In this document: piece after piece, positions 1 to 64,000 of the stretch
Position numbering within the stretch: the stretch's first letter is position 1
Layout of the letters: each line of letters opens with the position of its first letter
Assembly: GCF_041821065.1 (NCBI RefSeq)
Contig: NZ_JBGUAX010000004.1
Location: 62,001 to 126,000, forward strand
Length of the DNA stretch: 64,000 nucleotides
Reading direction: 5' to 3'
From: Egicoccus sp. AB-alg2
GTDB lineage: Bacteria; Actinomycetota; Nitriliruptoria; Nitriliruptorales; Nitriliruptoraceae
Position numbers and translations under genes: made by a program
Notes under the pieces: generated by a model
Seen by the model: the letters and a program-made list of their open reading frames with translations, nothing else
Databases searched by the model: none
Told to the model about the DNA's origin: nothing

Positions 1-636
1 TTCGGGCGCGCCCTGGTCGTGCTGCTGGCGGTCGGGCTGACCGGCTACGCCCTGTTCCGGGCCGTGCAGGCCGTCCGCGGCGTGGCGCCGGGCGTCAGCA
101 GCCTGCCCGACTGGTTGGCGCGCACCACGTTCGTCGTGCGGGCCCTGCTGTACGGGCTCCTGTCCGTCCTGGCGTGGCGCGAGGCCTTCGGTGTCGGCGA
201 CGAGGGCGGCGGCACCGAGGAGAGCCTGACCGCCGCCGCACTCGCGCAGCCCGGCGGTCGCTGGGCGGTCGTCGCCGTCGGGGTGGTCGTCGTGGTCGTC
301 GGGATCTTCCAGGTGCGCGAGGGCTGGACCTGCGGGTTCCGCGACCACCTCGACTTCCACGGCATCAGCGGCGGGGCGCGGCGGCGACTGGAGGGGATCG
401 GCCGCGCCGGACACCTCGCCCGGGGCGTGGTGTTCCTCGTCGCCGGCGGCTTCGTCGTCCTGGCCGCCTGGCGACACGACCCGGAGACCGGCGTCGGCCT
501 GGACGCGGCGCTGCAGGAGGTCGTGGACGCGCCGTTCGGCGGGCCGCTGCTGCTGGCGCTCGGCTGCGGGCTGGTGCTGTACGGCGCCTTCTGCGGCGTC
601 GAGGCCCGCTTCGCCAGCCCGTCGCGAGCCGACTGA
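1..636 (+). CDS. DUF1206 family membrane protein, 5'-truncated by window edge
   Basis: The frame is open from base 1 to the TGA at 634-636, so the start lies outside the window; GTG at 19 is only the first in-window candidate. The product has several hydrophobic segments, including a run of valines near in-window residue 85 and others near residues 135 and 175. Each pair is separated by a short polar loop, which fits the repeated two-helix units of the DUF1206 family. These are integral membrane proteins of unknown function common in actinobacteria. The methyltransferase gene follows after about 100 bases. Family assignment is by pattern recognition only. Confidence 0.75.
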   Translation, partial: FGRALVVLLAVGLTGYALFRAVQAVRGVAPGVSSLPDWLARTTFVVRALLYGLLSVLAWREAFGVGDEGGGTEESLTAAALAQPGGRWAVVAVGVVVVVVGIFQVREGWTCGFRDHLDFHGISGGARRRLEGIGRAGHLARGVVFLVAGGFVVLAAWRHDPETGVGLDAALQEVVDAPFGGPLLLALGCGLVLYGAFCGVEARFASPSRAD

Positions 637-738
637 GACCGGTGAACCTCCGGCACGGCTGGCGCGTTCCGGGCACCGGCACCGCCGCGGGTCGTGCGCT
701 TAGCTGTCGCGGGGACCGATGACGGGGGGAGGCCGCGG

Positions 739-1404
739 ATGTCCACGCTCGAACGCACGCCCGACGACGTGACACCGGACGGTTCCCCGGTGGCGGTCTA
801 CCTCGCCATCCCACCGGAGCCCGGGTTCACGCCGCTGCTGGAGGACCTCGTGTCGGACGCGTCGGTGCTGGACCTCGGCTGTGGCGTCGGTCGGTTGGCG
901 AACGAGCTGGCGCGCCGCGGCCACGAGGTCGTCGGCGTCGACGAGTCACCCGACATGCTGGCGCACCTGGACGCCGGGGTCGCTGGCGTCCGGGCGCGCA
1001 TCGAGGACCTCGCCCTCGGCCGCACCTTCGACGCGGTGGTGCTGGCCAGTCATCTCGTCAACGTCGCCGAGGCCGACCAGCGTCGCGCCCTGCTCGACGC
1101 CGTGGCCCGCCACCTGGCTCCCGACGGCGTCGCCTATGTCGAGCACTGGAACCCGCAGGCGATCGGGCACCTGCGCGACGGCGATGGTGCAGCAGGTGAG
1201 GTCACGCTGCGCTTCCGGCTGCTGGGGGAGCGCGGTCGCGAGTTCGACGCCGCCGTCACCTACGTCCTGGGTGACCGGTCGTGGACGCAGGAGTTCACCG
1301 CACGACTGCTGGACGAGGCCGAGCTCGACGACGCCCTGCGGGCCAGCGGGTTGCGGCGGCGACGGCGACTGCACCCGAAATGGTTGGTGGCCGGCCGCGC
1401 CTGA
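739..1404 (+). CDS. class I SAM-dependent methyltransferase
   Basis: A 221-residue protein with the Rossmann motif I VLDLGCGVGRLA near residue 43, followed by an acidic strand end (VVGVDES) that would bind the ribose of S-adenosylmethionine. The rest matches a small type-11-like methyltransferase. The substrate cannot be read from sequence. I chose ATG 739 over the upstream in-frame GTG at 694 because a strong Shine-Dalgarno sequence (GGGGGAGG, 724-731) precedes it at normal spacing. The gene runs head-on into the L,D-transpeptidase gene with a 33-base gap. Confidence 0.85.
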   Translation: MSTLERTPDDVTPDGSPVAVYLAIPPEPGFTPLLEDLVSDASVLDLGCGVGRLANELARRGHEVVGVDESPDMLAHLDAGVAGVRARIEDLALGRTFDAVVLASHLVNVAEADQRRALLDAVARHLAPDGVAYVEHWNPQAIGHLRDGDGAAGEVTLRFRLLGERGREFDAAVTYVLGDRSWTQEFTARLLDEAELDDALRASGLRRRRRLHPKWLVAGRA

Positions 1405-1437
1405 GACGTCGCGCCGACCGACGGCGCCCCCGGCGCA

Positions 1438-1968
1438 TCACTTGACGACGACGACCTTCGTGCCGACCTTGGCGAAGTCGTAGAGCGCCCGGGCATCGGC
1501 CTCGGCCTGGCGGACGCAGCCGCTGGAGAGTGGTGTGCCGAGCTGCTTCGTCGACTGGATCGGGTTGCCCGCCCGGTCCACGGGGATGGAGTGGAAGCCA
1601 ACCCAGGCCCGACCGGCCCAGTAGAAGCGGGTCATGTACTTCATCGTGAGCCGGCCGTCGAGCGACGTGGTGGTCGCCGACTTCGAGCGCACGCTGTGCG
1701 TCCCCACCGGCGGCAGCGTGCCATGCCGGTGTCCGGAGACGAGGTAGGTCCGCTTGACCGTGTCGTCCCCGCGCACCAGCCACACCCGCTGTTGCACGCG
1801 CGAGTAGACGATCCGCTTGCCGGTGCCCGACTTGGCGGGCAGCGCCGTGCTACTGGCGGCCTCGGCGGGGGCCGCCTCGAAGCTGGACGTCGTGGTGAAG
1901 GCGACGATCACGGCCAGCAGCAGGCACAGCAGCCGGACGGTCGACGGGCGACGGACGGCGACGGTCAT
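1438..1968 (-). CDS. secreted L,D-transpeptidase (YkuD domain)
   Basis: A 176-residue precursor. An Arg-rich N-terminus is followed by a hydrophobic segment (about residues 12-28) and an AEA-type cleavage region, so it is probably exported. The C-terminal half is a YkuD catalytic domain with His in GFHSIP and the catalytic Cys in SSGCVRQ near residue 152. Such enzymes form 3-3 cross-links in peptidoglycan or anchor proteins to it. There is no separate binding domain, so this is a minimal form. ATG 1968 has GGGGA upstream. It is transcribed convergently to the methyltransferase gene. Confidence 0.9.
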   Translation of the reverse strand: MTVAVRRPSTVRLLCLLLAVIVAFTTTSSFEAAPAEAASSTALPAKSGTGKRIVYSRVQQRVWLVRGDDTVKRTYLVSGHRHGTLPPVGTHSVRSKSATTTSLDGRLTMKYMTRFYWAGRAWVGFHSIPVDRAGNPIQSTKQLGTPLSSGCVRQAEADARALYDFAKVGTKVVVVK

Positions 1969-2072
1969 GGCGGTCCCCCGAGTCAGGAGCCGATCGTCGC
2001 ACGGTCACCCGCGCCGTGGGGCCGAACCGGCGGAAGAGCCCGTGAGCGGGGTTTCCGAGCCCTGGACATGCC

Positions 2073-2101
2073 GAACGCCCCGCCGATGCGGCAGGGCGTT
2101 C
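2073..2101 (-). terminator. hairpin directly after tRNA-Arg
   Basis: The arms GAACGCCC (2073-2080) and GGGCGTTC (2094-2101) are perfectly complementary and start one base beyond the encoded CCA of the tRNA on the minus strand. No T-tract follows, as is usual in high-G+C actinobacteria. It may serve as a terminator or a 3'-processing stop. Confidence 0.6.
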
Positions 2102-2176
2102 TGGTACCCCCGGTAGGAATCGAACCTACGCACCTGGCTCCGGAGGCCAGTGCTCTATCCACTGAGCTACGGGGGC
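2102..2176 (-). tRNA. tRNA-Arg (anticodon CCG)
   Basis: On the minus strand the sequence folds into a full cloverleaf. The acceptor stem GCCCCCG pairs with CGGGGGT, the D arm is GCTC/GAGC, and the anticodon stem CTGGC/GCCAG carries the seven-base loop CTCCGGA with anticodon CCG. The T arm is GTAGG-TTCGAAT-CCTAC. The discriminator A and the 3' CCA are encoded (complement of 2102-2104). It reads CGG codons, which are frequent in this genome. Confidence 0.96.
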
Positions 2177-2318
2177 GTGGACGTCGCGGCCGGCGTGGCG
2201 CTTGGCTGCCGACAGCGCGGCTCGACACGGTAGCACGCGCGCCAGGTGGCCCGAACGCGCGGCAAGAGCGCACGCAGCGGACGGCGGTGTGCAGTGTCGC
2301 CGGAGGTCCTACGCAGCG

Positions 2319-2324
2319 TATAGC
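2319..2324 (+). promoter_or_regulatory. -10 element of the receiver gene
   Basis: TATAGC, overlapping TAGCGT, lies about 20 bases before the start codon, in an otherwise A+T-poor stretch. A Shine-Dalgarno GGAGG follows at 2336-2340. No convincing -35 hexamer is visible. Confidence 0.45.
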
Positions 2325-2344
2325 GTCCGCGCGTCGGAGGTGAC

Positions 2345-2719
2345 GTGGTGGTCCGGGTGCTGGCGGTCGACGACGACCCCACGATCCTGCGCTTGTTGCA
2401 GGTCAACCTCGAGATGGAGGGCCACGACGTCCTGACCGCCGACAACGGCTCGGCGGCGCTGGACACGATCCGGGCCGAACGCCCCGAAGTCGTGCTGCTC
2501 GACGTGATGATGCCGGAGATGGACGGCTTCGCGGTCTGCGAGCAGGTCCGGGCCGATCCCGACATCGCCCGGACACCGATCGTGTTCGTGTCCGCCCGCG
2601 CCCAGCAGGCCGACCTCGACCGGGGGTACGCCATCGGTGGTGACGCCTACATCACCAAGCCGTTCGACCCGGTCGACCTGCTGGAGACGATCGAGCGACT
2701 CGCGGCCGGACGCCGCTGA
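2345..2719 (+). CDS. single-domain response regulator (CheY-like receiver)
   Basis: A 124-residue protein that is only a receiver domain. It keeps the acidic pocket (VDDD near residue 10), the phosphoacceptor Asp in VVLLDVMMPEMDG (about residue 52), the Ser of FVSAR and the conserved Lys in YITKPF. It should therefore be phosphorylatable, unlike the two regulators of the polysaccharide island. No output domain and no histidine kinase lie nearby, so its partner is encoded elsewhere. GTG codons at 2345 and 2348 are both possible starts; GGAGG at 2336-2340 fits 2348 slightly better. Confidence 0.9.
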   Translation: MVVRVLAVDDDPTILRLLQVNLEMEGHDVLTADNGSAALDTIRAERPEVVLLDVMMPEMDGFAVCEQVRADPDIARTPIVFVSARAQQADLDRGYAIGGDAYITKPFDPVDLLETIERLAAGRR

Positions 2720-2750
2720 CCCTCGGGTACACGCGTCCGGCCGGGCGCCG

Positions 2751-2756
2751 TAGGCT
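2751..2756 (+). promoter_or_regulatory. -10 element (TAGGCT) before argS
   Basis: TAGGCT fits the actinobacterial TANNNT -10 pattern and lies 97 bases upstream of the chosen argS start. No good -35 was found. Confidence 0.4.
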
Positions 2757-2852
2757 CGCCTCCCACCGTGCGGCCCACGCCCTGAACGCGTCGTGTGGCG
2801 GTCGGTGTCGCTTCCCGCACCTGTCAGTCCTCGTCCTCCCGGAGCATCGCGC

Positions 2853-4637
2853 ATGGCCCGGCCCGAACTGCTCGATCCCGTCCTCGCCGACCTCGCCACG
2901 CGGATCCGTGCCGCCCTGGTCGCCGCCGGCCTGCCAGCGATCGACCCGGACCTCGAGCGGCCGCGCCAGGCCGAGCACGGTGACTGGGCCACGACCGCCC
3001 CGCTGCGGCTGGCCAAGCCCGCCAAGCGCCCGCCGCGCGAGATCGCCCGGACGTTGGTCGACCACCTCGAGCTGCCGGACGCGGTCGAGGCGGTCGACAT
3101 CGCCGGGCCGGGCTTCGTGAACTTCCGGCTCGCGCACCGCTATCACCAGGACCTGGTCCGGCGGGTGGTCGCCGACGGCGAGCGCTTCGGCCGGCGCGAG
3201 CGGGCCGAGGAGGAGCGCGAGCGGGTCGACGTGGAGTTCGTGTCCGCCAACCCGACCGGCCCGCTCCACGTCGGCGCCGGGCGCTGGGCCGCGACCGGCG
3301 ACGCGATCGCGGCCCTGCTCGAGGCCGACGGGCACGAGGTCGTCCGGGAGTACTACGTCAACGACGCCGGCGAGCAGATCCGGCGCTTCGGCGAGTCGGT
3401 CGTGCTGACCGCCCGCGGCCTGCCGCTGGAAGAGGGGCATTACCGCGGCTCCTACATCCCGGAGATCGCCGACCAGCTGCGTGCCAGCCACGGCGACGCG
3501 GTCTTCGAGGAGGTACCGGAGGTCGACATCCAGCTCGGCGGTGGCGTCGAGCACGCCGGCGGCGAGGGCGGCGAGCTGGTCGAGGACGCCGCGGCCAGCG
3601 CCGACCCCCGTGTCGATCCGCGCATCGGCGCCCAGGTCGGCGTGCTGGCGGTCGAGGCCATGCGGCAGCGCATCCAGGGCCAGCTGCACCAGCTCGGGGT
3701 CGACTTCGACGTCTGGTTCTCCGAGCGCAGCCTCCACGACTCCGGCGCCATCGAGGCGACGATCGGCCAACTGAAGGCCGACGGGCGCACCTACGAGTCC
3801 GACGGCGCCATCTTCCTGCGCACGACCGACTTCGGCGACGACAAGGACCGGGTCGTCGTGCGCTCCGACGGGCGCCCGACCTACTTCGCCGCCGATTGCG
3901 CCTACCTGCGCGACAAGTGGCACCGCGTCGCCGGCGAGGCGGCGACCGGCGGGGGCGGGCGGCTGTACTACCTGCTCGGCGCCGACCACCACGGCTACGT
4001 CGGGCGGCTGTACGCGGCGGCGGAGTGCCTCGGCATCCCACGCGACCGCGTGGAGATCCGCATCGGCCAGCTGGTGAACCTGCTGCGCGGCGGCGAGCCG
4101 GTGCGGATGTCCAAGCGCACCGGTGAGATGATCGCGCTCGACGAGGTCGTCGACGAGGTCGGTGCCGACGTCACCCGCTACCACTTCCTGCGGCAGGGCC
4201 TCGACACCATGGTCGACTTCGACCTCGAGGTGGTCGCGCAGCAGTCCATGGAGAACCCCGTCTACTACGTCCAGTACGCCCACGCGCGGATCAACTCGCT
4301 GGTGCGCACGGCGGACGAGCGCGGGTTCGACCACGGCACCATCGCGGACGCGAACCTCGCGCGCCTGACCCACCCGGCCGAACTCGAGCTGCTGACCGCC
4401 ATGGCGCAGCTGCCGATCGTGGTCGACGACGCGGCGGAGCTGCGGGCCACCCAGCGGCTGGCCCGCTACGCGGAGGACCTGGCCGGCACCTTCCACCGCT
4501 TCTACACCGAGTGCCGGGTGCTCGTGGAGGGCGACGACGAGCTCGGCCGGGCCCGCTACTGGCTGGCGGTCGCGGCCAAGCAGGTGCTGGCCAACGCCCT
4601 CGGCCTGCTGCGCGTCACGGCGCCGGAGCGGATGTGA
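2853..4637 (+). CDS. argS: arginyl-tRNA synthetase
   Basis: A 594-residue class I aminoacyl-tRNA synthetase that charges tRNA-Arg. The HIGH-type motif is HVGAG near residue 139 in NPTGPLHVGAG; YYVNDAG follows, the KMSKS equivalent is VRMSKRTGE, and a C-terminal DALR anticodon-binding domain ends the protein. Residues about 220-258 hold a Gly/Glu/Ala-rich stretch that looks like an insertion relative to typical ArgS. I prefer ATG 2853 with GGAG at 2841 over the in-frame GTG at 2793. lysA begins 3 bases after the stop, as in the actinobacterial argS-lysA-hom-thr cluster. Confidence 0.96.
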   Translation: MARPELLDPVLADLATRIRAALVAAGLPAIDPDLERPRQAEHGDWATTAPLRLAKPAKRPPREIARTLVDHLELPDAVEAVDIAGPGFVNFRLAHRYHQDLVRRVVADGERFGRRERAEEERERVDVEFVSANPTGPLHVGAGRWAATGDAIAALLEADGHEVVREYYVNDAGEQIRRFGESVVLTARGLPLEEGHYRGSYIPEIADQLRASHGDAVFEEVPEVDIQLGGGVEHAGGEGGELVEDAAASADPRVDPRIGAQVGVLAVEAMRQRIQGQLHQLGVDFDVWFSERSLHDSGAIEATIGQLKADGRTYESDGAIFLRTTDFGDDKDRVVVRSDGRPTYFAADCAYLRDKWHRVAGEAATGGGGRLYYLLGADHHGYVGRLYAAAECLGIPRDRVEIRIGQLVNLLRGGEPVRMSKRTGEMIALDEVVDEVGADVTRYHFLRQGLDTMVDFDLEVVAQQSMENPVYYVQYAHARINSLVRTADERGFDHGTIADANLARLTHPAELELLTAMAQLPIVVDDAAELRATQRLARYAEDLAGTFHRFYTECRVLVEGDDELGRARYWLAVAAKQVLANALGLLRVTAPERM

Positions 4638-4639
4638 CC

Positions 4640-5965
4640 ATGCGCCTGTCCGACACCGCCCACGGTCCCGGCCCGTGGCCGCTGACCGCCGAACGGGACG
4701 ACGCCGGGGTCCTGCACGTCGGCGGCGTCGCCCTGACCGACCTGGCCCGTCGGCACGGGACGCCGCTGTGGGTGGTCGACGAGGACGACCTGCGCGAACG
4801 CTGCCGCCGCTACCGGGCCGGCTTCCCCGGCGTGGAGGTCGCCTACGCGTCGAAGGCGTGGTGCACCACCGGCATCCTCCAGATCGTCGAGGAGGAGGGG
4901 CTGCTCGTCGACGTCGTCTCCGGGGGCGAGCTGCACACCGCCCTGGTCGCCGGCGTCGACCCGGCCAGGATCGTGCTGCACGGCAACAACAAGTCGCTGG
5001 CCGAGCTCGACCGCGCGCTGGAGAGGGGGGTCGGACGGATCGTCGTCGACTCCTTCGAGGAGCTCGACCGGCTGGAGAAGCTGGCCGCCGAACGCGACAC
5101 CGTGGCGACGGTGTGGCTGCGGATCACCCCCGGCATCGACGCCCACACCCACGAGTACGTGCGCACCGGCCACGACGACTCGAAGTTCGGGTTCACGCTG
5201 TCGCTGGGGCTCGCGGACCGGGCCATCACGATCGCGCGCGACCTGGTCCACGTCGACGTGGTCGGCATCCATGCCCACATCGGGTCGCAGATCTTCGGCA
5301 CCGACCCGTTCGTGGCCAACGCCGAGGTCGCCCTCGACCTGCTGGCCCGCTGGCGCGACCAGCACGGGGTCACGCTGAGCGAGCTCAACCTCGGCGGCGG
5401 CATGGGCATCCGTTACACGCACGAGGACCACCCGGTCGAGGTGGCCCGCTACGGCGAGGCCGTGCTGCGGGCGGTCGACGAGCGCTGTGCCCGACACGGG
5501 CTCGAGCGGCCCCGGTTGGTGGTCGAACCGGGGCGCGCCATCGTCGGCCCCTCGACGCTCACGCTGTACGAGATCGGCACCATCAAGACGCTGCCGGGGC
5601 TGCGGACCTACGTCAGCGTCGACGGCGGCATGTCCGACAACATCCGCCCGGCCCTCTACGACGCCGAGCACGAGGTCGCGCTGGCCAACCGCACCGGTGC
5701 GGAGGAGCCGATGTCCACGACCGTCGTCGGCAAGCACTGCGAATCGGGCGACCTCGTGCGCGAGCACGCCGCCCTGCCCAGTGACGTCGCGGTGGGCGAC
5801 CTGCTCGCCGTCGCGGCGACCGGCGCGTACACGGAATCGATGGCGTCCAACTACAACCGCCTGCCCCGTCCGGCGGCGGTGCTGGTGCGCGACGGACAGG
5901 TGCGCACGCTGATCCGGCGCGAGACCCTCGACGACCTCGTGGCGCGCGACGTCGACCTGCGATGA
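4640..5965 (+). CDS. lysA: diaminopimelate decarboxylase
   Basis: A 441-residue PLP enzyme of the alanine-racemase-like fold that converts meso-diaminopimelate to lysine, the last step of the pathway. The PLP lysine is in VAYASKAW (about residue 72). HGNNK, the phosphate-binding GGGMGI and the KHCESGD motif of the active site are all present. ATG 4640 lies two bases past the argS stop, so the two genes are probably one operon. The length is normal for the family. Confidence 0.96.
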   Translation: MRLSDTAHGPGPWPLTAERDDAGVLHVGGVALTDLARRHGTPLWVVDEDDLRERCRRYRAGFPGVEVAYASKAWCTTGILQIVEEEGLLVDVVSGGELHTALVAGVDPARIVLHGNNKSLAELDRALERGVGRIVVDSFEELDRLEKLAAERDTVATVWLRITPGIDAHTHEYVRTGHDDSKFGFTLSLGLADRAITIARDLVHVDVVGIHAHIGSQIFGTDPFVANAEVALDLLARWRDQHGVTLSELNLGGGMGIRYTHEDHPVEVARYGEAVLRAVDERCARHGLERPRLVVEPGRAIVGPSTLTLYEIGTIKTLPGLRTYVSVDGGMSDNIRPALYDAEHEVALANRTGAEEPMSTTVVGKHCESGDLVREHAALPSDVAVGDLLAVAATGAYTESMASNYNRLPRPAAVLVRDGQVRTLIRRETLDDLVARDVDLR

Positions 5966-6008
5966 GGACGCCCGCGGCCGAGGTCGCGATCGACGCGGAG
6001 GACGTTCC

Positions 6009-6887
6009 ATGAGCGCGGGCGGTTCGATCCGACGGGTCGACGAGCGGCTCGGCCTGGCGATCTGCCGGGTCTCGCTCTCCGGCCGGACGTTGGTCACCTA
6101 CGCCCGGGACCACGTCACGGTCCGGACTCCGTCGCGTCCCGACTTCCGCGACGGCAACACCATCGACCTGCTCGCGCCCCCACCGCAGGAGGCGCTGGCC
6201 GACTGGGTCGGGCGCTTCCGGGACACGATCGGGATGCTGGGCGTGCCGGACGCGCACCTGCGCTGGGAGACACCCCTGCCGATCGACGCGCCGCCGGGAC
6301 GTCCGGTGCCCGACGCGGCACTGGCGTCCGCCGCACACCGCCTGGGTCTGTCGCTGCAGCCGCTGACGGTCCTGCTGCTCGACGACCTGCAGGCGCCACC
6401 GCCGGCGCCGGCCACCATCGCGCCGGTGCCACCGCCGTCGGCGGTCGATCCCCAGCCGACCGACCGTCGCTGGCACGCCGCCACGGTCCTCTACCGCTAC
6501 GACGCCGAGGACGTCGGTGACCCCGACGCGTGGCGGCAGTGGGACGAGCAGTTCGTCGCCTGGAGCGTCGACGTGCAGCGGGAACTGGCCGCCGGCGGCC
6601 GCGCGCAGGTGTGGGTCGCCCAGCGGCACGGCGCGCCCGTCGCTCGCGCCACGCTCGCGCACGACCGCCAGGGCCTGGCGGCCGTCGAGGACGTCATCGT
6701 CCACCCGGTGCACCGGCGCCTGGGCCTGGCCGCCGCGATCACCCACGCCGCGGTCGCCGCCCACCTGCACCTCGACCCGGGCGCACGCGTCGGGCTGGCC
6801 GCCGAGCCGGGCGGTCGCGCCGAGCGCATCTACCGCCGGCTCGGGTTCGTGCCCCACGCCACGGTGTGGACCGCCAGACCGCGTTGA
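6009..6887 (+). CDS. GNAT-family N-acetyltransferase
   Basis: A 292-residue protein. The C-terminal 130 residues carry a GNAT core: a beta-strand VEDVIVHPVHRRLGLA with the acyl-CoA pyrophosphate loop, then a helix, and RIYRRLGFVP at the end. The N-terminal half ends in a Pro/Ala-rich linker (about residues 125-145) and resembles no domain that I recognise. The acceptor is unknown. ATG 6009 has GGAGG at 5998-6002. It lies 43 bases after lysA in the same direction, so it may be the last gene of that operon. Confidence 0.8.
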   Translation: MSAGGSIRRVDERLGLAICRVSLSGRTLVTYARDHVTVRTPSRPDFRDGNTIDLLAPPPQEALADWVGRFRDTIGMLGVPDAHLRWETPLPIDAPPGRPVPDAALASAAHRLGLSLQPLTVLLLDDLQAPPPAPATIAPVPPPSAVDPQPTDRRWHAATVLYRYDAEDVGDPDAWRQWDEQFVAWSVDVQRELAAGGRAQVWVAQRHGAPVARATLAHDRQGLAAVEDVIVHPVHRRLGLAAAITHAAVAAHLHLDPGARVGLAAEPGGRAERIYRRLGFVPHATVWTARPR

Positions 6888-6895
6888 CGTGAGCG

Positions 6896-6916
6896 CGCGC
6901 CGACCGGGGCGGCGCG
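6896..6916 (+). terminator. possible terminator after GNAT gene
   Basis: CGCGCCG (6896-6902) pairs with CGGCGCG (6910-6916) over a seven-base loop, 9 bases after the stop codon. No T-tract follows. Confidence 0.35.
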
Positions 6917-6966
6917 GCCCCCGAGACGTAGGTCGAAGGACCCGCCCGGAGGGCGCCCGGCGGGCG

Positions 6967-6972
6967 TAGGTT
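6967..6972 (+). promoter_or_regulatory. -10 element (TAGGTT) before the EF-G-like gene
   Basis: TAGGTT fits TANNNT and is 70 bases upstream of the start at 7042. A G+C-rich inverted repeat with outer arms CCCGCC/GGCGGG (about 6941-6965) lies just before it. No -35 hexamer was identified. Confidence 0.35.
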
Positions 6973-7041
6973 CAGGCCACCGTCACGCGAGACGCGGACG
7001 ACACGGCCGCGTCCGATGCCGGCGGGCACCGTCGCGGAGGC

Positions 7042-9063
7042 ATGGTCGTGAGCGTCGTCGTCCCCACCGAACGGATCCGCAACGTGCTCGTCGTGGGGCA
7101 CACCGGCACGGGGAAGTCGACGCTCGTCGAGGCATTGCTGCGGACCGTTCGCAGTGGCCCGCCCCCCGAGGGTCGGACCACGGTCGACCACGAGCCCGAG
7201 GAGCGCGAGCGCGGGCACTCGCTGTCGCTGGCGACGGTCACGTTCGACTTCGACGGCTACCGGATCAACCTGCTCGACACGCCCGGGGGCGCGGAGGCGC
7301 TGGGTGACGTGTACCCAGCCCTGGCGGCGGCCGACACGGCCCTGTTCGTCGTGGACGCCACCGTCGGACTCCAGCCGCAACACGACGAGTTGTGGCGGCT
7401 GTGCGAGCGACAGGGCCTTCCCCGCGTGGTCTTCTGCAACAAGCTGGACCTCGACCGGGCGGATCCCGTCGGGGTCCTCGCCGACCTCCGCACCCGCTAC
7501 GGCCGCCCGTTGGCGGCCGTCCATCTGCCGTTCCACCGCGACGGTCATGTCGGGATCGTCGACGTGCTGCACGGCGAGGCGATCGAGCTGATCGACGGCG
7601 AGCGGGTGCGCGAGCCGATCCCGGACGAGCAGGCCGCGGCCGCCGAGGAGGCACGCGAGGCGCTCGTCGAGGCCGTCGTGGAGAACGACGACGACCTGCT
7701 CGAGCGCTACCTCGATGGCGAGCTGCCCGACACGCACGAGATCGCCGAGGTGTTCGCCCACGGCATCGCCCAGGGCGGCTTCTTCCCCGTGCTGTGGGGT
7801 TCGGCCACCAGCGGGATCGGGGTCCAGCTGCTGCGCGAGTTCCTGGTGGAGGAGTGCCCCTCGCCCGCCGAGGCACCGCACGAGCTGCCGCACGACGGGC
7901 CGACCGTCGCCGCGGTGGTCAAGACCTACGCCGACCAGTTCGTCGGGCGCATCAACGTGCTGCGCCTGCTGTCGGGCCGCCTGCGCGTCGACGACGAACT
8001 GGTCGACCTGCGCACCGGCGCCACCCGCCGGCTGCACAACCTGTTCCGCCTATGCGGACGCGAGCAGCTGCCGGCCGACGAGCTGACCGCCGGCGACCTG
8101 GTGGCGGTCTCCAAGCTCGACGACGTCATGACCGGCGACGTGCTGGCGGCCGACGGGCTGCAGGTGGACGTCGAGGTCCCGCTGCCGCCGGTCGGTTTCC
8201 ACCGCGTGATGCTGCAGCCGGTCGCGGTCGCCGACGACGACAAGCTCAACGCGGCGCTGCAACGGCTGGTGCAGGAGGACCCGTCGGTCCGGATCATCCT
8301 CGACCCGGTGGCCGGCACGCGCGTGCTCGCCTTCCAGGGACCCACGCACGTCGACGTCAGCGTCGCGCGGCTACGGCGTCGCGCGGGCGTCGAGGTGCAG
8401 GTGCTGCCCGCGCCGATCGACTACCGCACCACGATCCGCCGGCCCGCGAGCGCGGTCGGCCGGCACGTGAAGCAGAGTGGCGGGCACGGCCAGTTCGGCA
8501 TCGTGAAGCTGGAGATCGCCCCGCTGCCGCGCGGCGAGGAGTTCCGGTTCGACGACGCGATCGTCGGCGGGGTCGTGCCGGGCCAGTACATCGGCTCGGT
8601 GGAGAAGGGCGTGCGGGCCGCGATGCTGGAGGGGCCGTTGGGTGGGTTCCCGGTCGTCGACGTGGCCGTGCGGCTGGTCGACGGCAAGCACCATCCGGTC
8701 GACTCGTCCGACGCCGCGTTCCAGATGGCCGGCATCCTCGGCTTCCGCGCCGCGCTGGTCGAGGCCGACCCGGTGCTGCTGGAACCGATCGCGGCGGTCA
8801 CGGTCGTCGCGCCCGAGGAGTTCACCGGCGCGCTGATGTCCGACCTGTCGGCGCGGCGTGGACGGATCCTCGGCACGGACGTGGCCGGGCCGGGACGCAC
8901 CCGCGTCGACGCCCACGTCCCGGAGGCGGAGCTGACCACGTTCGCCGCCGACCTGCGGGCGCTGACCAGCGGCCGGGGCGAGGTGGAGATCGTCCCGGAT
9001 CACCACGAGGAGGTCCCGGACAACGTCGCCAAGCGCGTCCTCGACGAGCTCGCCACCTCCTGA
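7042..9063 (+). CDS. elongation factor G-like GTPase (EF-G2 type)
   Basis: A 673-residue translation-factor GTPase. The P-loop is GHTGTGKST near residue 19; G3 is DTPGG and G4 is NKLD. EF-G domains II-V follow, and GHGQFG near residue 483 lies in the domain IV region. It is slightly shorter than canonical EF-G, which is about 700 residues, and its effector region (EPEERERGHS) is diverged. The gene does not lie in a str operon, so I read it as the actinobacterial paralogue related to mycobacterial FusA2 rather than the main translocase. Its role is uncertain. Confidence 0.85.
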   Translation: MVVSVVVPTERIRNVLVVGHTGTGKSTLVEALLRTVRSGPPPEGRTTVDHEPEERERGHSLSLATVTFDFDGYRINLLDTPGGAEALGDVYPALAAADTALFVVDATVGLQPQHDELWRLCERQGLPRVVFCNKLDLDRADPVGVLADLRTRYGRPLAAVHLPFHRDGHVGIVDVLHGEAIELIDGERVREPIPDEQAAAAEEAREALVEAVVENDDDLLERYLDGELPDTHEIAEVFAHGIAQGGFFPVLWGSATSGIGVQLLREFLVEECPSPAEAPHELPHDGPTVAAVVKTYADQFVGRINVLRLLSGRLRVDDELVDLRTGATRRLHNLFRLCGREQLPADELTAGDLVAVSKLDDVMTGDVLAADGLQVDVEVPLPPVGFHRVMLQPVAVADDDKLNAALQRLVQEDPSVRIILDPVAGTRVLAFQGPTHVDVSVARLRRRAGVEVQVLPAPIDYRTTIRRPASAVGRHVKQSGGHGQFGIVKLEIAPLPRGEEFRFDDAIVGGVVPGQYIGSVEKGVRAAMLEGPLGGFPVVDVAVRLVDGKHHPVDSSDAAFQMAGILGFRAALVEADPVLLEPIAAVTVVAPEEFTGALMSDLSARRGRILGTDVAGPGRTRVDAHVPEAELTTFAADLRALTSGRGEVEIVPDHHEEVPDNVAKRVLDELATS

Positions 9064-9135
9064 GCCTCGTACCGGGTGCCGCCGGCGGCGGCGATAGGCT
9101 CGGTTCCTCCCTGGCGTCCACTCGAGGCACGGCTG

Positions 9136-10437
9136 TTGGATCGCGTCCTGCGCATCGGGCTTCTCGGCTGCGGCACGGTCGGTGGTGGGGTGGTGACCCT
9201 GCTGGCCCGTGAGGCCGAGGACATCGCCGTCCGCACCGGCGCCCGCCTGGAGGTCGGCCGCATCGGCGTGCGCGACGTCGCCAAGGCCCGCGCCCGGGGC
9301 CTACCGGTGGATGACGGCGTCTTCACCGACGACGTCATGTCGGTCGTCGAGGATCCGGACATCGACGTGGTCGTCGAGGTGATGGGTGGCCTCGAGCCCG
9401 CGGACACGCTCATCCGCCGGGCGCTGGAGCTCAAGAAGCCGGTCGTGACGGCCAACAAGGAACTGGTCGCCCACACCGGTCCGGAGTTGTACGAGGCGGC
9501 CAGGGCCGCCGGCGTCGACCTCGCCTACGAGGCCGCGGTGGCGGGCGCCATCCCGATCATCCGGCCGCTGAAGGAGTCGCTGGCCGGTGACCGGGTCACC
9601 CGGGTGGTCGGCATCCTCAACGGCACCACCAACTACATCCTCACGAAGATGGCCGAGGACGGCGCCGACTACGCGACGGTGCTCGCCGACGCGCAGGCGC
9701 TGGGCTACGCCGAGGCGGACCCGACCGCCGACGTCGGCGGCCACGACGCCGCCGCCAAGTGCGCCATCCTCGCCTCGCTCGCCTTCGACACCGTCGTCCA
9801 CGGTCGCGACGTCTTCCGCGAGGGCATCGAGGGGGTCACCGCGACCGATCTCCGCGTGGCGGACCGGCTCGGGTACGTGGTCAAGCTGGTCGGGATCGCC
9901 GGGGAGAGCGACGATCGCATCGGCGTGCGCGTCCACCCGGTGTTCCTGCCCAAGGAGCATCCGCTGGCCAGCGTGCGCGACGCCTTCAACGCGGTGTACG
10001 TGGAGGCGGAGGCCGCCGGTGAGCTGATGTTCTACGGCCGGGGTGCCGGCGCGATGCCGACCGCCTCCGCCGTGGTCGGCGACGTCATCGACGTGGCCCG
10101 CAACCTGCTGCAGACCGCCCGCGGCGCCGCCGAGTCGGTGCACCGGGCCAAGGCGATCCGCCCCATCGAGGACCTGCAGACCCAGTACTACGTCCTGCTC
10201 GACGTCGACGACCAGGCCGGCGTGCTCGCCGACGTGGCGCGCACCTTCGGTGACCACGCGGTGTCCATCGCCCAGGTGTGGCAGGAAGGTGCCGGCGACT
10301 CCGCCCAGCTGGTGCTGATCACCCACCGCGCTCGCGAGGGCGACCTGCAGCAGACGGTCCAGGCGCTGGCCGCGATGGCCAACGTCCGCAGCGTCGCCAG
10401 TGTCCTGCGGGTGGAGTCGGAGGTGTTCTCGTCGTGA
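9136..10437 (+). CDS. hom: homoserine dehydrogenase
   Basis: A 433-residue enzyme that reduces aspartate semialdehyde to homoserine, the branch point to threonine and methionine. The N-terminal NAD(P) fold carries [11 protein letters not shown]. The central catalytic domain has [11 protein letters not shown] and [11 protein letters not shown], and a C-terminal ACT domain (about residues 350-425) is the usual site of threonine feedback. I chose TTG 9136 because the only in-frame alternative is GTG 9076, which would add a 20-residue Pro/Ala tail. The stop overlaps the thrC start (GTGA), so translation is coupled. Confidence 0.95.
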
Positions 10438-11531
10438 CCGGTGCCGCCGTCCCCGCCGCCAGTGACGTCCCGCGCGGCCCACACGTGTGGCGCGGGATCA
10501 TCGAGGAGTACCGCGACCGCATGCCGGTCACCGACACCACGCCGGTGGTCACGTTGCGCGAGGGTGGCACGCCCCTGATCGCGTCCGAGCGGCTGTCCGA
10601 ACTGACCGGCTGTGAGGTCCACCTCAAGTTCGACGGGTCGAACCCGACCGGGTCCTTCAAGGACCGCGGGATGACCATGGCCATCACCAAGGCCAAGGAG
10701 AAGGGCGCCGAGGCGGTCATCTGCGCCTCCACCGGGAACACCTCGGCGTCGGCCGCCGCCTACGCCGGCAAGGCCGGGCTGACCTGCGGGGTGATCATCC
10801 CGAAGGGCAAGATCGCCATGGGCAAGCTCGCCCAGGCGCTCGTGCACGGCGCCAAGGTCATCCAGATCGAGGGCAACTTCGACCAGGCGTTGACGCTGTG
10901 TCGCAAGCTGGCGGAGACCTACCCGGTCGAATTGGTGAACTCCGTCAACCCCTACCGCATCGACGGGCAACGTTCGGGCGCCTGGGAGATCGTCGACCAG
11001 CTCGGTCGCGCCCCCGACGTCCACTGCATGCCGGTCGGCAACGCGGGCAACATCACCGCCTACTGGCGCGGCTACCGCGAGTACGCGGCCGACGGGGTCG
11101 CCGGCACCCTGCCGGTCATGCGCGGCTACCAGGCCGCGGGCGCGGCACCGATCGTGCTCGGCCACCCGGTGGAGAAGCCGCAGACGATCGCGACGGCGAT
11201 CCGGATCGGCAACCCCGCCTCGTGGCAGCAGGCCGTGGCGGCGGCCAGCGAGTCGGGCGGGTCGATCCGCTCCGTGACCGACCGGGAGATCATCGCGGCC
11301 TTCCGCGAGCTCGCCCGCCACGGCGTGTTCGCGGAGATGGCGTCCGCGTCGTCGGTCGCCGGCCTGTTGCAGCTGCACGCCGCCGGCGAGCTCGAGCCGG
11401 GATCCGTGGTCGTGTGCGTCCTGACCGGCCACGGGCTCAAGGACCCGGAGTGGGCGATCGCCGGTGCTGCCGAGCCGGTCACCATCCCGGCCGAGCTGCA
11501 CGTCGCCGCACGCGAGCTCGAGCTCATCTGA
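10434..11531 (+). CDS. thrC: threonine synthase
   Basis: A 365-residue fold-type II PLP enzyme that converts O-phosphohomoserine to threonine. The PLP lysine is in [11 protein letters not shown] (near residue 71), the phosphate-binding loop is [11 protein letters not shown], and the cofactor ring region is [15 protein letters not shown] 10434 overlaps the hom stop by four bases and has GGAGG just upstream. A gene for a fused E1 enzyme separates it from thrB, whereas in mycobacteria thrC and thrB are adjacent. Confidence 0.96.
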
Positions 11532-11579
11532 CGCTCCGTCCGCCGACGCGGCGGACGGCGAGGCGGGGAGGCGCTATCC

Positions 11580-13835
<2,256 letters not shown>

Positions 13836-13874
13836 CCTGCGAGCGTCCAGCTGCCGCAACCCGTCGGGACCGTC

Positions 13875-14843
13875 GTGACCGAGGTGCGCCACGCCACCGT
13901 CCAGGTGCCTGCCACCAGCGCGAACCTCGGCCCCGGCTTCGACGCCTTCGGGCTCGCGCTCGGCCGCTACCTGGTCGTGCGTTCGCGCCCGCGTGAGGAC
14001 GGCGAGGTCCGGGTCCACACCGCCGGTGACGGCGCCCACGAGGTGGCGACCGGTGACGACAACCTGATCTGGCGCAGCCTGATGGCGTTCTGCGACCACT
14101 ACGCGGTCGCGGTGCCCGACCTCCGGCTCGAGGTCGCCAACGACATCCCCCTGGAACGCGGGCTGGGCTCGTCCTCGGCCGCCATCGTGGCCGGGCTGGT
14201 GCTGGCCCGCGCGGTGACCGGGCACCCCGTCGGCGACCGCGACCTGGTGCGCCTCGCGGACCGGCTCGAGGGCCATCCCGACAACGTGGCGCCGGCGCTG
14301 CTCGGGGGACTGGTGGCCTGCGCAGCCGACGACGACGGCCGCCTGGTGGTGCGACGTCGCAACCCTGCCCCGCACCTGCGCCCGATCGTCCTGGTGCCGA
14401 CCACGCGGCAGGCGACCGTCCAGGCCCGTGGGGTCGTGCCCGACCACCTCGACCGCGCCGACGTGGTCGTGCAGGGCGCCCGCGCCGGGCACGTGTTGGG
14501 GGCCCTGGTGGGGGCCTGGCCGGTCGACCCCGCCGCCACCGGCGACCGCCTGCACGAACCGGCGCGCCTGCGGGTGATGCCGGCCACGGGTGCGGTGATC
14601 GAGGACCTTCGCGCCAGCGGCATCCACGCCTGGTTGTCCGGCGCCGGACCGTCGGTCGCCGGGCTGCTGGACGGCGAGGCCGTTGCGGCGCTGGACCGCA
14701 CGCACGAGGTCGCGGCCGCGCACGGATTCGCGGTCCACGAACCGCGCGTCGACCTCAGCGGCGCGTTCGCCTGTCCGGACGGTGGCTGCGCCCTGTCGGG
14801 CCGCACCGAGACCTGCGCGCAGTGCCCTCGTCAGCGGATATGA
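13875..14843 (+). CDS. thrB: homoserine kinase with Cys-rich C-terminal tail
   Basis: A 322-residue GHMP kinase that phosphorylates homoserine for ThrC. It starts with VPATSANLGPGFD, and the ATP loop is LERGLGSSSAAI near residue 96. A Gly-rich motif WLSGAGPSVAG lies near residue 256. The last 24 residues hold four cysteines at 300, 305, 314 and 317 (C-x4-C-x8-C-x2-C), which could bind a metal; this is not part of the classical family. GTG 13875 is the chosen start. It follows the E1 gene by 39 bases with TAGCCT in the gap. Confidence 0.95.
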   Translation: MTEVRHATVQVPATSANLGPGFDAFGLALGRYLVVRSRPREDGEVRVHTAGDGAHEVATGDDNLIWRSLMAFCDHYAVAVPDLRLEVANDIPLERGLGSSSAAIVAGLVLARAVTGHPVGDRDLVRLADRLEGHPDNVAPALLGGLVACAADDDGRLVVRRRNPAPHLRPIVLVPTTRQATVQARGVVPDHLDRADVVVQGARAGHVLGALVGAWPVDPAATGDRLHEPARLRVMPATGAVIEDLRASGIHAWLSGAGPSVAGLLDGEAVAALDRTHEVAAAHGFAVHEPRVDLSGAFACPDGGCALSGRTETCAQCPRQRI

Positions 14844-14844
14844 T
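14839..14844 (+). promoter_or_regulatory. -10-like TATGAT at the end of thrB
   Basis: TATGAT is the closest match to a consensus -10 in this region and overlaps the thrB stop codon. It could drive the aldolase gene and rho with a leader of about 170 bases. No -35 match was found. Confidence 0.35.
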
Positions 14845-15019
14845 GCCGGCGTCGCCGCGCCGATCGGTCGCGGATCGATCTTCTCCTTGATCTCTTCCCG
14901 CCGGCCGACGTGTGTCGACCTCCTTGCATCCGCCGCCGTTCGTGCGGCGCCCAACCGTCGGTGTGCCCTGGGATGGGGGGCCGGCGTCCGACGTCCTTCG
15001 ACGCTGTGGAGCGCGATCC

Positions 15020-15673
15020 GTGAAGCTCTTCCTCGACACCGCCAACCTCGACGAGATCACCGAGATCAACCGGTGGGGCGTTCTCGACGGGGTCACGACC
15101 AACCCGACGCTGGCTGCGAAGGAGGGCAGGGACTTCGCGTCCATGATCAAGGACATCTGTGCCGAGGTCGACGGCGACGTCAGCGCCGAGGTGGTGTCGA
15201 TCGACACGCCGGGGATGCTGGACGAGGCCCGCAAGCTCGCCGCGATCGCCGACAACGTCGTGATCAAGCTCCCGCTGATCCCGGCCGGTCTGGCCGCCTG
15301 CTCGCAGCTGTCGCGTGACGGGATCCGGACCAACGTCACCCTCTGCTTCTCGCCCACGCAGGCCATCCTCGCGGCCAAGGCCGGCGCGACCTACGTCTCG
15401 CCGTTCCTCGGACGCCTGGACGACCTCGCCAACGACGGCATCGCCCTGCTGACGGAGATCTGCGAGATCTTCCGCGTCCAGGGCTACCAGACCGAGGTGC
15501 TGGCGGCATCGCTGCGCAGCCCCCAGCACGTCGCCCAGGCCGCCCTGGCCGGAGCGGACATCGCCACGCTGCCGGCCAAGGTGTTCCAGCAGATGGTCAA
15601 GCACCCGATGACCGATCTGGGCCTGGAGCGCTTCCTGGCCGACTGGGACGCCTACCAGCAGGCGATGCGCTGA
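15020..15673 (+). CDS. fructose-6-phosphate aldolase / short transaldolase-like protein
   Basis: A 217-residue (beta/alpha)8 enzyme of the transaldolase family, small subfamily. The N-terminus is KLFLDTANLDEI. The Schiff-base lysine is in NVVIKLPL (about residue 85), and TNVTLCFS and YVSPFLGRLDD are typical. Members act either as transaldolase in the pentose-phosphate pathway or as fructose-6-phosphate aldolase, and sequence inspection alone does not separate the two. I took GTG 15020 as the start because homologues begin at this MKLF-type sequence. It sits 80 bases before rho. Confidence 0.9.
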   Translation: MKLFLDTANLDEITEINRWGVLDGVTTNPTLAAKEGRDFASMIKDICAEVDGDVSAEVVSIDTPGMLDEARKLAAIADNVVIKLPLIPAGLAACSQLSRDGIRTNVTLCFSPTQAILAAKAGATYVSPFLGRLDDLANDGIALLTEICEIFRVQGYQTEVLAASLRSPQHVAQAALAGADIATLPAKVFQQMVKHPMTDLGLERFLADWDAYQQAMR

Positions 15674-15753
15674 GTTTCTCGCGGCCGGCACCTCCGGCCG
15701 CCACGGCGACGCGAGGGGCCGTCGCCGGCCATCGAAGACACACGGAGACACAC

Positions 15754-17469
15754 ATGGACCGCTCGACGCTGGAGCGAAAGGCGCTCGCCGAACTGCGGCA
15801 GATCGCTTCCGCCCTCGAGCTCAAGGGCTATCAGCGCATGAAGAAGGCCGACCTGGTCGACCTGATCATCCACGCTGGTGGCGCCGGTGCCGGCAACGGC
15901 AGCCGGGGTGAACCGGCCGCGGCGGGTTCCCCCAACGGCGACGGCGGCACGGCCGAGGCGTCGCAGCCGCAACTCGGCGTGGAGGACGAGCGACCCGACG
16001 GCGACGGCGAGGCCGGCGACCGCGTCCGCGCCCGCCAGCGCAGCCCCGAGCGACCCTTCCGCCCCCGTCTCGAGCCGGCGCGCGGCCGTGACGAGGACGC
16101 CGAGCGCGAGCGGCGCGGTGCGGACGAGGAGACCGGCGGCGAGGACCGCCAGCGCAGCGAGGAGCGTCAGCGCGGCGAGGAGCGTCAGCGCGCCGACCGT
16201 GGGCGCGGCGAGGACCGCAACCGTGGTCGTGGCGACGACCGGCGAGACGACGACGGCGACGACGACGGCGACGGCCGCGGGCGCGGCAAGCGCGACCGGC
16301 GCCGCAAGAACCGCGGCGGCCAGCAGCAGAACGACCACGAGGACGCCGAGGTTCGCGAGGGGATCCTCGACCTGCTCCCCGAGGGATACGGCTTCCTGCG
16401 CTGCACCGGCTACCTGTCGGGCAGCAGGGACGTCTACGTCAGCCAGTCCTTCGTGCGCCGCTTCGACCTGCGCCGCGGCGACCGCGTCGCCGGCCCCATC
16501 CGCCGCAACAAGAACAACGACAAGTTCCCGGCGCTGGCCCGCATCGACGCGATCGAGGGCGAGGCGATCGACGAGGGCTCGCTGCCGCGCAAGCGGGTGG
16601 AGTTCAAGGACCTGACCCCGCTGTTCCCCGACGAACGGCTGTCGCTGGAGGTCGAGGGCACCTCGCCGATCTCCATGCGGATCGTCGACATGATGGCGCC
16701 GATCGGCAAGGGCCAGCGCGGCCTGATCGTGTCGCCGCCCAAGGCCGGCAAGACGACCATTCTGAAGCAGCTCGCGGCCGCGATCGAGGCCAACGACCCC
16801 GACGTCCACCTCATGGTCGTGCTCGTCGACGAGCGGCCCGAGGAGGTCACCGACTTCGAGCGTTCGACCGGCGGCGAGGTCATCTCGTCCACGTTCGACC
16901 GCCCTGCCGAGGACCACACCCAGGTCGCCGAGCTCGCCATCGAGCGCGCCAAGCGGCTGGTCGAGGGTGGCCGGGACGTCGTCATCCTGCTGGACTCCAT
17001 CACGCGGCTCGGGCGGGCCTACAACCTCGCGGCCCCGGCCTCCGGCCGGGTGCTCTCCGGCGGTATCGACTCGGCGGCGCTGTACCCGCCGAAGAAGTTC
17101 TTCGGGGCGGCCCGCAACATCGAAGGCGGCGGCAGCCTGACCATCATCGCGACCGCGCTCATCGAGACGGGCTCGAAGATGGACGAGGTCATCTTCGAGG
17201 AGTTCAAGGGCACCGGGAACATGGAGCTGCGCCTCGACCGGCGCATGGAGCAGAAGCGCATCTTCCCGGCCGTCGACATCCAGGCGTCGGGCACGCGGCG
17301 GGAGGACCTGCTGCTGCCGCGCGAGCAACTGGAGACGGTCTGGAAGCTGCGGCGCCTGCTGTCGTCGATGGACTCCGAGGCGGCCCTGCACCTGCTCATC
17401 GAGAAGCTGCGCGCCACCAAGAACAACGCGCAGTTCCTCCAGATGATCTCGAAGTCCAACCTCTCCTGA
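15754..17469 (+). CDS. rho: transcription termination factor Rho with long charged insertion
   Basis: A 571-residue hexameric RNA helicase for factor-dependent termination. Residues 1-42 are the Rho N-terminal helix bundle. Residues about 45-195 form a low-complexity Arg/Asp/Glu/Gly-rich insertion with short repeats (EERQRGEERQRA), a known actinobacterial feature that widens RNA binding. Residues 200-270 are the cold-shock-like RNA-binding domain. The ATPase core has Walker A PPKAGKTT (328-335), DSITRL and the R-loop region. The ATG has GGAGA before it. In mycobacteria rpmE follows directly; here the polysaccharide island intervenes. Confidence 0.96.
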   Translation: MDRSTLERKALAELRQIASALELKGYQRMKKADLVDLIIHAGGAGAGNGSRGEPAAAGSPNGDGGTAEASQPQLGVEDERPDGDGEAGDRVRARQRSPERPFRPRLEPARGRDEDAERERRGADEETGGEDRQRSEERQRGEERQRADRGRGEDRNRGRGDDRRDDDGDDDGDGRGRGKRDRRRKNRGGQQQNDHEDAEVREGILDLLPEGYGFLRCTGYLSGSRDVYVSQSFVRRFDLRRGDRVAGPIRRNKNNDKFPALARIDAIEGEAIDEGSLPRKRVEFKDLTPLFPDERLSLEVEGTSPISMRIVDMMAPIGKGQRGLIVSPPKAGKTTILKQLAAAIEANDPDVHLMVVLVDERPEEVTDFERSTGGEVISSTFDRPAEDHTQVAELAIERAKRLVEGGRDVVILLDSITRLGRAYNLAAPASGRVLSGGIDSAALYPPKKFFGAARNIEGGGSLTIIATALIETGSKMDEVIFEEFKGTGNMELRLDRRMEQKRIFPAVDIQASGTRREDLLLPREQLETVWKLRRLLSSMDSEAALHLLIEKLRATKNNAQFLQMISKSNLS

Positions 17470-17492
17470 CATTCGCCCCGTCACCGGCGCGG

Positions 17493-17684
17493 GTGTCTCC
17501 CGGTCGCCGATGCTTCGGCACGCGCGAAGCCCGGTGAGACACGGGACGTGAGTGCAGTGGTGGCCGCCGCCTGCTCGAGAAGTACGGACGCCCGGGGACA
17601 AGACGTCGCAGTGACCTCTCCCGAAGCGAGCAGGGCGGCGGCCGCCGGCTGCGGCATGGCACGGGGTCCGTTCGGGCCCGTGCC
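17493..17684. other. hairpin-rich gap between rho and the island
   Basis: The 319-base gap 17470-17788 has no credible gene. It holds three successive inverted repeats: GTGTCTC (17493-17499) with GAGACAC (17536-17542); a 16-17-base pair of arms with one bulge (17562-17577 and 17627-17643); and GGCACGGG (17658-17665) with CCCGTGCC (17677-17684). The rho and OmpR-type genes converge here, so bidirectional termination is the simplest reading. A structured RNA is possible but not shown. Confidence 0.55.
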
Positions 17685-17788
17685 GCCATGTCCAGCGAAC
17701 GTCACCCCGGCTGGTCGGGCCAGTGACCAGTGTCCTGTCATCACCCGTGTGTCACGGCCGGAAGGACGTACTGCCCGGGAGCGTGGTC

Positions 17789-18502
17789 TCAGCGCGGCGG
17801 GTCGAAGCGGTAGCCGACGCCGTGGACGGTCGCGATCCAGCGTGCACCGTCCTCACCGGCGAGGTCGAACTTTCGCCGCAGGCGCCGGACGTGCTCGGTG
17901 ACCGTCCCGCGGTTGTGCTCCCGGGTGGCCTCCCAGGCCTGTTCGAGCAGCTCGCGGCGGGTGAAGGCCTGCCGCGGGTGCGAGGCGAAGAACACCAGCA
18001 GGTTGAACTCCTGGTGGGTCAGCACGATCCGCTCGTCGTGCAGCAGTGCCTCGCGCGCGGCGACGTCGATCTCCAGTGGCCCGTAGCGGTAGGTCGTCGG
18101 CGCCGGCAGGATCCGGCCGCGTCGCAACAGCGCCCGGCTGTGCGCGGCGATCTCCAGCGCGGACACCGGCTCCACCAGCACGTCGTCGGCGCCCAGGTCG
18201 AGCACGAGGATGCGTTCGTCCTCGCGCGCGTCCGGACCGAGCAACGCGAGGATCGGCGCAGAGGTGTGCTGGCGCAGCTGGCGCAGGGCCTGGGTGGCCG
18301 CGCCCTCGCGGCTGACCCGCACGATCACGACGTCGGGGTCGTGGACGGCGACCCGTCGCAGGGCCGTCTCGGGCCCCGCCACGGACAGCAGGTCGAGGCC
18401 CTCGGCGGCGAATCGGTCCGCCAGCCGGGCCCGGAGCGTCGGCTGGTTCTGGCGGTCACCGACGATGAGCACTTCGGCTCTTGGTTCGATGGCTTCGAGC
18501 AC
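17789..18502 (-). CDS. OmpR/PhoB-type regulator with degenerate receiver
   Basis: A 237-residue protein. Residues 10-120 align with a receiver domain but lack its active site: the acidic pair is G15-D16, the phosphoacceptor position is Arg62 (VVIVRVS), and the conserved Lys is Glu111 (LVEPVS). Residues about 128-237 are an intact winged helix (LTHQEFNLLVFF, HVRRLRRKF, GVGYRF). It is likely a phosphorylation-independent DNA-binding regulator. It lies at the left end of the island on the same strand as the main operon, 147 bases beyond its last gene. That gap (18503-18649) is relatively A+T-rich and may carry its own promoter. Confidence 0.88.
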   Translation of the reverse strand: MLEAIEPRAEVLIVGDRQNQPTLRARLADRFAAEGLDLLSVAGPETALRRVAVHDPDVVIVRVSREGAATQALRQLRQHTSAPILALLGPDAREDERILVLDLGADDVLVEPVSALEIAAHSRALLRRGRILPAPTTYRYGPLEIDVAAREALLHDERIVLTHQEFNLLVFFASHPRQAFTRRELLEQAWEATREHNRGTVTEHVRRLRRKFDLAGEDGARWIATVHGVGYRFDPPR

Positions 18503-18649
18503 GGCGTCCCCCGTCTATCGCTCCCCGTTGCCTGGTGCCTGCTCCCTGTCACGCTGCCCCGGCATCCAGCGGGTACGTGGAGAAGTATGTGGAAAACACG
18601 GGCCTGTTGTTGGGTATTCGTGGATGTTTGACGCAGTGGAGTCGCGCGA

Positions 18650-19951
18650 TCACGAAGCGTTGCGAGCCGGGGTCGGTACTCGTGGCCTCTCACCACTTCT
18701 CGTGGGCTTCGGTCTGGAGGGGGCGGTCTCCTCGCGCGCGGCGGCGAGGGCGGCCGGGACCGCCTCGACCACCCATCGGACGTGCTCGGTCGTCATCCCG
18801 GGCCAGATCGGCAGGCTGACTTCCTCGTGGTAGAGCCCTGTCGCCGCCGGGAAGTCGTCGGGTCGCAGGTGGTAGCGGTCGCGGTAGTAGGGCTGCAGGT
18901 GGAGCGGGATGAAGTGGACGCTCGCGCCGACACCCGTGGCGGCCAGGTGCCGGACGAAGGCGGAGCGCACGGCCGGACCGTCGGTGACGCGGAGGGCGAA
19001 CAGGTGCCAGGCGTGCTCGTCGGCGACGTGGGCCTCCGGCGGCAGGCGCAGCCCCTCGACGTCGCCGAGGGCGTCGCGGTACGCGGCCGCGATGGCCCGG
19101 CGGGCCGCATGGTCGGCACGCAGGCGCCGGAGCTGCACCAGCCCCAGCGCCGCGGCCACGTCGGTGAGGTTGTACTTGAAGCCCGCAGCGACGACCTCGT
19201 AGTACCAGGCGTCGGCCCGGTGGTAGCGGTCGAAGACGTCCCGGTCGATGCCGTGCAGTCGCATCGTCCGCATACGCCGGGCGAGGTCCGGGTCCCGGGT
19301 CACGGCCATGCCGCCCTCGCCCGTGCACAGCGGCTTGGTCACGTAGAAGCTGAAGGCCGTGACGTCACCGAGCGTGCCGATGGCCTGGCCGCGGTGGCTG
19401 GCCGGCAGCGCATGGGCGGCGTCGTCGAGCAGGCCCCAGCCGTGCTCGCCGGCGAGCCGCGCCAGCCCCGTCATGTCGCACGGCAGGCCGGCGAAGTGGA
19501 CCGGGACGAGCGCGCGCACCTGGCGGCGTTCGGTTGGGGAGAGCCGCTGGTAGGCGGCCATGACCGTCTGCGGCGTCAGGTTGCCGGTAACGGGGTCGAC
19601 GTCGGCGAAGACCGGTTCCGCACCGAGGTGGCGGACGACCTCGGCCGTGGCCGCGAACGTGTAGGGGGTCGTGATCACCCGGCTGCCGGCGTCCACGCCC
19701 AGCGCCTCGAGCCCGAGGTGCAGGGCGGCCGTCGCCGAATTGACCGCCACGGCGTGGACGTCCGGACCCAACACCGAGGCGAAGGCGGCCTCGAAGTCCC
19801 GGCACTGCTGCCCGGTCGTCAGCCAGCCGCTGCGGAGCACCCGGACGACGGCGTCCACCGCCTCGTCGTCGATCTGGGCCACGTGGAAGGGCACCCGCCA
19901 GCCGGCGGTGCCCGACGGGCCGGTCATCGTGCGGTCGTCGACGGTGCGCAT
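18650..19951 (-). CDS. DegT/DnrJ/EryC1/StrS aminotransferase
   Basis: A 433-residue PLP-dependent sugar aminotransferase. It would put an amino group on a nucleotide-linked keto-sugar. Key parts are VNSATAALHLGL, ITTPYTFAATAEV, DDAAHALPA and the PLP lysine in SFYVTKPLCTGEGG. HFIPLHLQPYY near the end lines the active site. ATG 19951 has a strong GGAGAGGAG and overlaps the end of the fusion gene by 28 bases; a second ATG at 19927 would give an ATGA overlap. It probably makes the amino-sugar precursor used by the island's glycosyltransferases and acyltransferases, with the keto-sugar coming from the dehydratase at 31557-33428. Confidence 0.93.
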   Translation of the reverse strand: MRTVDDRTMTGPSGTAGWRVPFHVAQIDDEAVDAVVRVLRSGWLTTGQQCRDFEAAFASVLGPDVHAVAVNSATAALHLGLEALGVDAGSRVITTPYTFAATAEVVRHLGAEPVFADVDPVTGNLTPQTVMAAYQRLSPTERRQVRALVPVHFAGLPCDMTGLARLAGEHGWGLLDDAAHALPASHRGQAIGTLGDVTAFSFYVTKPLCTGEGGMAVTRDPDLARRMRTMRLHGIDRDVFDRYHRADAWYYEVVAAGFKYNLTDVAAALGLVQLRRLRADHAARRAIAAAYRDALGDVEGLRLPPEAHVADEHAWHLFALRVTDGPAVRSAFVRHLAATGVGASVHFIPLHLQPYYRDRYHLRPDDFPAATGLYHEEVSLPIWPGMTTEHVRWVVEAVPAALAAAREETAPSRPKPTRSGERPRVPTPARNAS

Positions 19952-22002
19952 GCGGCACTCCTCTCCGGTTCGGGAGGGACGGAGCTGAGGCCCACGGCTC
20001 CCAGGCTCGCGGCGGCAGTCAGCGCCACGAGGGGGAAGTGGGCGATGTAGTCCACGGCGGCGTGCACGCACAGCGCCGTGAGCAGGGCGACGCCGAGCAG
20101 CGCCGACGGGTCGGGGGCGCGCAGCAGGTCCCGGTACAGCGCCGTGAGCAGCACCAGGACGAGCGCCAGGACGGGAAGGCCCAGTTCCGCGGCGAGATGC
20201 AGGTACTCGTTGTGGGCGTAGCGCTCCCAGTCGAAGACCGCCGGGTTGCCGGCGGCACCGAAACGGCCGTAGCCGATCCCCGTCCACGGCGCCTCCCGGA
20301 CGAGGTCGATCGCCTCGCGCCAGAGACGCACCCGTTCGGTGATGCTGGGCCCGAGCGTCGCGGCCTCGAGCCCCAGCGCCGAGCGGATGGCGCCGCCGGC
20401 GCGCAGCGTCACGGCGATGGCGGCCGTCACCACCAGCAGGGCCGCCGCCACGACCCGGCCTGCGACGCGGCGGTCCATCCTCCGGCAGGCCGGCACCGCT
20501 GCGGCCAGGACCAGCAGCGTCGCGGCGGTCCCGGTGCGGCTGTTGGCGCCCACGGGGACGGTGGCGAACAGGCCGCCCACGGCCAACAGCAGCCCGCGCT
20601 GACGGCGACCGCCCACACGTTCACGCCACAGCAGGGCCGCCGCTACGGCCACGACGAAGAGCGCCGCGGTGGCGTTCGCGTACCCGAGCGGCCCGTGCAG
20701 TCGATCGTAGAGGTCACCGCGCGCCACGCCGGCGACGAACGTCACCGCGCCGACCGTCACCACGGTCGCCGGCACGAGCGCGGGTCGCTGGCTGCTGAGC
20801 CGGCGACTGAGCCCGAAGGTGCCCCCCAGCAGTGCGGCCCAGGCCAGCGGGGCGAGCAGCCCTTCGACGCCCGTGTCGTCGTCGGCAGTGTCCACTTCCG
20901 TCGGTTGCCACCCGGCCCGTTCGAGCAGGATCTCGCGGAGTGCGTCGTCGGGCGGATCGACCCGGTAGCCGTAGAAGTCGCCGGGGTCGAACACGTCCGC
21001 CGGCCGGTGCTGCTCGACCAGGCTGGGGTCGATACCGACGAACACGGACCCCTCGTGGTTCACGAGCCCGGGTGGCGCCACCGAGCCCCAGTCACCGGAC
21101 TTGATGGCGACACGCCCCTGAGTGCTCTCGAACAGGTCTCCCTCGGAGCGCAGTTGGGCATCGGCGTCGCTGACCATCCCGACGCCCGTGCCCGGCCACC
21201 CGAACTCGTAGAGCCAGTTGTTGTAGGTGTGGACGCGCGCGAAGCGGGCCAGTGGGTTGCGCTGGTGGGTGCGCAGGAACAGGTTGTGGTGCAACGTGAC
21301 GAGGTCGGCGGCCAGTTCCGGGTCCGTGGCGCTCTGCGCCGTCATGATGGTGCGGTCCCACTCCTCGAACCGGTTCCACGACGCGGTGATGCGCTGCGCA
21401 CCGTCGATGAACAGCAGCGCCATGTGGTAGCGGCCCGGCCCGGCACCGACGAACGTGCAGTGCGTGATCCAGACGTCCCGTGATCCGTCACCGACACGGA
21501 TGGCGGCGTTGCCGTCGTAGGCGTCCCAGTGCGCGGCGAAGTCGAACTGCAGGTAGGCGATGACGACGTTGGTGGCGCCGTCGACCACGAGGCCGTAGTT
21601 GTCGATGGTGACGTCGGCACCGCGACCGTCGATGGTGAGGTCGGAAGCGACCAGCAGCGGGGCCTCGAGCGTGAGGAGCCCCGTGAGCCCGGGACGGAAC
21701 CTGACGTGGGCCGGCCCGGGCTCCTCCACGGCGGCGCGCAGGCTCCCCGGGCCGCCGTCGTCCAGGTGCTCGACCCAGCGGACGGGGCCGCCCTCCCCGC
21801 CCGTCGCGCGGGCGAAGCCCTGGGGTCGGCCGAGCCCGGTGGTGGCCTCGTCCGGCTCGTCCGACTCGTCCGGCGGCGGTGCCGTCGGCGCGGGGGTCGG
21901 CGCGTCGACGTCGCGGTCGGGGCCGGCGGGCCACGCGACCACCACGACCACGACGGCCAGGATCATCGCCGTCGTGACGAGCAGCCGCCGGCGCACGCTC
22001 AT
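19924..22002 (-). CDS. pectate-lyase-like beta-helix fused to O-antigen-ligase-like membrane domain
   Basis: A 692-residue single frame. A membrane anchor (about residues 7-25) and a Pro/Asp/Glu linker precede a parallel beta-helix of the PL1 pectate-lyase type (about 60-365). It carries LVTLHHNLFLRTH and RNPLARFARVHTYNNW, with the RxPxxR catalytic signature. The Ca-binding D-G-x-x-D seen in the sister protein at 33647-35377 is missing here. From about 382 to the end come eight or nine membrane segments with ligase/Wzy_C marks: GYANATAA, NSRTGTAA and RYAHNEYLHLAAELGLP. The membrane part is shorter than a normal ligase. ATG 22002 overlaps the upstream stop (ATGA). Confidence 0.85.
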   Translation of the reverse strand: MSVRRRLLVTTAMILAVVVVVVAWPAGPDRDVDAPTPAPTAPPPDESDEPDEATTGLGRPQGFARATGGEGGPVRWVEHLDDGGPGSLRAAVEEPGPAHVRFRPGLTGLLTLEAPLLVASDLTIDGRGADVTIDNYGLVVDGATNVVIAYLQFDFAAHWDAYDGNAAIRVGDGSRDVWITHCTFVGAGPGRYHMALLFIDGAQRITASWNRFEEWDRTIMTAQSATDPELAADLVTLHHNLFLRTHQRNPLARFARVHTYNNWLYEFGWPGTGVGMVSDADAQLRSEGDLFESTQGRVAIKSGDWGSVAPPGLVNHEGSVFVGIDPSLVEQHRPADVFDPGDFYGYRVDPPDDALREILLERAGWQPTEVDTADDDTGVEGLLAPLAWAALLGGTFGLSRRLSSQRPALVPATVVTVGAVTFVAGVARGDLYDRLHGPLGYANATAALFVVAVAAALLWRERVGGRRQRGLLLAVGGLFATVPVGANSRTGTAATLLVLAAAVPACRRMDRRVAGRVVAAALLVVTAAIAVTLRAGGAIRSALGLEAATLGPSITERVRLWREAIDLVREAPWTGIGYGRFGAAGNPAVFDWERYAHNEYLHLAAELGLPVLALVLVLLTALYRDLLRAPDPSALLGVALLTALCVHAAVDYIAHFPLVALTAAASLGAVGLSSVPPEPERSAACAPSTTAR

Positions 22003-22805
22003 GGCCGTGTCCTCGGCGCGTCGTCGAGGACCGCCAGGGACCGCTTCAGCACCGCCCGCAGCCGCGGGCTCTCGAACTGGACCCGCAGACGCGTGCGGTG
22101 CAGCCAGCTGCGCACGGGCAGGCGGACCCGACCCGCCAGCGTGTCGGGCTCGTGGACCCGTAGATGGATCTCGCGGCGCCAGGACTCCCACTCTCGCTTG
22201 TAGGCGGCGTCGCCGAGCATGAAGTCGAGGTGGGTGAACCCTTCCTCGACCAGGTCCTGCAGCAGCCGGGCGACCAGCAGCTTGCCGACGCCGTAGCGGC
22301 GGTAGCGCTCGTCGGGCGTCGCGGCGTGCTGGTAGAGGTAGGCCCACGGGTGCTCGAGCAGGCAGTAGCCGAAGGCCAGCAACCGGCCGTCGCCCTCCAG
22401 CAGCTGCAGCCGGCCGCGCCCCTGTCCGGCGAGCGCGGCCATCGCGTCCACGTAGGGGGCGAAGCCGTCGTCGTGCTTCCAGCGCAGCGACGTGTACTCG
22501 CCCTGCCAGCGCTCGCGGTACAGCTGTTGCACCGCCGGCATCGAGGCGCGCACGTCCTCGGCGTTGACGGCCTGACGGTGGACGAGGGGGCCGAACTGTT
22601 CGGCGAAGCGGCGTTCACGCCGGCGCAGCTCGGCCCAGTAGCGGCCGGGTTGGCGCGCGCGCAGTTCCTCCTGCGTCGACGGCAGGTCGACGACGATGGC
22701 CTCGGAGAACCGCAGGTAGCGCGTGCGACCGTCGCGCCGGCCCGCGGGCGGTTCCACCACGAGACGAGGCTCGGGGTTGAACTCGTTGGCGACGTAGTCG
22801 AACAC
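21999..22805 (-). CDS. FemAB/CelD-like GNAT acyltransferase
   Basis: A 268-residue protein matching the Acetyltransf_6 (BioF2/CelD-like) group. It has a FemAB-like sequence ARQPGRYWAELRRRERRF, then RWKHDDGFAPY, a GNAT strand LLAFGYCLLEH and the acyl-CoA-binding YRRYGVGKLLVARLL. I infer transfer of an acyl group to an amino-sugar of the island's glycan. GTG 22805 is preferred because GGAGGAG lies 5 bases upstream; ATG 22826 overlaps the upstream stop (ATGA) but has no ribosome site. A second member of the group is at 23752-24975. Confidence 0.8.
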   Translation of the reverse strand: MFDYVANEFNPEPRLVVEPPAGRRDGRTRYLRFSEAIVVDLPSTQEELRARQPGRYWAELRRRERRFAEQFGPLVHRQAVNAEDVRASMPAVQQLYRERWQGEYTSLRWKHDDGFAPYVDAMAALAGQGRGRLQLLEGDGRLLAFGYCLLEHPWAYLYQHAATPDERYRRYGVGKLLVARLLQDLVEEGFTHLDFMLGDAAYKREWESWRREIHLRVHEPDTLAGRVRLPVRSWLHRTRLRVQFESPRLRAVLKRSLAVLDDAPRTRP

Positions 22806-22822
22806 GGGGACTCCTCCGGAAC

Positions 22823-23755
22823 TCATGGCCGGCCGTCGACGAAGCACACCCACCCATCGGGGGTGTCGTGCACGTCGAGGTGGTGCATGCCACCGGCCGA
22901 CCAGAGCGGCCCGGCGGGGGTCAGCAGCGGGGCGGGCAACGGCGTCTCCGCGTACGTCGACGGCGTCAGTGCCTCGATGTGGATGCCCAGCACCGCCCGG
23001 CCGTAGCCGCGGCGGCAGTCCTGCGCGAACCGCACCAGGCGATCGCCGACGGGAACCGGTCGCCCGGCCGGGCGGGCGAGGCCGGCGTCGCCGGTGACGA
23101 CCGGGCTGGCGGGGTGCTCCGTCCACGGCCCGCGTGGGTGGGGTGCGTGAAGCAGCCGCAGTTCGTCGTTGGTGTGGTCGCGGCTCGTCTCGACCAGCAG
23201 GTACCAGTGCCCCTGGTGCTGGAACGGCGAGGCGTCCTTGTACGCCGCGCCCCGCAGCAGGATTCGATCGAGCTCCCAGACGGTGGGGAAAGCACGGGCG
23301 CGGTAGAGCCGGAGCGTCCCGTCGAAGGAGGACTCCGGGATCATGAACACCTCGTCGTCCGCCGCGAACACCGCCGGGTACGACAGGTGGAAGGGCTCCT
23401 CCAGCACCGGGCCCTCGTAGGTCCAGCGGCGGGCATCGGCGCTCGTGGCCAGGCCGACGAAGCCGCGCCGCTGCCCGGTCGCCACCGCCTCGAAGAAGAG
23501 GAACCAGATCCCGTGCTGTCGGATCGCGAAGGGGTCGGCGACCAGGCCGAGCCCGGCGCGTGCCAGCGTGTCCTCGTCGAAGACGGGCCGGAGGGCCGCG
23601 GCGTCCAGCGCCAGCGGGGACGGCGCGACCCCGACGCCGATGCGCCACGCCGGTGTCGGGCTCAGACGCAGGCGCACTGCCGGCGGGATGCGCGTCTGCA
23701 GCTGCCGGCGCACGGGGGCGGGCATGACCCGCCGAAGGCTCGCCTGGAGGCTCAT
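22823..23755 (-). CDS. GH43-like five-bladed propeller protein (GINT1-N-like)
   Basis: A 310-residue protein. It has repeated propeller-type strands with acidic and aromatic residues: VADPFAIRQHGIWFLFFE, GPVLEEPFHLSYPAVF, EVFMIPESS and YKDASPFQHQGHWYLLVE. These resemble the glycosyl-hydrolase 43/68-like domain found with sugar formyl- or glycosyltransferases in polysaccharide loci. No signal peptide is evident, so it probably acts in the cytoplasm on a sugar substrate. Catalytic acids cannot be assigned with certainty. ATG 23755 overlaps the upstream stop (ATGA) and has GAGGAG. Confidence 0.75.
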   Translation of the reverse strand: MSLQASLRRVMPAPVRRQLQTRIPPAVRLRLSPTPAWRIGVGVAPSPLALDAAALRPVFDEDTLARAGLGLVADPFAIRQHGIWFLFFEAVATGQRRGFVGLATSADARRWTYEGPVLEEPFHLSYPAVFAADDEVFMIPESSFDGTLRLYRARAFPTVWELDRILLRGAAYKDASPFQHQGHWYLLVETSRDHTNDELRLLHAPHPRGPWTEHPASPVVTGDAGLARPAGRPVPVGDRLVRFAQDCRRGYGRAVLGIHIEALTPSTYAETPLPAPLLTPAGPLWSAGGMHHLDVHDTPDGWVCFVDGRP

Positions 23756-24975
23756 GCGCCCCTCCTCGCGCGTAGCCCGGCCAGCGCCTGCTGCGTGCGT
23801 CCTCGCACGGTGCGCAGTCCCGCGACGGCGGCGGGCGACAGGCGCTGCGCCGCCTGCCGCCGCAGCCCGTGGCGAGCGCGCTCGGCCCGTTCGGTCAGCG
23901 CGGCCGACATGCCCGTTCGGGCGGCGTGGAACTCGTGCAGTTCGTGGCTGCCGTCCGCCCACAGCAACTTCGCCCGTGTCTCGCCGGCCCCGAACTCGGC
24001 GCGGCGGAAGACCGGTTCGCCGACCAGATCGCGCATGACCGCGACGTCGAGCAGATTGCCCGGAGCGAATGCCGCGAAGTCGTCGTCGTAGCCGATCTTC
24101 AGCGAACGGACGACGCCATCCTTCTGGAGGTTGAACTGGAACGCGACCAGGCGGTCGCCGAACCACAGCAGGTCGAGCCGCAGCCACCCCTGCGCTGCCG
24201 CCCAGCGTGCGACGTCGGTGTAGAAGGTGCGCAGATGTGGAAGGCACGCGATCGCCGTGCCCTGGGCGCCCTTCCAGCCGGACGCTTCGATGGCGAAGCA
24301 CCGCTCGAGAAGGTCCGCAGGCACCACCGCCTCGCGGAAGACCTCGTGTCGAACCCGCCAGCGTTCCTCGGCCCGGCGACGCCGCCGCCGCGCATCCTTG
24401 CGGAAGCTGCTGCTGAGACCGGCCTCGACTTCTTCCCACGACCGCGTCAGATCCACGTACGGAGCAAGCACCGGCGCGGCGAGCCGCTGTCGCGGCAGAG
24501 CCTTTGCCAGTTCCCGCCGCACCAGCGCGACGGGCCAGTCCTCGGGGCACCACTCGCGCCAGACGACCTCGCGGGGCCGGTCGTCGACGAGCCGGCGCAC
24601 CAGGGCCGCCAACACGTCGTCGTCCTCGACCACCGGCTGGCCGGCGGGATGATGGGGACGGAGCGCCGGGATCCCGACGACGCCGCGGCGCCGTTCGAAG
24701 GGCAGCACGCCGACGAGGCGCCCCGCCCGGCGCGCGGTCAGGTAGCCCGGGCGGCCGGTGCCGAACGCGCGGGCGTGACAGGCCTGCCACGTGGGCCAGT
24801 CCTGCGGCGGCCGGTGCAGCTGCCGGCACAGCTCGGCCCACTCGTCCGCGAACGACGCCGCGTCGTCGTGGCGACGCACGACGATGGCTTGGCGGTGCGG
24901 TTCCCGGGACCGGCCGGTGACGGCGCGCCCGCGAGGGGCACGCCGCCGCCGGAGCACCTCGGCGCCGACCGCCAT
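23752..24975 (-). CDS. CelD/BioF2-like GNAT acyltransferase
   Basis: A 407-residue protein of the Acetyltransf_6 group, which often sits in exopolysaccharide operons (CelD in cellulose-type systems). An N-terminal GNAT-like part (YLTARRAGRLVGVLPF) is followed by LSSSFRKDARRRRRRAEE and a second GNAT-like core (FYTDVARWAAAQGWLRLDLLWFGD, LVAFQFNLQKDG). The basic run near residue 190 is unusually long. It probably acylates a sugar or lipid-linked intermediate. ATG 24975 has GGAGG nine bases upstream and starts one base after the Wzz-like stop. Confidence 0.8.
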   Translation of the reverse strand: MAVGAEVLRRRRAPRGRAVTGRSREPHRQAIVVRRHDDAASFADEWAELCRQLHRPPQDWPTWQACHARAFGTGRPGYLTARRAGRLVGVLPFERRRGVVGIPALRPHHPAGQPVVEDDDVLAALVRRLVDDRPREVVWREWCPEDWPVALVRRELAKALPRQRLAAPVLAPYVDLTRSWEEVEAGLSSSFRKDARRRRRRAEERWRVRHEVFREAVVPADLLERCFAIEASGWKGAQGTAIACLPHLRTFYTDVARWAAAQGWLRLDLLWFGDRLVAFQFNLQKDGVVRSLKIGYDDDFAAFAPGNLLDVAVMRDLVGEPVFRRAEFGAGETRAKLLWADGSHELHEFHAARTGMSAALTERAERARHGLRRQAAQRLSPAAVAGLRTVRGRTQQALAGLRARRGA

Positions 24976-24976
24976 G

Positions 24977-26476
24977 TCAGCCGGCCTCCCGGGCCGCCGA
25001 CTGGCTGGGCGTCGACGGCGCCGGACGCGACCGGCGCCATGACGGCGTCGCCGGCGCGTCGACGTAGACGTAGCCCAGCGGGAGGTCGTCGGCCAGGTGC
25101 AGCAGCTCGGCGGCCTCGGCCACGTCGTCGAGCGAGCGGTCCCGGTGCACCGCCAGCAGCACCGGGTGGGGTGGCTCGCCGGCGGGACGGAGGCTGGGGC
25201 CCTGGTCGACCAGCACGGCCGGCTCGCGCACGACGACGAGGTCGGCGGTGCTGGAAGCCGGCGGCTGCGCGGATGGCACGACCCGGACGAACCCGGTGCC
25301 CACGACGAACGCCTGCGCCGCGCCGCTCTCGTCGAACGTCGTGCGGCGGTCACGGTCGCGCGAGCGCTTGTTGTCGACCCCGCACACCAGGACGCGGCGG
25401 CCACCGCGGGCCGCGGCCTTGGCCACGGCGATCGCCACGCCCTCGGCGTCGTCGTGGGGCCCGACCCCGCGCACGTACAGCGTCGGTGTCCCGACGGGCT
25501 CGAGCAGCTGCAGCTGTCGCCAGACCCGTGCCAACCGCAGCCCGCGTCCCCGCCGTGAGCCGGTGAACCGGCGACGGCCGCTCAGCTGGCCGCGTCGGGG
25601 TGCCAGCGTGCCGACGTGCGGCGCGGCCAGGACCGTGGCCGGGTCGCGGGCGTCCTGGACCGTCGGCGACTGCTCCATGCGTCGCCAGGCGATGGCCACC
25701 CCGACGAGCAGCCCCAGCAGCAGGCCGGCGGCGGCCAGCACCGGCAGCCCGGGCCGGGTGGGAGTCGCCTCCGCGTCGAGGTCCGCGGCGCGGATCATCC
25801 CGGACCCGAGCAACTCGGCGTCGGTCGCCACCTCACGGGCGCGCAGTTGCACGGCGAGCAGGCTCTCGAAGACGGCGGTCCGCTCGGCCGTCAGGGCGGC
25901 TTCCTCGGCCGCGCTGGTGACCGCGAGCGCCTCGTCGACCTCGGCGAGCCGCTCCTCGAGTGTCGCCTGGAACGGCGCCAGCTCCGCGGCCGCACGCTCG
26001 GCCCAGGCGAGCCCGTCACGGGCCAGCGACGACTCCAGGGTGGCCACGAACGTGTCGAGTGTCCGGTTCGCCTCCTCGGCGGTCGGCGCCGTCGCCGACA
26101 CCGCCAGACCGCCGTCGTCGACGGCGCCCATGACGGTGACCCGGCGCTGCACCGTGTCCGGGCTCACGCCGAGCTGCTCGGCGACCTCGGCCGACAGGGA
26201 CGCCGAGCGGGCCCGGTCGGTGACGGCCGCGACGGAGCCCGGGAAGCCCGGCTCGGGTCGGCCCGATGCGAACAGGCCGGCCGTACGGGTGTCCGCCAGG
26301 TACAGCGTGCTCTCCGCGCGGTAGTCGGTGGGTAACACGACCGCCAGAGCGGCACCGACCAGCGCACCCAGCAGCGCCAGGGTGACCACCAGGCGCAGGT
26401 GGGCGCGCAGCACCCGACTGAGCCCGACGTGCCCCTCGTGGGGGCGCGAGGACGGAGGAAGGACGGTCTCGGACAT
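24977..26476 (-). CDS. Wzz-like polysaccharide co-polymerase with degenerate BY-kinase domain
   Basis: A 499-residue membrane protein. One membrane helix lies near residues 28-50; a periplasmic-type region with coiled-coil helices (about 150-220) follows, and a second helix spans about 245-263. This is the chain-length-determinant layout. The cytoplasmic C-terminal part looks like a bacterial tyrosine-kinase domain (LYVRGVG, RRVLVCGVD), but the Walker A GEGKST is replaced by HDDAEG-type residues and no Tyr cluster ends the protein. Kinase activity is therefore unlikely. ATG 26476 has GGAGG. It probably sets chain length with the ligase/polymerase proteins. Confidence 0.8.
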   Translation of the reverse strand: MSETVLPPSSRPHEGHVGLSRVLRAHLRLVVTLALLGALVGAALAVVLPTDYRAESTLYLADTRTAGLFASGRPEPGFPGSVAAVTDRARSASLSAEVAEQLGVSPDTVQRRVTVMGAVDDGGLAVSATAPTAEEANRTLDTFVATLESSLARDGLAWAERAAAELAPFQATLEERLAEVDEALAVTSAAEEAALTAERTAVFESLLAVQLRAREVATDAELLGSGMIRAADLDAEATPTRPGLPVLAAAGLLLGLLVGVAIAWRRMEQSPTVQDARDPATVLAAPHVGTLAPRRGQLSGRRRFTGSRRGRGLRLARVWRQLQLLEPVGTPTLYVRGVGPHDDAEGVAIAVAKAAARGGRRVLVCGVDNKRSRDRDRRTTFDESGAAQAFVVGTGFVRVVPSAQPPASSTADLVVVREPAVLVDQGPSLRPAGEPPHPVLLAVHRDRSLDDVAEAAELLHLADDLPLGYVYVDAPATPSWRRSRPAPSTPSQSAAREAG

Positions 26477-26485
26477 GGTGGCCTC

Positions 26486-27691
26486 CTAACGGGTGGTGGC
26501 GGGCCCCTCGAGCACGAGCGGCGAGCGACGAGCGGACGGGTCGGGCGACACCGGGCGGTTCTCGGCCGCCAGGCACAGCACGATGGCGAGCAGCGCGTAC
26601 ACGGCCTTCTGCAGCTCCCAGTGCAGGGGCACCATCGCCACCAGGAGTGCGGCGATCAGTACGCGGGCGAAGACGCGGTCGAGACGGGGCATCGAGGTGG
26701 TGCGCAGCACGGTGACGACGATCACCAGCAGGAGCAGCGCGAGGCCGACGACGCCCAGTTCCATGCCGACCGACAGGAACGTGTTGTGCGCCCGTTGCGG
26801 GATGCCGGTCCGGTTGGCGATCTCCAGGTCGCCGGTACCGGCGCCGATGCCGCCGACGGGGTGGGTGCCGATGGACCCGACCGCCGCCTGCCACAGCGGC
26901 AGCCGGTGGCTGAGGTCGCCCTCGCGCAGTTCGTCGGCGACCGTGAACAGTCGCGCTTCGGTCTCCGGCGGGACGGCCGCGATCACCACCGCGCCGGCGG
27001 CCAGCAGCCCGGCGATCGCGACGAGCAGGTGCGCGGCGGTACGACGCTGGACGGTCAGCGGCACGATGGCCAGCCCGACCGCGAGGACGACCAGTGCGCC
27101 GCGGCTCCCCGTGAGCAGAGCACCCAGGGCACCGAGCGGCAGGTACGCCGCGGACAGCCAGCGCTCCCGGCCCGGCCCGGCCCGCCTGGCGAGGTACCAC
27201 GCCACCGGCACGCCCAGGGCCAGCAGACTCCCGAGGTCGTTCTCGTTGAAGCCGAAGGCGCTGTGCCGGTCCGTGGCCGTCTCGCCCAACGTCAGCAGCA
27301 CGCCGACCGCGCCGACGGCACAGCCCAGCACCCAGGCCCGCAACAGCCGGACCGTGTCGCCCGGGATGTCGGCGAACTCCCACACGAGCAGCAGCAGCAG
27401 GACCAACTGCACGAACGTCACGACGTAGGTCCGGGTCCGCTCCGCGTCGAGCGTCCACAGCAGCGACAGGATCGCCCACCCCGCCAACGCGCCGGCGAGC
27501 ACGTGCACGTCCAGGATGCGGCGGTGCCAGCCGTGGAGGAACAGCGTCACGGCGGCGGTGGCGCCGGCCAGCAGGCCGAGCAACCTCGGCGCCGTTCCGA
27601 TGGCCGGCAGCAGGATGCTGCCCTGCCACGGCAGCGTGAAGACCGTGGCGACGAGCAGCCAGAACGTCGTCCTACGCAGCGACCGGTGCAT
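26486..27691 (-). CDS. O-antigen ligase / Wzy-like polymerase
   Basis: A 401-residue protein with about ten to twelve hydrophobic segments. Family marks are FGFNENDLGSLLALGVP, LTGSRGALVVLAVG and the periplasmic loop GTHPVGGIGAGTGD...RAHNTFLSVGMELGVVGL, with the His-Asn pair of Wzy_C/WaaL proteins. It would polymerise repeat units or ligate glycan to an acceptor outside the membrane. ATG 27691 overlaps the upstream glycosyltransferase gene by 20 bases. A second ligase-like domain occurs in the fusion protein at 19924-22002. Confidence 0.87.
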   Translation of the reverse strand: MHRSLRRTTFWLLVATVFTLPWQGSILLPAIGTAPRLLGLLAGATAAVTLFLHGWHRRILDVHVLAGALAGWAILSLLWTLDAERTRTYVVTFVQLVLLLLLVWEFADIPGDTVRLLRAWVLGCAVGAVGVLLTLGETATDRHSAFGFNENDLGSLLALGVPVAWYLARRAGPGRERWLSAAYLPLGALGALLTGSRGALVVLAVGLAIVPLTVQRRTAAHLLVAIAGLLAAGAVVIAAVPPETEARLFTVADELREGDLSHRLPLWQAAVGSIGTHPVGGIGAGTGDLEIANRTGIPQRAHNTFLSVGMELGVVGLALLLLVIVVTVLRTTSMPRLDRVFARVLIAALLVAMVPLHWELQKAVYALLAIVLCLAAENRPVSPDPSARRSPLVLEGPATTR

Positions 27692-28829
27692 CGACCACCC
27701 TTTCGAGGACTCGGAGGTACGCGCGGGCCACGTCCATGGCCCGGTAGCGCTCGACGGCGGCCGGCGGAGGCCGGTCCGGATCGTCGAGTGCGGCCGCGAT
27801 GGCGCTGGCCATCGAGGTGGCGTCGCCCACCGGGACCAGCCGTCCGTGCCGACCGTCGTCGAGCACCTCGGCGGCGCCGCTCGGACAGTCGGTGGCGACC
27901 ACCCGCGTGCCGCACGCCATCGCCTCGATGAGCGCGCCCGGCAGCCCCTCCCGCCGGGAGGACAGGACGAACACACCGGCCCGCGCCATGTAGCGGTACG
28001 GGTTGGGGTCGAAGCCGGGCATGGCGACGTCGTCGGCGACGCCGAGCTCCGCCGCGCGCGTCAGGAGCCCTTCGCGTTCCGGGCCCTCGCCGAGCACGAC
28101 GAGGCGGACCGGTCGCTGGCGACGCACCTGCGCGAAGGCCTCCAGCAACGTCCCGAAGTCCTTCGGTGGTGCGAGCCGGCCGGCGCCCAGGACCACGGGC
28201 GGCGCTCCGTCCTGGAACCACGGGTGATCCAGCGGCAGGCGCGCCCGCAACGTCACGTCCGGGCCCAGCGTCGCGTTCGGGATGACGTCGATGCGGCCAC
28301 GGTCGATCTCGCAGTAGCTCGCGAGGTCGTCGGCCATGCCACGCGAGCACGCCACGACGGCGTCGGCGGTCCGGTAGCAGTGCCGTGACAGCGCGTCCGC
28401 GACGTGGGCGGCTGGACTCGGCCCCAGCGGCAGCCGCAGCGACATCGTCGTCGACGGGCGCAGGACCACGCGCGTGTCCGACCGTGCGGCCCGGGCGGCG
28501 AGCGCCCCGACGACGTTGGCGTGGTCGATGGTCGGCATGATCCAGCCGGGTCGGCGCACGCGCAGGTAGCGCACCAGGGTCGGCAGCGCGCCGCGCAGAC
28601 GTCGCTGGTCGAGGTCGACCAGGTTCACGTCGGGTGGGACCTCGGCGGCCAGCGGTCCGCGCTCGCTGCCGACCACGAGGTCGACGTCCAGCCCGAGGCG
28701 ACTGAGCGCATGCCCGAGCGTGAGGGTGATGCGCTCGCCCCCGCCGCCGGACAGGTCGGGGAGGAACAGCGCCAGGGGCCGGTGATGGGTGCGTGCACGG
28801 CTGGCGTAGCTCCAGCTGACGGCGGTCAC
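27672..28829 (-). CDS. glycosyltransferase family 4
   Basis: A 385-residue GT-B enzyme. The N-terminal domain has LFLPDLSGGGGERITLTL (acceptor side). The C-terminal domain has VVLGAGRLAPPKDFGTLLEAF and the retaining-GT4 donor motif SSRREGLPGALIEAMACG, with the E-x7-E pattern. It transfers an activated sugar to a lipid-linked intermediate in the cytoplasm. GTG 28829 overlaps the flippase stop (GTGA) and has GAGGAGG at good spacing. Confidence 0.92.
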   Translation of the reverse strand: MTAVSWSYASRARTHHRPLALFLPDLSGGGGERITLTLGHALSRLGLDVDLVVGSERGPLAAEVPPDVNLVDLDQRRLRGALPTLVRYLRVRRPGWIMPTIDHANVVGALAARAARSDTRVVLRPSTTMSLRLPLGPSPAAHVADALSRHCYRTADAVVACSRGMADDLASYCEIDRGRIDVIPNATLGPDVTLRARLPLDHPWFQDGAPPVVLGAGRLAPPKDFGTLLEAFAQVRRQRPVRLVVLGEGPEREGLLTRAAELGVADDVAMPGFDPNPYRYMARAGVFVLSSRREGLPGALIEAMACGTRVVATDCPSGAAEVLDDGRHGRLVPVGDATSMASAIAAALDDPDRPPPAAVERYRAMDVARAYLRVLERVVDAPVAA

Positions 28830-30382
28830 AGGGGGACCTCCTCGGCGTCGGGTCGCGCGGCGCGGACGTGGGCGGTGCCCAGGAGGGCGACGACCACCCG
28901 CCGACTGCGGGGTGCCGTGACGAGCGCGGCGAGTTGGCCGACCAGGTCGCTCAGGGCCGTCGTCACCCGCCACCTCGGTGACAGGCGGGTGGCGAGGAGG
29001 ATCGCGACGGCGGCGGCCAGCAGCGATCCGGCCAGTACCAGTGCCGGCGGCAGGCCGAGCCCGCGCAGCCCCTGCGACGTTGGCCAGACGAACGCGCCGA
29101 CGGCCACCGTGAGCACGGCCGCGGGGGCGTGGAGGGTGGCCCATGCCGACCAGGACAGGTCGATGCGCTGCAGGCTCAGGCGCGTCAACACGGTCGTGTT
29201 GAGGGCCATGGCGGCCAGCGCGCCGGTCGCGACGCCGGGGAGTCCCCAACGCTGGCCGACGACCGCTCCGGTGACGACGGCCGCGGCGTACAACCACCGC
29301 AGGCGCGCCAACCGGTAGACCGCCCCGGTGGCCACGATGACGCTGTCGGTGACGGCCTCCGACGCCTTCAGGTACATGCCGAAGACGATGATGTTCAGCG
29401 CCGTCCGCATCGGCAGCCACTGCGGTCCGAGCAGCAGCAGCACGATCTCGTGCGTCAGCAGCCACACGGCGACGGTCGTCGGGACCGTGAGCGCCGCCAG
29501 CGACGCCGTGCTGACGCAGAACATGTTGCGGACGCGGTGGCGTTCGTCCTGCACCGCCGCCATGGAGGGGTAGAGCACCTCGCCGAGGATGTGTCCGAAC
29601 ACCGAGGCCGGCATGCGCATCAGCCGGTAGGCCCGTTCGTAGAGGCCCAGTGCGTGGGCGCCGAGCCAACGCCCGACGACGAGGTTGTCGGCCTCGTGGG
29701 CCACGATGTAGCCGGCGTGCGAGATGGTGTAGCCCAGGCCCGTCCCGAGCAGGTCCCGCGCGGGGCCCCGGCGCAGCAACGGCAGGAAGGGGTGCGGCGC
29801 CACCAGCCAGAGCAGCACGATCTGCGCCACGGACGCCACCAGGTGCCCGCCCGTCAGGGCCCACACGCCCCAGCCGGCGGCGGCCAGGCCGACGGTGACG
29901 ACGCCGTAGCCGACGACGTAGCCCACCAGCTGGATCACGGCGAGCGGGCGGAAGCGCAGCTGCCGGCTGAGCACGACGTCGCCGAGGCTGAGCGTGCGCA
30001 CGAAGTAGGCCAGGGCCATCACCTGCAGCACCGGCGCCAGGCCGTCGAGTCGCAGGGCGTCGCCGATGCGCCCGGCGGCCAGGGCCACGCCACCGAAGAC
30101 CACGACGGCCGCGCCGACCTGCATGGTGAGCGCGACCCGCAGATGCTCGGGGCGCATGGTCTCGAGCTTGATCAGCGCCGTGGACAGCCCGGCCGTCGAC
30201 AGCAGGAAGGCCATGTTGACGACCACGAACGTGGCGGCCACGAGGCCGAACGACTCCGGAGCGATAAGCCGGGCGAGAATCGGCAGCGTGATGAGTTGGA
30301 CGAGCATCTGCCCGCCCTGCCCGAGGAAGAGGTAGGCGAGTCCTCCCACGGCACGGCGCGCCAGCGGCTGTTCGTCGCTCAT
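28826..30382 (-). CDS. Wzx-like polysaccharide flippase
   Basis: A 518-residue membrane protein with about twelve to fourteen helices, of the MOP superfamily (polysaccharide transporter). It starts ARRAVGGLAYLFLGQGGQ, and LARLIAPESFGLVA is a typical first-loop motif; YERAYRLMRMP occurs mid-protein. It would flip undecaprenyl-linked repeat units across the membrane. ATG 30382 overlaps the upstream stop (ATGA). With the Wzz-like and ligase/polymerase proteins it makes a Wzx/Wzy-type assembly line. Confidence 0.92.
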   Translation of the reverse strand: MSDEQPLARRAVGGLAYLFLGQGGQMLVQLITLPILARLIAPESFGLVAATFVVVNMAFLLSTAGLSTALIKLETMRPEHLRVALTMQVGAAVVVFGGVALAAGRIGDALRLDGLAPVLQVMALAYFVRTLSLGDVVLSRQLRFRPLAVIQLVGYVVGYGVVTVGLAAAGWGVWALTGGHLVASVAQIVLLWLVAPHPFLPLLRRGPARDLLGTGLGYTISHAGYIVAHEADNLVVGRWLGAHALGLYERAYRLMRMPASVFGHILGEVLYPSMAAVQDERHRVRNMFCVSTASLAALTVPTTVAVWLLTHEIVLLLLGPQWLPMRTALNIIVFGMYLKASEAVTDSVIVATGAVYRLARLRWLYAAAVVTGAVVGQRWGLPGVATGALAAMALNTTVLTRLSLQRIDLSWSAWATLHAPAAVLTVAVGAFVWPTSQGLRGLGLPPALVLAGSLLAAAVAILLATRLSPRWRVTTALSDLVGQLAALVTAPRSRRVVVALLGTAHVRAARPDAEEVPL

Positions 30383-31560
30383 CCGCGCACCGCGTCGACC
30401 GTGACCCGCTGCAGGAGGGCCTCCCACTGGTCGAGGACCCGTTCGCGGTCATGGCGGGCGCGCACGTGCGCCTGGCCGTGGGCGCCCATCGCCGCCCGCG
30501 TCGCCGCCGGGAGTGCGCACGTCCGGGCGAGCCGGTCGGCGAGTGCGCGCCAGTCACCGACGTCGACGAGGAAGCCGCTCACCTCGTCCTCGACCACCTC
30601 CTCGGTGCCGCCGGCGCGGGTGGCCACCACCGGCACCTCGCGCATCAGGGCCTCGATGGCGGCGTTGGGGGTGCCCTCCCACGCCGACGACGACACCAGG
30701 GCGTCGCTGGCGGCCAGCAGGTCGGCGACGTCGTCGCGCCACCCGAGCAGGTGCACGTCGGCCGTGATGCCCAGGGCACCGGCCAGATCTGCCAGTGGCG
30801 AGGTGTCACCGTCGCCCGCGATCAGGAGCCGGAACGCCGACCCGGCGCGCCGTGCCCGGGCAGCGGCCCGCAGCATGGTGGCGTGGTCCTTGCGCGGCGC
30901 GATGTGCCCCAGCGCGAGGAAGACGAACTCGTCGGGGGCGATCGCCAGTTCGCCCCGCACCCGGGCACGGGTGTCCGCATCGACCGGTGCCACGTCGTCG
31001 ACGGCGTTCGGGATCACGACCAGCCGATCCGGATGCACGAGGCCGCGCTCGACGAGTCGACGCGCCACACGCGCGGCATTCGTCGTCGTCACCGCGGCCA
31101 GGCCGTCGGTGCGCCGGATCCACCACTCGCGCGGGGCACCCCCGAAGCGGTCGGCGCGGATGGAGGAGACGACGGCCGGCACGCCTGCGGCGCGCCCCGC
31201 GAGGCGGCCGAGCAGGTTGGCCTGGTAGTCGAAGCTCACGACGGCATGGGGACGCAGCCGACGCAGCAGCAGCGCGCCGGCGGTGAGCGCGCTGGCGGCC
31301 CGGACGGGCCGGCGGGCCGGCAGCTCCACGAGCGGGATCCCGGCCGCAGCGAGGTCGTCCTCGTGACCCGGCCAGTCGAGCATCCGCGCCACCGTCACGC
31401 GATGACCGCGCTCGGCGAGGCCGACCGCCGCACGGACCAGCTGCGTCTCCGCGCCGCCACGCGCCACGCTGTTCGCGAGGAACACCAGCCGCAGCCCCGA
31501 ACCGGCGACAGCAGGCACCGACGAGGCGGACTCGCCCGTTCGGGAGACGACGCCGGTCAC
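30379..31560 (-). CDS. glycosyltransferase family 4
   Basis: A 393-residue GT-B enzyme. N-terminal VFLANSVARGGAETQLVRAA marks the Gly-rich acceptor loop. LALGHIAPRKDHATMLRA and SSSAWEGTPNAAIEALMREVP give the donor-binding GT4 motif with the E-x7-E pair. It probably adds one sugar of the repeat unit. GTG 31560 overlaps the dehydratase stop (GTGA). The substrate is unknown. Confidence 0.92.
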   Translation of the reverse strand: MTGVVSRTGESASSVPAVAGSGLRLVFLANSVARGGAETQLVRAAVGLAERGHRVTVARMLDWPGHEDDLAAAGIPLVELPARRPVRAASALTAGALLLRRLRPHAVVSFDYQANLLGRLAGRAAGVPAVVSSIRADRFGGAPREWWIRRTDGLAAVTTTNAARVARRLVERGLVHPDRLVVIPNAVDDVAPVDADTRARVRGELAIAPDEFVFLALGHIAPRKDHATMLRAAARARRAGSAFRLLIAGDGDTSPLADLAGALGITADVHLLGWRDDVADLLAASDALVSSSAWEGTPNAAIEALMREVPVVATRAGGTEEVVEDEVSGFLVDVGDWRALADRLARTCALPAATRAAMGAHGQAHVRARHDRERVLDQWEALLQRVTVDAVRG

Positions 31561-33428
31561 GCGCGCAGCTCCTGCGCGGAACGGGCCGGAGCACCGGCGA
31601 CCAGGGCGTGCAGGGCCTCGGCACAGGCGGTCTGCTCGTGGGCGTCGGCCAGCCGCCGGAGCCGGTCGAGACCCGCGGCCAGGTCCCGCGGCGCCAGCAG
31701 CGGTGTGTGCACCTCGTCGATCTGGGGGTGGGCGGTCGGCCGCTGGTCCTCACCACCAGCGACCAGTTCCTCGGCCAGCTTCTCCCCGGGCCGGACGCCG
31801 ACGTACTCGATGTCGATCTCGCGGCCCGGCGTCGCGCCGGCGAGCAGGATGAGGCGGCGGGCGAGATCCACGATCCTCACCGGCTCGCCCATGTCGAGCA
31901 CGTAGATCTCGCCGCCGCCCGCGAGCACGGCCGCCTGCAGTACCAGCTGCACGGCCTCGCGGGCGCTCATGAAGAAGCGCGTCATGTCGGGATGGGTCAC
32001 GGTGACCGGTCCGCCGTCCTCGATCTGGCGCACGAACGTCGGCACCACGCTGCCGCGGCTGCCCAGGACGTTGCCGAACCGGACGGCGCAGTACGCGGCC
32101 CCTGGCGGGCGTCGGTGCAACATCAGCTGTTCGCTGAGGCGCTTGCTGGCCCCCATGACGCTGGAGGGGTTGACCGCCTTGTCGGTCGAGATGGTCACGA
32201 ACCGTTGGACGTCGTAGGTCGCCGCGGCGCGCAGCAGGTTGTCGGTCCCGAGCACGTTGGTGTGGACGGCTTCCGAGGGGAACGCCTCGAGGATGGGCAC
32301 GTGTTTGTGCGCCGCGGCGTGGAAGACGACCTCTGGTCGCTCGGTGGCGAACAGTTCCTGCACGAAGGCGTCGTCGCGGATGTCGCCCAGGACGGGCACG
32401 GCGGTTCGGTCGAGTCCGACGACGACGTCGTGCAGGTGCGTCTCGTCGTGATCGAGCAGGACCAGGCGGCCAGGTTCGAAACTCGCGACCTGGGCGGTGA
32501 TCTCCGAGCCGATGGAGCCGCCGGCGCCGGTGATGAGCACACGGCGACCGCGCAGGAGCCGACCGATGGCGGCCATGTCGATCTCGACCTGGGGCCGTCC
32601 GAGCAGGTCGTCGATGGAGATGTCGCGGATGTCGCGCAGGGACGGCGCGGCCCCGAGCACCTCGTGGACCGTGGGGAAGACGCGGACCGTCAGGCCGGCC
32701 TCGCGCGCACGGTCGACGGCCCGCCGCACCTCGGCCCCGTCGAAGCGTTCGAACGCCAGCAGGGCCTGCTCGGCGTCGTGCGTGCGGGCCGCGGTCGGCA
32801 GCATGGCGAGCGGGCCCTCGACCGGGACGCCGGCGATCCAGCGCCCCCAGTGGCGGGGTTGCGGCGTCAGCACGGCCACGGGGACCAGCCCCCGTTCCGG
32901 TTCGTTCTGCATGGCCTGGATCAGGGTGCGGGCCGGCTCGATGGCGCCGACGAGCACGACGCGCGTGGGTTCAGCGGCCGCGGCACCGGGGCGGGCGCGC
33001 CCGAAGAGGCGCCGGCGGAAGCGCGTGGCGCCGAACACCAGCAGCGTCAGGACGGCGCCGAGCAGCGGCACGCTGCGCGGCAGTTGCTCGGAGCCCGGGT
33101 GCAACAGGCCGATGACGAAGAGGACCGCGCCAGCGTCCAGCACGGCCGACACCACGACGCGGGCGTCGTGCGCACCGGCCTGGCTCCACACCTGCCCGTA
33201 GAGGCGCCGCCGAGCGTTCGCCCAGGCGTGGAGGAGCAGCGCGACGGGCAGGAACAGCGCGTAGCCGCGCCAGCCGGACGGCGGGACCTGCCCGTCGAAG
33301 CGCAGCAGCAGCGCCACGGCGTAGGCGACCGCGATGCCGAGCAGGTCCAGCGCGAGCAGCCCGGGCTCCGCGAACAACTGCTGGATGAACCGCCGAGACG
33401 TTCGCATGGCGTCGTGACGGCGCTCCAT
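31557..33428 (-). CDS. membrane nucleotide-sugar 4,6-dehydratase (FlaA1/CapD/WbpM type)
   Basis: A 623-residue protein and first gene of the large operon. Residues about 20-135 hold four membrane helices. A CoA-binding-like domain follows (VVLVGAIEPARTLIQAM), then a Rossmann SDR domain with VLITGAGGSIGSEI near residue 296, HAAAHKHVP and ISTDKAVNPSSVMGASK. The catalytic Tyr is replaced by Met in MGASK, as known for the long FlaA1/WbpM group. It makes UDP-4-keto-6-deoxy sugars, a likely substrate for the DegT aminotransferase. ATG 33428 has GGGGGA. Confidence 0.92.
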   Translation of the reverse strand: MERRHDAMRTSRRFIQQLFAEPGLLALDLLGIAVAYAVALLLRFDGQVPPSGWRGYALFLPVALLLHAWANARRRLYGQVWSQAGAHDARVVVSAVLDAGAVLFVIGLLHPGSEQLPRSVPLLGAVLTLLVFGATRFRRRLFGRARPGAAAAEPTRVVLVGAIEPARTLIQAMQNEPERGLVPVAVLTPQPRHWGRWIAGVPVEGPLAMLPTAARTHDAEQALLAFERFDGAEVRRAVDRAREAGLTVRVFPTVHEVLGAAPSLRDIRDISIDDLLGRPQVEIDMAAIGRLLRGRRVLITGAGGSIGSEITAQVASFEPGRLVLLDHDETHLHDVVVGLDRTAVPVLGDIRDDAFVQELFATERPEVVFHAAAHKHVPILEAFPSEAVHTNVLGTDNLLRAAATYDVQRFVTISTDKAVNPSSVMGASKRLSEQLMLHRRPPGAAYCAVRFGNVLGSRGSVVPTFVRQIEDGGPVTVTHPDMTRFFMSAREAVQLVLQAAVLAGGGEIYVLDMGEPVRIVDLARRLILLAGATPGREIDIEYVGVRPGEKLAEELVAGGEDQRPTAHPQIDEVHTPLLAPRDLAAGLDRLRRLADAHEQTACAEALHALVAGAPARSAQELRA

Positions 33429-33507
33429 CGTTCCCCCCGTGCTGGACGATCCCGGCGCGCGTCCGTTTTGCGCGTTTTGACCGGGAGATGAGGTCCAGAC
33501 TCTGGGG

Positions 33508-33513
33508 CGTCAA
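33508..33513 (-). promoter_or_regulatory. candidate -35 (TTGACG) of the large polysaccharide operon
   Basis: On the minus strand TTGACG matches the -35 consensus at five of six positions. About 16-17 bases further lies TCATCT/CATCTC, a weak -10. Transcription would start about 50 bases before ATG 33428. The palindrome at 33526-33539 sits immediately upstream of the -35, a typical activator position. Confidence 0.4.
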
Positions 33514-33525
33514 CGACGCGGCAAA

Positions 33526-33539
33526 GGGACAGGCGTCCC
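33526..33539. promoter_or_regulatory. DosR-like box 1: GGGAC-AGGC-GTCCC
   Basis: Exact inverted repeat with 5-base arms and 4-base centre, 97 bases upstream of the first gene of the large operon and 12 bases upstream of its candidate -35. It is one of six such sites in the island. The arms and spacing equal those of the mycobacterial DosR/DevR box core. Confidence 0.65.
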
Positions 33540-33561
33540 TCGTGGGCGCGGACGAAGAACG

Positions 33562-33596
33562 GGCCCCGGCCGTCCGACGGGTGGACGGCCGGGGCC
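33562..33596 (-). terminator. strong hairpin after the SLH/lyase gene
   Basis: A perfect 14-base-pair stem (33562-33575 with 33583-33596) and a seven-base loop, 51 bases past the stop of the minus-strand gene ending at 33647. It separates that gene from the promoter of the large operon. No T-tract follows. The wider gap 33429-33646 also holds box 1 and the candidate -35. Confidence 0.8.
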
Positions 33597-33646
33597 TCGG
33601 GTCACCGGGAGGTGAACGGGGTTGCGGTGGGGTTTCGGACGGGTTG

Positions 33647-35377
33647 CTAGCGCTGCCAGCCGGCCTGGGCGGCGATCCGGTCGCGCAGCGCCTGGCGCTC
33701 CGCGGCCGTGCCGACCGGGTCGGGCCGGTAGCTGTGGTCCGCCGACGGGTTCATCGTGACCCGTGACGCATCGGACGTGTCGGCCGTCACCCCGGAGGCG
33801 AACCAGCTGCCGACGTCCTTCGCATACCCGCGACCCGAGCCCTCGTTGCTCGCGAAGATCGCGCGGTAGGGCTTGGTGTGGTCGAAGATGTTGCGCTCGG
33901 ACAGGACCTGCGCCCCGGACGAGGACACGATCGCCTCACCGTACGAGCCGTTCCAGTCCCAACGGTCGAACCAGTTGTTCCACACGTGGAACCGGCCGAA
34001 GCGCGCCAGCGGCTGCCGCTGGGAGTTGCGGTCGAAGTGGTTGTGGTGGATGGAGACGAGGTCGGCCGCCTCGGACCGGTTGGTCGGGTCCGTGGCGAGC
34101 AGGATCGTCTTGTCCCACCGGACGAACTTGTTCCACGACACCGTGATGCGGTTGGCCTGACGCAGGATGTCCACCGCGCCGTCGAGGTTGCCCGGACCCG
34201 AGCCGAGGAACGTGTTCTTGTGGATCCACACGCGATCGGTGCCCGGGTTCGGCCAGCCGATCGTGAAGGCGGAGTTGCCCTGGTAGTAGCGGTGCTCGGC
34301 GGCGAAGTCGAACACCAGGTTCGTGGCGATCACGTTGTTGGCGTTGATGAAGAAGCCGTGGTTCTGGATGATCGGGCGCGCACCGCGACCGTCGATGGTC
34401 GTGTTCGCGGTGGGTCGGACGGGGCTCTGCAGGCGGATGCGCGCCCCGGTGCCCGGCGGGAACACCTTGGGGTCGAAGCGGATCCACTTGGCCCCGCTGG
34501 CCTGCGCCGCGGCCCGCAGCGAGCCGGCACCGCTGTCGTTGGTGTTGGTGACCCAGATGGTCTGGCCGCCCTGGCCGCCGGTCGTGCGGTGGCCGTAGCC
34601 GACGAGTTCCTTCAGCAGTGCCGCGTGGCTGTCCGGATCCGTGGACCCGCTCGACGGCGGCGCCGGCGCGGGCTCGGTCGGCGCGGGCGCGGGCTCCGTC
34701 GGCGCCGGCTCCGGCGGTGCCGACGGCACCTTGGGACCGGTGCCCGGGCGCAGCGCCCGGTCGAGGAAGGAAGCCATCTGTCCCCGCAACACGTCGCTGT
34801 TCGTGCAGAAGTATCCGGGGCGGCAGCCGGCGGTGACGCGGGCGGCGGCCAGCGCCCGGACGTTGGCCTCGTGGACGGAGCCCTCGATGTCGTAGAAGGT
34901 CGGCGCCTTGGCGGCCGGCAGGTCGAAGGCACGGACGAGCATGGAAGCCATCTGTCCGCGCGACACGCTGGCGCCGGGTCGGAAGCTCCCGTCGGCCTTG
35001 CCCTCGATGATGCCGGCCTCGGCGGCGGCGGCGATCGCCCGGGCGTGGAAGTGGTCGGCGGCGACGTCCTGGAAGTCGGCCGAGCCCTCGGGTGCCAGTT
35101 CGAGCGCCCGCACGATGAGCGCGGCGGCCTGGGCACGGGTCACGGCGTCACCGGGGCAGTAGCGTCGCGGCGCGCAGCCTTCGACGACACCTTCTTCGGC
35201 GAGTCGGTCGATGGCGTCCGCGTGGACGTTGTCCTCGAGGTCCCGGAAGCGCGTGTCGCTGGCGTCGGCTGGGCCGGCGAGGGCCACGAGGCTCGATGCG
35301 AGCACGGCGAAGGACAGTAGGACGACTAGGGTGCGCGCGCGTGTGAGCGGCGTCCCCCGAGCGTTGGACAGCAGCAC
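33647..35377 (-). CDS. secreted SLH-domain protein with pectate-lyase-like (PL1) domain
   Basis: A 576-residue exported protein. A signal peptide (about residues 14-39, ending PADAS) precedes three SLH modules (about 43-95, 103-155, 163-213) that would bind cell-wall secondary polymers. A linker of repeated EPAP/TEPAP units follows, then a PL1 right-handed beta-helix (about 260-576). The lyase part keeps LDGAVDI (Ca-binding), VSIHHNHFDRN and RQPLARFGRFHVWNNW with RxPxxR. GTG 35377 has GGAGA and directly precedes the signal peptide. It ends in AGWQR, the point where the sister protein continues into a ligase domain. Confidence 0.88.
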   Translation of the reverse strand: MLLSNARGTPLTRARTLVVLLSFAVLASSLVALAGPADASDTRFRDLEDNVHADAIDRLAEEGVVEGCAPRRYCPGDAVTRAQAAALIVRALELAPEGSADFQDVAADHFHARAIAAAAEAGIIEGKADGSFRPGASVSRGQMASMLVRAFDLPAAKAPTFYDIEGSVHEANVRALAAARVTAGCRPGYFCTNSDVLRGQMASFLDRALRPGTGPKVPSAPPEPAPTEPAPAPTEPAPAPPSSGSTDPDSHAALLKELVGYGHRTTGGQGGQTIWVTNTNDSGAGSLRAAAQASGAKWIRFDPKVFPPGTGARIRLQSPVRPTANTTIDGRGARPIIQNHGFFINANNVIATNLVFDFAAEHRYYQGNSAFTIGWPNPGTDRVWIHKNTFLGSGPGNLDGAVDILRQANRITVSWNKFVRWDKTILLATDPTNRSEAADLVSIHHNHFDRNSQRQPLARFGRFHVWNNWFDRWDWNGSYGEAIVSSSGAQVLSERNIFDHTKPYRAIFASNEGSGRGYAKDVGSWFASGVTADTSDASRVTMNPSADHSYRPDPVGTAAERQALRDRIAAQAGWQR

Positions 35378-35532
35378 GTAGGAGTCTCCGGTCGGGAACA
35401 GGATGTGCGCCGCGTTCCCCAACGTTGGTGTCGGCACCTCGGCTCCGTTGAGGAAGTGGTGATCCGGGTCCGACTTGGCGATGGGTTGACGTTCGGGCGT
35501 CCCCTCCGCCCGTAACCGCGGGACACGCCGTA

Positions 35533-35546
35533 GGGACGTTCGTCCC
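35533..35546. promoter_or_regulatory. DosR-like box 2: GGGAC-GTTC-GTCCC
   Basis: Exact inverted repeat; the symmetry extends to six-base arms (GGGACG/CGTCCC). It is 156 bases upstream of the SLH/lyase start on the minus strand, in the divergent region with the XRE gene. Confidence 0.65.
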
Positions 35547-35637
35547 CCGCCAAATGGGCACCAACTCGACCTCGCGTGCGAGTGGTGCGCAGGTCGAGGC
35601 GACCGGAGCCGTGACAGCGCCCGGCGGCCGCCCACGC

Positions 35638-35651
35638 GGGACGTCTGTCCT
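35638..35651. promoter_or_regulatory. DosR-like box 3: GGGAC-GTCT-GTCCT
   Basis: One mismatch from the GGGAC-N4-GTCCC consensus, in the last base. It lies 88 bases upstream of the chosen start of the XRE regulator gene, which supports that start over the longer frame beginning at 35554. Confidence 0.55.
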
Positions 35652-35739
35652 CGGGGACCCGGACGCCGCCGTCCTACCGTGCGCCGCGGTGCGCGAGCCG
35701 TGGCCGGCGGCGCGCCACGGGCTCTACGGGGAGGAGGGC

Positions 35740-36129
35740 GTGGCCGACACCCTCGGACGGTCGCGGCTCGGCTCCATCGGTCGGGTGATTCGCGAGCAGC
35801 GCCTCGCTCGGGGCCTCACCCAGCGCGAGGCGGCGGCCCGCGCCGGCGTCAGCGTCGGAGCCTGGCGCAGCACCGAGTCGGGCACGCGGCGGCCGCGTCC
35901 GCAGACCTTCGCCGCCATCCTGCGCTCCCTCGAACTCTCCGCCGACGACGCGCGCCACGCGTCGGTCGAGTCGCCGTACCTCGACGTCGCCCAGGCTCGC
36001 GAGGAACTCGTGCGGCGTTGCCGCGACGAACTGCCCGACACCCACGTGGAGCTCGTGCTGCGACTGGTCGACGCCTTCGTCGAGGCCGCGGCCGGGCGTC
36101 CACCGTCCCGGCCAGGTCGCGAGGAATGA
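35740..36129 (+). CDS. XRE-family (Cro/CI-type) transcriptional regulator
   Basis: A 129-residue protein. Residues about 12-66 form a helix-turn-helix: IGRVIREQRLARGLTQREAA, AGVSVGAWRSTESG and RRPRPQTFAAILRSLEL. The C-terminal half is helical and acidic, possibly a dimerisation region. GTG 35740 follows GGGGAGGAGG. The frame is open further upstream, but the extra 62 residues are Gly/Ala/Pro-rich, unlike a protein domain, and would cover box 3. Its target is unknown; it lies divergent from the SLH/lyase gene and just before the ATP-grasp operon. Confidence 0.82.
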   Translation: MADTLGRSRLGSIGRVIREQRLARGLTQREAAARAGVSVGAWRSTESGTRRPRPQTFAAILRSLELSADDARHASVESPYLDVAQAREELVRRCRDELPDTHVELVLRLVDAFVEAAAGRPPSRPGREE

Positions 36130-36142
36130 GGACGGCTGTCCC
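36129..36142. promoter_or_regulatory. DosR-like box 4: AGGAC-GGCT-GTCCC
   Basis: One mismatch from the consensus, in the first base. It spans the last base of the XRE stop codon and ends 6 bases before the ATP-grasp start, so a bound protein there would more likely block than activate, unless transcription starts further upstream. Confidence 0.5.
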
Positions 36143-36148
36143 TGTGTG

Positions 36149-37369
36149 ATGGTCACGGCACGACCCAAGCTGCCCCCGCTCATCCACCAATGGCACGATC
36201 GGCGATGGCACATGCCCACCGGCTCGGCGCTGCTCCTCGGCGACCTCGACGTCGCCTATCCCCTCCGCGCCGCCGGAATCCCGGTCACCGTGGTGCGGAG
36301 CCGGCGGGACCCCACCCGTTTCTCGCGTACCGGGATCAGCTGGGTGGAGCGTCCGGCCGACGCCGCCGCCCTCGTCTCCACGCTCGTCGAGGCCGCCCGA
36401 GCCATGCCGGGTCCGGTCGTCCTGTACGTGCAGGACGACGAGCCGTTGCAGTACGTCTCCGACCATCGTGAGGAACTCGCGCCCTGGATGCGCTTCCTGC
36501 TGCCGGTGCCCGAGGTGCTGGATGCCTGCCTCGACAAGTGGGCGTTCCAGCAGCTCGCGGAGGAACAGGGGTTGCCCGTCCCCGAGACGCGGGTGCTGTC
36601 CACCGACGCGACCGCGGTTCCGTTCGCTCTCCAGGGCAGCGCCTCGCTGGTGAAGCCGCTGCAGTGGCGCCGTGCCGAGCGCGCCGACGTGATGGGAGGC
36701 ACGAAGGCGATCGCCGTCGCGAACGCGCAGGAGTGTCTCGCGGTGCTGCGCCGGCTCGCCCCCGTCTACGAGCGCGTGCTGGTGCAGCAGCTCATCCCCG
36801 GCCCCGAGACCAAGGTGGAGAGCTACCACGCGTACGTGGACGCCGACGGCCGGGTCCGCGGCGAGTTCACCGGCCGCAAGCTGCGCACCGCACCGGCCGA
36901 GTTCGGCTACTCGACGGCGCTCACGACCACCGGCGCGACCGACGTGCGACGGCTGGGGCGCCAGGTGGTCGGGGCCCTGGACGTCCGCGGCTTCGTGAAG
37001 GTCGACTGCAAGCGCGACCCCGACGGGCGGCTGTGGCTGCTGGAGGTGAACCCGCGCACGAACCTCTGGCACCGGCTGGGTGCCGTGGCGGGTTGCAACC
37101 TCCCCGCCCTCGCGTTCGCGGACCTGACCGACGGTGCCGATGCCGGCCCACCCCCGGTCGCCCGCACCGGCGTGACGTGGTCGCGCCAGCCGCGTGACCT
37201 GTTCGTCGCCCATCACGACGGGGTGCCGCTGTACCGCTACCTGTCGTGGCTGGCGCGCTGCGACGCCGTGACGGGACTGCGGCTGACCGACCCGTGGCCG
37301 TTCGTCCGCGGTGGACTGCTCCCGTACGCCTCCCGGAGCCTGAAGGCGACGCTCGGCCGCCCGTCGTGA
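36149..37369 (+). CDS. ATP-grasp domain carboxylate-amine ligase-like protein
   Basis: A 406-residue protein with an ATP-grasp fold. A pre-ATP-grasp region has GSALLLGDLDVAYPLRAAGI, a lysine motif SLVKPLQWRR lies near residue 170, and the Mg-binding end is LWLLEVNPRTNLWHRLGA with Glu and Asn. Such enzymes couple ATP hydrolysis to bond formation between a carboxylate and an amine or thiol. I infer modification of a glycan or amino-sugar from its position, but the substrate is not known. GTG 36146 is an alternative start. Its stop overlaps the next gene (GTGA). Confidence 0.82.
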   Translation: MVTARPKLPPLIHQWHDRRWHMPTGSALLLGDLDVAYPLRAAGIPVTVVRSRRDPTRFSRTGISWVERPADAAALVSTLVEAARAMPGPVVLYVQDDEPLQYVSDHREELAPWMRFLLPVPEVLDACLDKWAFQQLAEEQGLPVPETRVLSTDATAVPFALQGSASLVKPLQWRRAERADVMGGTKAIAVANAQECLAVLRRLAPVYERVLVQQLIPGPETKVESYHAYVDADGRVRGEFTGRKLRTAPAEFGYSTALTTTGATDVRRLGRQVVGALDVRGFVKVDCKRDPDGRLWLLEVNPRTNLWHRLGAVAGCNLPALAFADLTDGADAGPPPVARTGVTWSRQPRDLFVAHHDGVPLYRYLSWLARCDAVTGLRLTDPWPFVRGGLLPYASRSLKATLGRPS

Positions 37370-38163
37370 CGCCGGTCCGCGTCGCGCTGCTGTCCGACGT
37401 CCACGCCAACCTGCCCGCCCTGCTCGCGGCGCGCCGGCGCCTCGAGCTTGAGCAACCCGACCTCGTCCTGGTCGCCGGCGATCTCGTCGGCTACGGCGGC
37501 TTCCCGAACGAGTGCATCGAGGTCCTGCAGGACATGGGCGCCGTCTGTGTCGCCGGCAACCACGACCTGCTGTTCACCGGACGGCTGCCGCCCAGTCGGT
37601 TCCCTGCCGTGGCGCGTCACGCGGCCGCCGTGACCGGTCCGCGGCTGGGCCGCGACGCGCGCCGGTACCTCGCAGAGCTGCCGCTCAACCGCCGCGTCGG
37701 ACGGTTCGTGATCGCGCACGGCTCCCTCGACGACCCCGAGGAGTACGTCGAGGATCCCGCCCGCGGGCGCGACCTGCTGACGCAGGCCGCCCTGCGGTGG
37801 CCGGGCACCGACGTCCTGGTCCTGGGCCACACCCACCGCCAGTGGGAGGTGCGGGGCACGCCGTTCGCGCGGCCGCGCGCCCGCCTGGTCAATCCCGGCG
37901 GGGTCGGCCAGTCGCGCGAGCGCGAGCGCCGGCCGCAGGTGCGACTGGCCCTGTTCCGGTCCGACACCGACAGCCTGAGCTTCCTCGCGGTCGACTACGA
38001 CGTGGAGACCGCCGCCGCCCGGCTGCGGGAACTGGGCCTCAGCCGGCTCGCGCTCCACCACCCGCCGGACACCCGGACGCTGGTGGCGCAGCAACTGCCG
38101 GCACCGGCCCGACGCGCGGCACGACGGGTCCGCCGACGCCTCGCCAGCCGGAGGTCCGCGTGA
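37366..38163 (+). CDS. metallophosphoesterase (calcineurin-like)
   Basis: A 265-residue protein with the full metal-binding set: LLSDVHAN, VAGDLVGYG, VAGNHDLL, IAHGS and LGHTHRQWE. It resembles YfcE-type cytoplasmic phosphodiesterases or phosphatases. It may dephosphorylate a sugar-phosphate or a nucleotide-linked product of the neighbouring genes; this is inferred from context only. GTG 37366 overlaps the ATP-grasp stop by four bases and its own stop overlaps the next start (GTGA), so the three genes form one translationally coupled unit. Confidence 0.9.
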   Translation: MTPVRVALLSDVHANLPALLAARRRLELEQPDLVLVAGDLVGYGGFPNECIEVLQDMGAVCVAGNHDLLFTGRLPPSRFPAVARHAAAVTGPRLGRDARRYLAELPLNRRVGRFVIAHGSLDDPEEYVEDPARGRDLLTQAALRWPGTDVLVLGHTHRQWEVRGTPFARPRARLVNPGGVGQSRERERRPQVRLALFRSDTDSLSFLAVDYDVETAAARLRELGLSRLALHHPPDTRTLVAQQLPAPARRAARRVRRRLASRRSA

Positions 38164-39326
38164 AGATCCTGCACGTCATCGGGGACTCCGACTACGGCGG
38201 CGGCTCGAAGATCATCTGCCAGGTGGCCGAGGCCAGCCAGCGGGCCGGGCACCGGGTGGAGGTGCTGACGACCTCGCCACGGTTCCAGCAGGTGCTGCGC
38301 GACGCCGGGGTGGCCGTGCTCGACCGCGACTGGGTCCGCCGCCGGCCCGACCCCTGGACCGACGTGCGGGGCGTCACGGGCCTGACGCGCCACCTTCGCC
38401 GCGGCGGCTACGACCTCGTCCACACCCACACCACCCGCGGTGGCATGCTGGGACGCCTGGCGGCGCACCGGGCCGGCACGCCCGTCATCGTGCACACGGC
38501 CCATGGATTCGCGGTGGCGGAGACCGACGCGGGCTGGAAGCAGCGGACCTACTTCGCCCTGGAGCGATTGGCGGCGCGCTGGTGCCACTACGTCGTCGCT
38601 GTCAGCGGCCACCACGGGAGGTGGGCCGCCGACTACGGCGTGCAGCCGCGGATCGCCCTGCGGGTCATCCCCAACGGCGTCCCCGACCTGCCCGTGGTGG
38701 TGCCGCCACCGCAGCCCCCCGCCGTGGCCGGGGATGCACCCCGGCTGCTGCACTTCGGGCGCATCGCGGGGGGGAAGGGAATCGACGTCCTGCTCGTCGC
38801 GCTCGCCCGCGTCCGCGCCGCGCTGCCCGCGGACGCGCGCCCCCACCTGTGGGTGGCCGGTGACGGGCCGGCGCTGGACGCCGAGCGTGCCCGCGCGGCC
38901 GCCCTCGGGCTCGCCGGGGCGGTCACGTGGCTCGGGCACCGCGACGACCTCCCGGCACTGCTGCAGGCGGCGGACGTGGTCGTACTGCCAAGCCTCCGCG
39001 AGGGCCTCTCGCTGGCGCTGTTGGAGGCGATGGCGGCGGGCCGTCCCATCGTCGCGTCGGCGCTGGGCGGCAACGTCGAGGCACTCGACCACGGGCGCTG
39101 CGGCGCGCTCGTGCCGCCGGACGACGCCGACGCGCTGGCCTCGACCATGGCCGACCTGCTGGCGCAGCCGGCGCGGGCCGCGGAACTCGGCGTTGCCGCA
39201 CGCGGGCGCTACCTCGACGTCTACCGGCTCGAGCGGATGCTGGACGACTACCTCGCCCTCTACGCCGAGGCGGCCGCCGCGGTCGGCTCCGCCGGCGCCT
39301 CGTCGGCACGCAGCGCCCCCAGGTAG
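38160..39326 (+). CDS. glycosyltransferase family 4
   Basis: A 388-residue GT-B enzyme. The N-terminus KILHVIGDSDYGGGSKIICQ is the Gly-rich acceptor loop, and HTHTTRGGMLGRLAA follows. The donor domain has LLHFGRIAGGKGIDVLLVAL and PSLREGLSLALLEAMAAG, with the E-x7-E pair. GTG 38160 has GGAGG and overlaps the phosphoesterase stop. The 3' end overlaps the convergent formyltransferase gene by 67 bases, an unusual tail-to-tail overlap; both C-termini are Ala-rich and poorly constrained. Confidence 0.9.
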   Translation: MKILHVIGDSDYGGGSKIICQVAEASQRAGHRVEVLTTSPRFQQVLRDAGVAVLDRDWVRRRPDPWTDVRGVTGLTRHLRRGGYDLVHTHTTRGGMLGRLAAHRAGTPVIVHTAHGFAVAETDAGWKQRTYFALERLAARWCHYVVAVSGHHGRWAADYGVQPRIALRVIPNGVPDLPVVVPPPQPPAVAGDAPRLLHFGRIAGGKGIDVLLVALARVRAALPADARPHLWVAGDGPALDAERARAAALGLAGAVTWLGHRDDLPALLQAADVVVLPSLREGLSLALLEAMAAGRPIVASALGGNVEALDHGRCGALVPPDDADALASTMADLLAQPARAAELGVAARGRYLDVYRLERMLDDYLALYAEAAAAVGSAGASSARSAPR

Positions 39327-40117
39327 TCGCCCACGTCGCCGCGCCGCACCAGCCGGTGGCCGTTGGCCCGCAGGTCACGCATCGCGGCCCGGGTCGGCAT
39401 GCCGTGGTAGGAGCGGGCCCGGTGGTCCTGCGGCGCGCCGGCGGGCAGCCGCCCCTGGGCGAGCGTGTGGCCGACCACGTCGGCGAGGGCCGGACCTCCG
39501 ACGGCCGCCTGGCGCAGGAACAGCGCCAGGACGGACATCCGCGGCGTGATCGGTACGACCGGGGCGCGGAGGATCGCACCGGTGTCGAACCGCTCCTCCA
39601 TGACGTGCACGCTGACGCCCGTGGCCCGGCGGCCCTGCGCGAGCACCCACACGTACGGGGCCAGGCCGGCGTCCGCCGGCAGTTGCGAGGAGTGCACGTT
39701 GACGGCCCCCGCGGACGCCGCCTCCAGCACCTCGACCGGGACGCGCATCGGGCACGACACCGACACCAGCAGCGAAGGTCCCGCCCGCAACGTGTCGAGG
39801 AGCTCGGGTGCGTCCGGGGTCGTCACGTAGCGCACCGGGATCCCCAGCGAAGCCGCCAGCTGCGGGACGAAGGGTTCCGGCAGGCGGCCGGACGCTCGTG
39901 CCAGCAGCGGTAGCAGGTACGTGAACGCCTTGTAGCCGACGTAGCGCACCCCGCTGCGGCGGACGTAGCGCCAGATCGAGCGCACGCGTCCGGCGTCGCT
40001 GCGGATGCCGGTGACGACGTACACGGCCGCGACCCGGTCGGCGAACCGACGCAGGGTCGGGGCGAGGAAGAGCTTGGCGAAGGCGTTGCCGTTGGTGACG
40101 ACCACGACACGGGTCAC
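39260..40117 (-). CDS. formyltransferase-fold protein (Fmt-like, sugar N-formyltransferase candidate)
   Basis: A 285-residue protein. The core has VNVHSSQLPADAGLAPYVWVLAQG (the N-x-H and substrate loop of the formyltransferase fold) and SVHVMEERFDTGAI, which carries the conserved Asp. The typical N-terminal Rossmann strand is VVVVTNGNAFAK. It uses 10-formyl-tetrahydrofolate in known relatives. Its setting in a glycan operon next to amino-sugar genes suggests N-formylation of an amino-sugar rather than of Met-tRNA. GTG 40117 overlaps the sugar-transferase stop (GTGA). Confidence 0.8.
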   Translation of the reverse strand: MTRVVVVTNGNAFAKLFLAPTLRRFADRVAAVYVVTGIRSDAGRVRSIWRYVRRSGVRYVGYKAFTYLLPLLARASGRLPEPFVPQLAASLGIPVRYVTTPDAPELLDTLRAGPSLLVSVSCPMRVPVEVLEAASAGAVNVHSSQLPADAGLAPYVWVLAQGRRATGVSVHVMEERFDTGAILRAPVVPITPRMSVLALFLRQAAVGGPALADVVGHTLAQGRLPAGAPQDHRARSYHGMPTRAAMRDLRANGHRLVRRGDVGDYLGALRADEAPAEPTAAAASA

Positions 40118-40746
40118 GTGGGCTCCGATCCGAGGTGCTCGGCGGGTGACGCGACCGCACCGCCGCGCAGGGCGCCGGCCGTCTGCAACACGATGCGCAG
40201 GTCGCCGAGCAGGGACCGGCGGCGCAGGTACGCGGCGGACAGCCGCAGCTTGGCCGGCAACACCACCTCGACGTAGTAGCGCTCCGGGTCCGGGTGGCCG
40301 GCCAGCAGTTCGCCCTCGCACCGGAACGCCAGACTCGCCGGATCGGTCAGGCCCGGGCGGTGGCGCAGGACCTCGGCCTGCTCCGGGCGCGTCGGGTCGA
40401 CGTACTCCGGTACCTCGGGACGCGGCCCGACGAAGGACATCTCGCCCCGTACGACGTTGACCAGTTGTGGCAGTTCGTCGAGCTTGTGCTGGCGCAGCCG
40501 GCGCCCGACGGCGGTGGTCCGCGGGTCGGTCGCGCCGACACTGAGCTGGCCCTCGCGGTCGGCGCCCACCCGCATCGTGCGGAACTTGAGCAGGGTGAAC
40601 GTCGTGCCGCCCCGTCCCACCCGTTGCTGGCGGTACAGCACCGGGCCGCGCGACGACCACCGGATCAGCGCGGCCACGAGCGCGAGCACCGGTGCCAGCA
40701 GCACCAGCAGTGCGACGGCCAGGACCACCTCCAACCAGCGGGGCAT
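40114..40746 (-). CDS. initiating sugar-1-phosphate transferase (WcaJ/PglC type)
   Basis: A 210-residue member of the bacterial sugar transferase family, short form with one N-terminal membrane segment (about residues 5-27). Marks are GPVLYRQQRVGRGGTTFTLLKFRTM, RLRQHKLDELPQLVNV and GEMSFVGPRPEVPEY with the Asp-Glu catalytic pair. It puts the first sugar-1-phosphate on undecaprenyl phosphate and so starts the repeat unit. The start overlaps the epimerase stop (TGATG). Confidence 0.94.
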   Translation of the reverse strand: MPRWLEVVLAVALLVLLAPVLALVAALIRWSSRGPVLYRQQRVGRGGTTFTLLKFRTMRVGADREGQLSVGATDPRTTAVGRRLRQHKLDELPQLVNVVRGEMSFVGPRPEVPEYVDPTRPEQAEVLRHRPGLTDPASLAFRCEGELLAGHPDPERYYVEVVLPAKLRLSAAYLRRRSLLGDLRIVLQTAGALRGGAVASPAEHLGSEPT

Positions 40747-41747
40747 CAGCTGGCCTGCTGCGCGAGCCGCTCCCTCACCGGTGGGCGCGGACCGGGCAGG
40801 TCGGCGAGGTGCCAGCGGACCTGCGCGGCCAGCCCGACCTCGGGCGTGACGGTGGCCGTGTACCCGAAGGTCTCGGCCGCCTTGCTGGTGTCCGCGAAGG
40901 TGCGACGCTGGTCGCCGGGTCGGGCCGGCAACTCCACGATGCGCGGCGCCACGGCCAGCTCCCGGCCGAGCAGGTCGATCGCCTCGCGCAGCTCCAGCGA
41001 GACGCCGCCGCCGATGTTGTAGACCTCGCCGACCTCGGCACCGTCGATCGCGGCGAGGGTGCCGCGCACGCAGTCGTCGACGTAGGTGTTCGAGCGCGAC
41101 TGTCGGCCGTCACCGTACATCTCCAGCGGCACCCCCCGCCGAAGCCGCTCGACGAACCGGTGATAGGCCATGTCCGGCCGCTGCCGTGGTCCGTAGATCG
41201 AGAAGTAGCGCAGGATGGACGCGGGGAAGTCGTAGTTGGCGGTGTAGGCCAACACCAGGTGCTCCGCGGCGAGCTTGGAGACGCCATAGGGCGAGACCGG
41301 GCGGGTCGGCATGGTCTCGTCACCGCAGGCTTCCACCCCGTAGACCGACGAGGTCGACGCCTGGACGAAGCGCGACACGCCGACGCGCATCGCCGCCTTC
41401 ACCAGCCGCGCCAGGCCGATCAGGTTGCATTCCACGTAGCTCGGCGCGTCCATCCAGCTCGTCGGCAGGCCCGCCATCGCGGCCTCGTTGACGACCACGT
41501 CGATGCCCTCGAGCAGCGCATCGAGGTCGCCGGTGCGCAGGTCGAGCTCCACGAACCGAAAGCGTGGCTCGTCCAGCAGGCCGGCGAGGTTGGCCAGTTT
41601 GCGTTCACGGGCGTAGGTCGGGACGAACGCGTCGACACCGACGACCTCGTCGCCGCGGGCGACCAGTGCCTCGGCGAGATGTGACCCGATGAACCCCGCC
41701 GCGCCGGTCACGAGCACCCGCCGCGGCATCCCTGACGTCTGCTGCAT
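40746..41747 (-). CDS. NAD-dependent nucleotide-sugar epimerase/dehydratase
   Basis: A 333-residue extended SDR. The NAD loop is VLVTGAAGFIGSHLAE near residue 10, the catalytic Ser region ASTSSVYG and Tyr/Lys in YGVSK are present, and SIYGPRQRPDMAYHRF follows. It is closest in appearance to UDP-glucuronate or UDP-glucose 4-epimerases. It likely supplies an epimerised UDP-sugar for the sugar transferase encoded next. ATG 41747 is preferred to a much longer basic N-terminal extension from 41849; ATG 41729 is an alternative with poor ribosome-site spacing. Confidence 0.92.
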   Translation of the reverse strand: MQQTSGMPRRVLVTGAAGFIGSHLAEALVARGDEVVGVDAFVPTYARERKLANLAGLLDEPRFRFVELDLRTGDLDALLEGIDVVVNEAAMAGLPTSWMDAPSYVECNLIGLARLVKAAMRVGVSRFVQASTSSVYGVEACGDETMPTRPVSPYGVSKLAAEHLVLAYTANYDFPASILRYFSIYGPRQRPDMAYHRFVERLRRGVPLEMYGDGRQSRSNTYVDDCVRGTLAAIDGAEVGEVYNIGGGVSLELREAIDLLGRELAVAPRIVELPARPGDQRRTFADTSKAAETFGYTATVTPEVGLAAQVRWHLADLPGPRPPVRERLAQQAS

Positions 41748-41823
41748 TGCCTGCCCCGTTCGTCGGCCGATGCGGCGTCGTCTCCGCGGCGCCCAGCGAA
41801 CGGTCCGGCGAGGGGGTGGGGCA

Positions 41824-41837
41824 GGGACAGCTGTCCT
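41824..41837. promoter_or_regulatory. DosR-like box 5: GGGAC-AGCT-GTCCT
   Basis: One mismatch from the consensus; the inner 12 bases GGACAGCTGTCC are a perfect palindrome. It lies in the 98-base gap between the small hypothetical gene and the epimerase gene, 76 bases upstream of the epimerase start. Confidence 0.6.
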
Positions 41838-41845
41838 CCGACTGC

Positions 41846-42187
41846 TCACCCGCGGGTGTGCGCGACCTGGTCACGGGCGCGCAGCAGCAGGGCCAGCGCC
41901 CGCTGGCGGGTGATCTCCTCGAGGTCGGCGGTCGTCGCCACCAGCGTGACGGCGTACCCGAGCACGTCGAGGTCGCGGCCACAGGCCTCCACCAGGTCGT
42001 GGACGTCCTGCTCGGCGGTGCCGCCGTCGCGGGCCCGCGCGACGGCCAGTCCCGCGACCCAGTGGGCGGCGCGCTGGACCTCGGTGCGACCGGCCAGTGA
42101 ACGCCGGCGGCTTGGCGGTCGACCGGGACCGCCCGCGCCGGCGGACTGCAGCAGCAGCACTGCCGACCACGCCCAGCGGGAGCCCAT
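41846..42187 (-). CDS. small hypothetical protein
   Basis: A 113-residue frame with ATG 42187 and GAGG six bases upstream. The first 12 residues are hydrophobic (WAWSAVLLLQ), then a basic Pro/Arg stretch, then a helical C-terminal half (VHDLVEACGRDLDVLGYAV). I recognise no family. It may be a small helical protein or a chance frame; the ribosome site and its fit between two boxes argue for a gene. The frame is open further upstream, but that part is Pro/Gly-rich. Confidence 0.5.
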   Translation of the reverse strand: MGSRWAWSAVLLLQSAGAGGPGRPPSRRRSLAGRTEVQRAAHWVAGLAVARARDGGTAEQDVHDLVEACGRDLDVLGYAVTLVATTADLEEITRQRALALLLRARDQVAHTRG

Positions 42188-42564
42188 CAGCGACCTCGAA
42201 CCGGCACCGCACTCCGGTCTGTGCGTTCCGGAGGGCAAGCGTGGGCCGGCGATGAAGCGCCCATCAGGTGCGGACGTCCCGAATACTGGCGCCGCGGCGG
42301 CCGGGCGGACGCGTTCGGCTGGCTCGACCGTGTGGGGACATCTGTCCCGGGGCAGATGTGCCGGTGTGCTGCTGTCGCCCCGACCGTGCGCGCTCACGGC
42401 GAAGCGGTCAACACGGCGTCAAGTTGCTCAAGTCGGCGACAATGTGGCGCTCGGCACTGGTCGGAGGGGGCACGCTCGACGACGCTCGGCGCCGGGGATC
42501 GGGAACCCGGCACGGGCATCGCCGGGCCACCGGGGACCCGGCACTGACGGGGAGGGACGCGGGG
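42188..42564. other. divergent regulatory gap upstream of the NarL-type gene
   Basis: These 377 bases contain no credible gene. They hold box 6, a longer overlapping palindrome (42338-42359) and three GTCAA/CTCAA-type repeats starting at 42408, 42419 and 42428. The stretch 42400-42440 is the most A+T-rich part and may contain the NarL-type gene's promoter. Confidence 0.55.
42335..42348. promoter_or_regulatory. DosR-like box 6: GGGAC-ATCT-GTCCC
   Basis: Exact inverted repeat, with symmetry extended to GGGACA/TGTCCC. It is 147 bases upstream of the small hypothetical gene (minus) and 216 bases upstream of the NarL-type regulator (plus), which suggests autoregulation. Confidence 0.65.
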
Positions 42565-43263
42565 ATGCAACACACGACGATCCGCCTGTTGCTCGTGGAC
42601 ACGTTCTGCGTGGTGCGCGAGGGCGTCCGCGCGATGGTCGACGGCCGGCACGAACTGCACGTCGTGGGGGAGGCGGCGTCGGTCGCCGCCGGCGTCGCCA
42701 AGGCGATCGCCCTGCGGCCGGACGTCGTGCTCGTGGGGGCCGACCTGCCGGACGGTCGCGGCGCGGATCTGATCCGCCACCTGCGCACGAGCGTGCCCGA
42801 GGCCCGGGCCGTGGTCTTCAGCCCCTTCGCGGACGAGGAGGCCTTCTTCCAGGCCGTGGTGGCCGGTGCGTTCGGCTACCTCGTCGAGGACATCGACGCG
42901 GAAGCGCTCGCGACCGCGCTCCGGGCCGTCGGCACGGGGCAGACGCTGATCAGCCCCACCACGATCGACGAGCTGCGCACCCGCATGCGTGCGGCGGCGC
43001 TGCCGGACGGACTGAAGCGGGCCCTGACCGGCCAGGAGGCGCGCATCCTCGCCATGGTCGTGGAGGGCGCGACCAACGGCGAGATCGCCGAGCACCTCTC
43101 GCTGGCCGAGAAGACGGTCCGCAACTACATGTCGAACATCCTGGCCAAGACCGGGACGCGAAACCGGACCGAGCTCACGGCAGCTGTCGTGGGCGGTGCC
43201 GGTCGCTCCCGCCTCACCTCGGCGCAGGTGCTCCGGGTACCGGAGCACGCGCACGCCGGGTGA
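42565..43263 (+). CDS. NarL/LuxR-type regulator with degenerate receiver, DosR-like HTH
   Basis: A 232-residue protein. Residues 5-120 align with a receiver but lack its chemistry: the acidic pair is D12-T13, Gly58 stands at the phosphoacceptor position (VVLVGAD), and the conserved Lys is Glu108 (GYLVED). Residues about 153-212 are a LuxR-type HTH (LTGQEARILAMVVEGATNGE). Its recognition helix AEKTVRNYMS (181-190) closely resembles that of M. tuberculosis DosR, with K183, R186 and N187 at the DNA-contact positions. ATG 42565 has GGAGG. It is the natural candidate to bind the GGGAC-N4-GTCCC boxes. Confidence 0.9.
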   Translation: MQHTTIRLLLVDTFCVVREGVRAMVDGRHELHVVGEAASVAAGVAKAIALRPDVVLVGADLPDGRGADLIRHLRTSVPEARAVVFSPFADEEAFFQAVVAGAFGYLVEDIDAEALATALRAVGTGQTLISPTTIDELRTRMRAAALPDGLKRALTGQEARILAMVVEGATNGEIAEHLSLAEKTVRNYMSNILAKTGTRNRTELTAAVVGGAGRSRLTSAQVLRVPEHAHAG

Positions 43264-43267
43264 GGCC

Positions 43268-43314
43268 GGCGGCGGGGGGACCGCGTCCGCGGGGGGCGCG
43301 CTCCACCCGCCGCC
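43268..43314. terminator. bidirectional terminator at the right island edge
   Basis: GGCGGCGGG (43268-43276) pairs with CCCGCCGCC (43306-43314) and encloses a smaller hairpin CCGCG-TC-CGCGG. It lies between the convergent NarL-type and BI-1 genes. Confidence 0.5.
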
Positions 43315-43321
43315 ATTCGAC

Positions 43322-44059
43322 TCAGCGGCGCATCAGCAGCTGCAGGACGTACCAGAACAGCAGCGCGATCGAGCTGAAGAGGTGCATCGCCGCGATCACC
43401 TCGGTGCCCGGCGGGAAGGCGCGGTAGATCTTCTGCGTGTCGTAGAGGATCGCCCCGCCGGCGAAGCCGATCATCGCGACGATGAACAGCGTGCCGAGGC
43501 CGGTTCCCGTGAGCACGCCGGCCACGATGGCGATCAGGGCCAGGATCCCGCCCCACTTCAGCAGCGTGCCCAGGAAGCTGAAGTCCCGAGAGCTGCGGAC
43601 CGCCACGAAGGTCAGTCCGAGGAACGCGACCACCGTCAGCAGCGCGGCCGTGCCGATCGTGCCCTCGAGCGCGGGCACGTTGGCGGCGATGTAGAGCGGG
43701 GTCGCGAAGAGCAGGGCGTTGGCCAGCACCAGCAGGCCGTAGCCGCCCCACTGCTGGGCCGGTGTGCGGGCGGAGACGGTCAGGCGGGTCGCCATCCACG
43801 ACACGAGCATGAAGCCGCCGAGGATCAGCAGCCAGTTCGTGCCTGCCACCAGCTCGGCGATGTATGCCGCCGGCGGGGTGGCGAACAGCGTCTCGCTGAG
43901 CAGCACGAACTCGATGCCGATGAAGGCGACGATGCCCAGCACGAGGTTGGTGTAGACACGCTGCATGAAGGTGGCGCGGACGTCGACCGGCTGCTGCGCG
44001 ATGGGGGCGTTCGGGACGGCGGCGCCCGGCGGCGGGGGAGGCGTGAACGACTGGCTCAT
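43322..44059 (-). CDS. Bax inhibitor-1/YccA family membrane protein
   Basis: A 245-residue protein with seven predicted helices after a Pro-rich N-terminus. RATFMQRVYTNLVLGIVAFIG begins the first helix. The C-terminal part carries AMIGFAGGAILYDTQKIYRAFP, with the conserved Asp, and ends in two helices. Family members act as pH-dependent Ca leak channels or membrane stress factors. ATG 44059 has GAGGAG. TACCCT on the minus strand near 44130 could be its -10. It lies outside the polysaccharide island proper. Confidence 0.9.
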   Translation of the reverse strand: MSQSFTPPPPPGAAVPNAPIAQQPVDVRATFMQRVYTNLVLGIVAFIGIEFVLLSETLFATPPAAYIAELVAGTNWLLILGGFMLVSWMATRLTVSARTPAQQWGGYGLLVLANALLFATPLYIAANVPALEGTIGTAALLTVVAFLGLTFVAVRSSRDFSFLGTLLKWGGILALIAIVAGVLTGTGLGTLFIVAMIGFAGGAILYDTQKIYRAFPPGTEVIAAMHLFSSIALLFWYVLQLLMRR

Positions 44060-44191
44060 GGCGGTCGTGGTCTCCTCGTCGTCGGCGTGGACCGCACGCC
44101 GCGATAGGGGTCGGAAGGTGCCCACAGGGTACCGTCCGGCCGTCCCCGGGGAGGCGCGGACGACGTGTAGACGCAGCTGCTGGCCACGCTG

Positions 44192-44715
44192 GTGCAGGGG
44201 CACCTCGCGGCGCACCGCGGACTGCTCGCGGCCACCGAGGGACTCGATGCCCGGGCGTGGTCCACGCCGACCGGCTGTCCGGGCTGGGACGTCCACGACC
44301 AGCTCGCGCACTGCATCGGCACCGAGCGGATGATGCTCGACGACGCGCCCGCCGCCGTCGCCGTCGACGGGGCCGGGCACGTGCGCAACGACCTCGGGCG
44401 GCTGGTGGAGCGCGTGGACGTGGCACGCGAGAGCGCCCTGCGCGCTCTGGCGGCGTCGCTGCCTTCGCGGCTGGGGGCGGGGGGCACGGTGGCGCTGGAG
44501 GTCGACGGGGCGGCGCCCGTGGCGATCGACCTCGGTGACGGCGGCGTGCGGCGCCCGCTCGCGACGGCGCCCGTGGTCACGCTGCGGTGCACGACACGGC
44601 AGCTGCTGGCGCTCGTCGGCGGCGCACGGACCGTCCGACGGCCGACGACCTGGGCGTCGCGGGGGACCGCGCCCTCGCCGACGCCCTGCTCGCCGCCGCC
44701 ACGATCACGCCCTAG
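44192..44715 (+). pseudogene. decayed MDMPI/TIGR03083-type (maleylpyruvate isomerase-like) gene
   Basis: GTG 44192 opens a frame whose first 75 residues match the family: STPTGCPGWDVHDQLAHCIGTE and HVRNDLGRL. The normal middle part is missing; the text then jumps to the C-terminal domain (VALEVDGAAPVAIDLGDG). Near 44625 the frame is lost: the true ending, with ADDLGVAGDRALADALL, lies in another frame and stops at the TAG 44713-44715. One missing base after GGCGGC would restore it. The uninterrupted frame continues to 44779 as nonsense. Intact relatives are mycothiol-dependent or DinB-like enzymes. A sequencing error could explain the frameshift but not the internal deletion. Confidence 0.65.
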
Positions 44716-44736
44716 CGGTCTCCGGACCCCACCTGT

Positions 44737-44742
44737 TACCAT
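44737..44742 (+). promoter_or_regulatory. -10 element (TACCAT) of rpmE
   Basis: TACCAT, preceded by TGT, fits TANNNT and places the start of transcription near 44749, directly before the leader hairpins. Confidence 0.45.
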
Positions 44743-44748
44743 CACCAG

Positions 44749-44911
44749 GTGCGCGCCGTCTCGGCGCGCCGTCGTGTGAGCGGGCCGACGCCGGTCCGGG
44801 GATCGGAAACCGGCCCCGGATCGTTCATCCAGGAACGCGTACTCGCGCGCCCCCACACGCACCGACCCCCACGCCGTCCACTCCCGCGGCACCCGCCGCA
44901 CGGAGGAACCC
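44749..44911 (+). promoter_or_regulatory. rpmE leader: structured rpmE leader, candidate L31 leader element
   Basis: The 163-base leader starts with a perfect hairpin (GCGCGCCG-TCT-CGGCGCGC, 44751-44769). A second one follows, with outer stem TCCGGGG (44795-44801) / CCCCGGA (44814-44820) and inner stem CGG-AAA-CCG. Actinobacterial L31 leaders are a known class of autoregulatory ribosomal-protein RNAs; I cannot test this sequence against the model here. Confidence 0.5.
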
Positions 44912-45118
44912 ATGAAGCAGGGCATCCACCCCGAGTACTCGGTCGCGACCGTCACGTGCTCGTGCGGCAACTCGTTCCAGACCCGGGCCACGGTCGACAA
45001 GATCAGTGTCGAGCTGTGCAACCAGTGCCACCCCTTCTACACCGGCAAGCAGAAGCTGGTGGACACCGGTGGCCGCGTCGACCGGTTCAAGCGTCGCCTG
45101 GAGAAGGCGCAAGGCTGA
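44912..45118 (+). CDS. rpmE: ribosomal protein bL31, zinc-binding form
   Basis: A 68-residue protein of the large ribosomal subunit. It keeps the four cysteines of the zinc form: C-S-C near residue 16 and CNQC near residue 36, followed by [26 protein letters not shown] just before the ATG is a strong ribosome site. In mycobacteria it directly follows rho, so it marks the right anchor of the inserted island. Its last codons are triplicated downstream. Confidence 0.97.
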
Positions 45119-45174
45119 ACAGCCTGGAGAAGGCGCAAGGCTGAACAGCCTGGAGAAGGCGCAAGGCTGAACAG
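45097..45174 (+). repeat. three tandem copies of a 26-bp unit covering the rpmE 3' end
   Basis: The unit runs from CCTGGAGAAGG through GCTGAACAG and is repeated without mismatch at 45097-45122, 45123-45148 and 45149-45174. The first copy contains the last rpmE codons and its TGA; the other two are non-coding duplicates. The length of 26 is not a multiple of three. Confidence 0.97.
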
Positions 45175-45194
45175 GCCCCTTCATCATCTCGATC

Positions 45195-45223
45195 GACGCC
45201 GCCGGCGAAGCGCCGGCGGCGTC
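45195..45223 (+). terminator. terminator of rpmE
   Basis: A perfect 12-base-pair stem (GACGCCGCCGGC, 45195-45206, with 45212-45223) and a five-base loop, just after the triplicated unit. Confidence 0.75.
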
Positions 45224-45283
45224 GTCGTGTTCGCGAGGCGGGTGTGATAGCACTGTGGCCCACGATGCACGAGGTGGGCCCGG

Positions 45284-45718
45284 ATGCAGCAGAGGTGTGT
45301 GTTCTGCGAGATCGTGGCGGGGCGCTCGCCGGCCTCGGTGGTCGCGGAGGGCGACCTCACGCTCGCCCTGCTCGACATCCTGCCGGTCAACGAGGGACAC
45401 GCGCTCGTGATCCCGCGGCGGCACGCGGCCGGCCTCGCGGACCTTCGTGAGGACGAGGCGGCGGAGCTGATGACGCTCGCCCGTCGGGTGGCCGGGGCCC
45501 AGCGGGCGCTGGGCCTCGCGGAGGGCGTGAGCCTGGTCCTGGCCGACGGGGCCGTCGCGGGCCAGGAGGTCTTCCACACCCATCTGCACGTGGTGGCACG
45601 CCGCGACGGCGACAAGATGGTCCTGGCCGTCGACTACGACCCGCCGCCGTCGCGCGAGGCGCTGGACGCCACCGCGCAGGCGCTGGCGGGGGCGATGGCG
45701 ACGCGGGCCCCCGGCTGA
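45284..45718 (+). CDS. HIT family nucleotide-binding hydrolase
   Basis: A 144-residue protein. It starts CVFCEIVAGRSPASVV and has the alpha-hydrophobic pattern NEGHALVIPRRH and the catalytic triad HTHLHVV near residue 98. HIT proteins of this HINT-like type hydrolyse nucleoside phosphoramidates or dinucleotides. The C-terminal region is short. GAGGTG lies upstream of the ATG, and TGATAGC near 45247 may be the -10. Confidence 0.92.
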   Translation: MQQRCVFCEIVAGRSPASVVAEGDLTLALLDILPVNEGHALVIPRRHAAGLADLREDEAAELMTLARRVAGAQRALGLAEGVSLVLADGAVAGQEVFHTHLHVVARRDGDKMVLAVDYDPPPSREALDATAQALAGAMATRAPG

Positions 45719-45836
45719 CCGCTGCCGGTCGGCCACGTACCATCCCGGTCCGGCCGTGGCCGTGGGTGGCCCGGCCGTCCTCGCCGTGGCGACCCCCGCC
45801 CTGCCACGCCGCGACCGCCCGATCCCTGAGGCCTCG

Positions 45837-46952
45837 ATGACCGATCACCAGCGTCCTGCGGGCTCGAAGAAGCCCGATCCGCTCGAAGCGGCCCCGCACT
45901 ACTACGGCGGGCAGGCCGTCATCGAGGGCGTGATGATGCGCGGCGCCGACCGGTGGGCGGTGGCGGTGCGCCGCCCGGCGGGCGACATCTGGCTGGAGTG
46001 CCACGCCGTGTCGGACCTGCCCCGACGGCGCCCGATCCTGAACAAGCCCATGGTTCGTGGCTGCTACGCGCTGGCCGACTCGCTCGCCATCGGCATGCGG
46101 GCACTGGGCATCTCGGCGATGCAGGCCTTCGACGAGGAAGGGGAGGAGGAGCAGCTCGGCTCCGGGGCCGTCGGGGCCTCCCTGCTCGTGGCGCTGCTGA
46201 TCTTCGTCGGCATCTTCATCTTCCTGCCCTCGGCGGGCACGAAGGGCGTCGACGCGCTGCTCGGCGGCGTGCTGGGGGACGGGGTGTGGTTCCACCTCGT
46301 CGAGTCGTTCGTCCGGATCGTGATCTTCCTCGGCTACCTGTGGGCGATCTCGCTCATGGCCGACATCCGCCGCGTGTTCCAGTACCACGGGGCCGAGCAC
46401 AAGACGATCGCGGCCTGGGAGCACGGCGAGGTCCTGGAGCCGGAGAACGTCGACCGCTACTCCACGCTCCACGTGCGTTGCGGCACCAACTTCCTGATCA
46501 TGGTCATGCTGCTCGCGGTCGTGGTCTACACGCTCGCCGGCGTGCTGGTCCCGCCCCCGGAGGGCATCGGCCTGCTCGGCTCGATCGTCTACCACGTGGT
46601 GCTGCGCGTGGTGCTGCTCCCGGTGGTCGCCGGGCTCGCCTACGAGGGGCTGCGCCTGGGGGCCGCCCGCGGCGACAACCCGCTCGTGAAGGCGCTGATG
46701 AAGCCGGGGCTGTGGCTGCAGCTCATCACCACCAAGCAGCCGACCCGTGACCAGATCGAGGTGGCGATCCGCTCGTTCGAGGCGGTCGTCCCCGGCGAGC
46801 TGCGCGAGGGTCGCGTGCCGCACACCCTCGACAGCCGCATCACGCTCGCGCGGGACGGCCTGCCGGTCCAGCTCACGGCCGCCGACGTCCGCGTCGACGG
46901 CGACGACCCGGCCCCCGACCCGACGCCGCGCGACGCGGCCGAAGAGGCCTGA
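45837..46952 (+). CDS. DUF1385 family membrane protein
   Basis: A 371-residue protein with the family start HYYGGQAVIEGVMMRGADRWA and the mid-motif RVFQYHGAEHKTIAAWE, followed by RYSTLHVRCGTNFL. There are about five hydrophobic segments, at roughly 115-135, 155-180, 222-242 and 255-280. Its function is unknown; members are often encoded next to prfA-prmC, as here. ATG 45837 has TGAGG upstream. The prfA start lies 3 bases after the stop. The last 30 residues are Asp/Pro-rich and probably disordered. Confidence 0.93.
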   Translation: MTDHQRPAGSKKPDPLEAAPHYYGGQAVIEGVMMRGADRWAVAVRRPAGDIWLECHAVSDLPRRRPILNKPMVRGCYALADSLAIGMRALGISAMQAFDEEGEEEQLGSGAVGASLLVALLIFVGIFIFLPSAGTKGVDALLGGVLGDGVWFHLVESFVRIVIFLGYLWAISLMADIRRVFQYHGAEHKTIAAWEHGEVLEPENVDRYSTLHVRCGTNFLIMVMLLAVVVYTLAGVLVPPPEGIGLLGSIVYHVVLRVVLLPVVAGLAYEGLRLGAARGDNPLVKALMKPGLWLQLITTKQPTRDQIEVAIRSFEAVVPGELREGRVPHTLDSRITLARDGLPVQLTAADVRVDGDDPAPDPTPRDAAEEA

Positions 46953-46954
46953 GC

Positions 46955-48034
46955 GTGTTCGACAAGCTCGAACAGCTCGAGGCGCGTTTCCGCGACCTCG
47001 AGGCGCAGCTCGGCGACCCCGAGGTGGTGTCGGACGGTCAGCGCTACACGACCGTCGCCAAGCAGCACGCCGAACTCGCCGACGTGGTGGCCGCCTACCG
47101 CGACTGGCGCGCGACCGGTGACGACCTCGAGGCGGCGCGCGAGATGCTGGCCGAGTCCGCTGGCGACGACGCCGCGCTGGTCAAGGCGGAGCTCGACGAG
47201 CTGACCGTCCGGCGGGCTGAGTTGGAGGACCGGCTCAAGCTGCTGCTGGTGCCCCGCGACCCGAACGACGACAAGGACGTCATCGTCGAGATCCGCGCCG
47301 CGGCCGGCGGCGACGAGGCGGGCCTGTTCGCCGGCGAACTGCAGGAGATGTACCTGCGCTACGCCCAGCGGCAGGGCTGGCGCACGCAGGTGCTGTCCGA
47401 GGCCGCGCAGGGGATCGGCGGCATCAAGGAGGCGATCTTGGAGATCGTCGGCGACGGGGCCTACGCCCACCTGAAGCACGAGTCGGGTGTGCACCGGGTC
47501 CAGCGCGTGCCGGCCACCGAGTCCCAGGGCCGCATCCACACGTCCACCGCCTCCGTCGCGGTCCTGCCCGCGGCCGAGGAGGTGGACGTCCAGGTGAATC
47601 CGAACGAGCTGCGCATCGACGTCTACCGCTCGTCGGGGCCCGGCGGGCAGAGCGTCAACACGACCGACTCGGCGGTGCGCATCACCCACGTGCCGACCGG
47701 TCTGGTCGTGTCCTGCCAGGACGAGAAGTCGCAGCACCAGAACCGCGACAAGGCGATGCGGATCCTGCGCTCGCGACTGCTGCAGGCCGAGCAGGACCGT
47801 CGGGCGCAGGAGCGCGCCGACGCCCGCGCCGGCCAGATCGGCACGGGTGACCGGGCGGAGAAGATCCGGACCTACAACTTCCCCCAGTCGCGGGTCACCG
47901 ACCACCGCATCGGCCTGACCGTGCACAACCTGACCGACCTGCTGAACGGGCAGCTCGACGACGTGGTCGCGGCGCTGCGACAGACCGAACGCGAGGCGCG
48001 CCTGGCCGCGGTCCAGGACGAAGACGGCTCCTGA
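46955..48034 (+). CDS. prfA: peptide chain release factor 1
   Basis: A 359-residue class I release factor. The GGQ loop is SSGPGGQSVNTTDSAVRITH near residue 230. The stop-codon-reading motif is PAT in HRVQRVPATESQGR, which identifies RF1 (UAA/UAG) rather than RF2. GTG 46955 closely follows DUF1385, and the stop overlaps the prmC start (TGATG). PrmC methylates the Gln of GGQ, so the pair is functionally linked. Confidence 0.97.
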   Translation: MFDKLEQLEARFRDLEAQLGDPEVVSDGQRYTTVAKQHAELADVVAAYRDWRATGDDLEAAREMLAESAGDDAALVKAELDELTVRRAELEDRLKLLLVPRDPNDDKDVIVEIRAAAGGDEAGLFAGELQEMYLRYAQRQGWRTQVLSEAAQGIGGIKEAILEIVGDGAYAHLKHESGVHRVQRVPATESQGRIHTSTASVAVLPAAEEVDVQVNPNELRIDVYRSSGPGGQSVNTTDSAVRITHVPTGLVVSCQDEKSQHQNRDKAMRILRSRLLQAEQDRRAQERADARAGQIGTGDRAEKIRTYNFPQSRVTDHRIGLTVHNLTDLLNGQLDDVVAALRQTEREARLAAVQDEDGS

Positions 48035-48894
48035 TGGTCACCACCGACCGCGGGCGGGTGGCCGAGGTCGCGGCCCGGCTGGCGGCGGCGGGCGTGCCCA
48101 CGCCGGCGGTGGACGCCCGTTGGCTCGTCGATCACGTCGTCGAGGTGGCCGGGAGCTGCGACGGCTGCGGGGGCGCCCTGCTCGACGGGCTGGTCGCCCG
48201 CCGCGCGGCCCGCGAGCCGCTGCAGCTGGTGCTGGGCCGGACCTGGTTTCGCGAGCTCGAGCTGCGCTGCGCACCCGGGGTGTTCATCCCCCGGCCGGAG
48301 ACGGAGATCGTGGCCGGAGTGGCGATCGACGAGGCGAGTGGTCTGGACGCCCCGATCGTGGCCGAGCCGTGCACGGGCACCGGCGCCATCGCCCTGTCGG
48401 TGGCGGTCGAGGTGCCCGGGGCGCGCGTCGTCGCCACCGACCTCGACCCCGCCGCCGTCGACCTCGCGCGGGACAACCTCGGGCGCGTCCTGGCCGGCGA
48501 GGCGGGTCCACCGCTGGCCGCCGACCAGGTCGAGATCCTGGCCGGTGACCTGCTGGCGCCGCTGGCCGACGACCTGCGGGGGAGGCTGGACGTGCTGGTC
48601 TCCAACCCGCCCTACCTGCCGGCCGCCGACCGCGACCGTTGGGAACCGGAGGTGGCCGACCACGATCCCGACCGGGCGCTGGTCGGCGGACCGGACGGCC
48701 ACGAGGTCGTAGGACGCCTCCTGGCACTGGCGGCCGAGTGGCTGCGTCCCGGCGGCCTGGTGGTCGTGGAGATCGACGAGCGTCGCGGCGAGGACGCACG
48801 GGCGGCCGCGGTGCGCGCCGGGCTCGTCGACGTCACGCTCGTCCCCGACCTCACCGGGGCGCAGCGCGCCGTCCGGGCCCGCGGCGCGCGATAG
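48034..48894 (+). CDS. prmC: release factor glutamine methyltransferase
   Basis: A 286-residue enzyme. The N-terminal helical domain has RREPLQ-type contact residues (AAREPLQLVLG). The Rossmann domain carries VAEPCTGTGAIALS (SAM), and the catalytic loop is VSNPPYLP near residue 190. GVFIPRPETE is typical for PrmC. It methylates the GGQ glutamine of RF1 and RF2. ATG 48034 shares a base with the prfA stop. Confidence 0.96.
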   Translation: MVTTDRGRVAEVAARLAAAGVPTPAVDARWLVDHVVEVAGSCDGCGGALLDGLVARRAAREPLQLVLGRTWFRELELRCAPGVFIPRPETEIVAGVAIDEASGLDAPIVAEPCTGTGAIALSVAVEVPGARVVATDLDPAAVDLARDNLGRVLAGEAGPPLAADQVEILAGDLLAPLADDLRGRLDVLVSNPPYLPAADRDRWEPEVADHDPDRALVGGPDGHEVVGRLLALAAEWLRPGGLVVVEIDERRGEDARAAAVRAGLVDVTLVPDLTGAQRAVRARGAR

Positions 48895-48932
48895 CGTCCG
48901 CCTCCCGACCCGCCTCCAGGAGCTGATCCCAC

Positions 48933-49637
48933 GTGCCCGGCGAGCTGCTCGACGTCACCGGCGACGGCCGTGAGGACGCGGTGCTGCGCGCGACCGAGAC
49001 GCTGCGCGACGGGCGGCTGGTGGTCTTGCCGACCGACACGGCCTACGGCGTCGCCGCCGACGCGTTCAACCGGGCCGGCACCACCCGCCTGTTCCGAGCC
49101 AAGGGGCAGCCGCGCACCACACCGCTCCCCGTGCTCGTGCGCTCGCCCAAGCAGCTGGCGGGGCTCACGACCATCGTGCCCGAGGCCGCCGAGCGCCTGG
49201 TGGCCGCCTACTGGCCCGGTCCCTTGACGGTCGTGCTCTTCGCCGAGCCGAACCTGCGCTGGGACCTGGGCAACGCCCAGGGCACGGTCGCGGTGCGCAT
49301 GCCGTTGGACGACGTCGGGCTGGCGGTGGTCCGTGCGGTCGGTCCGCTGGCCGTCACGGCCGCCGCCCGCACGGGCGAGCCGGCGCCGGCGACGGCGGCG
49401 GCGGCGCACGAGCAGCTGGGCGACGCGGTCGAGCTCTACCTCGACGACGGCCCGCGTCCCACCGGCGCCGCGTCGACCATCGTGGACCTGACCCGCGAGG
49501 AACCGCAGGTGCTGCGGGCCGGGGCACTGGACGCCGACGAGGTCCTGGCGGTGGCGCGCGGCGAGCTCGACCCGTTCGCCGCCACCATGCCGCCACCGGA
49601 ACCGGACTCGCCGGCCGACGACGCCGGGACCGGTTGA
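48933..49637 (+). CDS. tsaC: threonylcarbamoyl-AMP synthase (TsaC/Sua5 family)
   Basis: A 234-residue YrdC-fold protein that makes threonylcarbamoyl-AMP for the t6A modification of tRNA. The N-terminal signature LVVLPTDTAYGVAADAF is normal, but the K-G-R motif reads AKGQPR and the S-A-N motif near residue 148 reads TAAART. Residues that bind the nucleotide and threonine in known enzymes are thus changed. STIVDLTREEPQVLRAG near the C-terminus is intact. GTG 48933 has AGGAG. The position after prmC matches Rv1301 in mycobacteria. Confidence 0.9.
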   Translation: MPGELLDVTGDGREDAVLRATETLRDGRLVVLPTDTAYGVAADAFNRAGTTRLFRAKGQPRTTPLPVLVRSPKQLAGLTTIVPEAAERLVAAYWPGPLTVVLFAEPNLRWDLGNAQGTVAVRMPLDDVGLAVVRAVGPLAVTAAARTGEPAPATAAAAHEQLGDAVELYLDDGPRPTGAASTIVDLTREEPQVLRAGALDADEVLAVARGELDPFAATMPPPEPDSPADDAGTG

Positions 49638-49647
49638 GGGGGCGCGT

Positions 49648-50256
49648 GTGGGGGTGCACCGGACGGACATCGACGGCCTGCTGGTCGTGCGATGGTCGAC
49701 GCACCGCGACGTCCGCGGGTTCTTCCGCCAGACCTGGCAGCGCTCGGAGCTCGAGGAGGCCCTCGGCCGCCCGGTCGTGTTCCGGCAGGGCAACCACGCC
49801 CGTTCGGCGGTGGGGGTCCTGCGCGGCTTCCACGCCGAGCCGTGGGACAAGCTGGTCTACGTCGCGCGCGGCCGGGCGCTCGCGGCGGTCGCCGACGTGC
49901 GGCCCGACAGTCCCACCTTCGGCGAGGTGCGGACCTTCGACCTCGGCGACGGCGCCGAGCCCTGCCGCCTGTTCGTCGCGGCCGGCCTCGCCAACGCCTA
50001 CTGCGCCCACGGTGACGAGGACGTCGACTACCTCTACGACGTGACGGCGGAGTGGCGGCCGGACGCGGACAAGCGGGCGCTGGCATGGGACGATCCCGAC
50101 CTGGCGGTCACGTGGCCCGTGTCCGAGCCGCTCGTCTCCGCCGCCGACCGCGCCAACCCGACCCTGCGTGAGCGGTTCCCCGACCATCCACGCTGGCGGA
50201 CCGGCGCCGCGGACACGTCACCGGACGGCGGTCGGGGCAGCGAGGAGGCGGGATGA
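49648..50256 (+). CDS. rfbC: dTDP-4-dehydrorhamnose 3,5-epimerase-like protein
   Basis: A 202-residue cupin. Family features are RGFFRQTW, NHARSAVGVLRGFHAEPWDKLVYVARG (with the catalytic His in LRGFH and Lys after it) and YLYDVTAEWRPDADKRALAWDDP with the active-site Tyr. The loop LANAYCAHGDEDV is unlike the usual GFAHGF, so it may be a 3- or 3,4-epimerase/isomerase relative. GTG 49648 has GAGGGGG. The stop overlaps rfbA (ATGA). No rfbD follows in the window. Confidence 0.85.
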   Translation: MGVHRTDIDGLLVVRWSTHRDVRGFFRQTWQRSELEEALGRPVVFRQGNHARSAVGVLRGFHAEPWDKLVYVARGRALAAVADVRPDSPTFGEVRTFDLGDGAEPCRLFVAAGLANAYCAHGDEDVDYLYDVTAEWRPDADKRALAWDDPDLAVTWPVSEPLVSAADRANPTLRERFPDHPRWRTGAADTSPDGGRGSEEAG

Positions 50257-51326
50257 AGGCACTGGTCCTGGCCGGCGGCGCCGGCACGCGCCTGCGGCCG
50301 CTCACGCACACCAGCGCGAAGCAGCTGGTCCCGGTCGCGAACAAGCCCATCCTGTTCTACGCCCTCGAGCAGTTGCGCGACGCCGGCATCACCGACGTGG
50401 GGATCATCGTCGGTGACACGCGGGCGGAGATCGAGGCGGCCGTCGGTGACGGCGCCGGACTCGGGATCCGGCCCACCTACCTCCATCAGCCGGCTCCGCT
50501 CGGGCTGGCCCACGCCGTGCTGACGGCGGCGGACTTCCTCGGCGACGACGACTTCGTGATGTTCCTGGGCGACAACCTGGTCGAGGGCGGGGTCGCGGAC
50601 ATGGTCGAGCGCTTCCGCCGCGAGCGGCCGGCGGCCCAGCTGCTGTTGAAGAAGGTGAGCGACCCCCGCCGGTTCGGCGTCGTGGAGCTGTCCCCGTCCG
50701 GCGAGGTCGTCCGACTGGTGGAGAAGCCGGCCGACCCGCCCAGCGATCTGGCGCTGGTGGGCGTCTACCTGTTCTCGTCGCGGATCGTCGACGCCGCCCG
50801 CCGGATCGCTCCGTCCGCGCGCGGCGAGCTGGAGATCACCGACGCCATCCAGCGGCTGGTGGACGACGGCGCGGTCGTGCGGGCGTCGCTGCTGGAGGGC
50901 TGGTGGCTCGACACCGGCAAGAAGGACGAGTTGCTCGACGCCAACCGCATCGCGCTCGCCTCGCTGGAGCGGCGCGTGGACGGCGCGGTCGACGATGCCT
51001 CCGAACTCGTCGGCGCCGTGGTGGTGGAGGCGGGGGCGCGGATCGTGCGCTCCACCGTCCGGGGGCCCGCGGTCATCGGTGCGGACTGCCTCGTGGTCGA
51101 CAGCTTCGTCGGTCCGTTCACCTCCATCGGCGCCCGTACCCGCCTCGAAGCCACGGAGATCGACTTCTCCGTCGTGCTGGAGGACTGCGTCGTCCGGGGC
51201 GTGTCGCGGATGGAGGGCTCGCTGCTCGGACGAAACGTCGAGCTGACACGGACCCACCGGCGCCCGGCCGCGCACCGGTTCCTGCTCGGTGACCACAGCC
51301 AGGTGGAGATCGAGGAGGGCCGCTGA
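50253..51326 (+). CDS. rfbA: glucose-1-phosphate thymidylyltransferase, long form
   Basis: A 357-residue nucleotidyltransferase. The N-terminal catalytic motif is ALVLAGGAGTRLRPLTHTSAKQLVPV, FLGDNLVEGG gives the metal-binding Asp, and VEKPADPPSD and WWLDTGKKDELLDAN follow. A C-terminal left-handed beta-helix with isoleucine-patch-like repeats (about residues 245-330) marks the long StrD/archaeal type rather than the 290-residue RmlA. It makes dTDP-glucose. ATGA and TGATG overlaps join it to its neighbours. Confidence 0.94.
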   Translation: MKALVLAGGAGTRLRPLTHTSAKQLVPVANKPILFYALEQLRDAGITDVGIIVGDTRAEIEAAVGDGAGLGIRPTYLHQPAPLGLAHAVLTAADFLGDDDFVMFLGDNLVEGGVADMVERFRRERPAAQLLLKKVSDPRRFGVVELSPSGEVVRLVEKPADPPSDLALVGVYLFSSRIVDAARRIAPSARGELEITDAIQRLVDDGAVVRASLLEGWWLDTGKKDELLDANRIALASLERRVDGAVDDASELVGAVVVEAGARIVRSTVRGPAVIGADCLVVDSFVGPFTSIGARTRLEATEIDFSVVLEDCVVRGVSRMEGSLLGRNVELTRTHRRPAAHRFLLGDHSQVEIEEGR

Positions 51327-52312
51327 TGCGCCTGCTCGTCACGGGCGGTGCCGGGTTCATCGGCAGCAACTTCGTGCGCCACGTGCTGCAGACCACGGAC
51401 GACGTCCACGTCACAAACCTCGACGCGTTGACCTACGCCGGCAACCTCGCCTCCCTCCACGACGTCGCGGACGACCCGCGCCACCGGTTCGTCCACGGCG
51501 ACGTCTGCGACGCCGGACTGGTCGACGCGCTCACCGGGCAGGCCGACGCCGTGGTCCACTTCGCGGCCGAGACCCACGTCGACCGCTCCATCGACGGCCC
51601 CGAGGTGTTCCTGCGCACCAACGTGGTGGGCGCCGGCGTGGTCTTCGACGCCGCCCGCCGGCACGGGCTCGAGCGGGTCCTGCACGTGTCGACCGACGAG
51701 GTGTACGGCTCCATCGAGGTGGGGGCGTTCACCGAGGGCGACCCGCTGGCGCCCAACAGCCCGTACGCGGTGTCCAAGGCCTCGGCGGACCTGCTCGCCC
51801 GCGCCTACGCGGTCACGTACGACTTCCCGATCACGGTGACGCGGACCTCCAACAACTTCGGGCCCTACCAGTACCCGGAGAAGCTGATCCCGCTGTTCGT
51901 GACCAACCTGCTCGACGGTCGCCGCGTCCCGCTCTACGGCGACGGGCGCAACGTGCGCGACTGGACGCACGTCGCCGACAACGCCGCGGCGCTGTGGCTC
52001 GTGCTGACCCGCGGACGGCGTGGCGAGGTCTACAACGTCGGGGCCGGCAACGAACTGTCCAACCGTGAGCTCACGCGCCGCGTCCTCGCCCACCTCGACG
52101 CCGGCGAGGACCGGATCGAGCACGTCCCCGACCGACCCGGTCACGACCTGCGCTATGCGATCGACAGCAGCCGGGTCCGCGCCCTGGGCTGGCGGCCGGC
52201 GCGCTCCTTCGACGAGGCGCTGGCCGAGACCATCCACTGGTACCGGCACAACGAGGCCTGGTGGCGGCCGCTGAAGCAGGCCGGCGCCTCCCGCCGCCGC
52301 GGTCACGGCTGA
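51326..52312 (+). CDS. rfbB: dTDP-glucose 4,6-dehydratase
   Basis: A 328-residue extended SDR. It has LLVTGGAGFIGSNFV, HFAAETHVDRSI, the catalytic STDEVYG (Thr-Asp-Glu triad), YAVSK and RTSNNFGPYQYPEKLIP. It converts dTDP-glucose to dTDP-4-keto-6-deoxyglucose, the entry to rhamnose and amino-deoxy sugars. The start shares a base with the rfbA stop. The product could feed rhamnose synthesis or the DegT aminotransferase of the island. Confidence 0.96.
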   Translation: MRLLVTGGAGFIGSNFVRHVLQTTDDVHVTNLDALTYAGNLASLHDVADDPRHRFVHGDVCDAGLVDALTGQADAVVHFAAETHVDRSIDGPEVFLRTNVVGAGVVFDAARRHGLERVLHVSTDEVYGSIEVGAFTEGDPLAPNSPYAVSKASADLLARAYAVTYDFPITVTRTSNNFGPYQYPEKLIPLFVTNLLDGRRVPLYGDGRNVRDWTHVADNAAALWLVLTRGRRGEVYNVGAGNELSNRELTRRVLAHLDAGEDRIEHVPDRPGHDLRYAIDSSRVRALGWRPARSFDEALAETIHWYRHNEAWWRPLKQAGASRRRGHG

Positions 52313-52323
52313 CGGCCGGGGGG

Positions 52324-52353
52324 CTGACGGACCGACCGGTGCGCCGGTAGATT
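52324..52353 (+). promoter_or_regulatory. promoter of glyA
   Basis: CTGACG (52324-52329) and TAGATT (52348-52353) are separated by 18 bases and fit -35 and -10 elements. The glyA start is 54 bases further on. Confidence 0.55.
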
Positions 52354-52407
52354 GGCGCGGTACTCGCGGCGCCGTCGCGCGCCATCCTCGACGTGGGAGC
52401 CTGCTTC

Positions 52408-53697
52408 GTGAGCACGTTCTGGGGCCCGGACTTCGCCCAGCTTCGCGACCTCGACCCCGAGGTGGCCGACGGGCTGATCACCGAACTCGACCGTCAGCGC
52501 AGCAAGCTCCAGCTGATCGCCAGCGAGAACTTCGCCTCGCCGGCGGTCATGGCCGCGCAGGCCTCCGTGCTGACCAACAAGTACGCCGAGGGCTATCCGG
52601 GCAAGCGCTACTACGGCGGGTGCGGCGAGGCCGTCGACCCGATCGAGCAGCTCGCGATCGACCGCGCCAAGCAGCTGTTCGGGGCCGACCACGCCAACGT
52701 GCAGTCGCACTCCGGCGCCAGCGCCAACATCGCCGCGTACTTCGCCACGGTCCTGCCGGGCGAGAAGGTGCTGGCGATGTCGCTGCCGCACGGCGGTCAC
52801 CTCACCCACGGCATGAAGATCAACTTCTCCGGCAAGTGGTTCGACATCGTCTCCTACGGGGTGCGCGAGGACGACCACACGATCGACATGGACGAGGTCC
52901 GCCGCCTCGCCCTCGAGCACCGCCCGAAGCTGATCATCGCCGGCTGGTCGGCCTACCCGCGCCAGCTCGACTTCGAGGCGTTCCGCTCGATCGCCGACGA
53001 GGTCGGCGCGGTGCTCATGTGCGACGCCGCCCACTTCATCGGGCTGGTCGCCGCCGGCGTTCACCCCTCCCCGGTGCCGTACTGCGACATCGTGACCTTC
53101 ACCACCCACAAGACCCTGCGCGGGCCACGCGGCGCGATCATCCTCACCAACGAGGAGTGGGCCAAGCCGATCGACAAGGCGGTGTTCCCCGGCACCCAGG
53201 GCGGCCCGCTCGAGCACGTGATCGCCGCGAAGGCCGTGGCGCTGAAGGAAGCCATGGAGCCGGGCTTCAAGGAGTACGGGCAGCGGATCCTGGACGACGC
53301 CCGGGCGCTGGCCGGCGCGCTCGTCGAACGCGGCTACCGGGTCACGTCCGGCGGCACGGACACCCACCTGTTCCTCGCCGACGTCACGCCGCGGGACCTG
53401 ACGGGCGCGGAGGCCGAGGCACGCTGCGACGCGGCCGGCATCGTGCTGAACAAGAACGCGATCCCGTTCGACACCAACCCGCCGGCGGTCGCGTCCGGCA
53501 TCCGGGCCGGCGCCTCGTGCGTCGCGACCCAGGGGATGGGCCCGGCGGAGATGACCCGCGTGGCCGACCTGATCGACCGCGCGCTGACCGGCTCCGACGA
53601 CGACCGCCGCCACGTGCGCGGCGAGGTGCACGAGCTGGTGTCCGCGTTCCCCGCCTATCCGCAGGCGGGTCCCGTGCCCCCGGCGCCGCAGGACTGA
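52408..53697 (+). CDS. glyA: serine hydroxymethyltransferase
   Basis: A 429-residue PLP enzyme that interconverts serine and glycine and charges tetrahydrofolate with a one-carbon unit. Features are [40 protein letters not shown] and the PLP lysine in [17 protein letters not shown] 52408 has GGGAG eight bases upstream; the longer frame from GTG 52393 adds only five residues. The wecA-like gene starts 2 bases after the stop. In mycobacteria glyA is not in this position. Confidence 0.97.
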
Positions 53698-53698
53698 C

Positions 53699-54850
53699 GT
53701 GCCCGACGGCCTGCTCCAGCACGCGCTGATCGCCGTGACTGCCGCGACCGTCACGGCGGGGGTGACCCCACTGGTCGCGCGGCTGGCACGGCGGCTGGGC
53801 GCGCTGGACACGCCCAGCGACGGCCGGCGCGTGCACCGCGACGCCGTGCCCACCCTCGGCGGGCTGGCCATGCTCGCCGGGCTGCTGGTCGCCCTGGTCG
53901 TCGCGGCCCTGCTCGGCGGGCCGTTCGAGGCGCTGTTCACCTCCACCTCCGAGCCGCTGGCCCTGCTGGTCGGCGGGCTCGTGATCGTGCTGGTCGGTGT
54001 CGCCGACGACCTCGTCGGGCTGCCGCCGACCGTGAAGCTGGCCGGACAGATCGTGGCAGCGCTGGGCGTGGTCCTGTTCGGCATGCAGCTGGTCTACGTG
54101 TGGGTGCCCGGTGTCGACGTCGTGGCGCTGTCCCCGGACCTGGGGCTGCCGCTGACGATCATCGCCCTGGTGGCCATGATCAACGCGGTCAACCTGATAG
54201 ACGGCCTGGACGGGCTCGCCGCCGGGGTCTCGGTCATCGCAGCCGTGGCCTTCTTCCTGTTCGCGTCCGCGACCGAGGGCTCCGGCCTGGTCGAGGGCAT
54301 CCCCACGTCCGCGACGCTGGTGGCGGCGATCGTGGCCGGCGTGGGCGTCGGCTTCCTCGTCCACAACTGGCACCCCGCCCGCATCTTCATGGGGGACACG
54401 GGCGCGATGCTGCTCGGGTTGCTACTGGGCACGGCCGGGGTGTCCTACATCGGGCGGACCACGGCGCCGTCCAACACCGACTTCTACGGCTCGATCCCGC
54501 TGCTGGTGCCGGTGCTGGTCCTGGCCATCCCGTTCCTGGACTCCGCGTTCGCGATCGTCCGGCGGGCCCTGCAGCGCAAGCCGCTGGCCACCGGCGACCT
54601 CGGCCACCTCCATCACCTGTTGCTCGCCTTCGGCCACTCGCACCGGCGGGCCGTGCTGGTCCTGTACTACTGGTCCGCGCTCCTGGCGTTCGGGTCGGTG
54701 GGGCCGGTGTTCGTGCCGCTGGTGCGGCTGCTGCCCTGGCTGTTGGTCGCCGCCGGCATCGGGCTGGCGTTGACCGCGCTGGGCGCGCGGGTCGGCCTGG
54801 CCGAGGATGGCGACCAGACCGTCCCGGCCCGCGACCGCACGACCGCCTGA
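53699..54850 (+). CDS. wecA: WecA/TagO-like undecaprenyl-phosphate sugar-1-phosphate transferase
   Basis: A 383-residue polytopic membrane protein of the MraY/WecA family with about eleven helices. It has DTPSDGRRVHRDAVPTLGG, GVADDLVGLPP, the catalytic NLIDGLDGLAAG, FMGDTGAMLLG and the HLHHLLL loop. It transfers GlcNAc-1-phosphate, or a related sugar, to the lipid carrier. The position before the atp genes matches rfe (Rv1302), where it starts arabinogalactan linker synthesis. Here it offers a second initiation enzyme beside the WcaJ-type protein. Confidence 0.93.
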   Translation: MPDGLLQHALIAVTAATVTAGVTPLVARLARRLGALDTPSDGRRVHRDAVPTLGGLAMLAGLLVALVVAALLGGPFEALFTSTSEPLALLVGGLVIVLVGVADDLVGLPPTVKLAGQIVAALGVVLFGMQLVYVWVPGVDVVALSPDLGLPLTIIALVAMINAVNLIDGLDGLAAGVSVIAAVAFFLFASATEGSGLVEGIPTSATLVAAIVAGVGVGFLVHNWHPARIFMGDTGAMLLGLLLGTAGVSYIGRTTAPSNTDFYGSIPLLVPVLVLAIPFLDSAFAIVRRALQRKPLATGDLGHLHHLLLAFGHSHRRAVLVLYYWSALLAFGSVGPVFVPLVRLLPWLLVAAGIGLALTALGARVGLAEDGDQTVPARDRTTA

Positions 54851-54891
54851 ACGCGGCCGCTGGCGCGCACCGCGCCACGGCCGGGGTGCCT

Positions 54892-54921
54892 TTGGCAGTC
54901 ATCCTGGCGGATTGCTAGCGT
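54892..54921 (+). promoter_or_regulatory. promoter of the ATP synthase operon
   Basis: TTGGCA (54892-54897) and TAGCGT (54916-54921), spaced by 18 bases, in the gap between wecA and the first atp gene. This is the best two-box promoter seen in the window. Confidence 0.65.
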
Positions 54922-55002
54922 TCGAGCCGCTACGCGAGGCGCGGCACGTTCGTGCTGCCGCCGTCACGCGGCCGTCGCTCGTCGACCCCACGGACTGGCA
55001 TC

Positions 55003-55383
55003 TTGGCCCGCCCCGATCCCGCCGCCCCACGCGCGCGTCCCCACGTGCGCGTGGACTGGTATGGCAACCCCGTCTCGGGGGCGAACGCCGCCGGCGGGTT
55101 CGGTCGCGAGTTCCGCCGCGGTTCGTGGAAGGGCGTCGACGAGGCCAACGTCATGAGCGTCGAGCTCATCTCGGCGATCCTGGTCTGGGCCGGCATCGGC
55201 TGGCTCCTGGACCGTTGGCTCGGCACGCCGCCGTGGTTCCTCGTCATCGGCGCGCTCGTCGGCAACTTCGCCGGCCTGTACCTGGTCTGGCTCCGCGGCA
55301 CACGCATGAACGAGCGTGAGCAGCGGTTGCGCGACGAGGCCGCCGGCCGCCGGACGAAGCAGCCGGACGGGGACGCCTCGTGA
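55003..55383 (+). CDS. AtpZ/AtpI-family ATP synthase accessory protein
   Basis: A protein of about 126 residues with two membrane helices: LISAILVWAGIGWLLDRWLG and FLVIGALVGNFAGLYLVWL. This is the ATPase gene1 (AtpZ) layout, known to assist c-ring or Mg/Ca handling. The start is uncertain: TTG 55003 is proposed, GTG 54952 would add a Pro/Ser/Arg-rich tail, and none of the candidates has a good ribosome site. It overlaps atpI (GTGA). Confidence 0.75.
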   Translation: MARPDPAAPRARPHVRVDWYGNPVSGANAAGGFGREFRRGSWKGVDEANVMSVELISAILVWAGIGWLLDRWLGTPPWFLVIGALVGNFAGLYLVWLRGTRMNEREQRLRDEAAGRRTKQPDGDAS

Positions 55384-55835
55384 CCACCGACCCCATCGCG
55401 GCCGCCGCCCGTGACCTGGCGCGCGGAACCCTTCGTGCACTGGCGATCGTGACCGCCGGCATCGTCGCGGTCGCGGCCGTCGTGGCCGGCACCGCCGCGG
55501 CGGTCAGCGCCCTGATCGGGGTGACGTTCGTCGCCCTGCTCTTCGGCCTGTCCACCGTGCTGCTGGCCTGGTCGACCCGGCGCGGCGCGGGCAGCGCGCT
55601 CGGCGTGCTGCTCGGTGCCATGGTCGGCCGGCTCATCCTCTACGCTGCCGCGCTGAGCGCGCTCGCGCAGGTGGACTGGGTGCACCGGACCAGCCTCGCG
55701 CTGGCCACCGCGGTGGCAGTCGCGCTGACCCTCGCGTACGAGCTGCGGGCCCTGTCGCGCATGCCGCGCTTGTTCTGGATCGACGTACACGCCAGCCGCA
55801 CGGCGGCGTTGGACACACACGGAGTCGAGAAGTGA
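55380..55835 (+). CDS. atpI: ATP synthase protein I
   Basis: A 151-residue protein with four hydrophobic segments (about residues 22-45, 47-68, 78-95 and 105-125), matching the AtpI family that helps assemble the c-ring. RGAGSALGVLLGAMVGRLILY is the conserved third helix region with Arg. GTG 55380 and the atpB start (GTGA) both overlap neighbouring stops, so the first three genes are translationally coupled. Confidence 0.82.
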   Translation: MTTDPIAAAARDLARGTLRALAIVTAGIVAVAAVVAGTAAAVSALIGVTFVALLFGLSTVLLAWSTRRGAGSALGVLLGAMVGRLILYAAALSALAQVDWVHRTSLALATAVAVALTLAYELRALSRMPRLFWIDVHASRTAALDTHGVEK

Positions 55836-56638
55836 CACCGATCCTTGCCGCCGCCGAATACGGCGGGGAGTTCAGCGGCGCGTTCGACAACATCAACGCG
55901 CTGTTCGACATGCCCACGCTGATCGAGTTCAGCATCGGCGGGCTCGACCTGTCGCTCAACCGCACGGTGTTCATCGCCTGGATCATGACGGCGGTGGCCG
56001 GCCTGATCATGTGGGCGGCGTTCAAGGACCCGAAGATCGTCCCCGGCAAGATGCAGTCCGTGGGCGAGGGCATCATCGAGTTCGTGCGCAACATCGCGCT
56101 GGAGATCATCGGCCCCAAGGGCCTGAAGTTCGTCCCGCTGCTGACCACGTTCTTCCTCGCGATCCTGTTCCTGAACCTGGCGAAGATCACGCCGATCTTC
56201 ATGCTCCCGCCGACCTCGCGGATGGCGTGGCCGGCGTTCTTCGCCTTCGTCGCCTGGCTGGTCTACGTCGGCGTGGGGGTCAAGGAGCAGGGAGCCGGCC
56301 ATTACTTCAAGGAGATGGCGTTCCCGCCGGGCGTGCCGAAGGCGCTCTACATCATCCTCACCCCGCTGGAACTGCTCTCCAACCTGGTGCTGCGCCCCTT
56401 CACGCTGGCAGTCCGGCTCTTCGCCAACATGGTCGCCGGGCACATCCTCGTGGTCATCACCCTGGTGACGGTCCACGTCTTCCTCTACCCGCGGCCAGGG
56501 CTCCCGATCGGCGTCTTCGGGCTGATCGCCTCGCCGTTGGTGTTCGGCTTCGAGCTCGTGATCATCGTGCTCCAGGCCTACATCTTCACCATGCTCACCG
56601 CCGTCTACATCAGCTCGTCCGTGGAGCCGGCGCACTGA
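55832..56638 (+). CDS. atpB: ATP synthase F0 subunit a
   Basis: A 268-residue membrane subunit that forms the two proton half-channels. The essential Arg lies in RPFTLAVRLFANMVAGH near residue 195; ELLSNLVL precedes it and LQAYIFTMLTAVYISSS follows in the last helix. GTG 55832 overlaps the atpI stop. It is followed by a 71-base gap with the strong atpE ribosome site. Confidence 0.96.
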   Translation: MTPILAAAEYGGEFSGAFDNINALFDMPTLIEFSIGGLDLSLNRTVFIAWIMTAVAGLIMWAAFKDPKIVPGKMQSVGEGIIEFVRNIALEIIGPKGLKFVPLLTTFFLAILFLNLAKITPIFMLPPTSRMAWPAFFAFVAWLVYVGVGVKEQGAGHYFKEMAFPPGVPKALYIILTPLELLSNLVLRPFTLAVRLFANMVAGHILVVITLVTVHVFLYPRPGLPIGVFGLIASPLVFGFELVIIVLQAYIFTMLTAVYISSSVEPAH

Positions 56639-56661
56639 CCACCGACACGTCGCAGACGTGA

Positions 56662-56913
<252 letters not shown>

Positions 56914-56923
56914 GAGCTGATCC

Positions 56924-57460
56924 ATGCTGACCACGATCCTGGCGGTCGCCGCCGAGGGCGACGGGAGCTTCCAGCTCCTGCCCGACTGGGCGGAGTTGAT
57001 CTGGGGTTCGGTCGCGTTCCTGCTGCTGCTGGCCTTCATGTACAAGTTCGTCTTCCCCCGCGCGAACCAGGTCCTCGACGACCGGTCCGCCGCGATCCAG
57101 GGGAAGATGGAGGAGGCCGAGGCGAAGCTGGTCGAGGCCGAGGAGGCCCGGCGCAACTTCGACGCGCAGATCGCCGACGCCCGCGGTGAGGCCAACGCCA
57201 TCATCGAAGAGGCCAAGGCCACGGCCGAGTCCCTGCGTCGCGACATCGTCGCGAAGGCCGAAGCCGAGGCGGCGGCCATCGTCGAGCGCGCCCAGGCCGA
57301 CATCAACGCCGAGCGCGACCGCGCCCTGCAGGACCTGCGTACGCAGGTCGGTGCCATCTCCGTCGAGCTCGCCTCGCGCATCGTCGAGCGCGAACTCGAC
57401 ACCACGACCCACCAGTCGCTGGTCGACGAGTACATCCAGCGACTGTCCAGCCAGAACTGA
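56924..57460 (+). CDS. atpF: ATP synthase F0 subunit b
   Basis: A 178-residue peripheral-stalk subunit. One membrane helix (about residues 25-45) precedes FPRANQVLDDRSAAIQGKME and a long Ala/Glu-rich coiled coil. It ends VDEYIQRL. ATG 56924 has AGGAG. A 133-base gap with hairpins separates it from atpH. Confidence 0.95.
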   Translation: MLTTILAVAAEGDGSFQLLPDWAELIWGSVAFLLLLAFMYKFVFPRANQVLDDRSAAIQGKMEEAEAKLVEAEEARRNFDAQIADARGEANAIIEEAKATAESLRRDIVAKAEAEAAAIVERAQADINAERDRALQDLRTQVGAISVELASRIVERELDTTTHQSLVDEYIQRLSSQN

Positions 57461-57482
57461 AGACGTCGTCGCCCGTGCCCGC

Positions 57483-57545
57483 GCCGGAGCCCGTCTCCGG
57501 CCGGGCGACGCGGGTGCCACGCGCATCCGGCCACCCGGTCGGGTG
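57483..57545 (+). other. hairpins between atpF and atpH
   Basis: GCCGGAG (57483-57489) pairs with CTCCGGC (57495-57501), and CACCC (57532-57536) with GGGTG (57541-57545). This is the longest gap inside the operon. It could tune the ratio of upstream to downstream subunits. Confidence 0.4.
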
Positions 57546-57593
57546 CGACACACCGCCGGGTGACGCCGACGCCGACCTGATGAGGACCGGCCA

Positions 57594-58127
57594 ATGACGA
57601 CCGAACGGACGAGCGCCTACGCGCAGGCCGTCGTCGCCCTCGCCGAGGGCGAGGACGCGCTCGAGGCCGTCGGCACCGAGCTGCGCACCATCGCCCACGC
57701 GGTGGAGAGCAGTGACGAGCTGCGCCAGCGTCTCACCGACATCCACCTGCCCGTCGGGCAACGGCTGAAGTTCGTCGAGTCCGACGTGCTGCGTGCGGCG
57801 CACCCCGCCACCCGCAGCGCGCTGGCGATGATCATCGCCGCCGAGCGCGCGGGCGAGCTCGGCGCGATCGCCGACGCCGTGGCCACACAGGCCGCCGAGC
57901 GTCGCGAGCGCGAACTCGCCGAGGTGTACGTCGCCGCCCCGATCGACGCGGCCCGCCAGCGCACGCTGGTCCAGGCGCTCGAGCGGGCGACCGGCAAGCG
58001 CCTCGACGTCCAGGTCTACGTCGACCCCACGGTCGTCGGCGGCGTGCGCGCCAAGATCGGCGACACCGTCATCGACGGCTCGGTGGCCCGCCGGCTGCAG
58101 GACCTGCGCACCCGCGTCGGCGGCTGA
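57594..58127 (+). CDS. atpH: ATP synthase F1 subunit delta
   Basis: A 177-residue subunit linking F1 to the peripheral stalk. It starts TSAYAQAVVALAEG, and the C-terminal motif is VDPTVVGGVRAKIGDTVIDGSVARRL. In mycobacteria atpH is fused to a b-type domain and is about 446 residues long; here it is the normal short form, a point against a mycobacterial origin. ATG 57594 follows GAGGA. Confidence 0.95.
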   Translation: MTTERTSAYAQAVVALAEGEDALEAVGTELRTIAHAVESSDELRQRLTDIHLPVGQRLKFVESDVLRAAHPATRSALAMIIAAERAGELGAIADAVATQAAERRERELAEVYVAAPIDAARQRTLVQALERATGKRLDVQVYVDPTVVGGVRAKIGDTVIDGSVARRLQDLRTRVGG

Positions 58128-58178
58128 CCGACGACCCCTGGCTTCGCGCGACGCGAGGCCGACCACGAGGATTCCAAG

Positions 58179-59792
<1,614 letters not shown>

Positions 59793-59861
59793 CCGCTCCC
59801 GGGCCGGCCGCGTGACGCCGCGCGGCCGGCACCCGGACCCGCATCCCCCGAGGAGACTCCA

Positions 59862-60752
59862 GTGGCAGGTAGCGGCCAGATCCGCCAGCTGCGACGGCGC
59901 ATCCGCTCCGTCAAGAGCACGCAGAAGATCACGCGTGCCATGGAGATGATCGCCGCGTCGCGGATCCTCAAGGCGCAGCGTCGTGTCCAGGAGGCTCGTC
60001 CCTACGCCGAGCAGATCACCGAGGTGATCAAGGGGCTCGCGCTCGCCAACGAGGTGAAGTTCCACCCGTTGCTGCGCGCCCCCGACGAGCGCGTCGGCCG
60101 TGTCGCCGTCCTGGTCAACACCTCCGACCGTGGTCTGGCCGGCGCCTACAACGCCAACGTGATCAAGGCCGCCGAGCGCACCATCCGCCAGGAAGAGGGC
60201 GACGGCAACCAGGTCGACCTCTACGTCGTCGGCAAGAAGGGCGCCGGCTATTTCTCCTACCGCGGCCGGCGCGCGGCCGGGTCATGGGAGGGCGTCTCCG
60301 ACGAGCCGCGCCTGGACGCGGCCGCCGGCATCGCCGAGGAGTTGATGCGCCGCTACGCCGAGGGCGACGTCGACCGGGTCTGGGTCGTCTACACGGACTT
60401 CAAGTCCTCGCTGACCCAGCAGCCCGTGCGCATGGAGCTGCTGCCGGTCAAGACCGAAGAGTTCGAGGGCGGTGACGAGATCGCTCCGGAGATCCTCTTC
60501 GAGCCCAGCCCCGCCGAACTGCTCGACGCGCTCATCCCGCGCTACGTCGAGGCCAAGGTCTTCCACAGCCTCCTGGAGTCGTCGGCCTCCGAGCACGCCT
60601 CGCGCCAGCGGGCGATGAAGTCGGCCACCGACAACGCCGAAGAGGTTGCCGGCAAGCTGTCGCGCGTCATGAACCAGGCCCGTCAGGACCAGATCACCAC
60701 CGAGATCTCCGAGATCGTCGGTGGCGCCGAGGCACTGTCGCAGGCCAGCTAG
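59862..60752 (+). CDS. atpG: ATP synthase F1 subunit gamma
   Basis: A 296-residue central-stalk subunit. N-terminal IRQLRRRIRSVKSTQKITRAMEMIAA and C-terminal ASRQRAMKSATDNAEE are the two coiled-coil helices, and LVNTSDRGLAGAYNANV lies in between. GTG 59862 has GAGGAG. The length is normal. Confidence 0.96.
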   Translation: MAGSGQIRQLRRRIRSVKSTQKITRAMEMIAASRILKAQRRVQEARPYAEQITEVIKGLALANEVKFHPLLRAPDERVGRVAVLVNTSDRGLAGAYNANVIKAAERTIRQEEGDGNQVDLYVVGKKGAGYFSYRGRRAAGSWEGVSDEPRLDAAAGIAEELMRRYAEGDVDRVWVVYTDFKSSLTQQPVRMELLPVKTEEFEGGDEIAPEILFEPSPAELLDALIPRYVEAKVFHSLLESSASEHASRQRAMKSATDNAEEVAGKLSRVMNQARQDQITTEISEIVGGAEALSQAS

Positions 60753-60784
60753 CGCCAGCCCGAACGCTTTTCCGTAGTACGTGA

Positions 60785-62244
<1,460 letters not shown>

Positions 62245-62245
<1 letters not shown>

Positions 62246-62637
62246 TGGCCGCCACCATGCACGTCGAGGTCGTGTCGGCGGAGCGCCACGTGCTCTCCGC
62301 CGACGTGGTCGAGCTCTACGCCCGCTCCGTCGAGGGCGAGATCGGCATCCTGCCCGGTCACCAGCCGGCGCTGATCGAGCTGGACATCGCTCCAGTGCGC
62401 GTCAAGCTCGACGACGGCACCGAGGAGACGATCGCGGTCCACCACGGCCTGCTCTACGTCGGCCGGGACAAGATCATCGTGCTGGCGGACGTCGCCGAAC
62501 CGGCCAGCCAGATCGACGCGGACCGTGCGGAGGCCAAGCTGCGCGAGCTCGAGGCCAAGCTCGCCGAGGGCGAGGACGCCGTCGTGCGCGCGTCGGTGCA
62601 ACGCGCCCGGACCCGGCTGGCGGTCGTCAACCGCTGA
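62245..62637 (+). CDS. atpC: ATP synthase F1 subunit epsilon
   Basis: A 130-residue subunit. The beta-sandwich domain has VEVVSAERHVLSADV and GEIGILPGHQPALIELD, and a C-terminal helical pair (about residues 92-128) can inhibit ATP hydrolysis. ATG 62245 shares a base with the atpD stop. It is the last gene of the operon. Confidence 0.95.
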
Positions 62638-62679
62638 CGCGGGGGACCTCGGCCGCGACACCATCGCGCGACGAAACGC

Positions 62680-62707
62680 AAGGGCGGTCCCTTCCGGGAC
62701 CGCCCTT
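62680..62707 (+). terminator. terminator of the ATP synthase operon
   Basis: A perfect 12-base-pair stem (AAGGGCGGTCCC with GGGACCGCCCTT) and a TTCC tetraloop, 43 bases after atpC. Confidence 0.85.
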
Positions 62708-62750
62708 CGCGCGTCCGGACCCGTGACGGCCCGCTGCGGCGCGGCGCCGG

Positions 62751-62756
62751 TAGTCT
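62751..62756 (+). promoter_or_regulatory. -10 element of murA, possibly leaderless
   Basis: TAGTCT ends 9 bases before ATG 62765. With normal -10 spacing the transcript would start one or two bases before, or at, the ATG. No Shine-Dalgarno sequence is present. Confidence 0.5.
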
Positions 62757-62764
62757 CGGGGCCC

Positions 62765-64000
62765 ATGTTGGACCCCACCTCCTCCTCCGACGTCTTCGTC
62801 GTCCGTGGCGGTGCCCCTCTGCGGGGCACCGTCCGGCTGTCGGGCGCCAAGAACTCGGCGCTCAAGCTGATGGCGGCCGGCATCCTCTGCGATGGCCCGC
62901 TGGACCTGCGGGCGATCCCGCGGATCGCGGACGTGCCCGTCATGGCCGACGTGCTGCGCGGCATCGGGCTGGACGTCGACCTCGACCTCGCGGCCGAGCG
63001 CTGCACCATCGACGCATCGAAGGAGCCGGACTGGCGCCCGCCGCGCGACGCGGTGACCCGCATCCGAGCCTCCATCTCGTGCCTCGGCCCGCTGGTGGGA
63101 CGCGTGCGCCGGGCCCGCATCGCCCTGCCGGGCGGGGACAAGATCGGTGCCCGGCGGATCGAGATGCACGTCCGCGGCCTGATCGCGATGGGCGCCGAGG
63201 TCGAGGAGCGCGCCGACGAGGTCGAGGTGTCCGCCCGCGAACTGCACGGCGCCATCTTCACGCTCGACTTCCCCAGCGTCGGGGCGACGGAGAACCTCGT
63301 CATGGCCGCGGTGCTGGCCGACGGCACGACCGTGCTGGACAACGCCGCGCGCGAGCCGGAGATCCAGGACCTGTGCCGGATGCTGGTCGCCATGGGGGCC
63401 CGCATCGACGGCATCGGCTCGCCGACGCTGGAGATCGAGGGCGTCGACCGGCTGGCACCGGTGACCTGGGAGACCTGCCCGGACCGCATCGAGGCCGGCA
63501 CGTACGCGGTCGCGGCGGCACTCACCGGCGGCGACGTCGTCATCGAACGGGTCCGCCCGGCCGACCTGACCCTGCCGCTGCTGAAGCTGCGGGCGGCGGG
63601 CGTGGCGATCGAGGAGGGCGGCGACTCGCTGCGGGTGAAGGCCGGCGACCTCGATCCCGTCGACTTCGTGACGCTGCCCTATCCCGGCTTCCCGACCGAC
63701 CTGCAGCCGCAGATGATGGTGCTGCTCACCCAGGCCGACGGCACCTCGCGCTGCACGGAGAACGTGTTCGAATCGCGGTTCTCGTTCGTCGAGGAACTGG
63801 GTCGGATGGGGGCGGACATCCGCATCGACGGACACCACGCCCTGATCCGCGGACCGGCACCGCTGGCCGGCGCGACATTCACGGGCCTGGACGTACGTGC
63901 CGGTGCCGCCGGCACGCTGGCCGGCCTGGTGGCACGCGGCACCACCATCGTCCGCGACGTGCATCACGTCGACCGCGGTTACGCCGACTGGATCCCGCGC
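62765..64000 (+). CDS. murA: UDP-N-acetylglucosamine 1-carboxyvinyltransferase, 3'-truncated
   Basis: The first 412 codons of MurA, open to the window end. It starts peptidoglycan precursor synthesis by adding enolpyruvate to UDP-GlcNAc. RLSGAKNSALKLMAA holds the substrate Lys (29). The catalytic loop reads LPGGDKIGARRIEMHV, with Asp125 where the Cys of most bacteria stands. This Cys-to-Asp form, also in mycobacteria, is active but not alkylated by fosfomycin. The Arg of ESRFSFVEELGRMGA is near the end. Only a few residues are missing. Confidence 0.96.
   Translation, partial: MLDPTSSSDVFVVRGGAPLRGTVRLSGAKNSALKLMAAGILCDGPLDLRAIPRIADVPVMADVLRGIGLDVDLDLAAERCTIDASKEPDWRPPRDAVTRIRASISCLGPLVGRVRRARIALPGGDKIGARRIEMHVRGLIAMGAEVEERADEVEVSARELHGAIFTLDFPSVGATENLVMAAVLADGTTVLDNAAREPEIQDLCRMLVAMGARIDGIGSPTLEIEGVDRLAPVTWETCPDRIEAGTYAVAAALTGGDVVIERVRPADLTLPLLKLRAAGVAIEEGGDSLRVKAGDLDPVDFVTLPYPGFPTDLQPQMMVLLTQADGTSRCTENVFESRFSFVEELGRMGADIRIDGHHALIRGPAPLAGATFTGLDVRAGAAGTLAGLVARGTTIVRDVHHVDRGYADWIPR

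Follow-up and report, generated by a model that had tools for sequence, protein, structure and literature searches.

A PL1 lyase domain and a Wzy_C ligase/polymerase core joined in one reading frame of a polysaccharide-synthesis operon in Egicoccus sp. AB-alg2

In a 64,000-nucleotide stretch of the Egicoccus sp. AB-alg2 genome (hereafter the window), one gene of a polymer-synthesis operon encodes a protein in which a membrane-anchored, beta-helical lyase runs directly into a ligase/polymerase core of the Wzy_C type. This is a new architecture built from known families, seen in one assembly. The protein is read here as a membrane assembly enzyme whose own lyase engages the polymer made by the cluster and most likely cuts it, a reading to which a probability of roughly 45% is given. 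The broader statement, that the lyase acts on the cluster's own polymer whether by cutting or by gripping alone, is considerably safer and can be called probable. The analysis itself shows the intact frame, the two predicted folds, the kept ligase residues and lyase base position, the topology argument and the operon context, whereas the identity of the polymer, the working of each half as an enzyme and the coupling of lyase to ligase are inferred. The features on which the argument draws are collected in Table 1.

Table 1. Features of the fusion gene and its operon, with positions in the window.
Feature	Position	Strand	Basis or remark
Fusion gene, 692 aa	19924..22002	minus	ATG start overlaps upstream stop; Pfam and frame
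N-terminal membrane anchor / uncleaved signal, residues 3-24	21931..21996	minus	Hydropathy, helix 3-23 in model, alignments
Complete VexL-type PL1 beta-helix, residues 56-366	20905..21837	minus	Pfam, PDB sequence match, model, structural match
YHMALLF, residues 192-198, site of lost acidic pair D-x-x-x-D	21409..21429	minus	Alignments
RNPLAR, residues 248-253, holding catalytic-base Arg position R248	21244..21261	minus	Alignments
Junction: AGWQ (363-366) and acidic linker 367-381	20860..20916	minus	Low model confidence (flexible)
Nine-helix GT-C_B ligase/polymerase core, residues 378-673	19984..20871	minus	Pfam, model, WaaL 7tpg match
R557, conserved ligase-loop arginine (ERVRLW)	20332..20334	minus	Alignment, WaaL match
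H597, conserved ligase-loop histidine (AHNEY)	20212..20214	minus	Alignment, WaaL match
Wzz/chain-length-like membrane protein	24977..26476	minus	Assigned from sequence and location, without a Pfam match
Separate full-length Wzy_C protein (canonical polymerase/ligase)	26486..27785, start approximate	minus	Pfam
Wzx-type flippase	28826..30427	minus	
Sister: S-layer-homology domains and PL1 lyase, ending AGWQR before the stop	33647..35377	minus	Pfam, alignment
Initiating sugar-phosphate transferase (Bac_transf)	40114..40746	minus	

A single frame across two domains

The first-pass annotation of this DNA described a single uninterrupted lyase-ligase frame, and its coordinates were right; the strand, which it did not give, is minus. 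The frame opens with an ATG (MSV...) at 22002 and closes with a stop at 19924-19926, with no internal stop or frameshift, and the plus strand over 19924-22002 holds no comparable frame. Third-position GC stays between 0.85 and 0.97 from end to end, junction included. The start shares the sequence ATGA with the stop of an upstream GNAT gene, a GAGGA ribosome-binding-like stretch lies 5' of the ATG, and a downstream DegT aminotransferase starts where the fusion gene ends; the overlap upstream and the abutting start downstream make the gene a member of a tight operon. Pfam recognises both halves of the product: PF00544 at residues 118-265 (60.4 bits, cut-off 24) and PF04932, Wzy_C, at residues 478-616 (70 bits, cut-off 31.7).

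A second PL1 lyase of the window (the sister in Table 1) ends in AGWQR, and this terminus had been proposed to mark the fusion joint. The same AGWQ is indeed found at residues 363-366 of the fused protein (window 20916-20905), which reads ...ERAGWQPTEV where the sister ends ...AQAGWQR. In full, the fused protein at the joint reads ...ERAGWQPTEVDTADDDTG, after which the first ligase helix follows. The lyase domain is complete at this point, since its beta-helix match to VexL extends to residue 367.

Such a frame could also arise if a sequencing or assembly artefact had erased a stop or frameshift between two genes, and the fusion is known from one assembly only. Against this, the gene lies on a 508-kb contig, and the 401-base junction region has no second copy in the genome, which makes repeat-driven misassembly unlikely. 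The frame holds no stop or frameshift near residues 365-380, codon periodicity is unbroken across the joint, and the overlap with neighbouring genes also speaks against an error. The ligase half, moreover, is without the first helix of its relatives, and so would not be a normal separate gene. An artefact is accordingly very improbable, the least credible of the explanations considered here.

The lyase half

The N-terminal half had been taken for a beta-helix, and its PF00544 score and an AlphaFold2 model (confidence about 72-96 pLDDT) bear this out. The model of residues 51-367, used for structural comparison, matches VexL (6fi2) with a Z-score of 38.0 (rmsd 2.5, 300 residues aligned, 30% identity), and also matches pectate lyases as a right-handed parallel beta-helix (Z about 30-36). 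By sequence, too, VexL is the nearest solved relative (E 5.9e-30), with pectate lyases at 2.5e-17 and weaker.

In a midpoint-rooted tree with long branches, the fused lyase and its SLH-anchored sister form a pair (support 99/97) within a six-row clade (100/99) completed by three lyases of an Egibacteraceae genome (G050) and a Caballeronia VexL-like protein, and this clade is separate from the ordinary actinomycetal pectate lyases. The VexL-like gene of the Caballeronia plasmids adjoins polysaccharide export and ABC-transporter genes. The nearest relatives of the fused lyase are lyases encoded in capsule-synthesis loci, not pectin degraders, and the label pectate lyase used in the first-pass annotation is therefore misleading. 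That the lyase instead attacks pectin or some other foreign polymer as food, with the ligase incidental, would agree with the naming of PF00544 as the pectate lyase family, but is hard to reconcile with these closest relatives and with a gene placed within a polymer-synthesis operon, where no uronate-catabolism genes were seen among the neighbours scanned; it is regarded as very unlikely.

The active site is only partly that of its relatives. RxPxxR is present and D-G-x-x-D absent, as had been observed before: the alignment places R248 and R253 in the retained motif, with R248 aligning to the equivalent position of VexL-like, sister and classical lyases, and shows H-M-A-L-L at residues 193-197 where the sister has D-G-A-V-D. 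A further upstream Asp of the calcium site is also missing, so that all calcium ligands are changed. Arg217 stands where relatives retain Lys, and Leu takes the position of the second Arg in the VexL-type RNPR. Because the calcium-binding acidic residues are missing, the fused lyase was not filed as a pectate lyase. A second catalytic Arg of VexL, assigned through PfPL1 numbering, was dropped from consideration, as the residue numbers did not match the printed sequence.

From the lost D-G-x-x-D the earlier annotation had argued that the domain may bind rather than cut, an argument that is weak. VexL is reported to work without metal, the C5 proton being abstracted by an arginine (PMC11229556), and the Caballeronia VexL-like relative is also without the acidic pair. 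Loss of the calcium motif argues against cutting only for calcium-dependent pectate lyases; given the metal independence reported for VexL, it is poor evidence for a dead enzyme and does not exclude cutting, and it is no evidence for a live enzyme either.

The proposal behind that annotation, in which a catalytically dead lyase fold grips the polymer near the ligase and either presents it or sets processivity, is possible though doubtful. The changes just described (the acidic pair to H193 and L197, Lys to Arg217, the second RNPR Arg to Leu) all count against cutting, as does the long branch of the fused lyase (1.04, versus 0.81 for the sister), which may reflect relaxed constraint; binding without cutting is open to the fused copy precisely because every calcium ligand and the usual Lys are altered in it. 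The sister, in which DGAVD, Lys and RxPxxR are all intact, could do the cutting for the cluster. On the other side stand the retained Arg at the base position and RxPxxR, the conservative nature of a Lys-to-Arg exchange, and the report that VexL cuts without metal, and cutting is the reading preferred here.

The ligase half and membrane topology

Modelled alone with 22 relatives, the C-terminal half gave a confident structure (pLDDT 86.5, pTM 0.85) that matches WaaL (7tpg) with a Z-score of 17.8 over 263 residues (rmsd 4.2). The next structural matches are FtsW/RodA (Z 8.6-12); Foldseek/VIA matches ranking under these were disregarded, many being chance helical ones. R557 and H597 are conserved at 90% or more in a 23-row alignment and align with the loop Arg and His of WaaL 7tpg, and the Y-x-N-A and P-x-x-G-x-G motifs are likewise intact. 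The ligase-like character claimed earlier for this half thus stands on its PF04932 score, the WaaL match and the two kept residues; sequence and model point to a ligase/polymerase core, between the two functions of which the sequence does not separate.

The WaaL of Cupriavidus metallidurans (7tpg/7tpj) and Wzy_C proteins have in common with the fusion a GT-C_B core and an outer-face loop carrying Arg and His. The match to WaaL begins at WaaL residue 78, however, and the first helices of the full-length protein are missing from the ligase half, being replaced by the anchor and a 310-residue lyase. Closest to this half are short Wzy_C ligases (L004, L005, L013, L014 and L025), which have no lyase but a first helix of their own; ahead of the part alignable with the fusion they carry one helix and a G-G-x-P loop. 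The anchor at residues 3-24 occupies the place of that helix, and the lyase that of a would-be first outer loop. With the anchor in the position of the first helix, membrane parity and the number of crossings are unchanged; the arrangement could have arisen either by insertion of the lyase behind that helix or by its replacement. An N-in reading places the arginine-rich loops inside and both the lyase and the catalytic loop (residues 537-608) outside, and parity and topology together therefore predict that lyase and catalytic loop share one outer face. The membrane anchor and extracytoplasmic lyase of the first-pass annotation agree with this predicted topology and with the helix at residues 3-23 of the model.

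The surrounding operon

The fusion gene and the full-length Wzy_C gene at 26486-27785 bring two ligase/polymerase cores into one operon, which also holds glycosyltransferases, a PseB-like dehydratase, a PseC-like aminotransferase and acetyltransferases. Beyond a short plus-strand stretch lie a formyltransferase, the initiating sugar-phosphate transferase and a LegB/dTDP-glucose-dehydratase-like enzyme. This gene set fits a Wzx/Wzy-type polymer with amino sugars. Lyase action needs uronic acid in the polymer. No UDP-sugar dehydrogenase was seen in the cluster, though the genome has three, and uronic acid in this polymer is for that reason unproven.

The sister lies at the end of this synthesis operon and is a polymer lyase anchored in the wall; its best solved relative by sequence is again VexL, ahead of pectate lyases. 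A further gene of this bacterial polysaccharide operon, at 22823-23785 on the minus strand, matches PF24793, the N-terminal domain of glucosamine inositolphosphorylceramide transferase 1 (E 9e-46).

Occurrence in other genomes

The search covered 61 relatives, 66 genomes of the class, 396 of the phylum and two further classes, amounting to about 420 distinct actinomycetal genomes. No other PL1-Wzy_C fusion was found among these, nor in the plasmids or phages searched, and nothing relevant to a lyase/ligase fusion was found in the literature searched; the earlier statement that no described protein of this design was known accords with these results. Among the loci compared, both models match only in the fusion gene itself. 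Same-genus genomes gave no match to the lyase half and only a weak match to the ligase half, and same-family genomes gave no lyase match. A contig scan with the lyase alignment, made with two short patterns and returning five loci, counts as weak negative evidence.

The nearest relatives of the ligase half, at 30-36% identity, come from other Actinomycetota and are short Wzy_C proteins. Two of them, in genome G255 (L013:1204-3090, plus strand; L025:709-2607, minus strand), carry a C-terminal polysaccharide deacetylase domain (PF01522), a second fusion of synthesis with modification, and union with carbohydrate enzymes has thus taken place on more than one occasion in this ligase clade. Wzy_C ligases extended at the C-terminus by long TPR-type regions were also seen elsewhere in the phylum (L023:511-2646, minus strand; L024).

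In the Egibacteraceae genome G050 (YX2bin43), a VexL-like lyase gene immediately follows, on the downstream side, a Wzy gene whose product is 39% identical to the window's Wzy, in a cluster that shares two related glycosyltransferases with that of the window (47% and 44%). The adjacency of polymerase and lyase as separate genes supports a shared substrate. In the same genome (L065/L066), about 9 kb hold three genes for VexL-like PL1 lyases, and a weak CBM5/12-like N-terminal match was seen in at least one. These genes adjoin a polysaccharide cluster that includes a sulfotransferase, and a Wzy gene immediately precedes one of the lyases.

A singleton among some 420 genomes could be an accident, in which a duplicate of the sister lyase fused with a short ligase next to it, that ligase lost its first helix, and the product has since been drifting with little function. 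The missing ligase helix, the long lyase branch and the weak or absent matches in same-genus genomes all speak for such a history. The ligase motifs (Y-x-N-A, R557, P-x-x-G-x-G and H597) are nonetheless intact and membrane parity is preserved, the beta-helix is complete and confidently modelled, codon usage is even, and start and stop overlap with the operon neighbours, so that an accidental fusion appears unlikely.

Proposed mechanism and known systems

In the preferred reading, the fusion would act as a single cytoplasmic-membrane protein of a Wzx/Wzy-type exopolysaccharide pathway, in which the N-terminal helix would anchor an exported VexL-type lyase that continues directly into a GT-C-fold ligase/polymerase core. 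Judging from its fold, R557 and H597, the core would join chains borne on undecaprenyl diphosphate, and the lyase, on the same outer face as the joining loop, would engage the emerging, presumably uronate-containing, polymer of the cluster. Metal-independent beta-elimination from R248 would then most likely trim or release chains at the assembly site. Counting against this reading are the altered active site and long branch of the lyase, the first helices missing from the ligase half, the full-length Wzy already present in the cluster, the unproven uronic acid and the occurrence of the fusion in a single genome. A more specific form of this idea, offered tentatively, is a bifunctional polymerase/ligase-lyase that joins and cuts the same lipid-linked polysaccharide, its two opposing sites setting chain length or release.

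VexL, AlgL and WceF are lyases or hydrolases encoded in the synthesis loci of their own polymers, and the fused lyase may be the built-in counterpart of such separate capsule-locus depolymerases. VexL, the Vi-antigen depolymerase of Achromobacter denitrificans (PL1 subfamily 13), has the beta-helix and the RNP arginine in common with the fusion; both are encoded in a polymer-synthesis locus, and neither keeps the classical calcium pair. VexL, however, is free in the periplasm and belongs to an ABC-transporter pathway, whereas the fused lyase is tethered to the membrane and runs into a ligase, and differs from VexL in the exchange of Lys for Arg and of the second RNPR Arg for Leu, with RxPxxR retained. 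AlgL and similar enzymes (PMC5099689, PMC7949094) resemble the fusion in that a degrading enzyme is produced together with the synthesis machinery, but AlgL has been argued to be free, dispensable and periplasmic, and at most loosely associated with the complex (PMC5099689), in contrast to a lyase covalently linked to the joining enzyme.

Whether enzymes of the VexL, AlgL and WceF type work within the assembly machinery or clear up as free proteins is a standing question. A natural covalent fusion puts the lyase at the joining enzyme, so that action at the assembly site can be tested on a single protein. The fusion also hints at a way to design polysaccharides of set length.

Follow-up and report, generated by a model that had tools for sequence, protein, structure and literature searches.

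A predicted SLH-anchored PL1 lyase resembling the Vi antigen depolymerase VexL in a glycan island of Egicoccus sp. AB-alg2

Lyases that belong to the biosynthesis of acidic polysaccharides include AlgL, the alginate lyase of Pseudomonas, which differs in both fold and family from the PL1 lyase described here, and RbmB of Vibrio cholerae is also placed in a different PL family. RbmB, encoded in the biofilm gene cluster, is a beta-helix lyase whose substrate is the VPS of the cell itself, as stated in an excerpt of PMC11637428, but it is a far weaker structural match to the domain studied here (Z 20.5, rmsd 3.3, 241 aligned). The closest described system is VexL (PDB 6fi2), a PL1 beta-helix which, according to an excerpt of PMC9597891, is the Vi antigen depolymerase of Achromobacter denitrificans, itself a Vi producer. 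Its host thus produces the polymer that VexL cuts, and this is the likeness we propose for the lyase described below. A passage of PMC8746771 names VexL a Vi-antigen lyase, and one of PMC7949094 names it a hydrolase involved in capsule modification. VexL is described as a periplasmic enzyme linked to a capsule of the ABC-exported type, whereas the lyase of Egicoccus sp. AB-alg2 carries SLH repeats and is encoded in a Wzx/Wzy-type island.

A diderm provides a known example, VexL, of a lyase that acts on the capsule polymer of its own producer, and PL1 lyases of capsule loci are an already known kind; it is the wall anchor and the fused partner that are unusual here. Judging from the sequence comparisons that follow, we consider it rather probable that a wall-tethered, VexL-type lyase acts on the cell's own uronate-containing glycan. 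If this is true, a wall-anchored counterpart and a lyase-Wzy_C fusion in an SLH-rich species would extend the principle beyond the periplasm and make it possible to test directly by what means such a cell sets or releases surface polymer. There would also be a specific reason against annotating such genes plainly as 'pectate lyase'.

The lyase gene and its domains

The gene lies in a stretch of 64,000 nt (contig NZ_JBGUAX010000004.1, positions 62,001 to 126,000), the whole of which is referred to here as the window. Its features are as follows.

33647..35377, minus strand: SLH-anchored PL1-like lyase gene (ORF and translation; Pfam SLH and PF00544)
35258..35377, minus strand: signal peptide, approximately residues 1-40 (hydrophobic segment 17-35; cleavage site by eye)
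34751..35245, minus strand: three SLH repeats, VTRAQ 79, VSRGQ 138 and VLRGQ 196 (Pfam and a genome-built SLH profile)
34628..34750, minus strand: Pro/Ala/Glu/Thr-rich linker (translation)
33650..34615, minus strand: PL1 right-handed beta-helix domain, VexL-like (Pfam, PDB sequence searches, AlphaFold2 model, Foldseek and VIA-align)

The ORF is intact, running on the minus strand from a GTG at 35377 to a stop at 33647 and specifying 576 aa. GGAG precedes the GTG, and the GC3 of 0.93 is a coding-like composition. There is a single N-terminal hydrophobic segment (residues 17-35). The SLH match of the protein has an E of 7.1e-18, above the gathering score, with two stretches passing alone (Pfam), and all three repeats were detected with a profile made from SLH repeats found elsewhere in the genome (22 listed). 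The PF00544 match covers residues 321-498 (E 4.6e-21; 75.8 bits against a cut-off of 24), and the AlphaFold2 model of the PL1 domain (pLDDT 83.5, pTM 0.88), which replaced an earlier fold model built from five sequences (pLDDT 74.7), predicts a right-handed parallel beta-helix. A first-pass annotation made from the sequence had outlined SLH modules, a Pro/Glu linker and a PL1 domain, and this outline is borne out, with a signal peptide in addition. The protein thus combines three repeats with a signal peptide, as expected of SLH attachment to the cell wall. Such anchoring is also made plausible by the rest of the genome, which has 34 ORFs with SLH matches on many contigs (74 repeat matches) and two PF04230 genes above cut-off, candidates for a CsaB-type pyruvyl transferase. 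A literature search for SLH or exopolysaccharide in Nitriliruptor or Egicoccus returned nothing.

Relatives, distribution and active-site residues

VexL is the closest solved structure by sequence (phmmer 4.6e-30, next 8.3e-18), by a five-member profile (2.9e-68, next 3.8e-37), by the Foldseek E-value of the model (3.2e-14, next 3.1e-13) and by VIA-align (Z 39.2, rmsd 2.1, 301 aligned), where the runner-up is the allergen Jun a 1 (Z 37.0, rmsd 2.5, 301 aligned). The 25 PL1-type entries heading the VIA-align list have Z-scores of 30-39, and pectate and pectin lyases reach 31-37; the surface adhesin PfbA also turned up in the fold comparison. The pectate lyases PelC (2pec), 1bn8 of B. subtilis, 3zsc of T. 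maritima and Bsp165PelA (3vmv) share the fold and, where aligned, RxPxxR and the Lys. By TM-score (Foldseek), several pectate lyases and other PL1 structures equal or exceed VexL, and the first, poorer model (pLDDT 74.7) superposed badly on it (rmsd 14.4). The second PL1-like domain of the window, described below as the fused paralogue, also finds VexL first (1.1e-30, next 1.2e-17). The lyase is therefore nearer to VexL than to the pectate lyases, a placement weakened by long branches, by Jun a 1 and by the TM-scores.

Three trees were compared. In the tree of 37 rows, the two window domains, three copies from a genome of another family of the class (G011), VexL and three Caballeronia proteins are separated at 100/98 from 27 pectate-lyase-type rows, which comprise three solved pectate lyases (3zsc, 3vmv and 7bbv) and 24 genome hits; Jun a 1, a pollen protein, falls on the VexL side. 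The same split has 100/99 in a second tree, without Jun a 1 and Caballeronia. In the first tree, which included four far Microbulbifer/Myxococcales rows left out of the other two, the 27 rows are together at 99/98, and VexL pairs with Jun a 1 at 92/83. All three trees omit duplicates of the window and G011 copies (L054, L055 and L065), two overlapping second frames (L049m1x0 and L056m2x811) and the weak Saprospiraceae rows L034 and L035; loci L036 and L053 yielded no alignment row, and PelC and 1bn8 are absent. Since long branches come together in all three trees and the VexL group was picked after the best hits were known, the support is good but not final, and the grouping may be partly an artefact.

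Across the class, sampled by 66 genomes (33 of them at least 90% complete), the domain was found at E <= 1e-10 in only two, with five copies in total: two in the genome of the window and three in G011. Three congeners were searched and have no domain at that threshold. All five copies lie at polysaccharide-assembly loci. In G011, the genes of an ABC-2 exporter and its ATPase directly precede copy a, and copy c follows a Wzy_C gene, which it overlaps when both are taken as longest ORFs and which is adjoined by a sulfotransferase gene; copy b is situated between copies a and c. Glycosyltransferase and sugar-transferase (WcaJ-like) genes are nearby, as labelled by eye from the translations. The pair that is fused in the window, Wzy_C and PL1, is therefore adjacent in G011. 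The G011 copy that adjoins the Wzy_C and sulfotransferase genes (L038 5284-6699; C26:274283-275698) has a CBM_5_12 match and, by eye, an N-terminal hydrophobic segment.

In a sample of the phylum, 13 of 396 genomes match at 1e-20 or better, the window genome and G011 included. Seven of the 24 comparison loci were viewed by eye; they specify exported-looking proteins, and no polysaccharide-assembly genes were seen within the less than 4 kb inspected. Among 72,556 plasmid records there were 10 matches, the best three being those of Caballeronia (34% identity). An SDR gene stands immediately before each of these three lyases; its comparison with TviC, made for one record, gave 437 bits, under the cut-off of 760. 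A glycosyltransferase/ABC-exporter locus precedes in two of the three records; in the third, reading began at the record start. One scan of named genomes gave six weak relatives in Microbulbifer, Myxococcales and Saprospiraceae (29-42% identity over parts), and no phage had a domain match at 1e-5.

Active-site columns were read from the 37-row alignment, with 28 rows for comparison (the 27 pectate-lyase-type rows and Jun a 1).

34220..34222, minus strand: His386, in place of the first calcium-ligand Asp (alignment column)
34169..34183, minus strand: D399-G-A-V-D403, second and third calcium-ligand positions, kept (alignment)
34001..34018, minus strand: R454-Q-P-L-A-R459, the RxPxxR catalytic-Arg motif (alignment)

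The residues typical of PL1 lyases, the catalytic Arg of RxPxxR and the preceding Lys, are conserved in the SLH-anchored protein (R454, R459 and K423). The first-pass annotation had both RxPxxR and the calcium-binding residues retained, and this stands in full for the former and for two of the three latter, D399 and D403. The first calcium-ligand column is Asp in 28 of 28 comparison rows and also in the three G011 copies, VexL and the three Caballeronia rows, and is His386 here, so the set of three acidic ligands seen in PelC-type enzymes is incomplete (H386, D399, D403). All three columns are Asp in each of the 28 comparison rows, among them the solved pectate lyases 3zsc, 3vmv and 7bbv, from which the SLH-anchored protein differs in this respect. 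VexL has Asp, Asp and Asn in these columns, against His, Asp and Asp here, and shares the Lys and the first Arg but has Gln at the second Arg, which the SLH-anchored protein keeps. The Caballeronia rows have Asp, Ala and Asn, again with Gln at the second Arg. In the fused paralogue the calcium columns hold Thr, His and Leu, both Arg of RxPxxR are kept and the Lys is replaced by Arg. Because only two of the three ligands are present, the SLH-anchored lyase may need calcium less than a pectate lyase does, as has been said of VexL, which reportedly works without metal.

His386 also makes a serious rival of the view that the protein is a non-catalytic, wall-anchored beta-helix that binds, organises or retains surface polysaccharide, with the fused paralogue as a polymer clamp on Wzy_C. 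The fused copy, lacking all three ligands, and the presence of the adhesin PfbA and the allergen Jun a 1 among the fold matches would agree with such a role. However, the SLH protein keeps R454, K423, R459 and two calcium ligands, and deviations at the calcium positions are found also in Caballeronia and in VexL, a depolymerase according to the excerpt of PMC9597891. On balance we regard a purely binding role for the SLH-anchored protein as rather unlikely, and a contrast between a catalytic free paralogue and a non-catalytic fused one as plausible.

The glycan island and the probable substrate

The lyase gene lies inside a Wzx/Wzy-type glycan island extending from about 18.6 to 41.9 kb of the window, in which three features are of particular concern.

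18650..33428, minus strand: glycan island, minus-strand block (Pfam, NCBIfam)
19924..22347, minus strand: paralogue, a membrane-anchored PL1-like domain fused to Wzy_C (O-antigen ligase) (Pfam; likely ATG at 22002, by eye)
40746..41849, minus strand: predicted UDP-glucuronate 4-epimerase of the island (nearest solved 6zl6 and MoeE5 6kv9; carboxylate-pocket residues)

The minus-strand block encodes a DegT (DegT/PseC-like) aminotransferase, the PL-Wzy_C fusion, two acetyltransferase-fold proteins, a GINT1_N-like protein, a Wzy_C protein, glycosyltransferases, a flippase and a Polysacc_synt_2 (CapD-like) dehydratase. Other products of the island are an epimerase, a bacterial sugar transferase and a formyltransferase-like protein (Pfam, NCBIfam). 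The fused lyase-ligase noted in the first-pass annotation is confirmed by Pfam matches to PL1 and Wzy_C, and its lyase domain is 42% identical to that of the SLH-anchored protein. No literature joining a Wzy or O-antigen ligase with a pectate-lyase domain was found, which is weak evidence of absence. As with VexL, the lyase is encoded at a surface-polysaccharide locus, and the same holds in G011. The island looks set up for a 4-amino-4,6-dideoxy sugar, so the polymer would not be a plain polyuronate.

This setting bears on the reading suggested by the family name, in which a secreted PL1 enzyme held by its SLH domains lets the cell feed on pectin or polygalacturonate from its surroundings, in the manner of plant-biomass degraders. 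The PL1 domain with RxPxxR, Lys and two calcium ligands is compatible with catabolism, as are the Z-scores of 31-37 to pectate and pectin lyases, and SLH domains can hold carbohydrate enzymes on the cell (an excerpt of PMC6339884). Yet the first calcium ligand is missing, the nearest solved and plasmid relatives are capsule-type lyases, the only two PF00544 genes found in the 4.8-Mb genome both lie within the glycan island, and no genes for pectin transport or degradation were detected among the 24 window proteins scanned with Pfam. We therefore consider a catabolic pectate lyase unlikely.

A uronate in the polymer is suggested by the island epimerase, the nearest solved structures of which are 6zl6 (8.4e-71), which we take to be the UDP-GlcA 4-epimerase of Bacillus cereus, and then MoeE5 (6kv9; 1.1e-56), with TDP-glucose 4,6-dehydratase (1.5e-45) and WbpP (4.9e-37) more distant. 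MoeE5 is a UDP-GlcA 4-epimerase in which four residues contact the substrate carboxylate, according to a passage of PMC7984243. Three of them are kept in the island protein (Thr126, Ser127 and Ser128), and Thr178, a main-chain contact, is replaced by Ser. The island protein also keeps the Ser in whose place the decarboxylases have Glu. An epimerase-like gene of G011, about 11 kb from copy a, also matches MoeE5 (2.2e-66), and neither the island nor the G011 protein reaches an NCBIfam cut-off among the families shown. The window has no UDP-sugar 6-dehydrogenase; the three of the genome are on contigs C3 and C11. Two of these were classified, and one is closest to the UDP-glucose 6-dehydrogenase TuaD (462 bits against a cut-off of 700) and exceeds the general nucleotide-sugar dehydrogenase cut-off. 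Galacturonate is thus a likely component of the island polymer, as far as these predictions reach.

The kinship with VexL, the assembly loci around all five class copies and the predicted epimerase together lend better support to what had been a guess of the first-pass annotation, that the enzyme may trim or release the cell's own polysaccharide and not plant pectin. In the reading we prefer, the exported lyase would be attached to the cell wall through its three SLH repeats, and its Arg-based PL1 site would carry out beta-elimination at 4-linked uronic-acid residues of the cell's own acidic surface polysaccharide. The target residue would most likely be galacturonate, supplied via the island's predicted UDP-glucuronate 4-epimerase, and cutting would set the polymer length or free the polymer at the wall. 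The sister domain, tethered to the membrane on the Wzy_C protein, would encounter this polymer during its exit from the membrane; through the fusion, the polymerase or ligase would itself carry a related domain that is probably calcium-free and may be non-catalytic. Counting against this reading are His386, the long branches, Jun a 1, the TM-scores and the poor first superposition; the absence of a dehydrogenase from the window, the 4-amino-4,6-dideoxy sugar and the failure of the epimerase to reach an NCBIfam cut-off; and a transcription unit that is separate by layout, together with the lack of the domain in the congeners at E <= 1e-10. An attack on the uronate polysaccharides of neighbours, the cell's own coat being hit only incidentally, would suit an exported SLH protein encoded apart from the biosynthetic block but is very unlikely given that the five class copies and the best plasmid relatives are at polysaccharide-assembly loci.

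Transcription unit and upstream palindrome

The sequences flanking the lyase gene contain the following elements.

33560..33600 (approximate), minus strand: terminator-like GC hairpin after the lyase gene (fold z -4.99)
35533..35546, no strand assigned: palindrome GGGACGTTCGTCCC, with GGACGAACGTCC within it on the gene strand; common to other SLH genes
35554..36129, plus strand: divergent HTH_31 regulator (Pfam; likely true start about 35740, by eye)

The HTH_31 regulator diverges from the lyase gene, which, to judge by layout, forms a transcription unit by itself. The lyase gene had been credited with its own box and terminator. A GC hairpin does follow it, but there is no T run behind the hairpin, and the 35533 box does not belong to this gene alone: each of the four exact genomic copies stands ahead of an SLH gene. 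Its two 6-bp arms form a perfect inverted repeat with two bases between them, and it lies about 155 nt before the start codon. The genome has four exact copies of the 12 bases GGACGAACGTCC (in the window and at C6:214588, C2:202631 and C10:48033), and at 4/4 sites an SLH ORF lies downstream in the same orientation. The boxes of the window and of C10 are inside the longest ORF yet upstream of the likely signal-peptide start (by eye). One of the other three box-linked proteins has a 5'-nucleotidase C-terminal domain, and two have SLH matches only. A palindrome with a different centre is found 117 nt upstream of another SLH ORF. Taken as a whole, the class GGACGNNCGTCC shows no genomic enrichment (21 places, compared with 19 for the reversed control), which leaves the AA/TT-centred form as the only notable one.

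The box survey examined 34 of 60 sites, with about 1.5 kb downstream of each. An SLH ORF follows the box at one of three sites in the congeners, making five of seven across the genus, and at none of the 27 examined sites elsewhere in the class, where in two cases the locus stops within 150 nt of the box. The box therefore looks like a small genus-level element of SLH genes and suggests a small SLH-protein regulon. We take the palindrome to resemble DosR-type boxes. An upstream RNA element was also considered and rejected: there was no Rfam match at gathering in the window, nor at E up to 1 around the gene, and the 195-nt leader folds no better than shuffled sequences (z 0.33).

The palindrome, the fused paralogue and the wall-anchored lyase can be combined in a bolder proposal, which we regard as doubtful, of a controller in two parts that sets the length of a Wzy-made polysaccharide. 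In what is presumed to be a monoderm, the VexL-like domain on Wzy_C, devoid of calcium ligands, would hold the chain at the membrane while it grows, and the sister domain anchored in the wall would cut it on its way across the wall, so that wall thickness and no counting protein would fix the length. Expression of the cutter would be tied to a few SLH surface proteins via the shared upstream palindrome.

Two other genes were noted in or beside the island. At 22823-24841 on the minus strand, within the island, is a match to the GINT1 N-terminal family (PF24793), presumably named for a plant glycosyltransferase, and at 42268-43263 on the plus strand a LuxR-type response regulator is encoded at the island edge.
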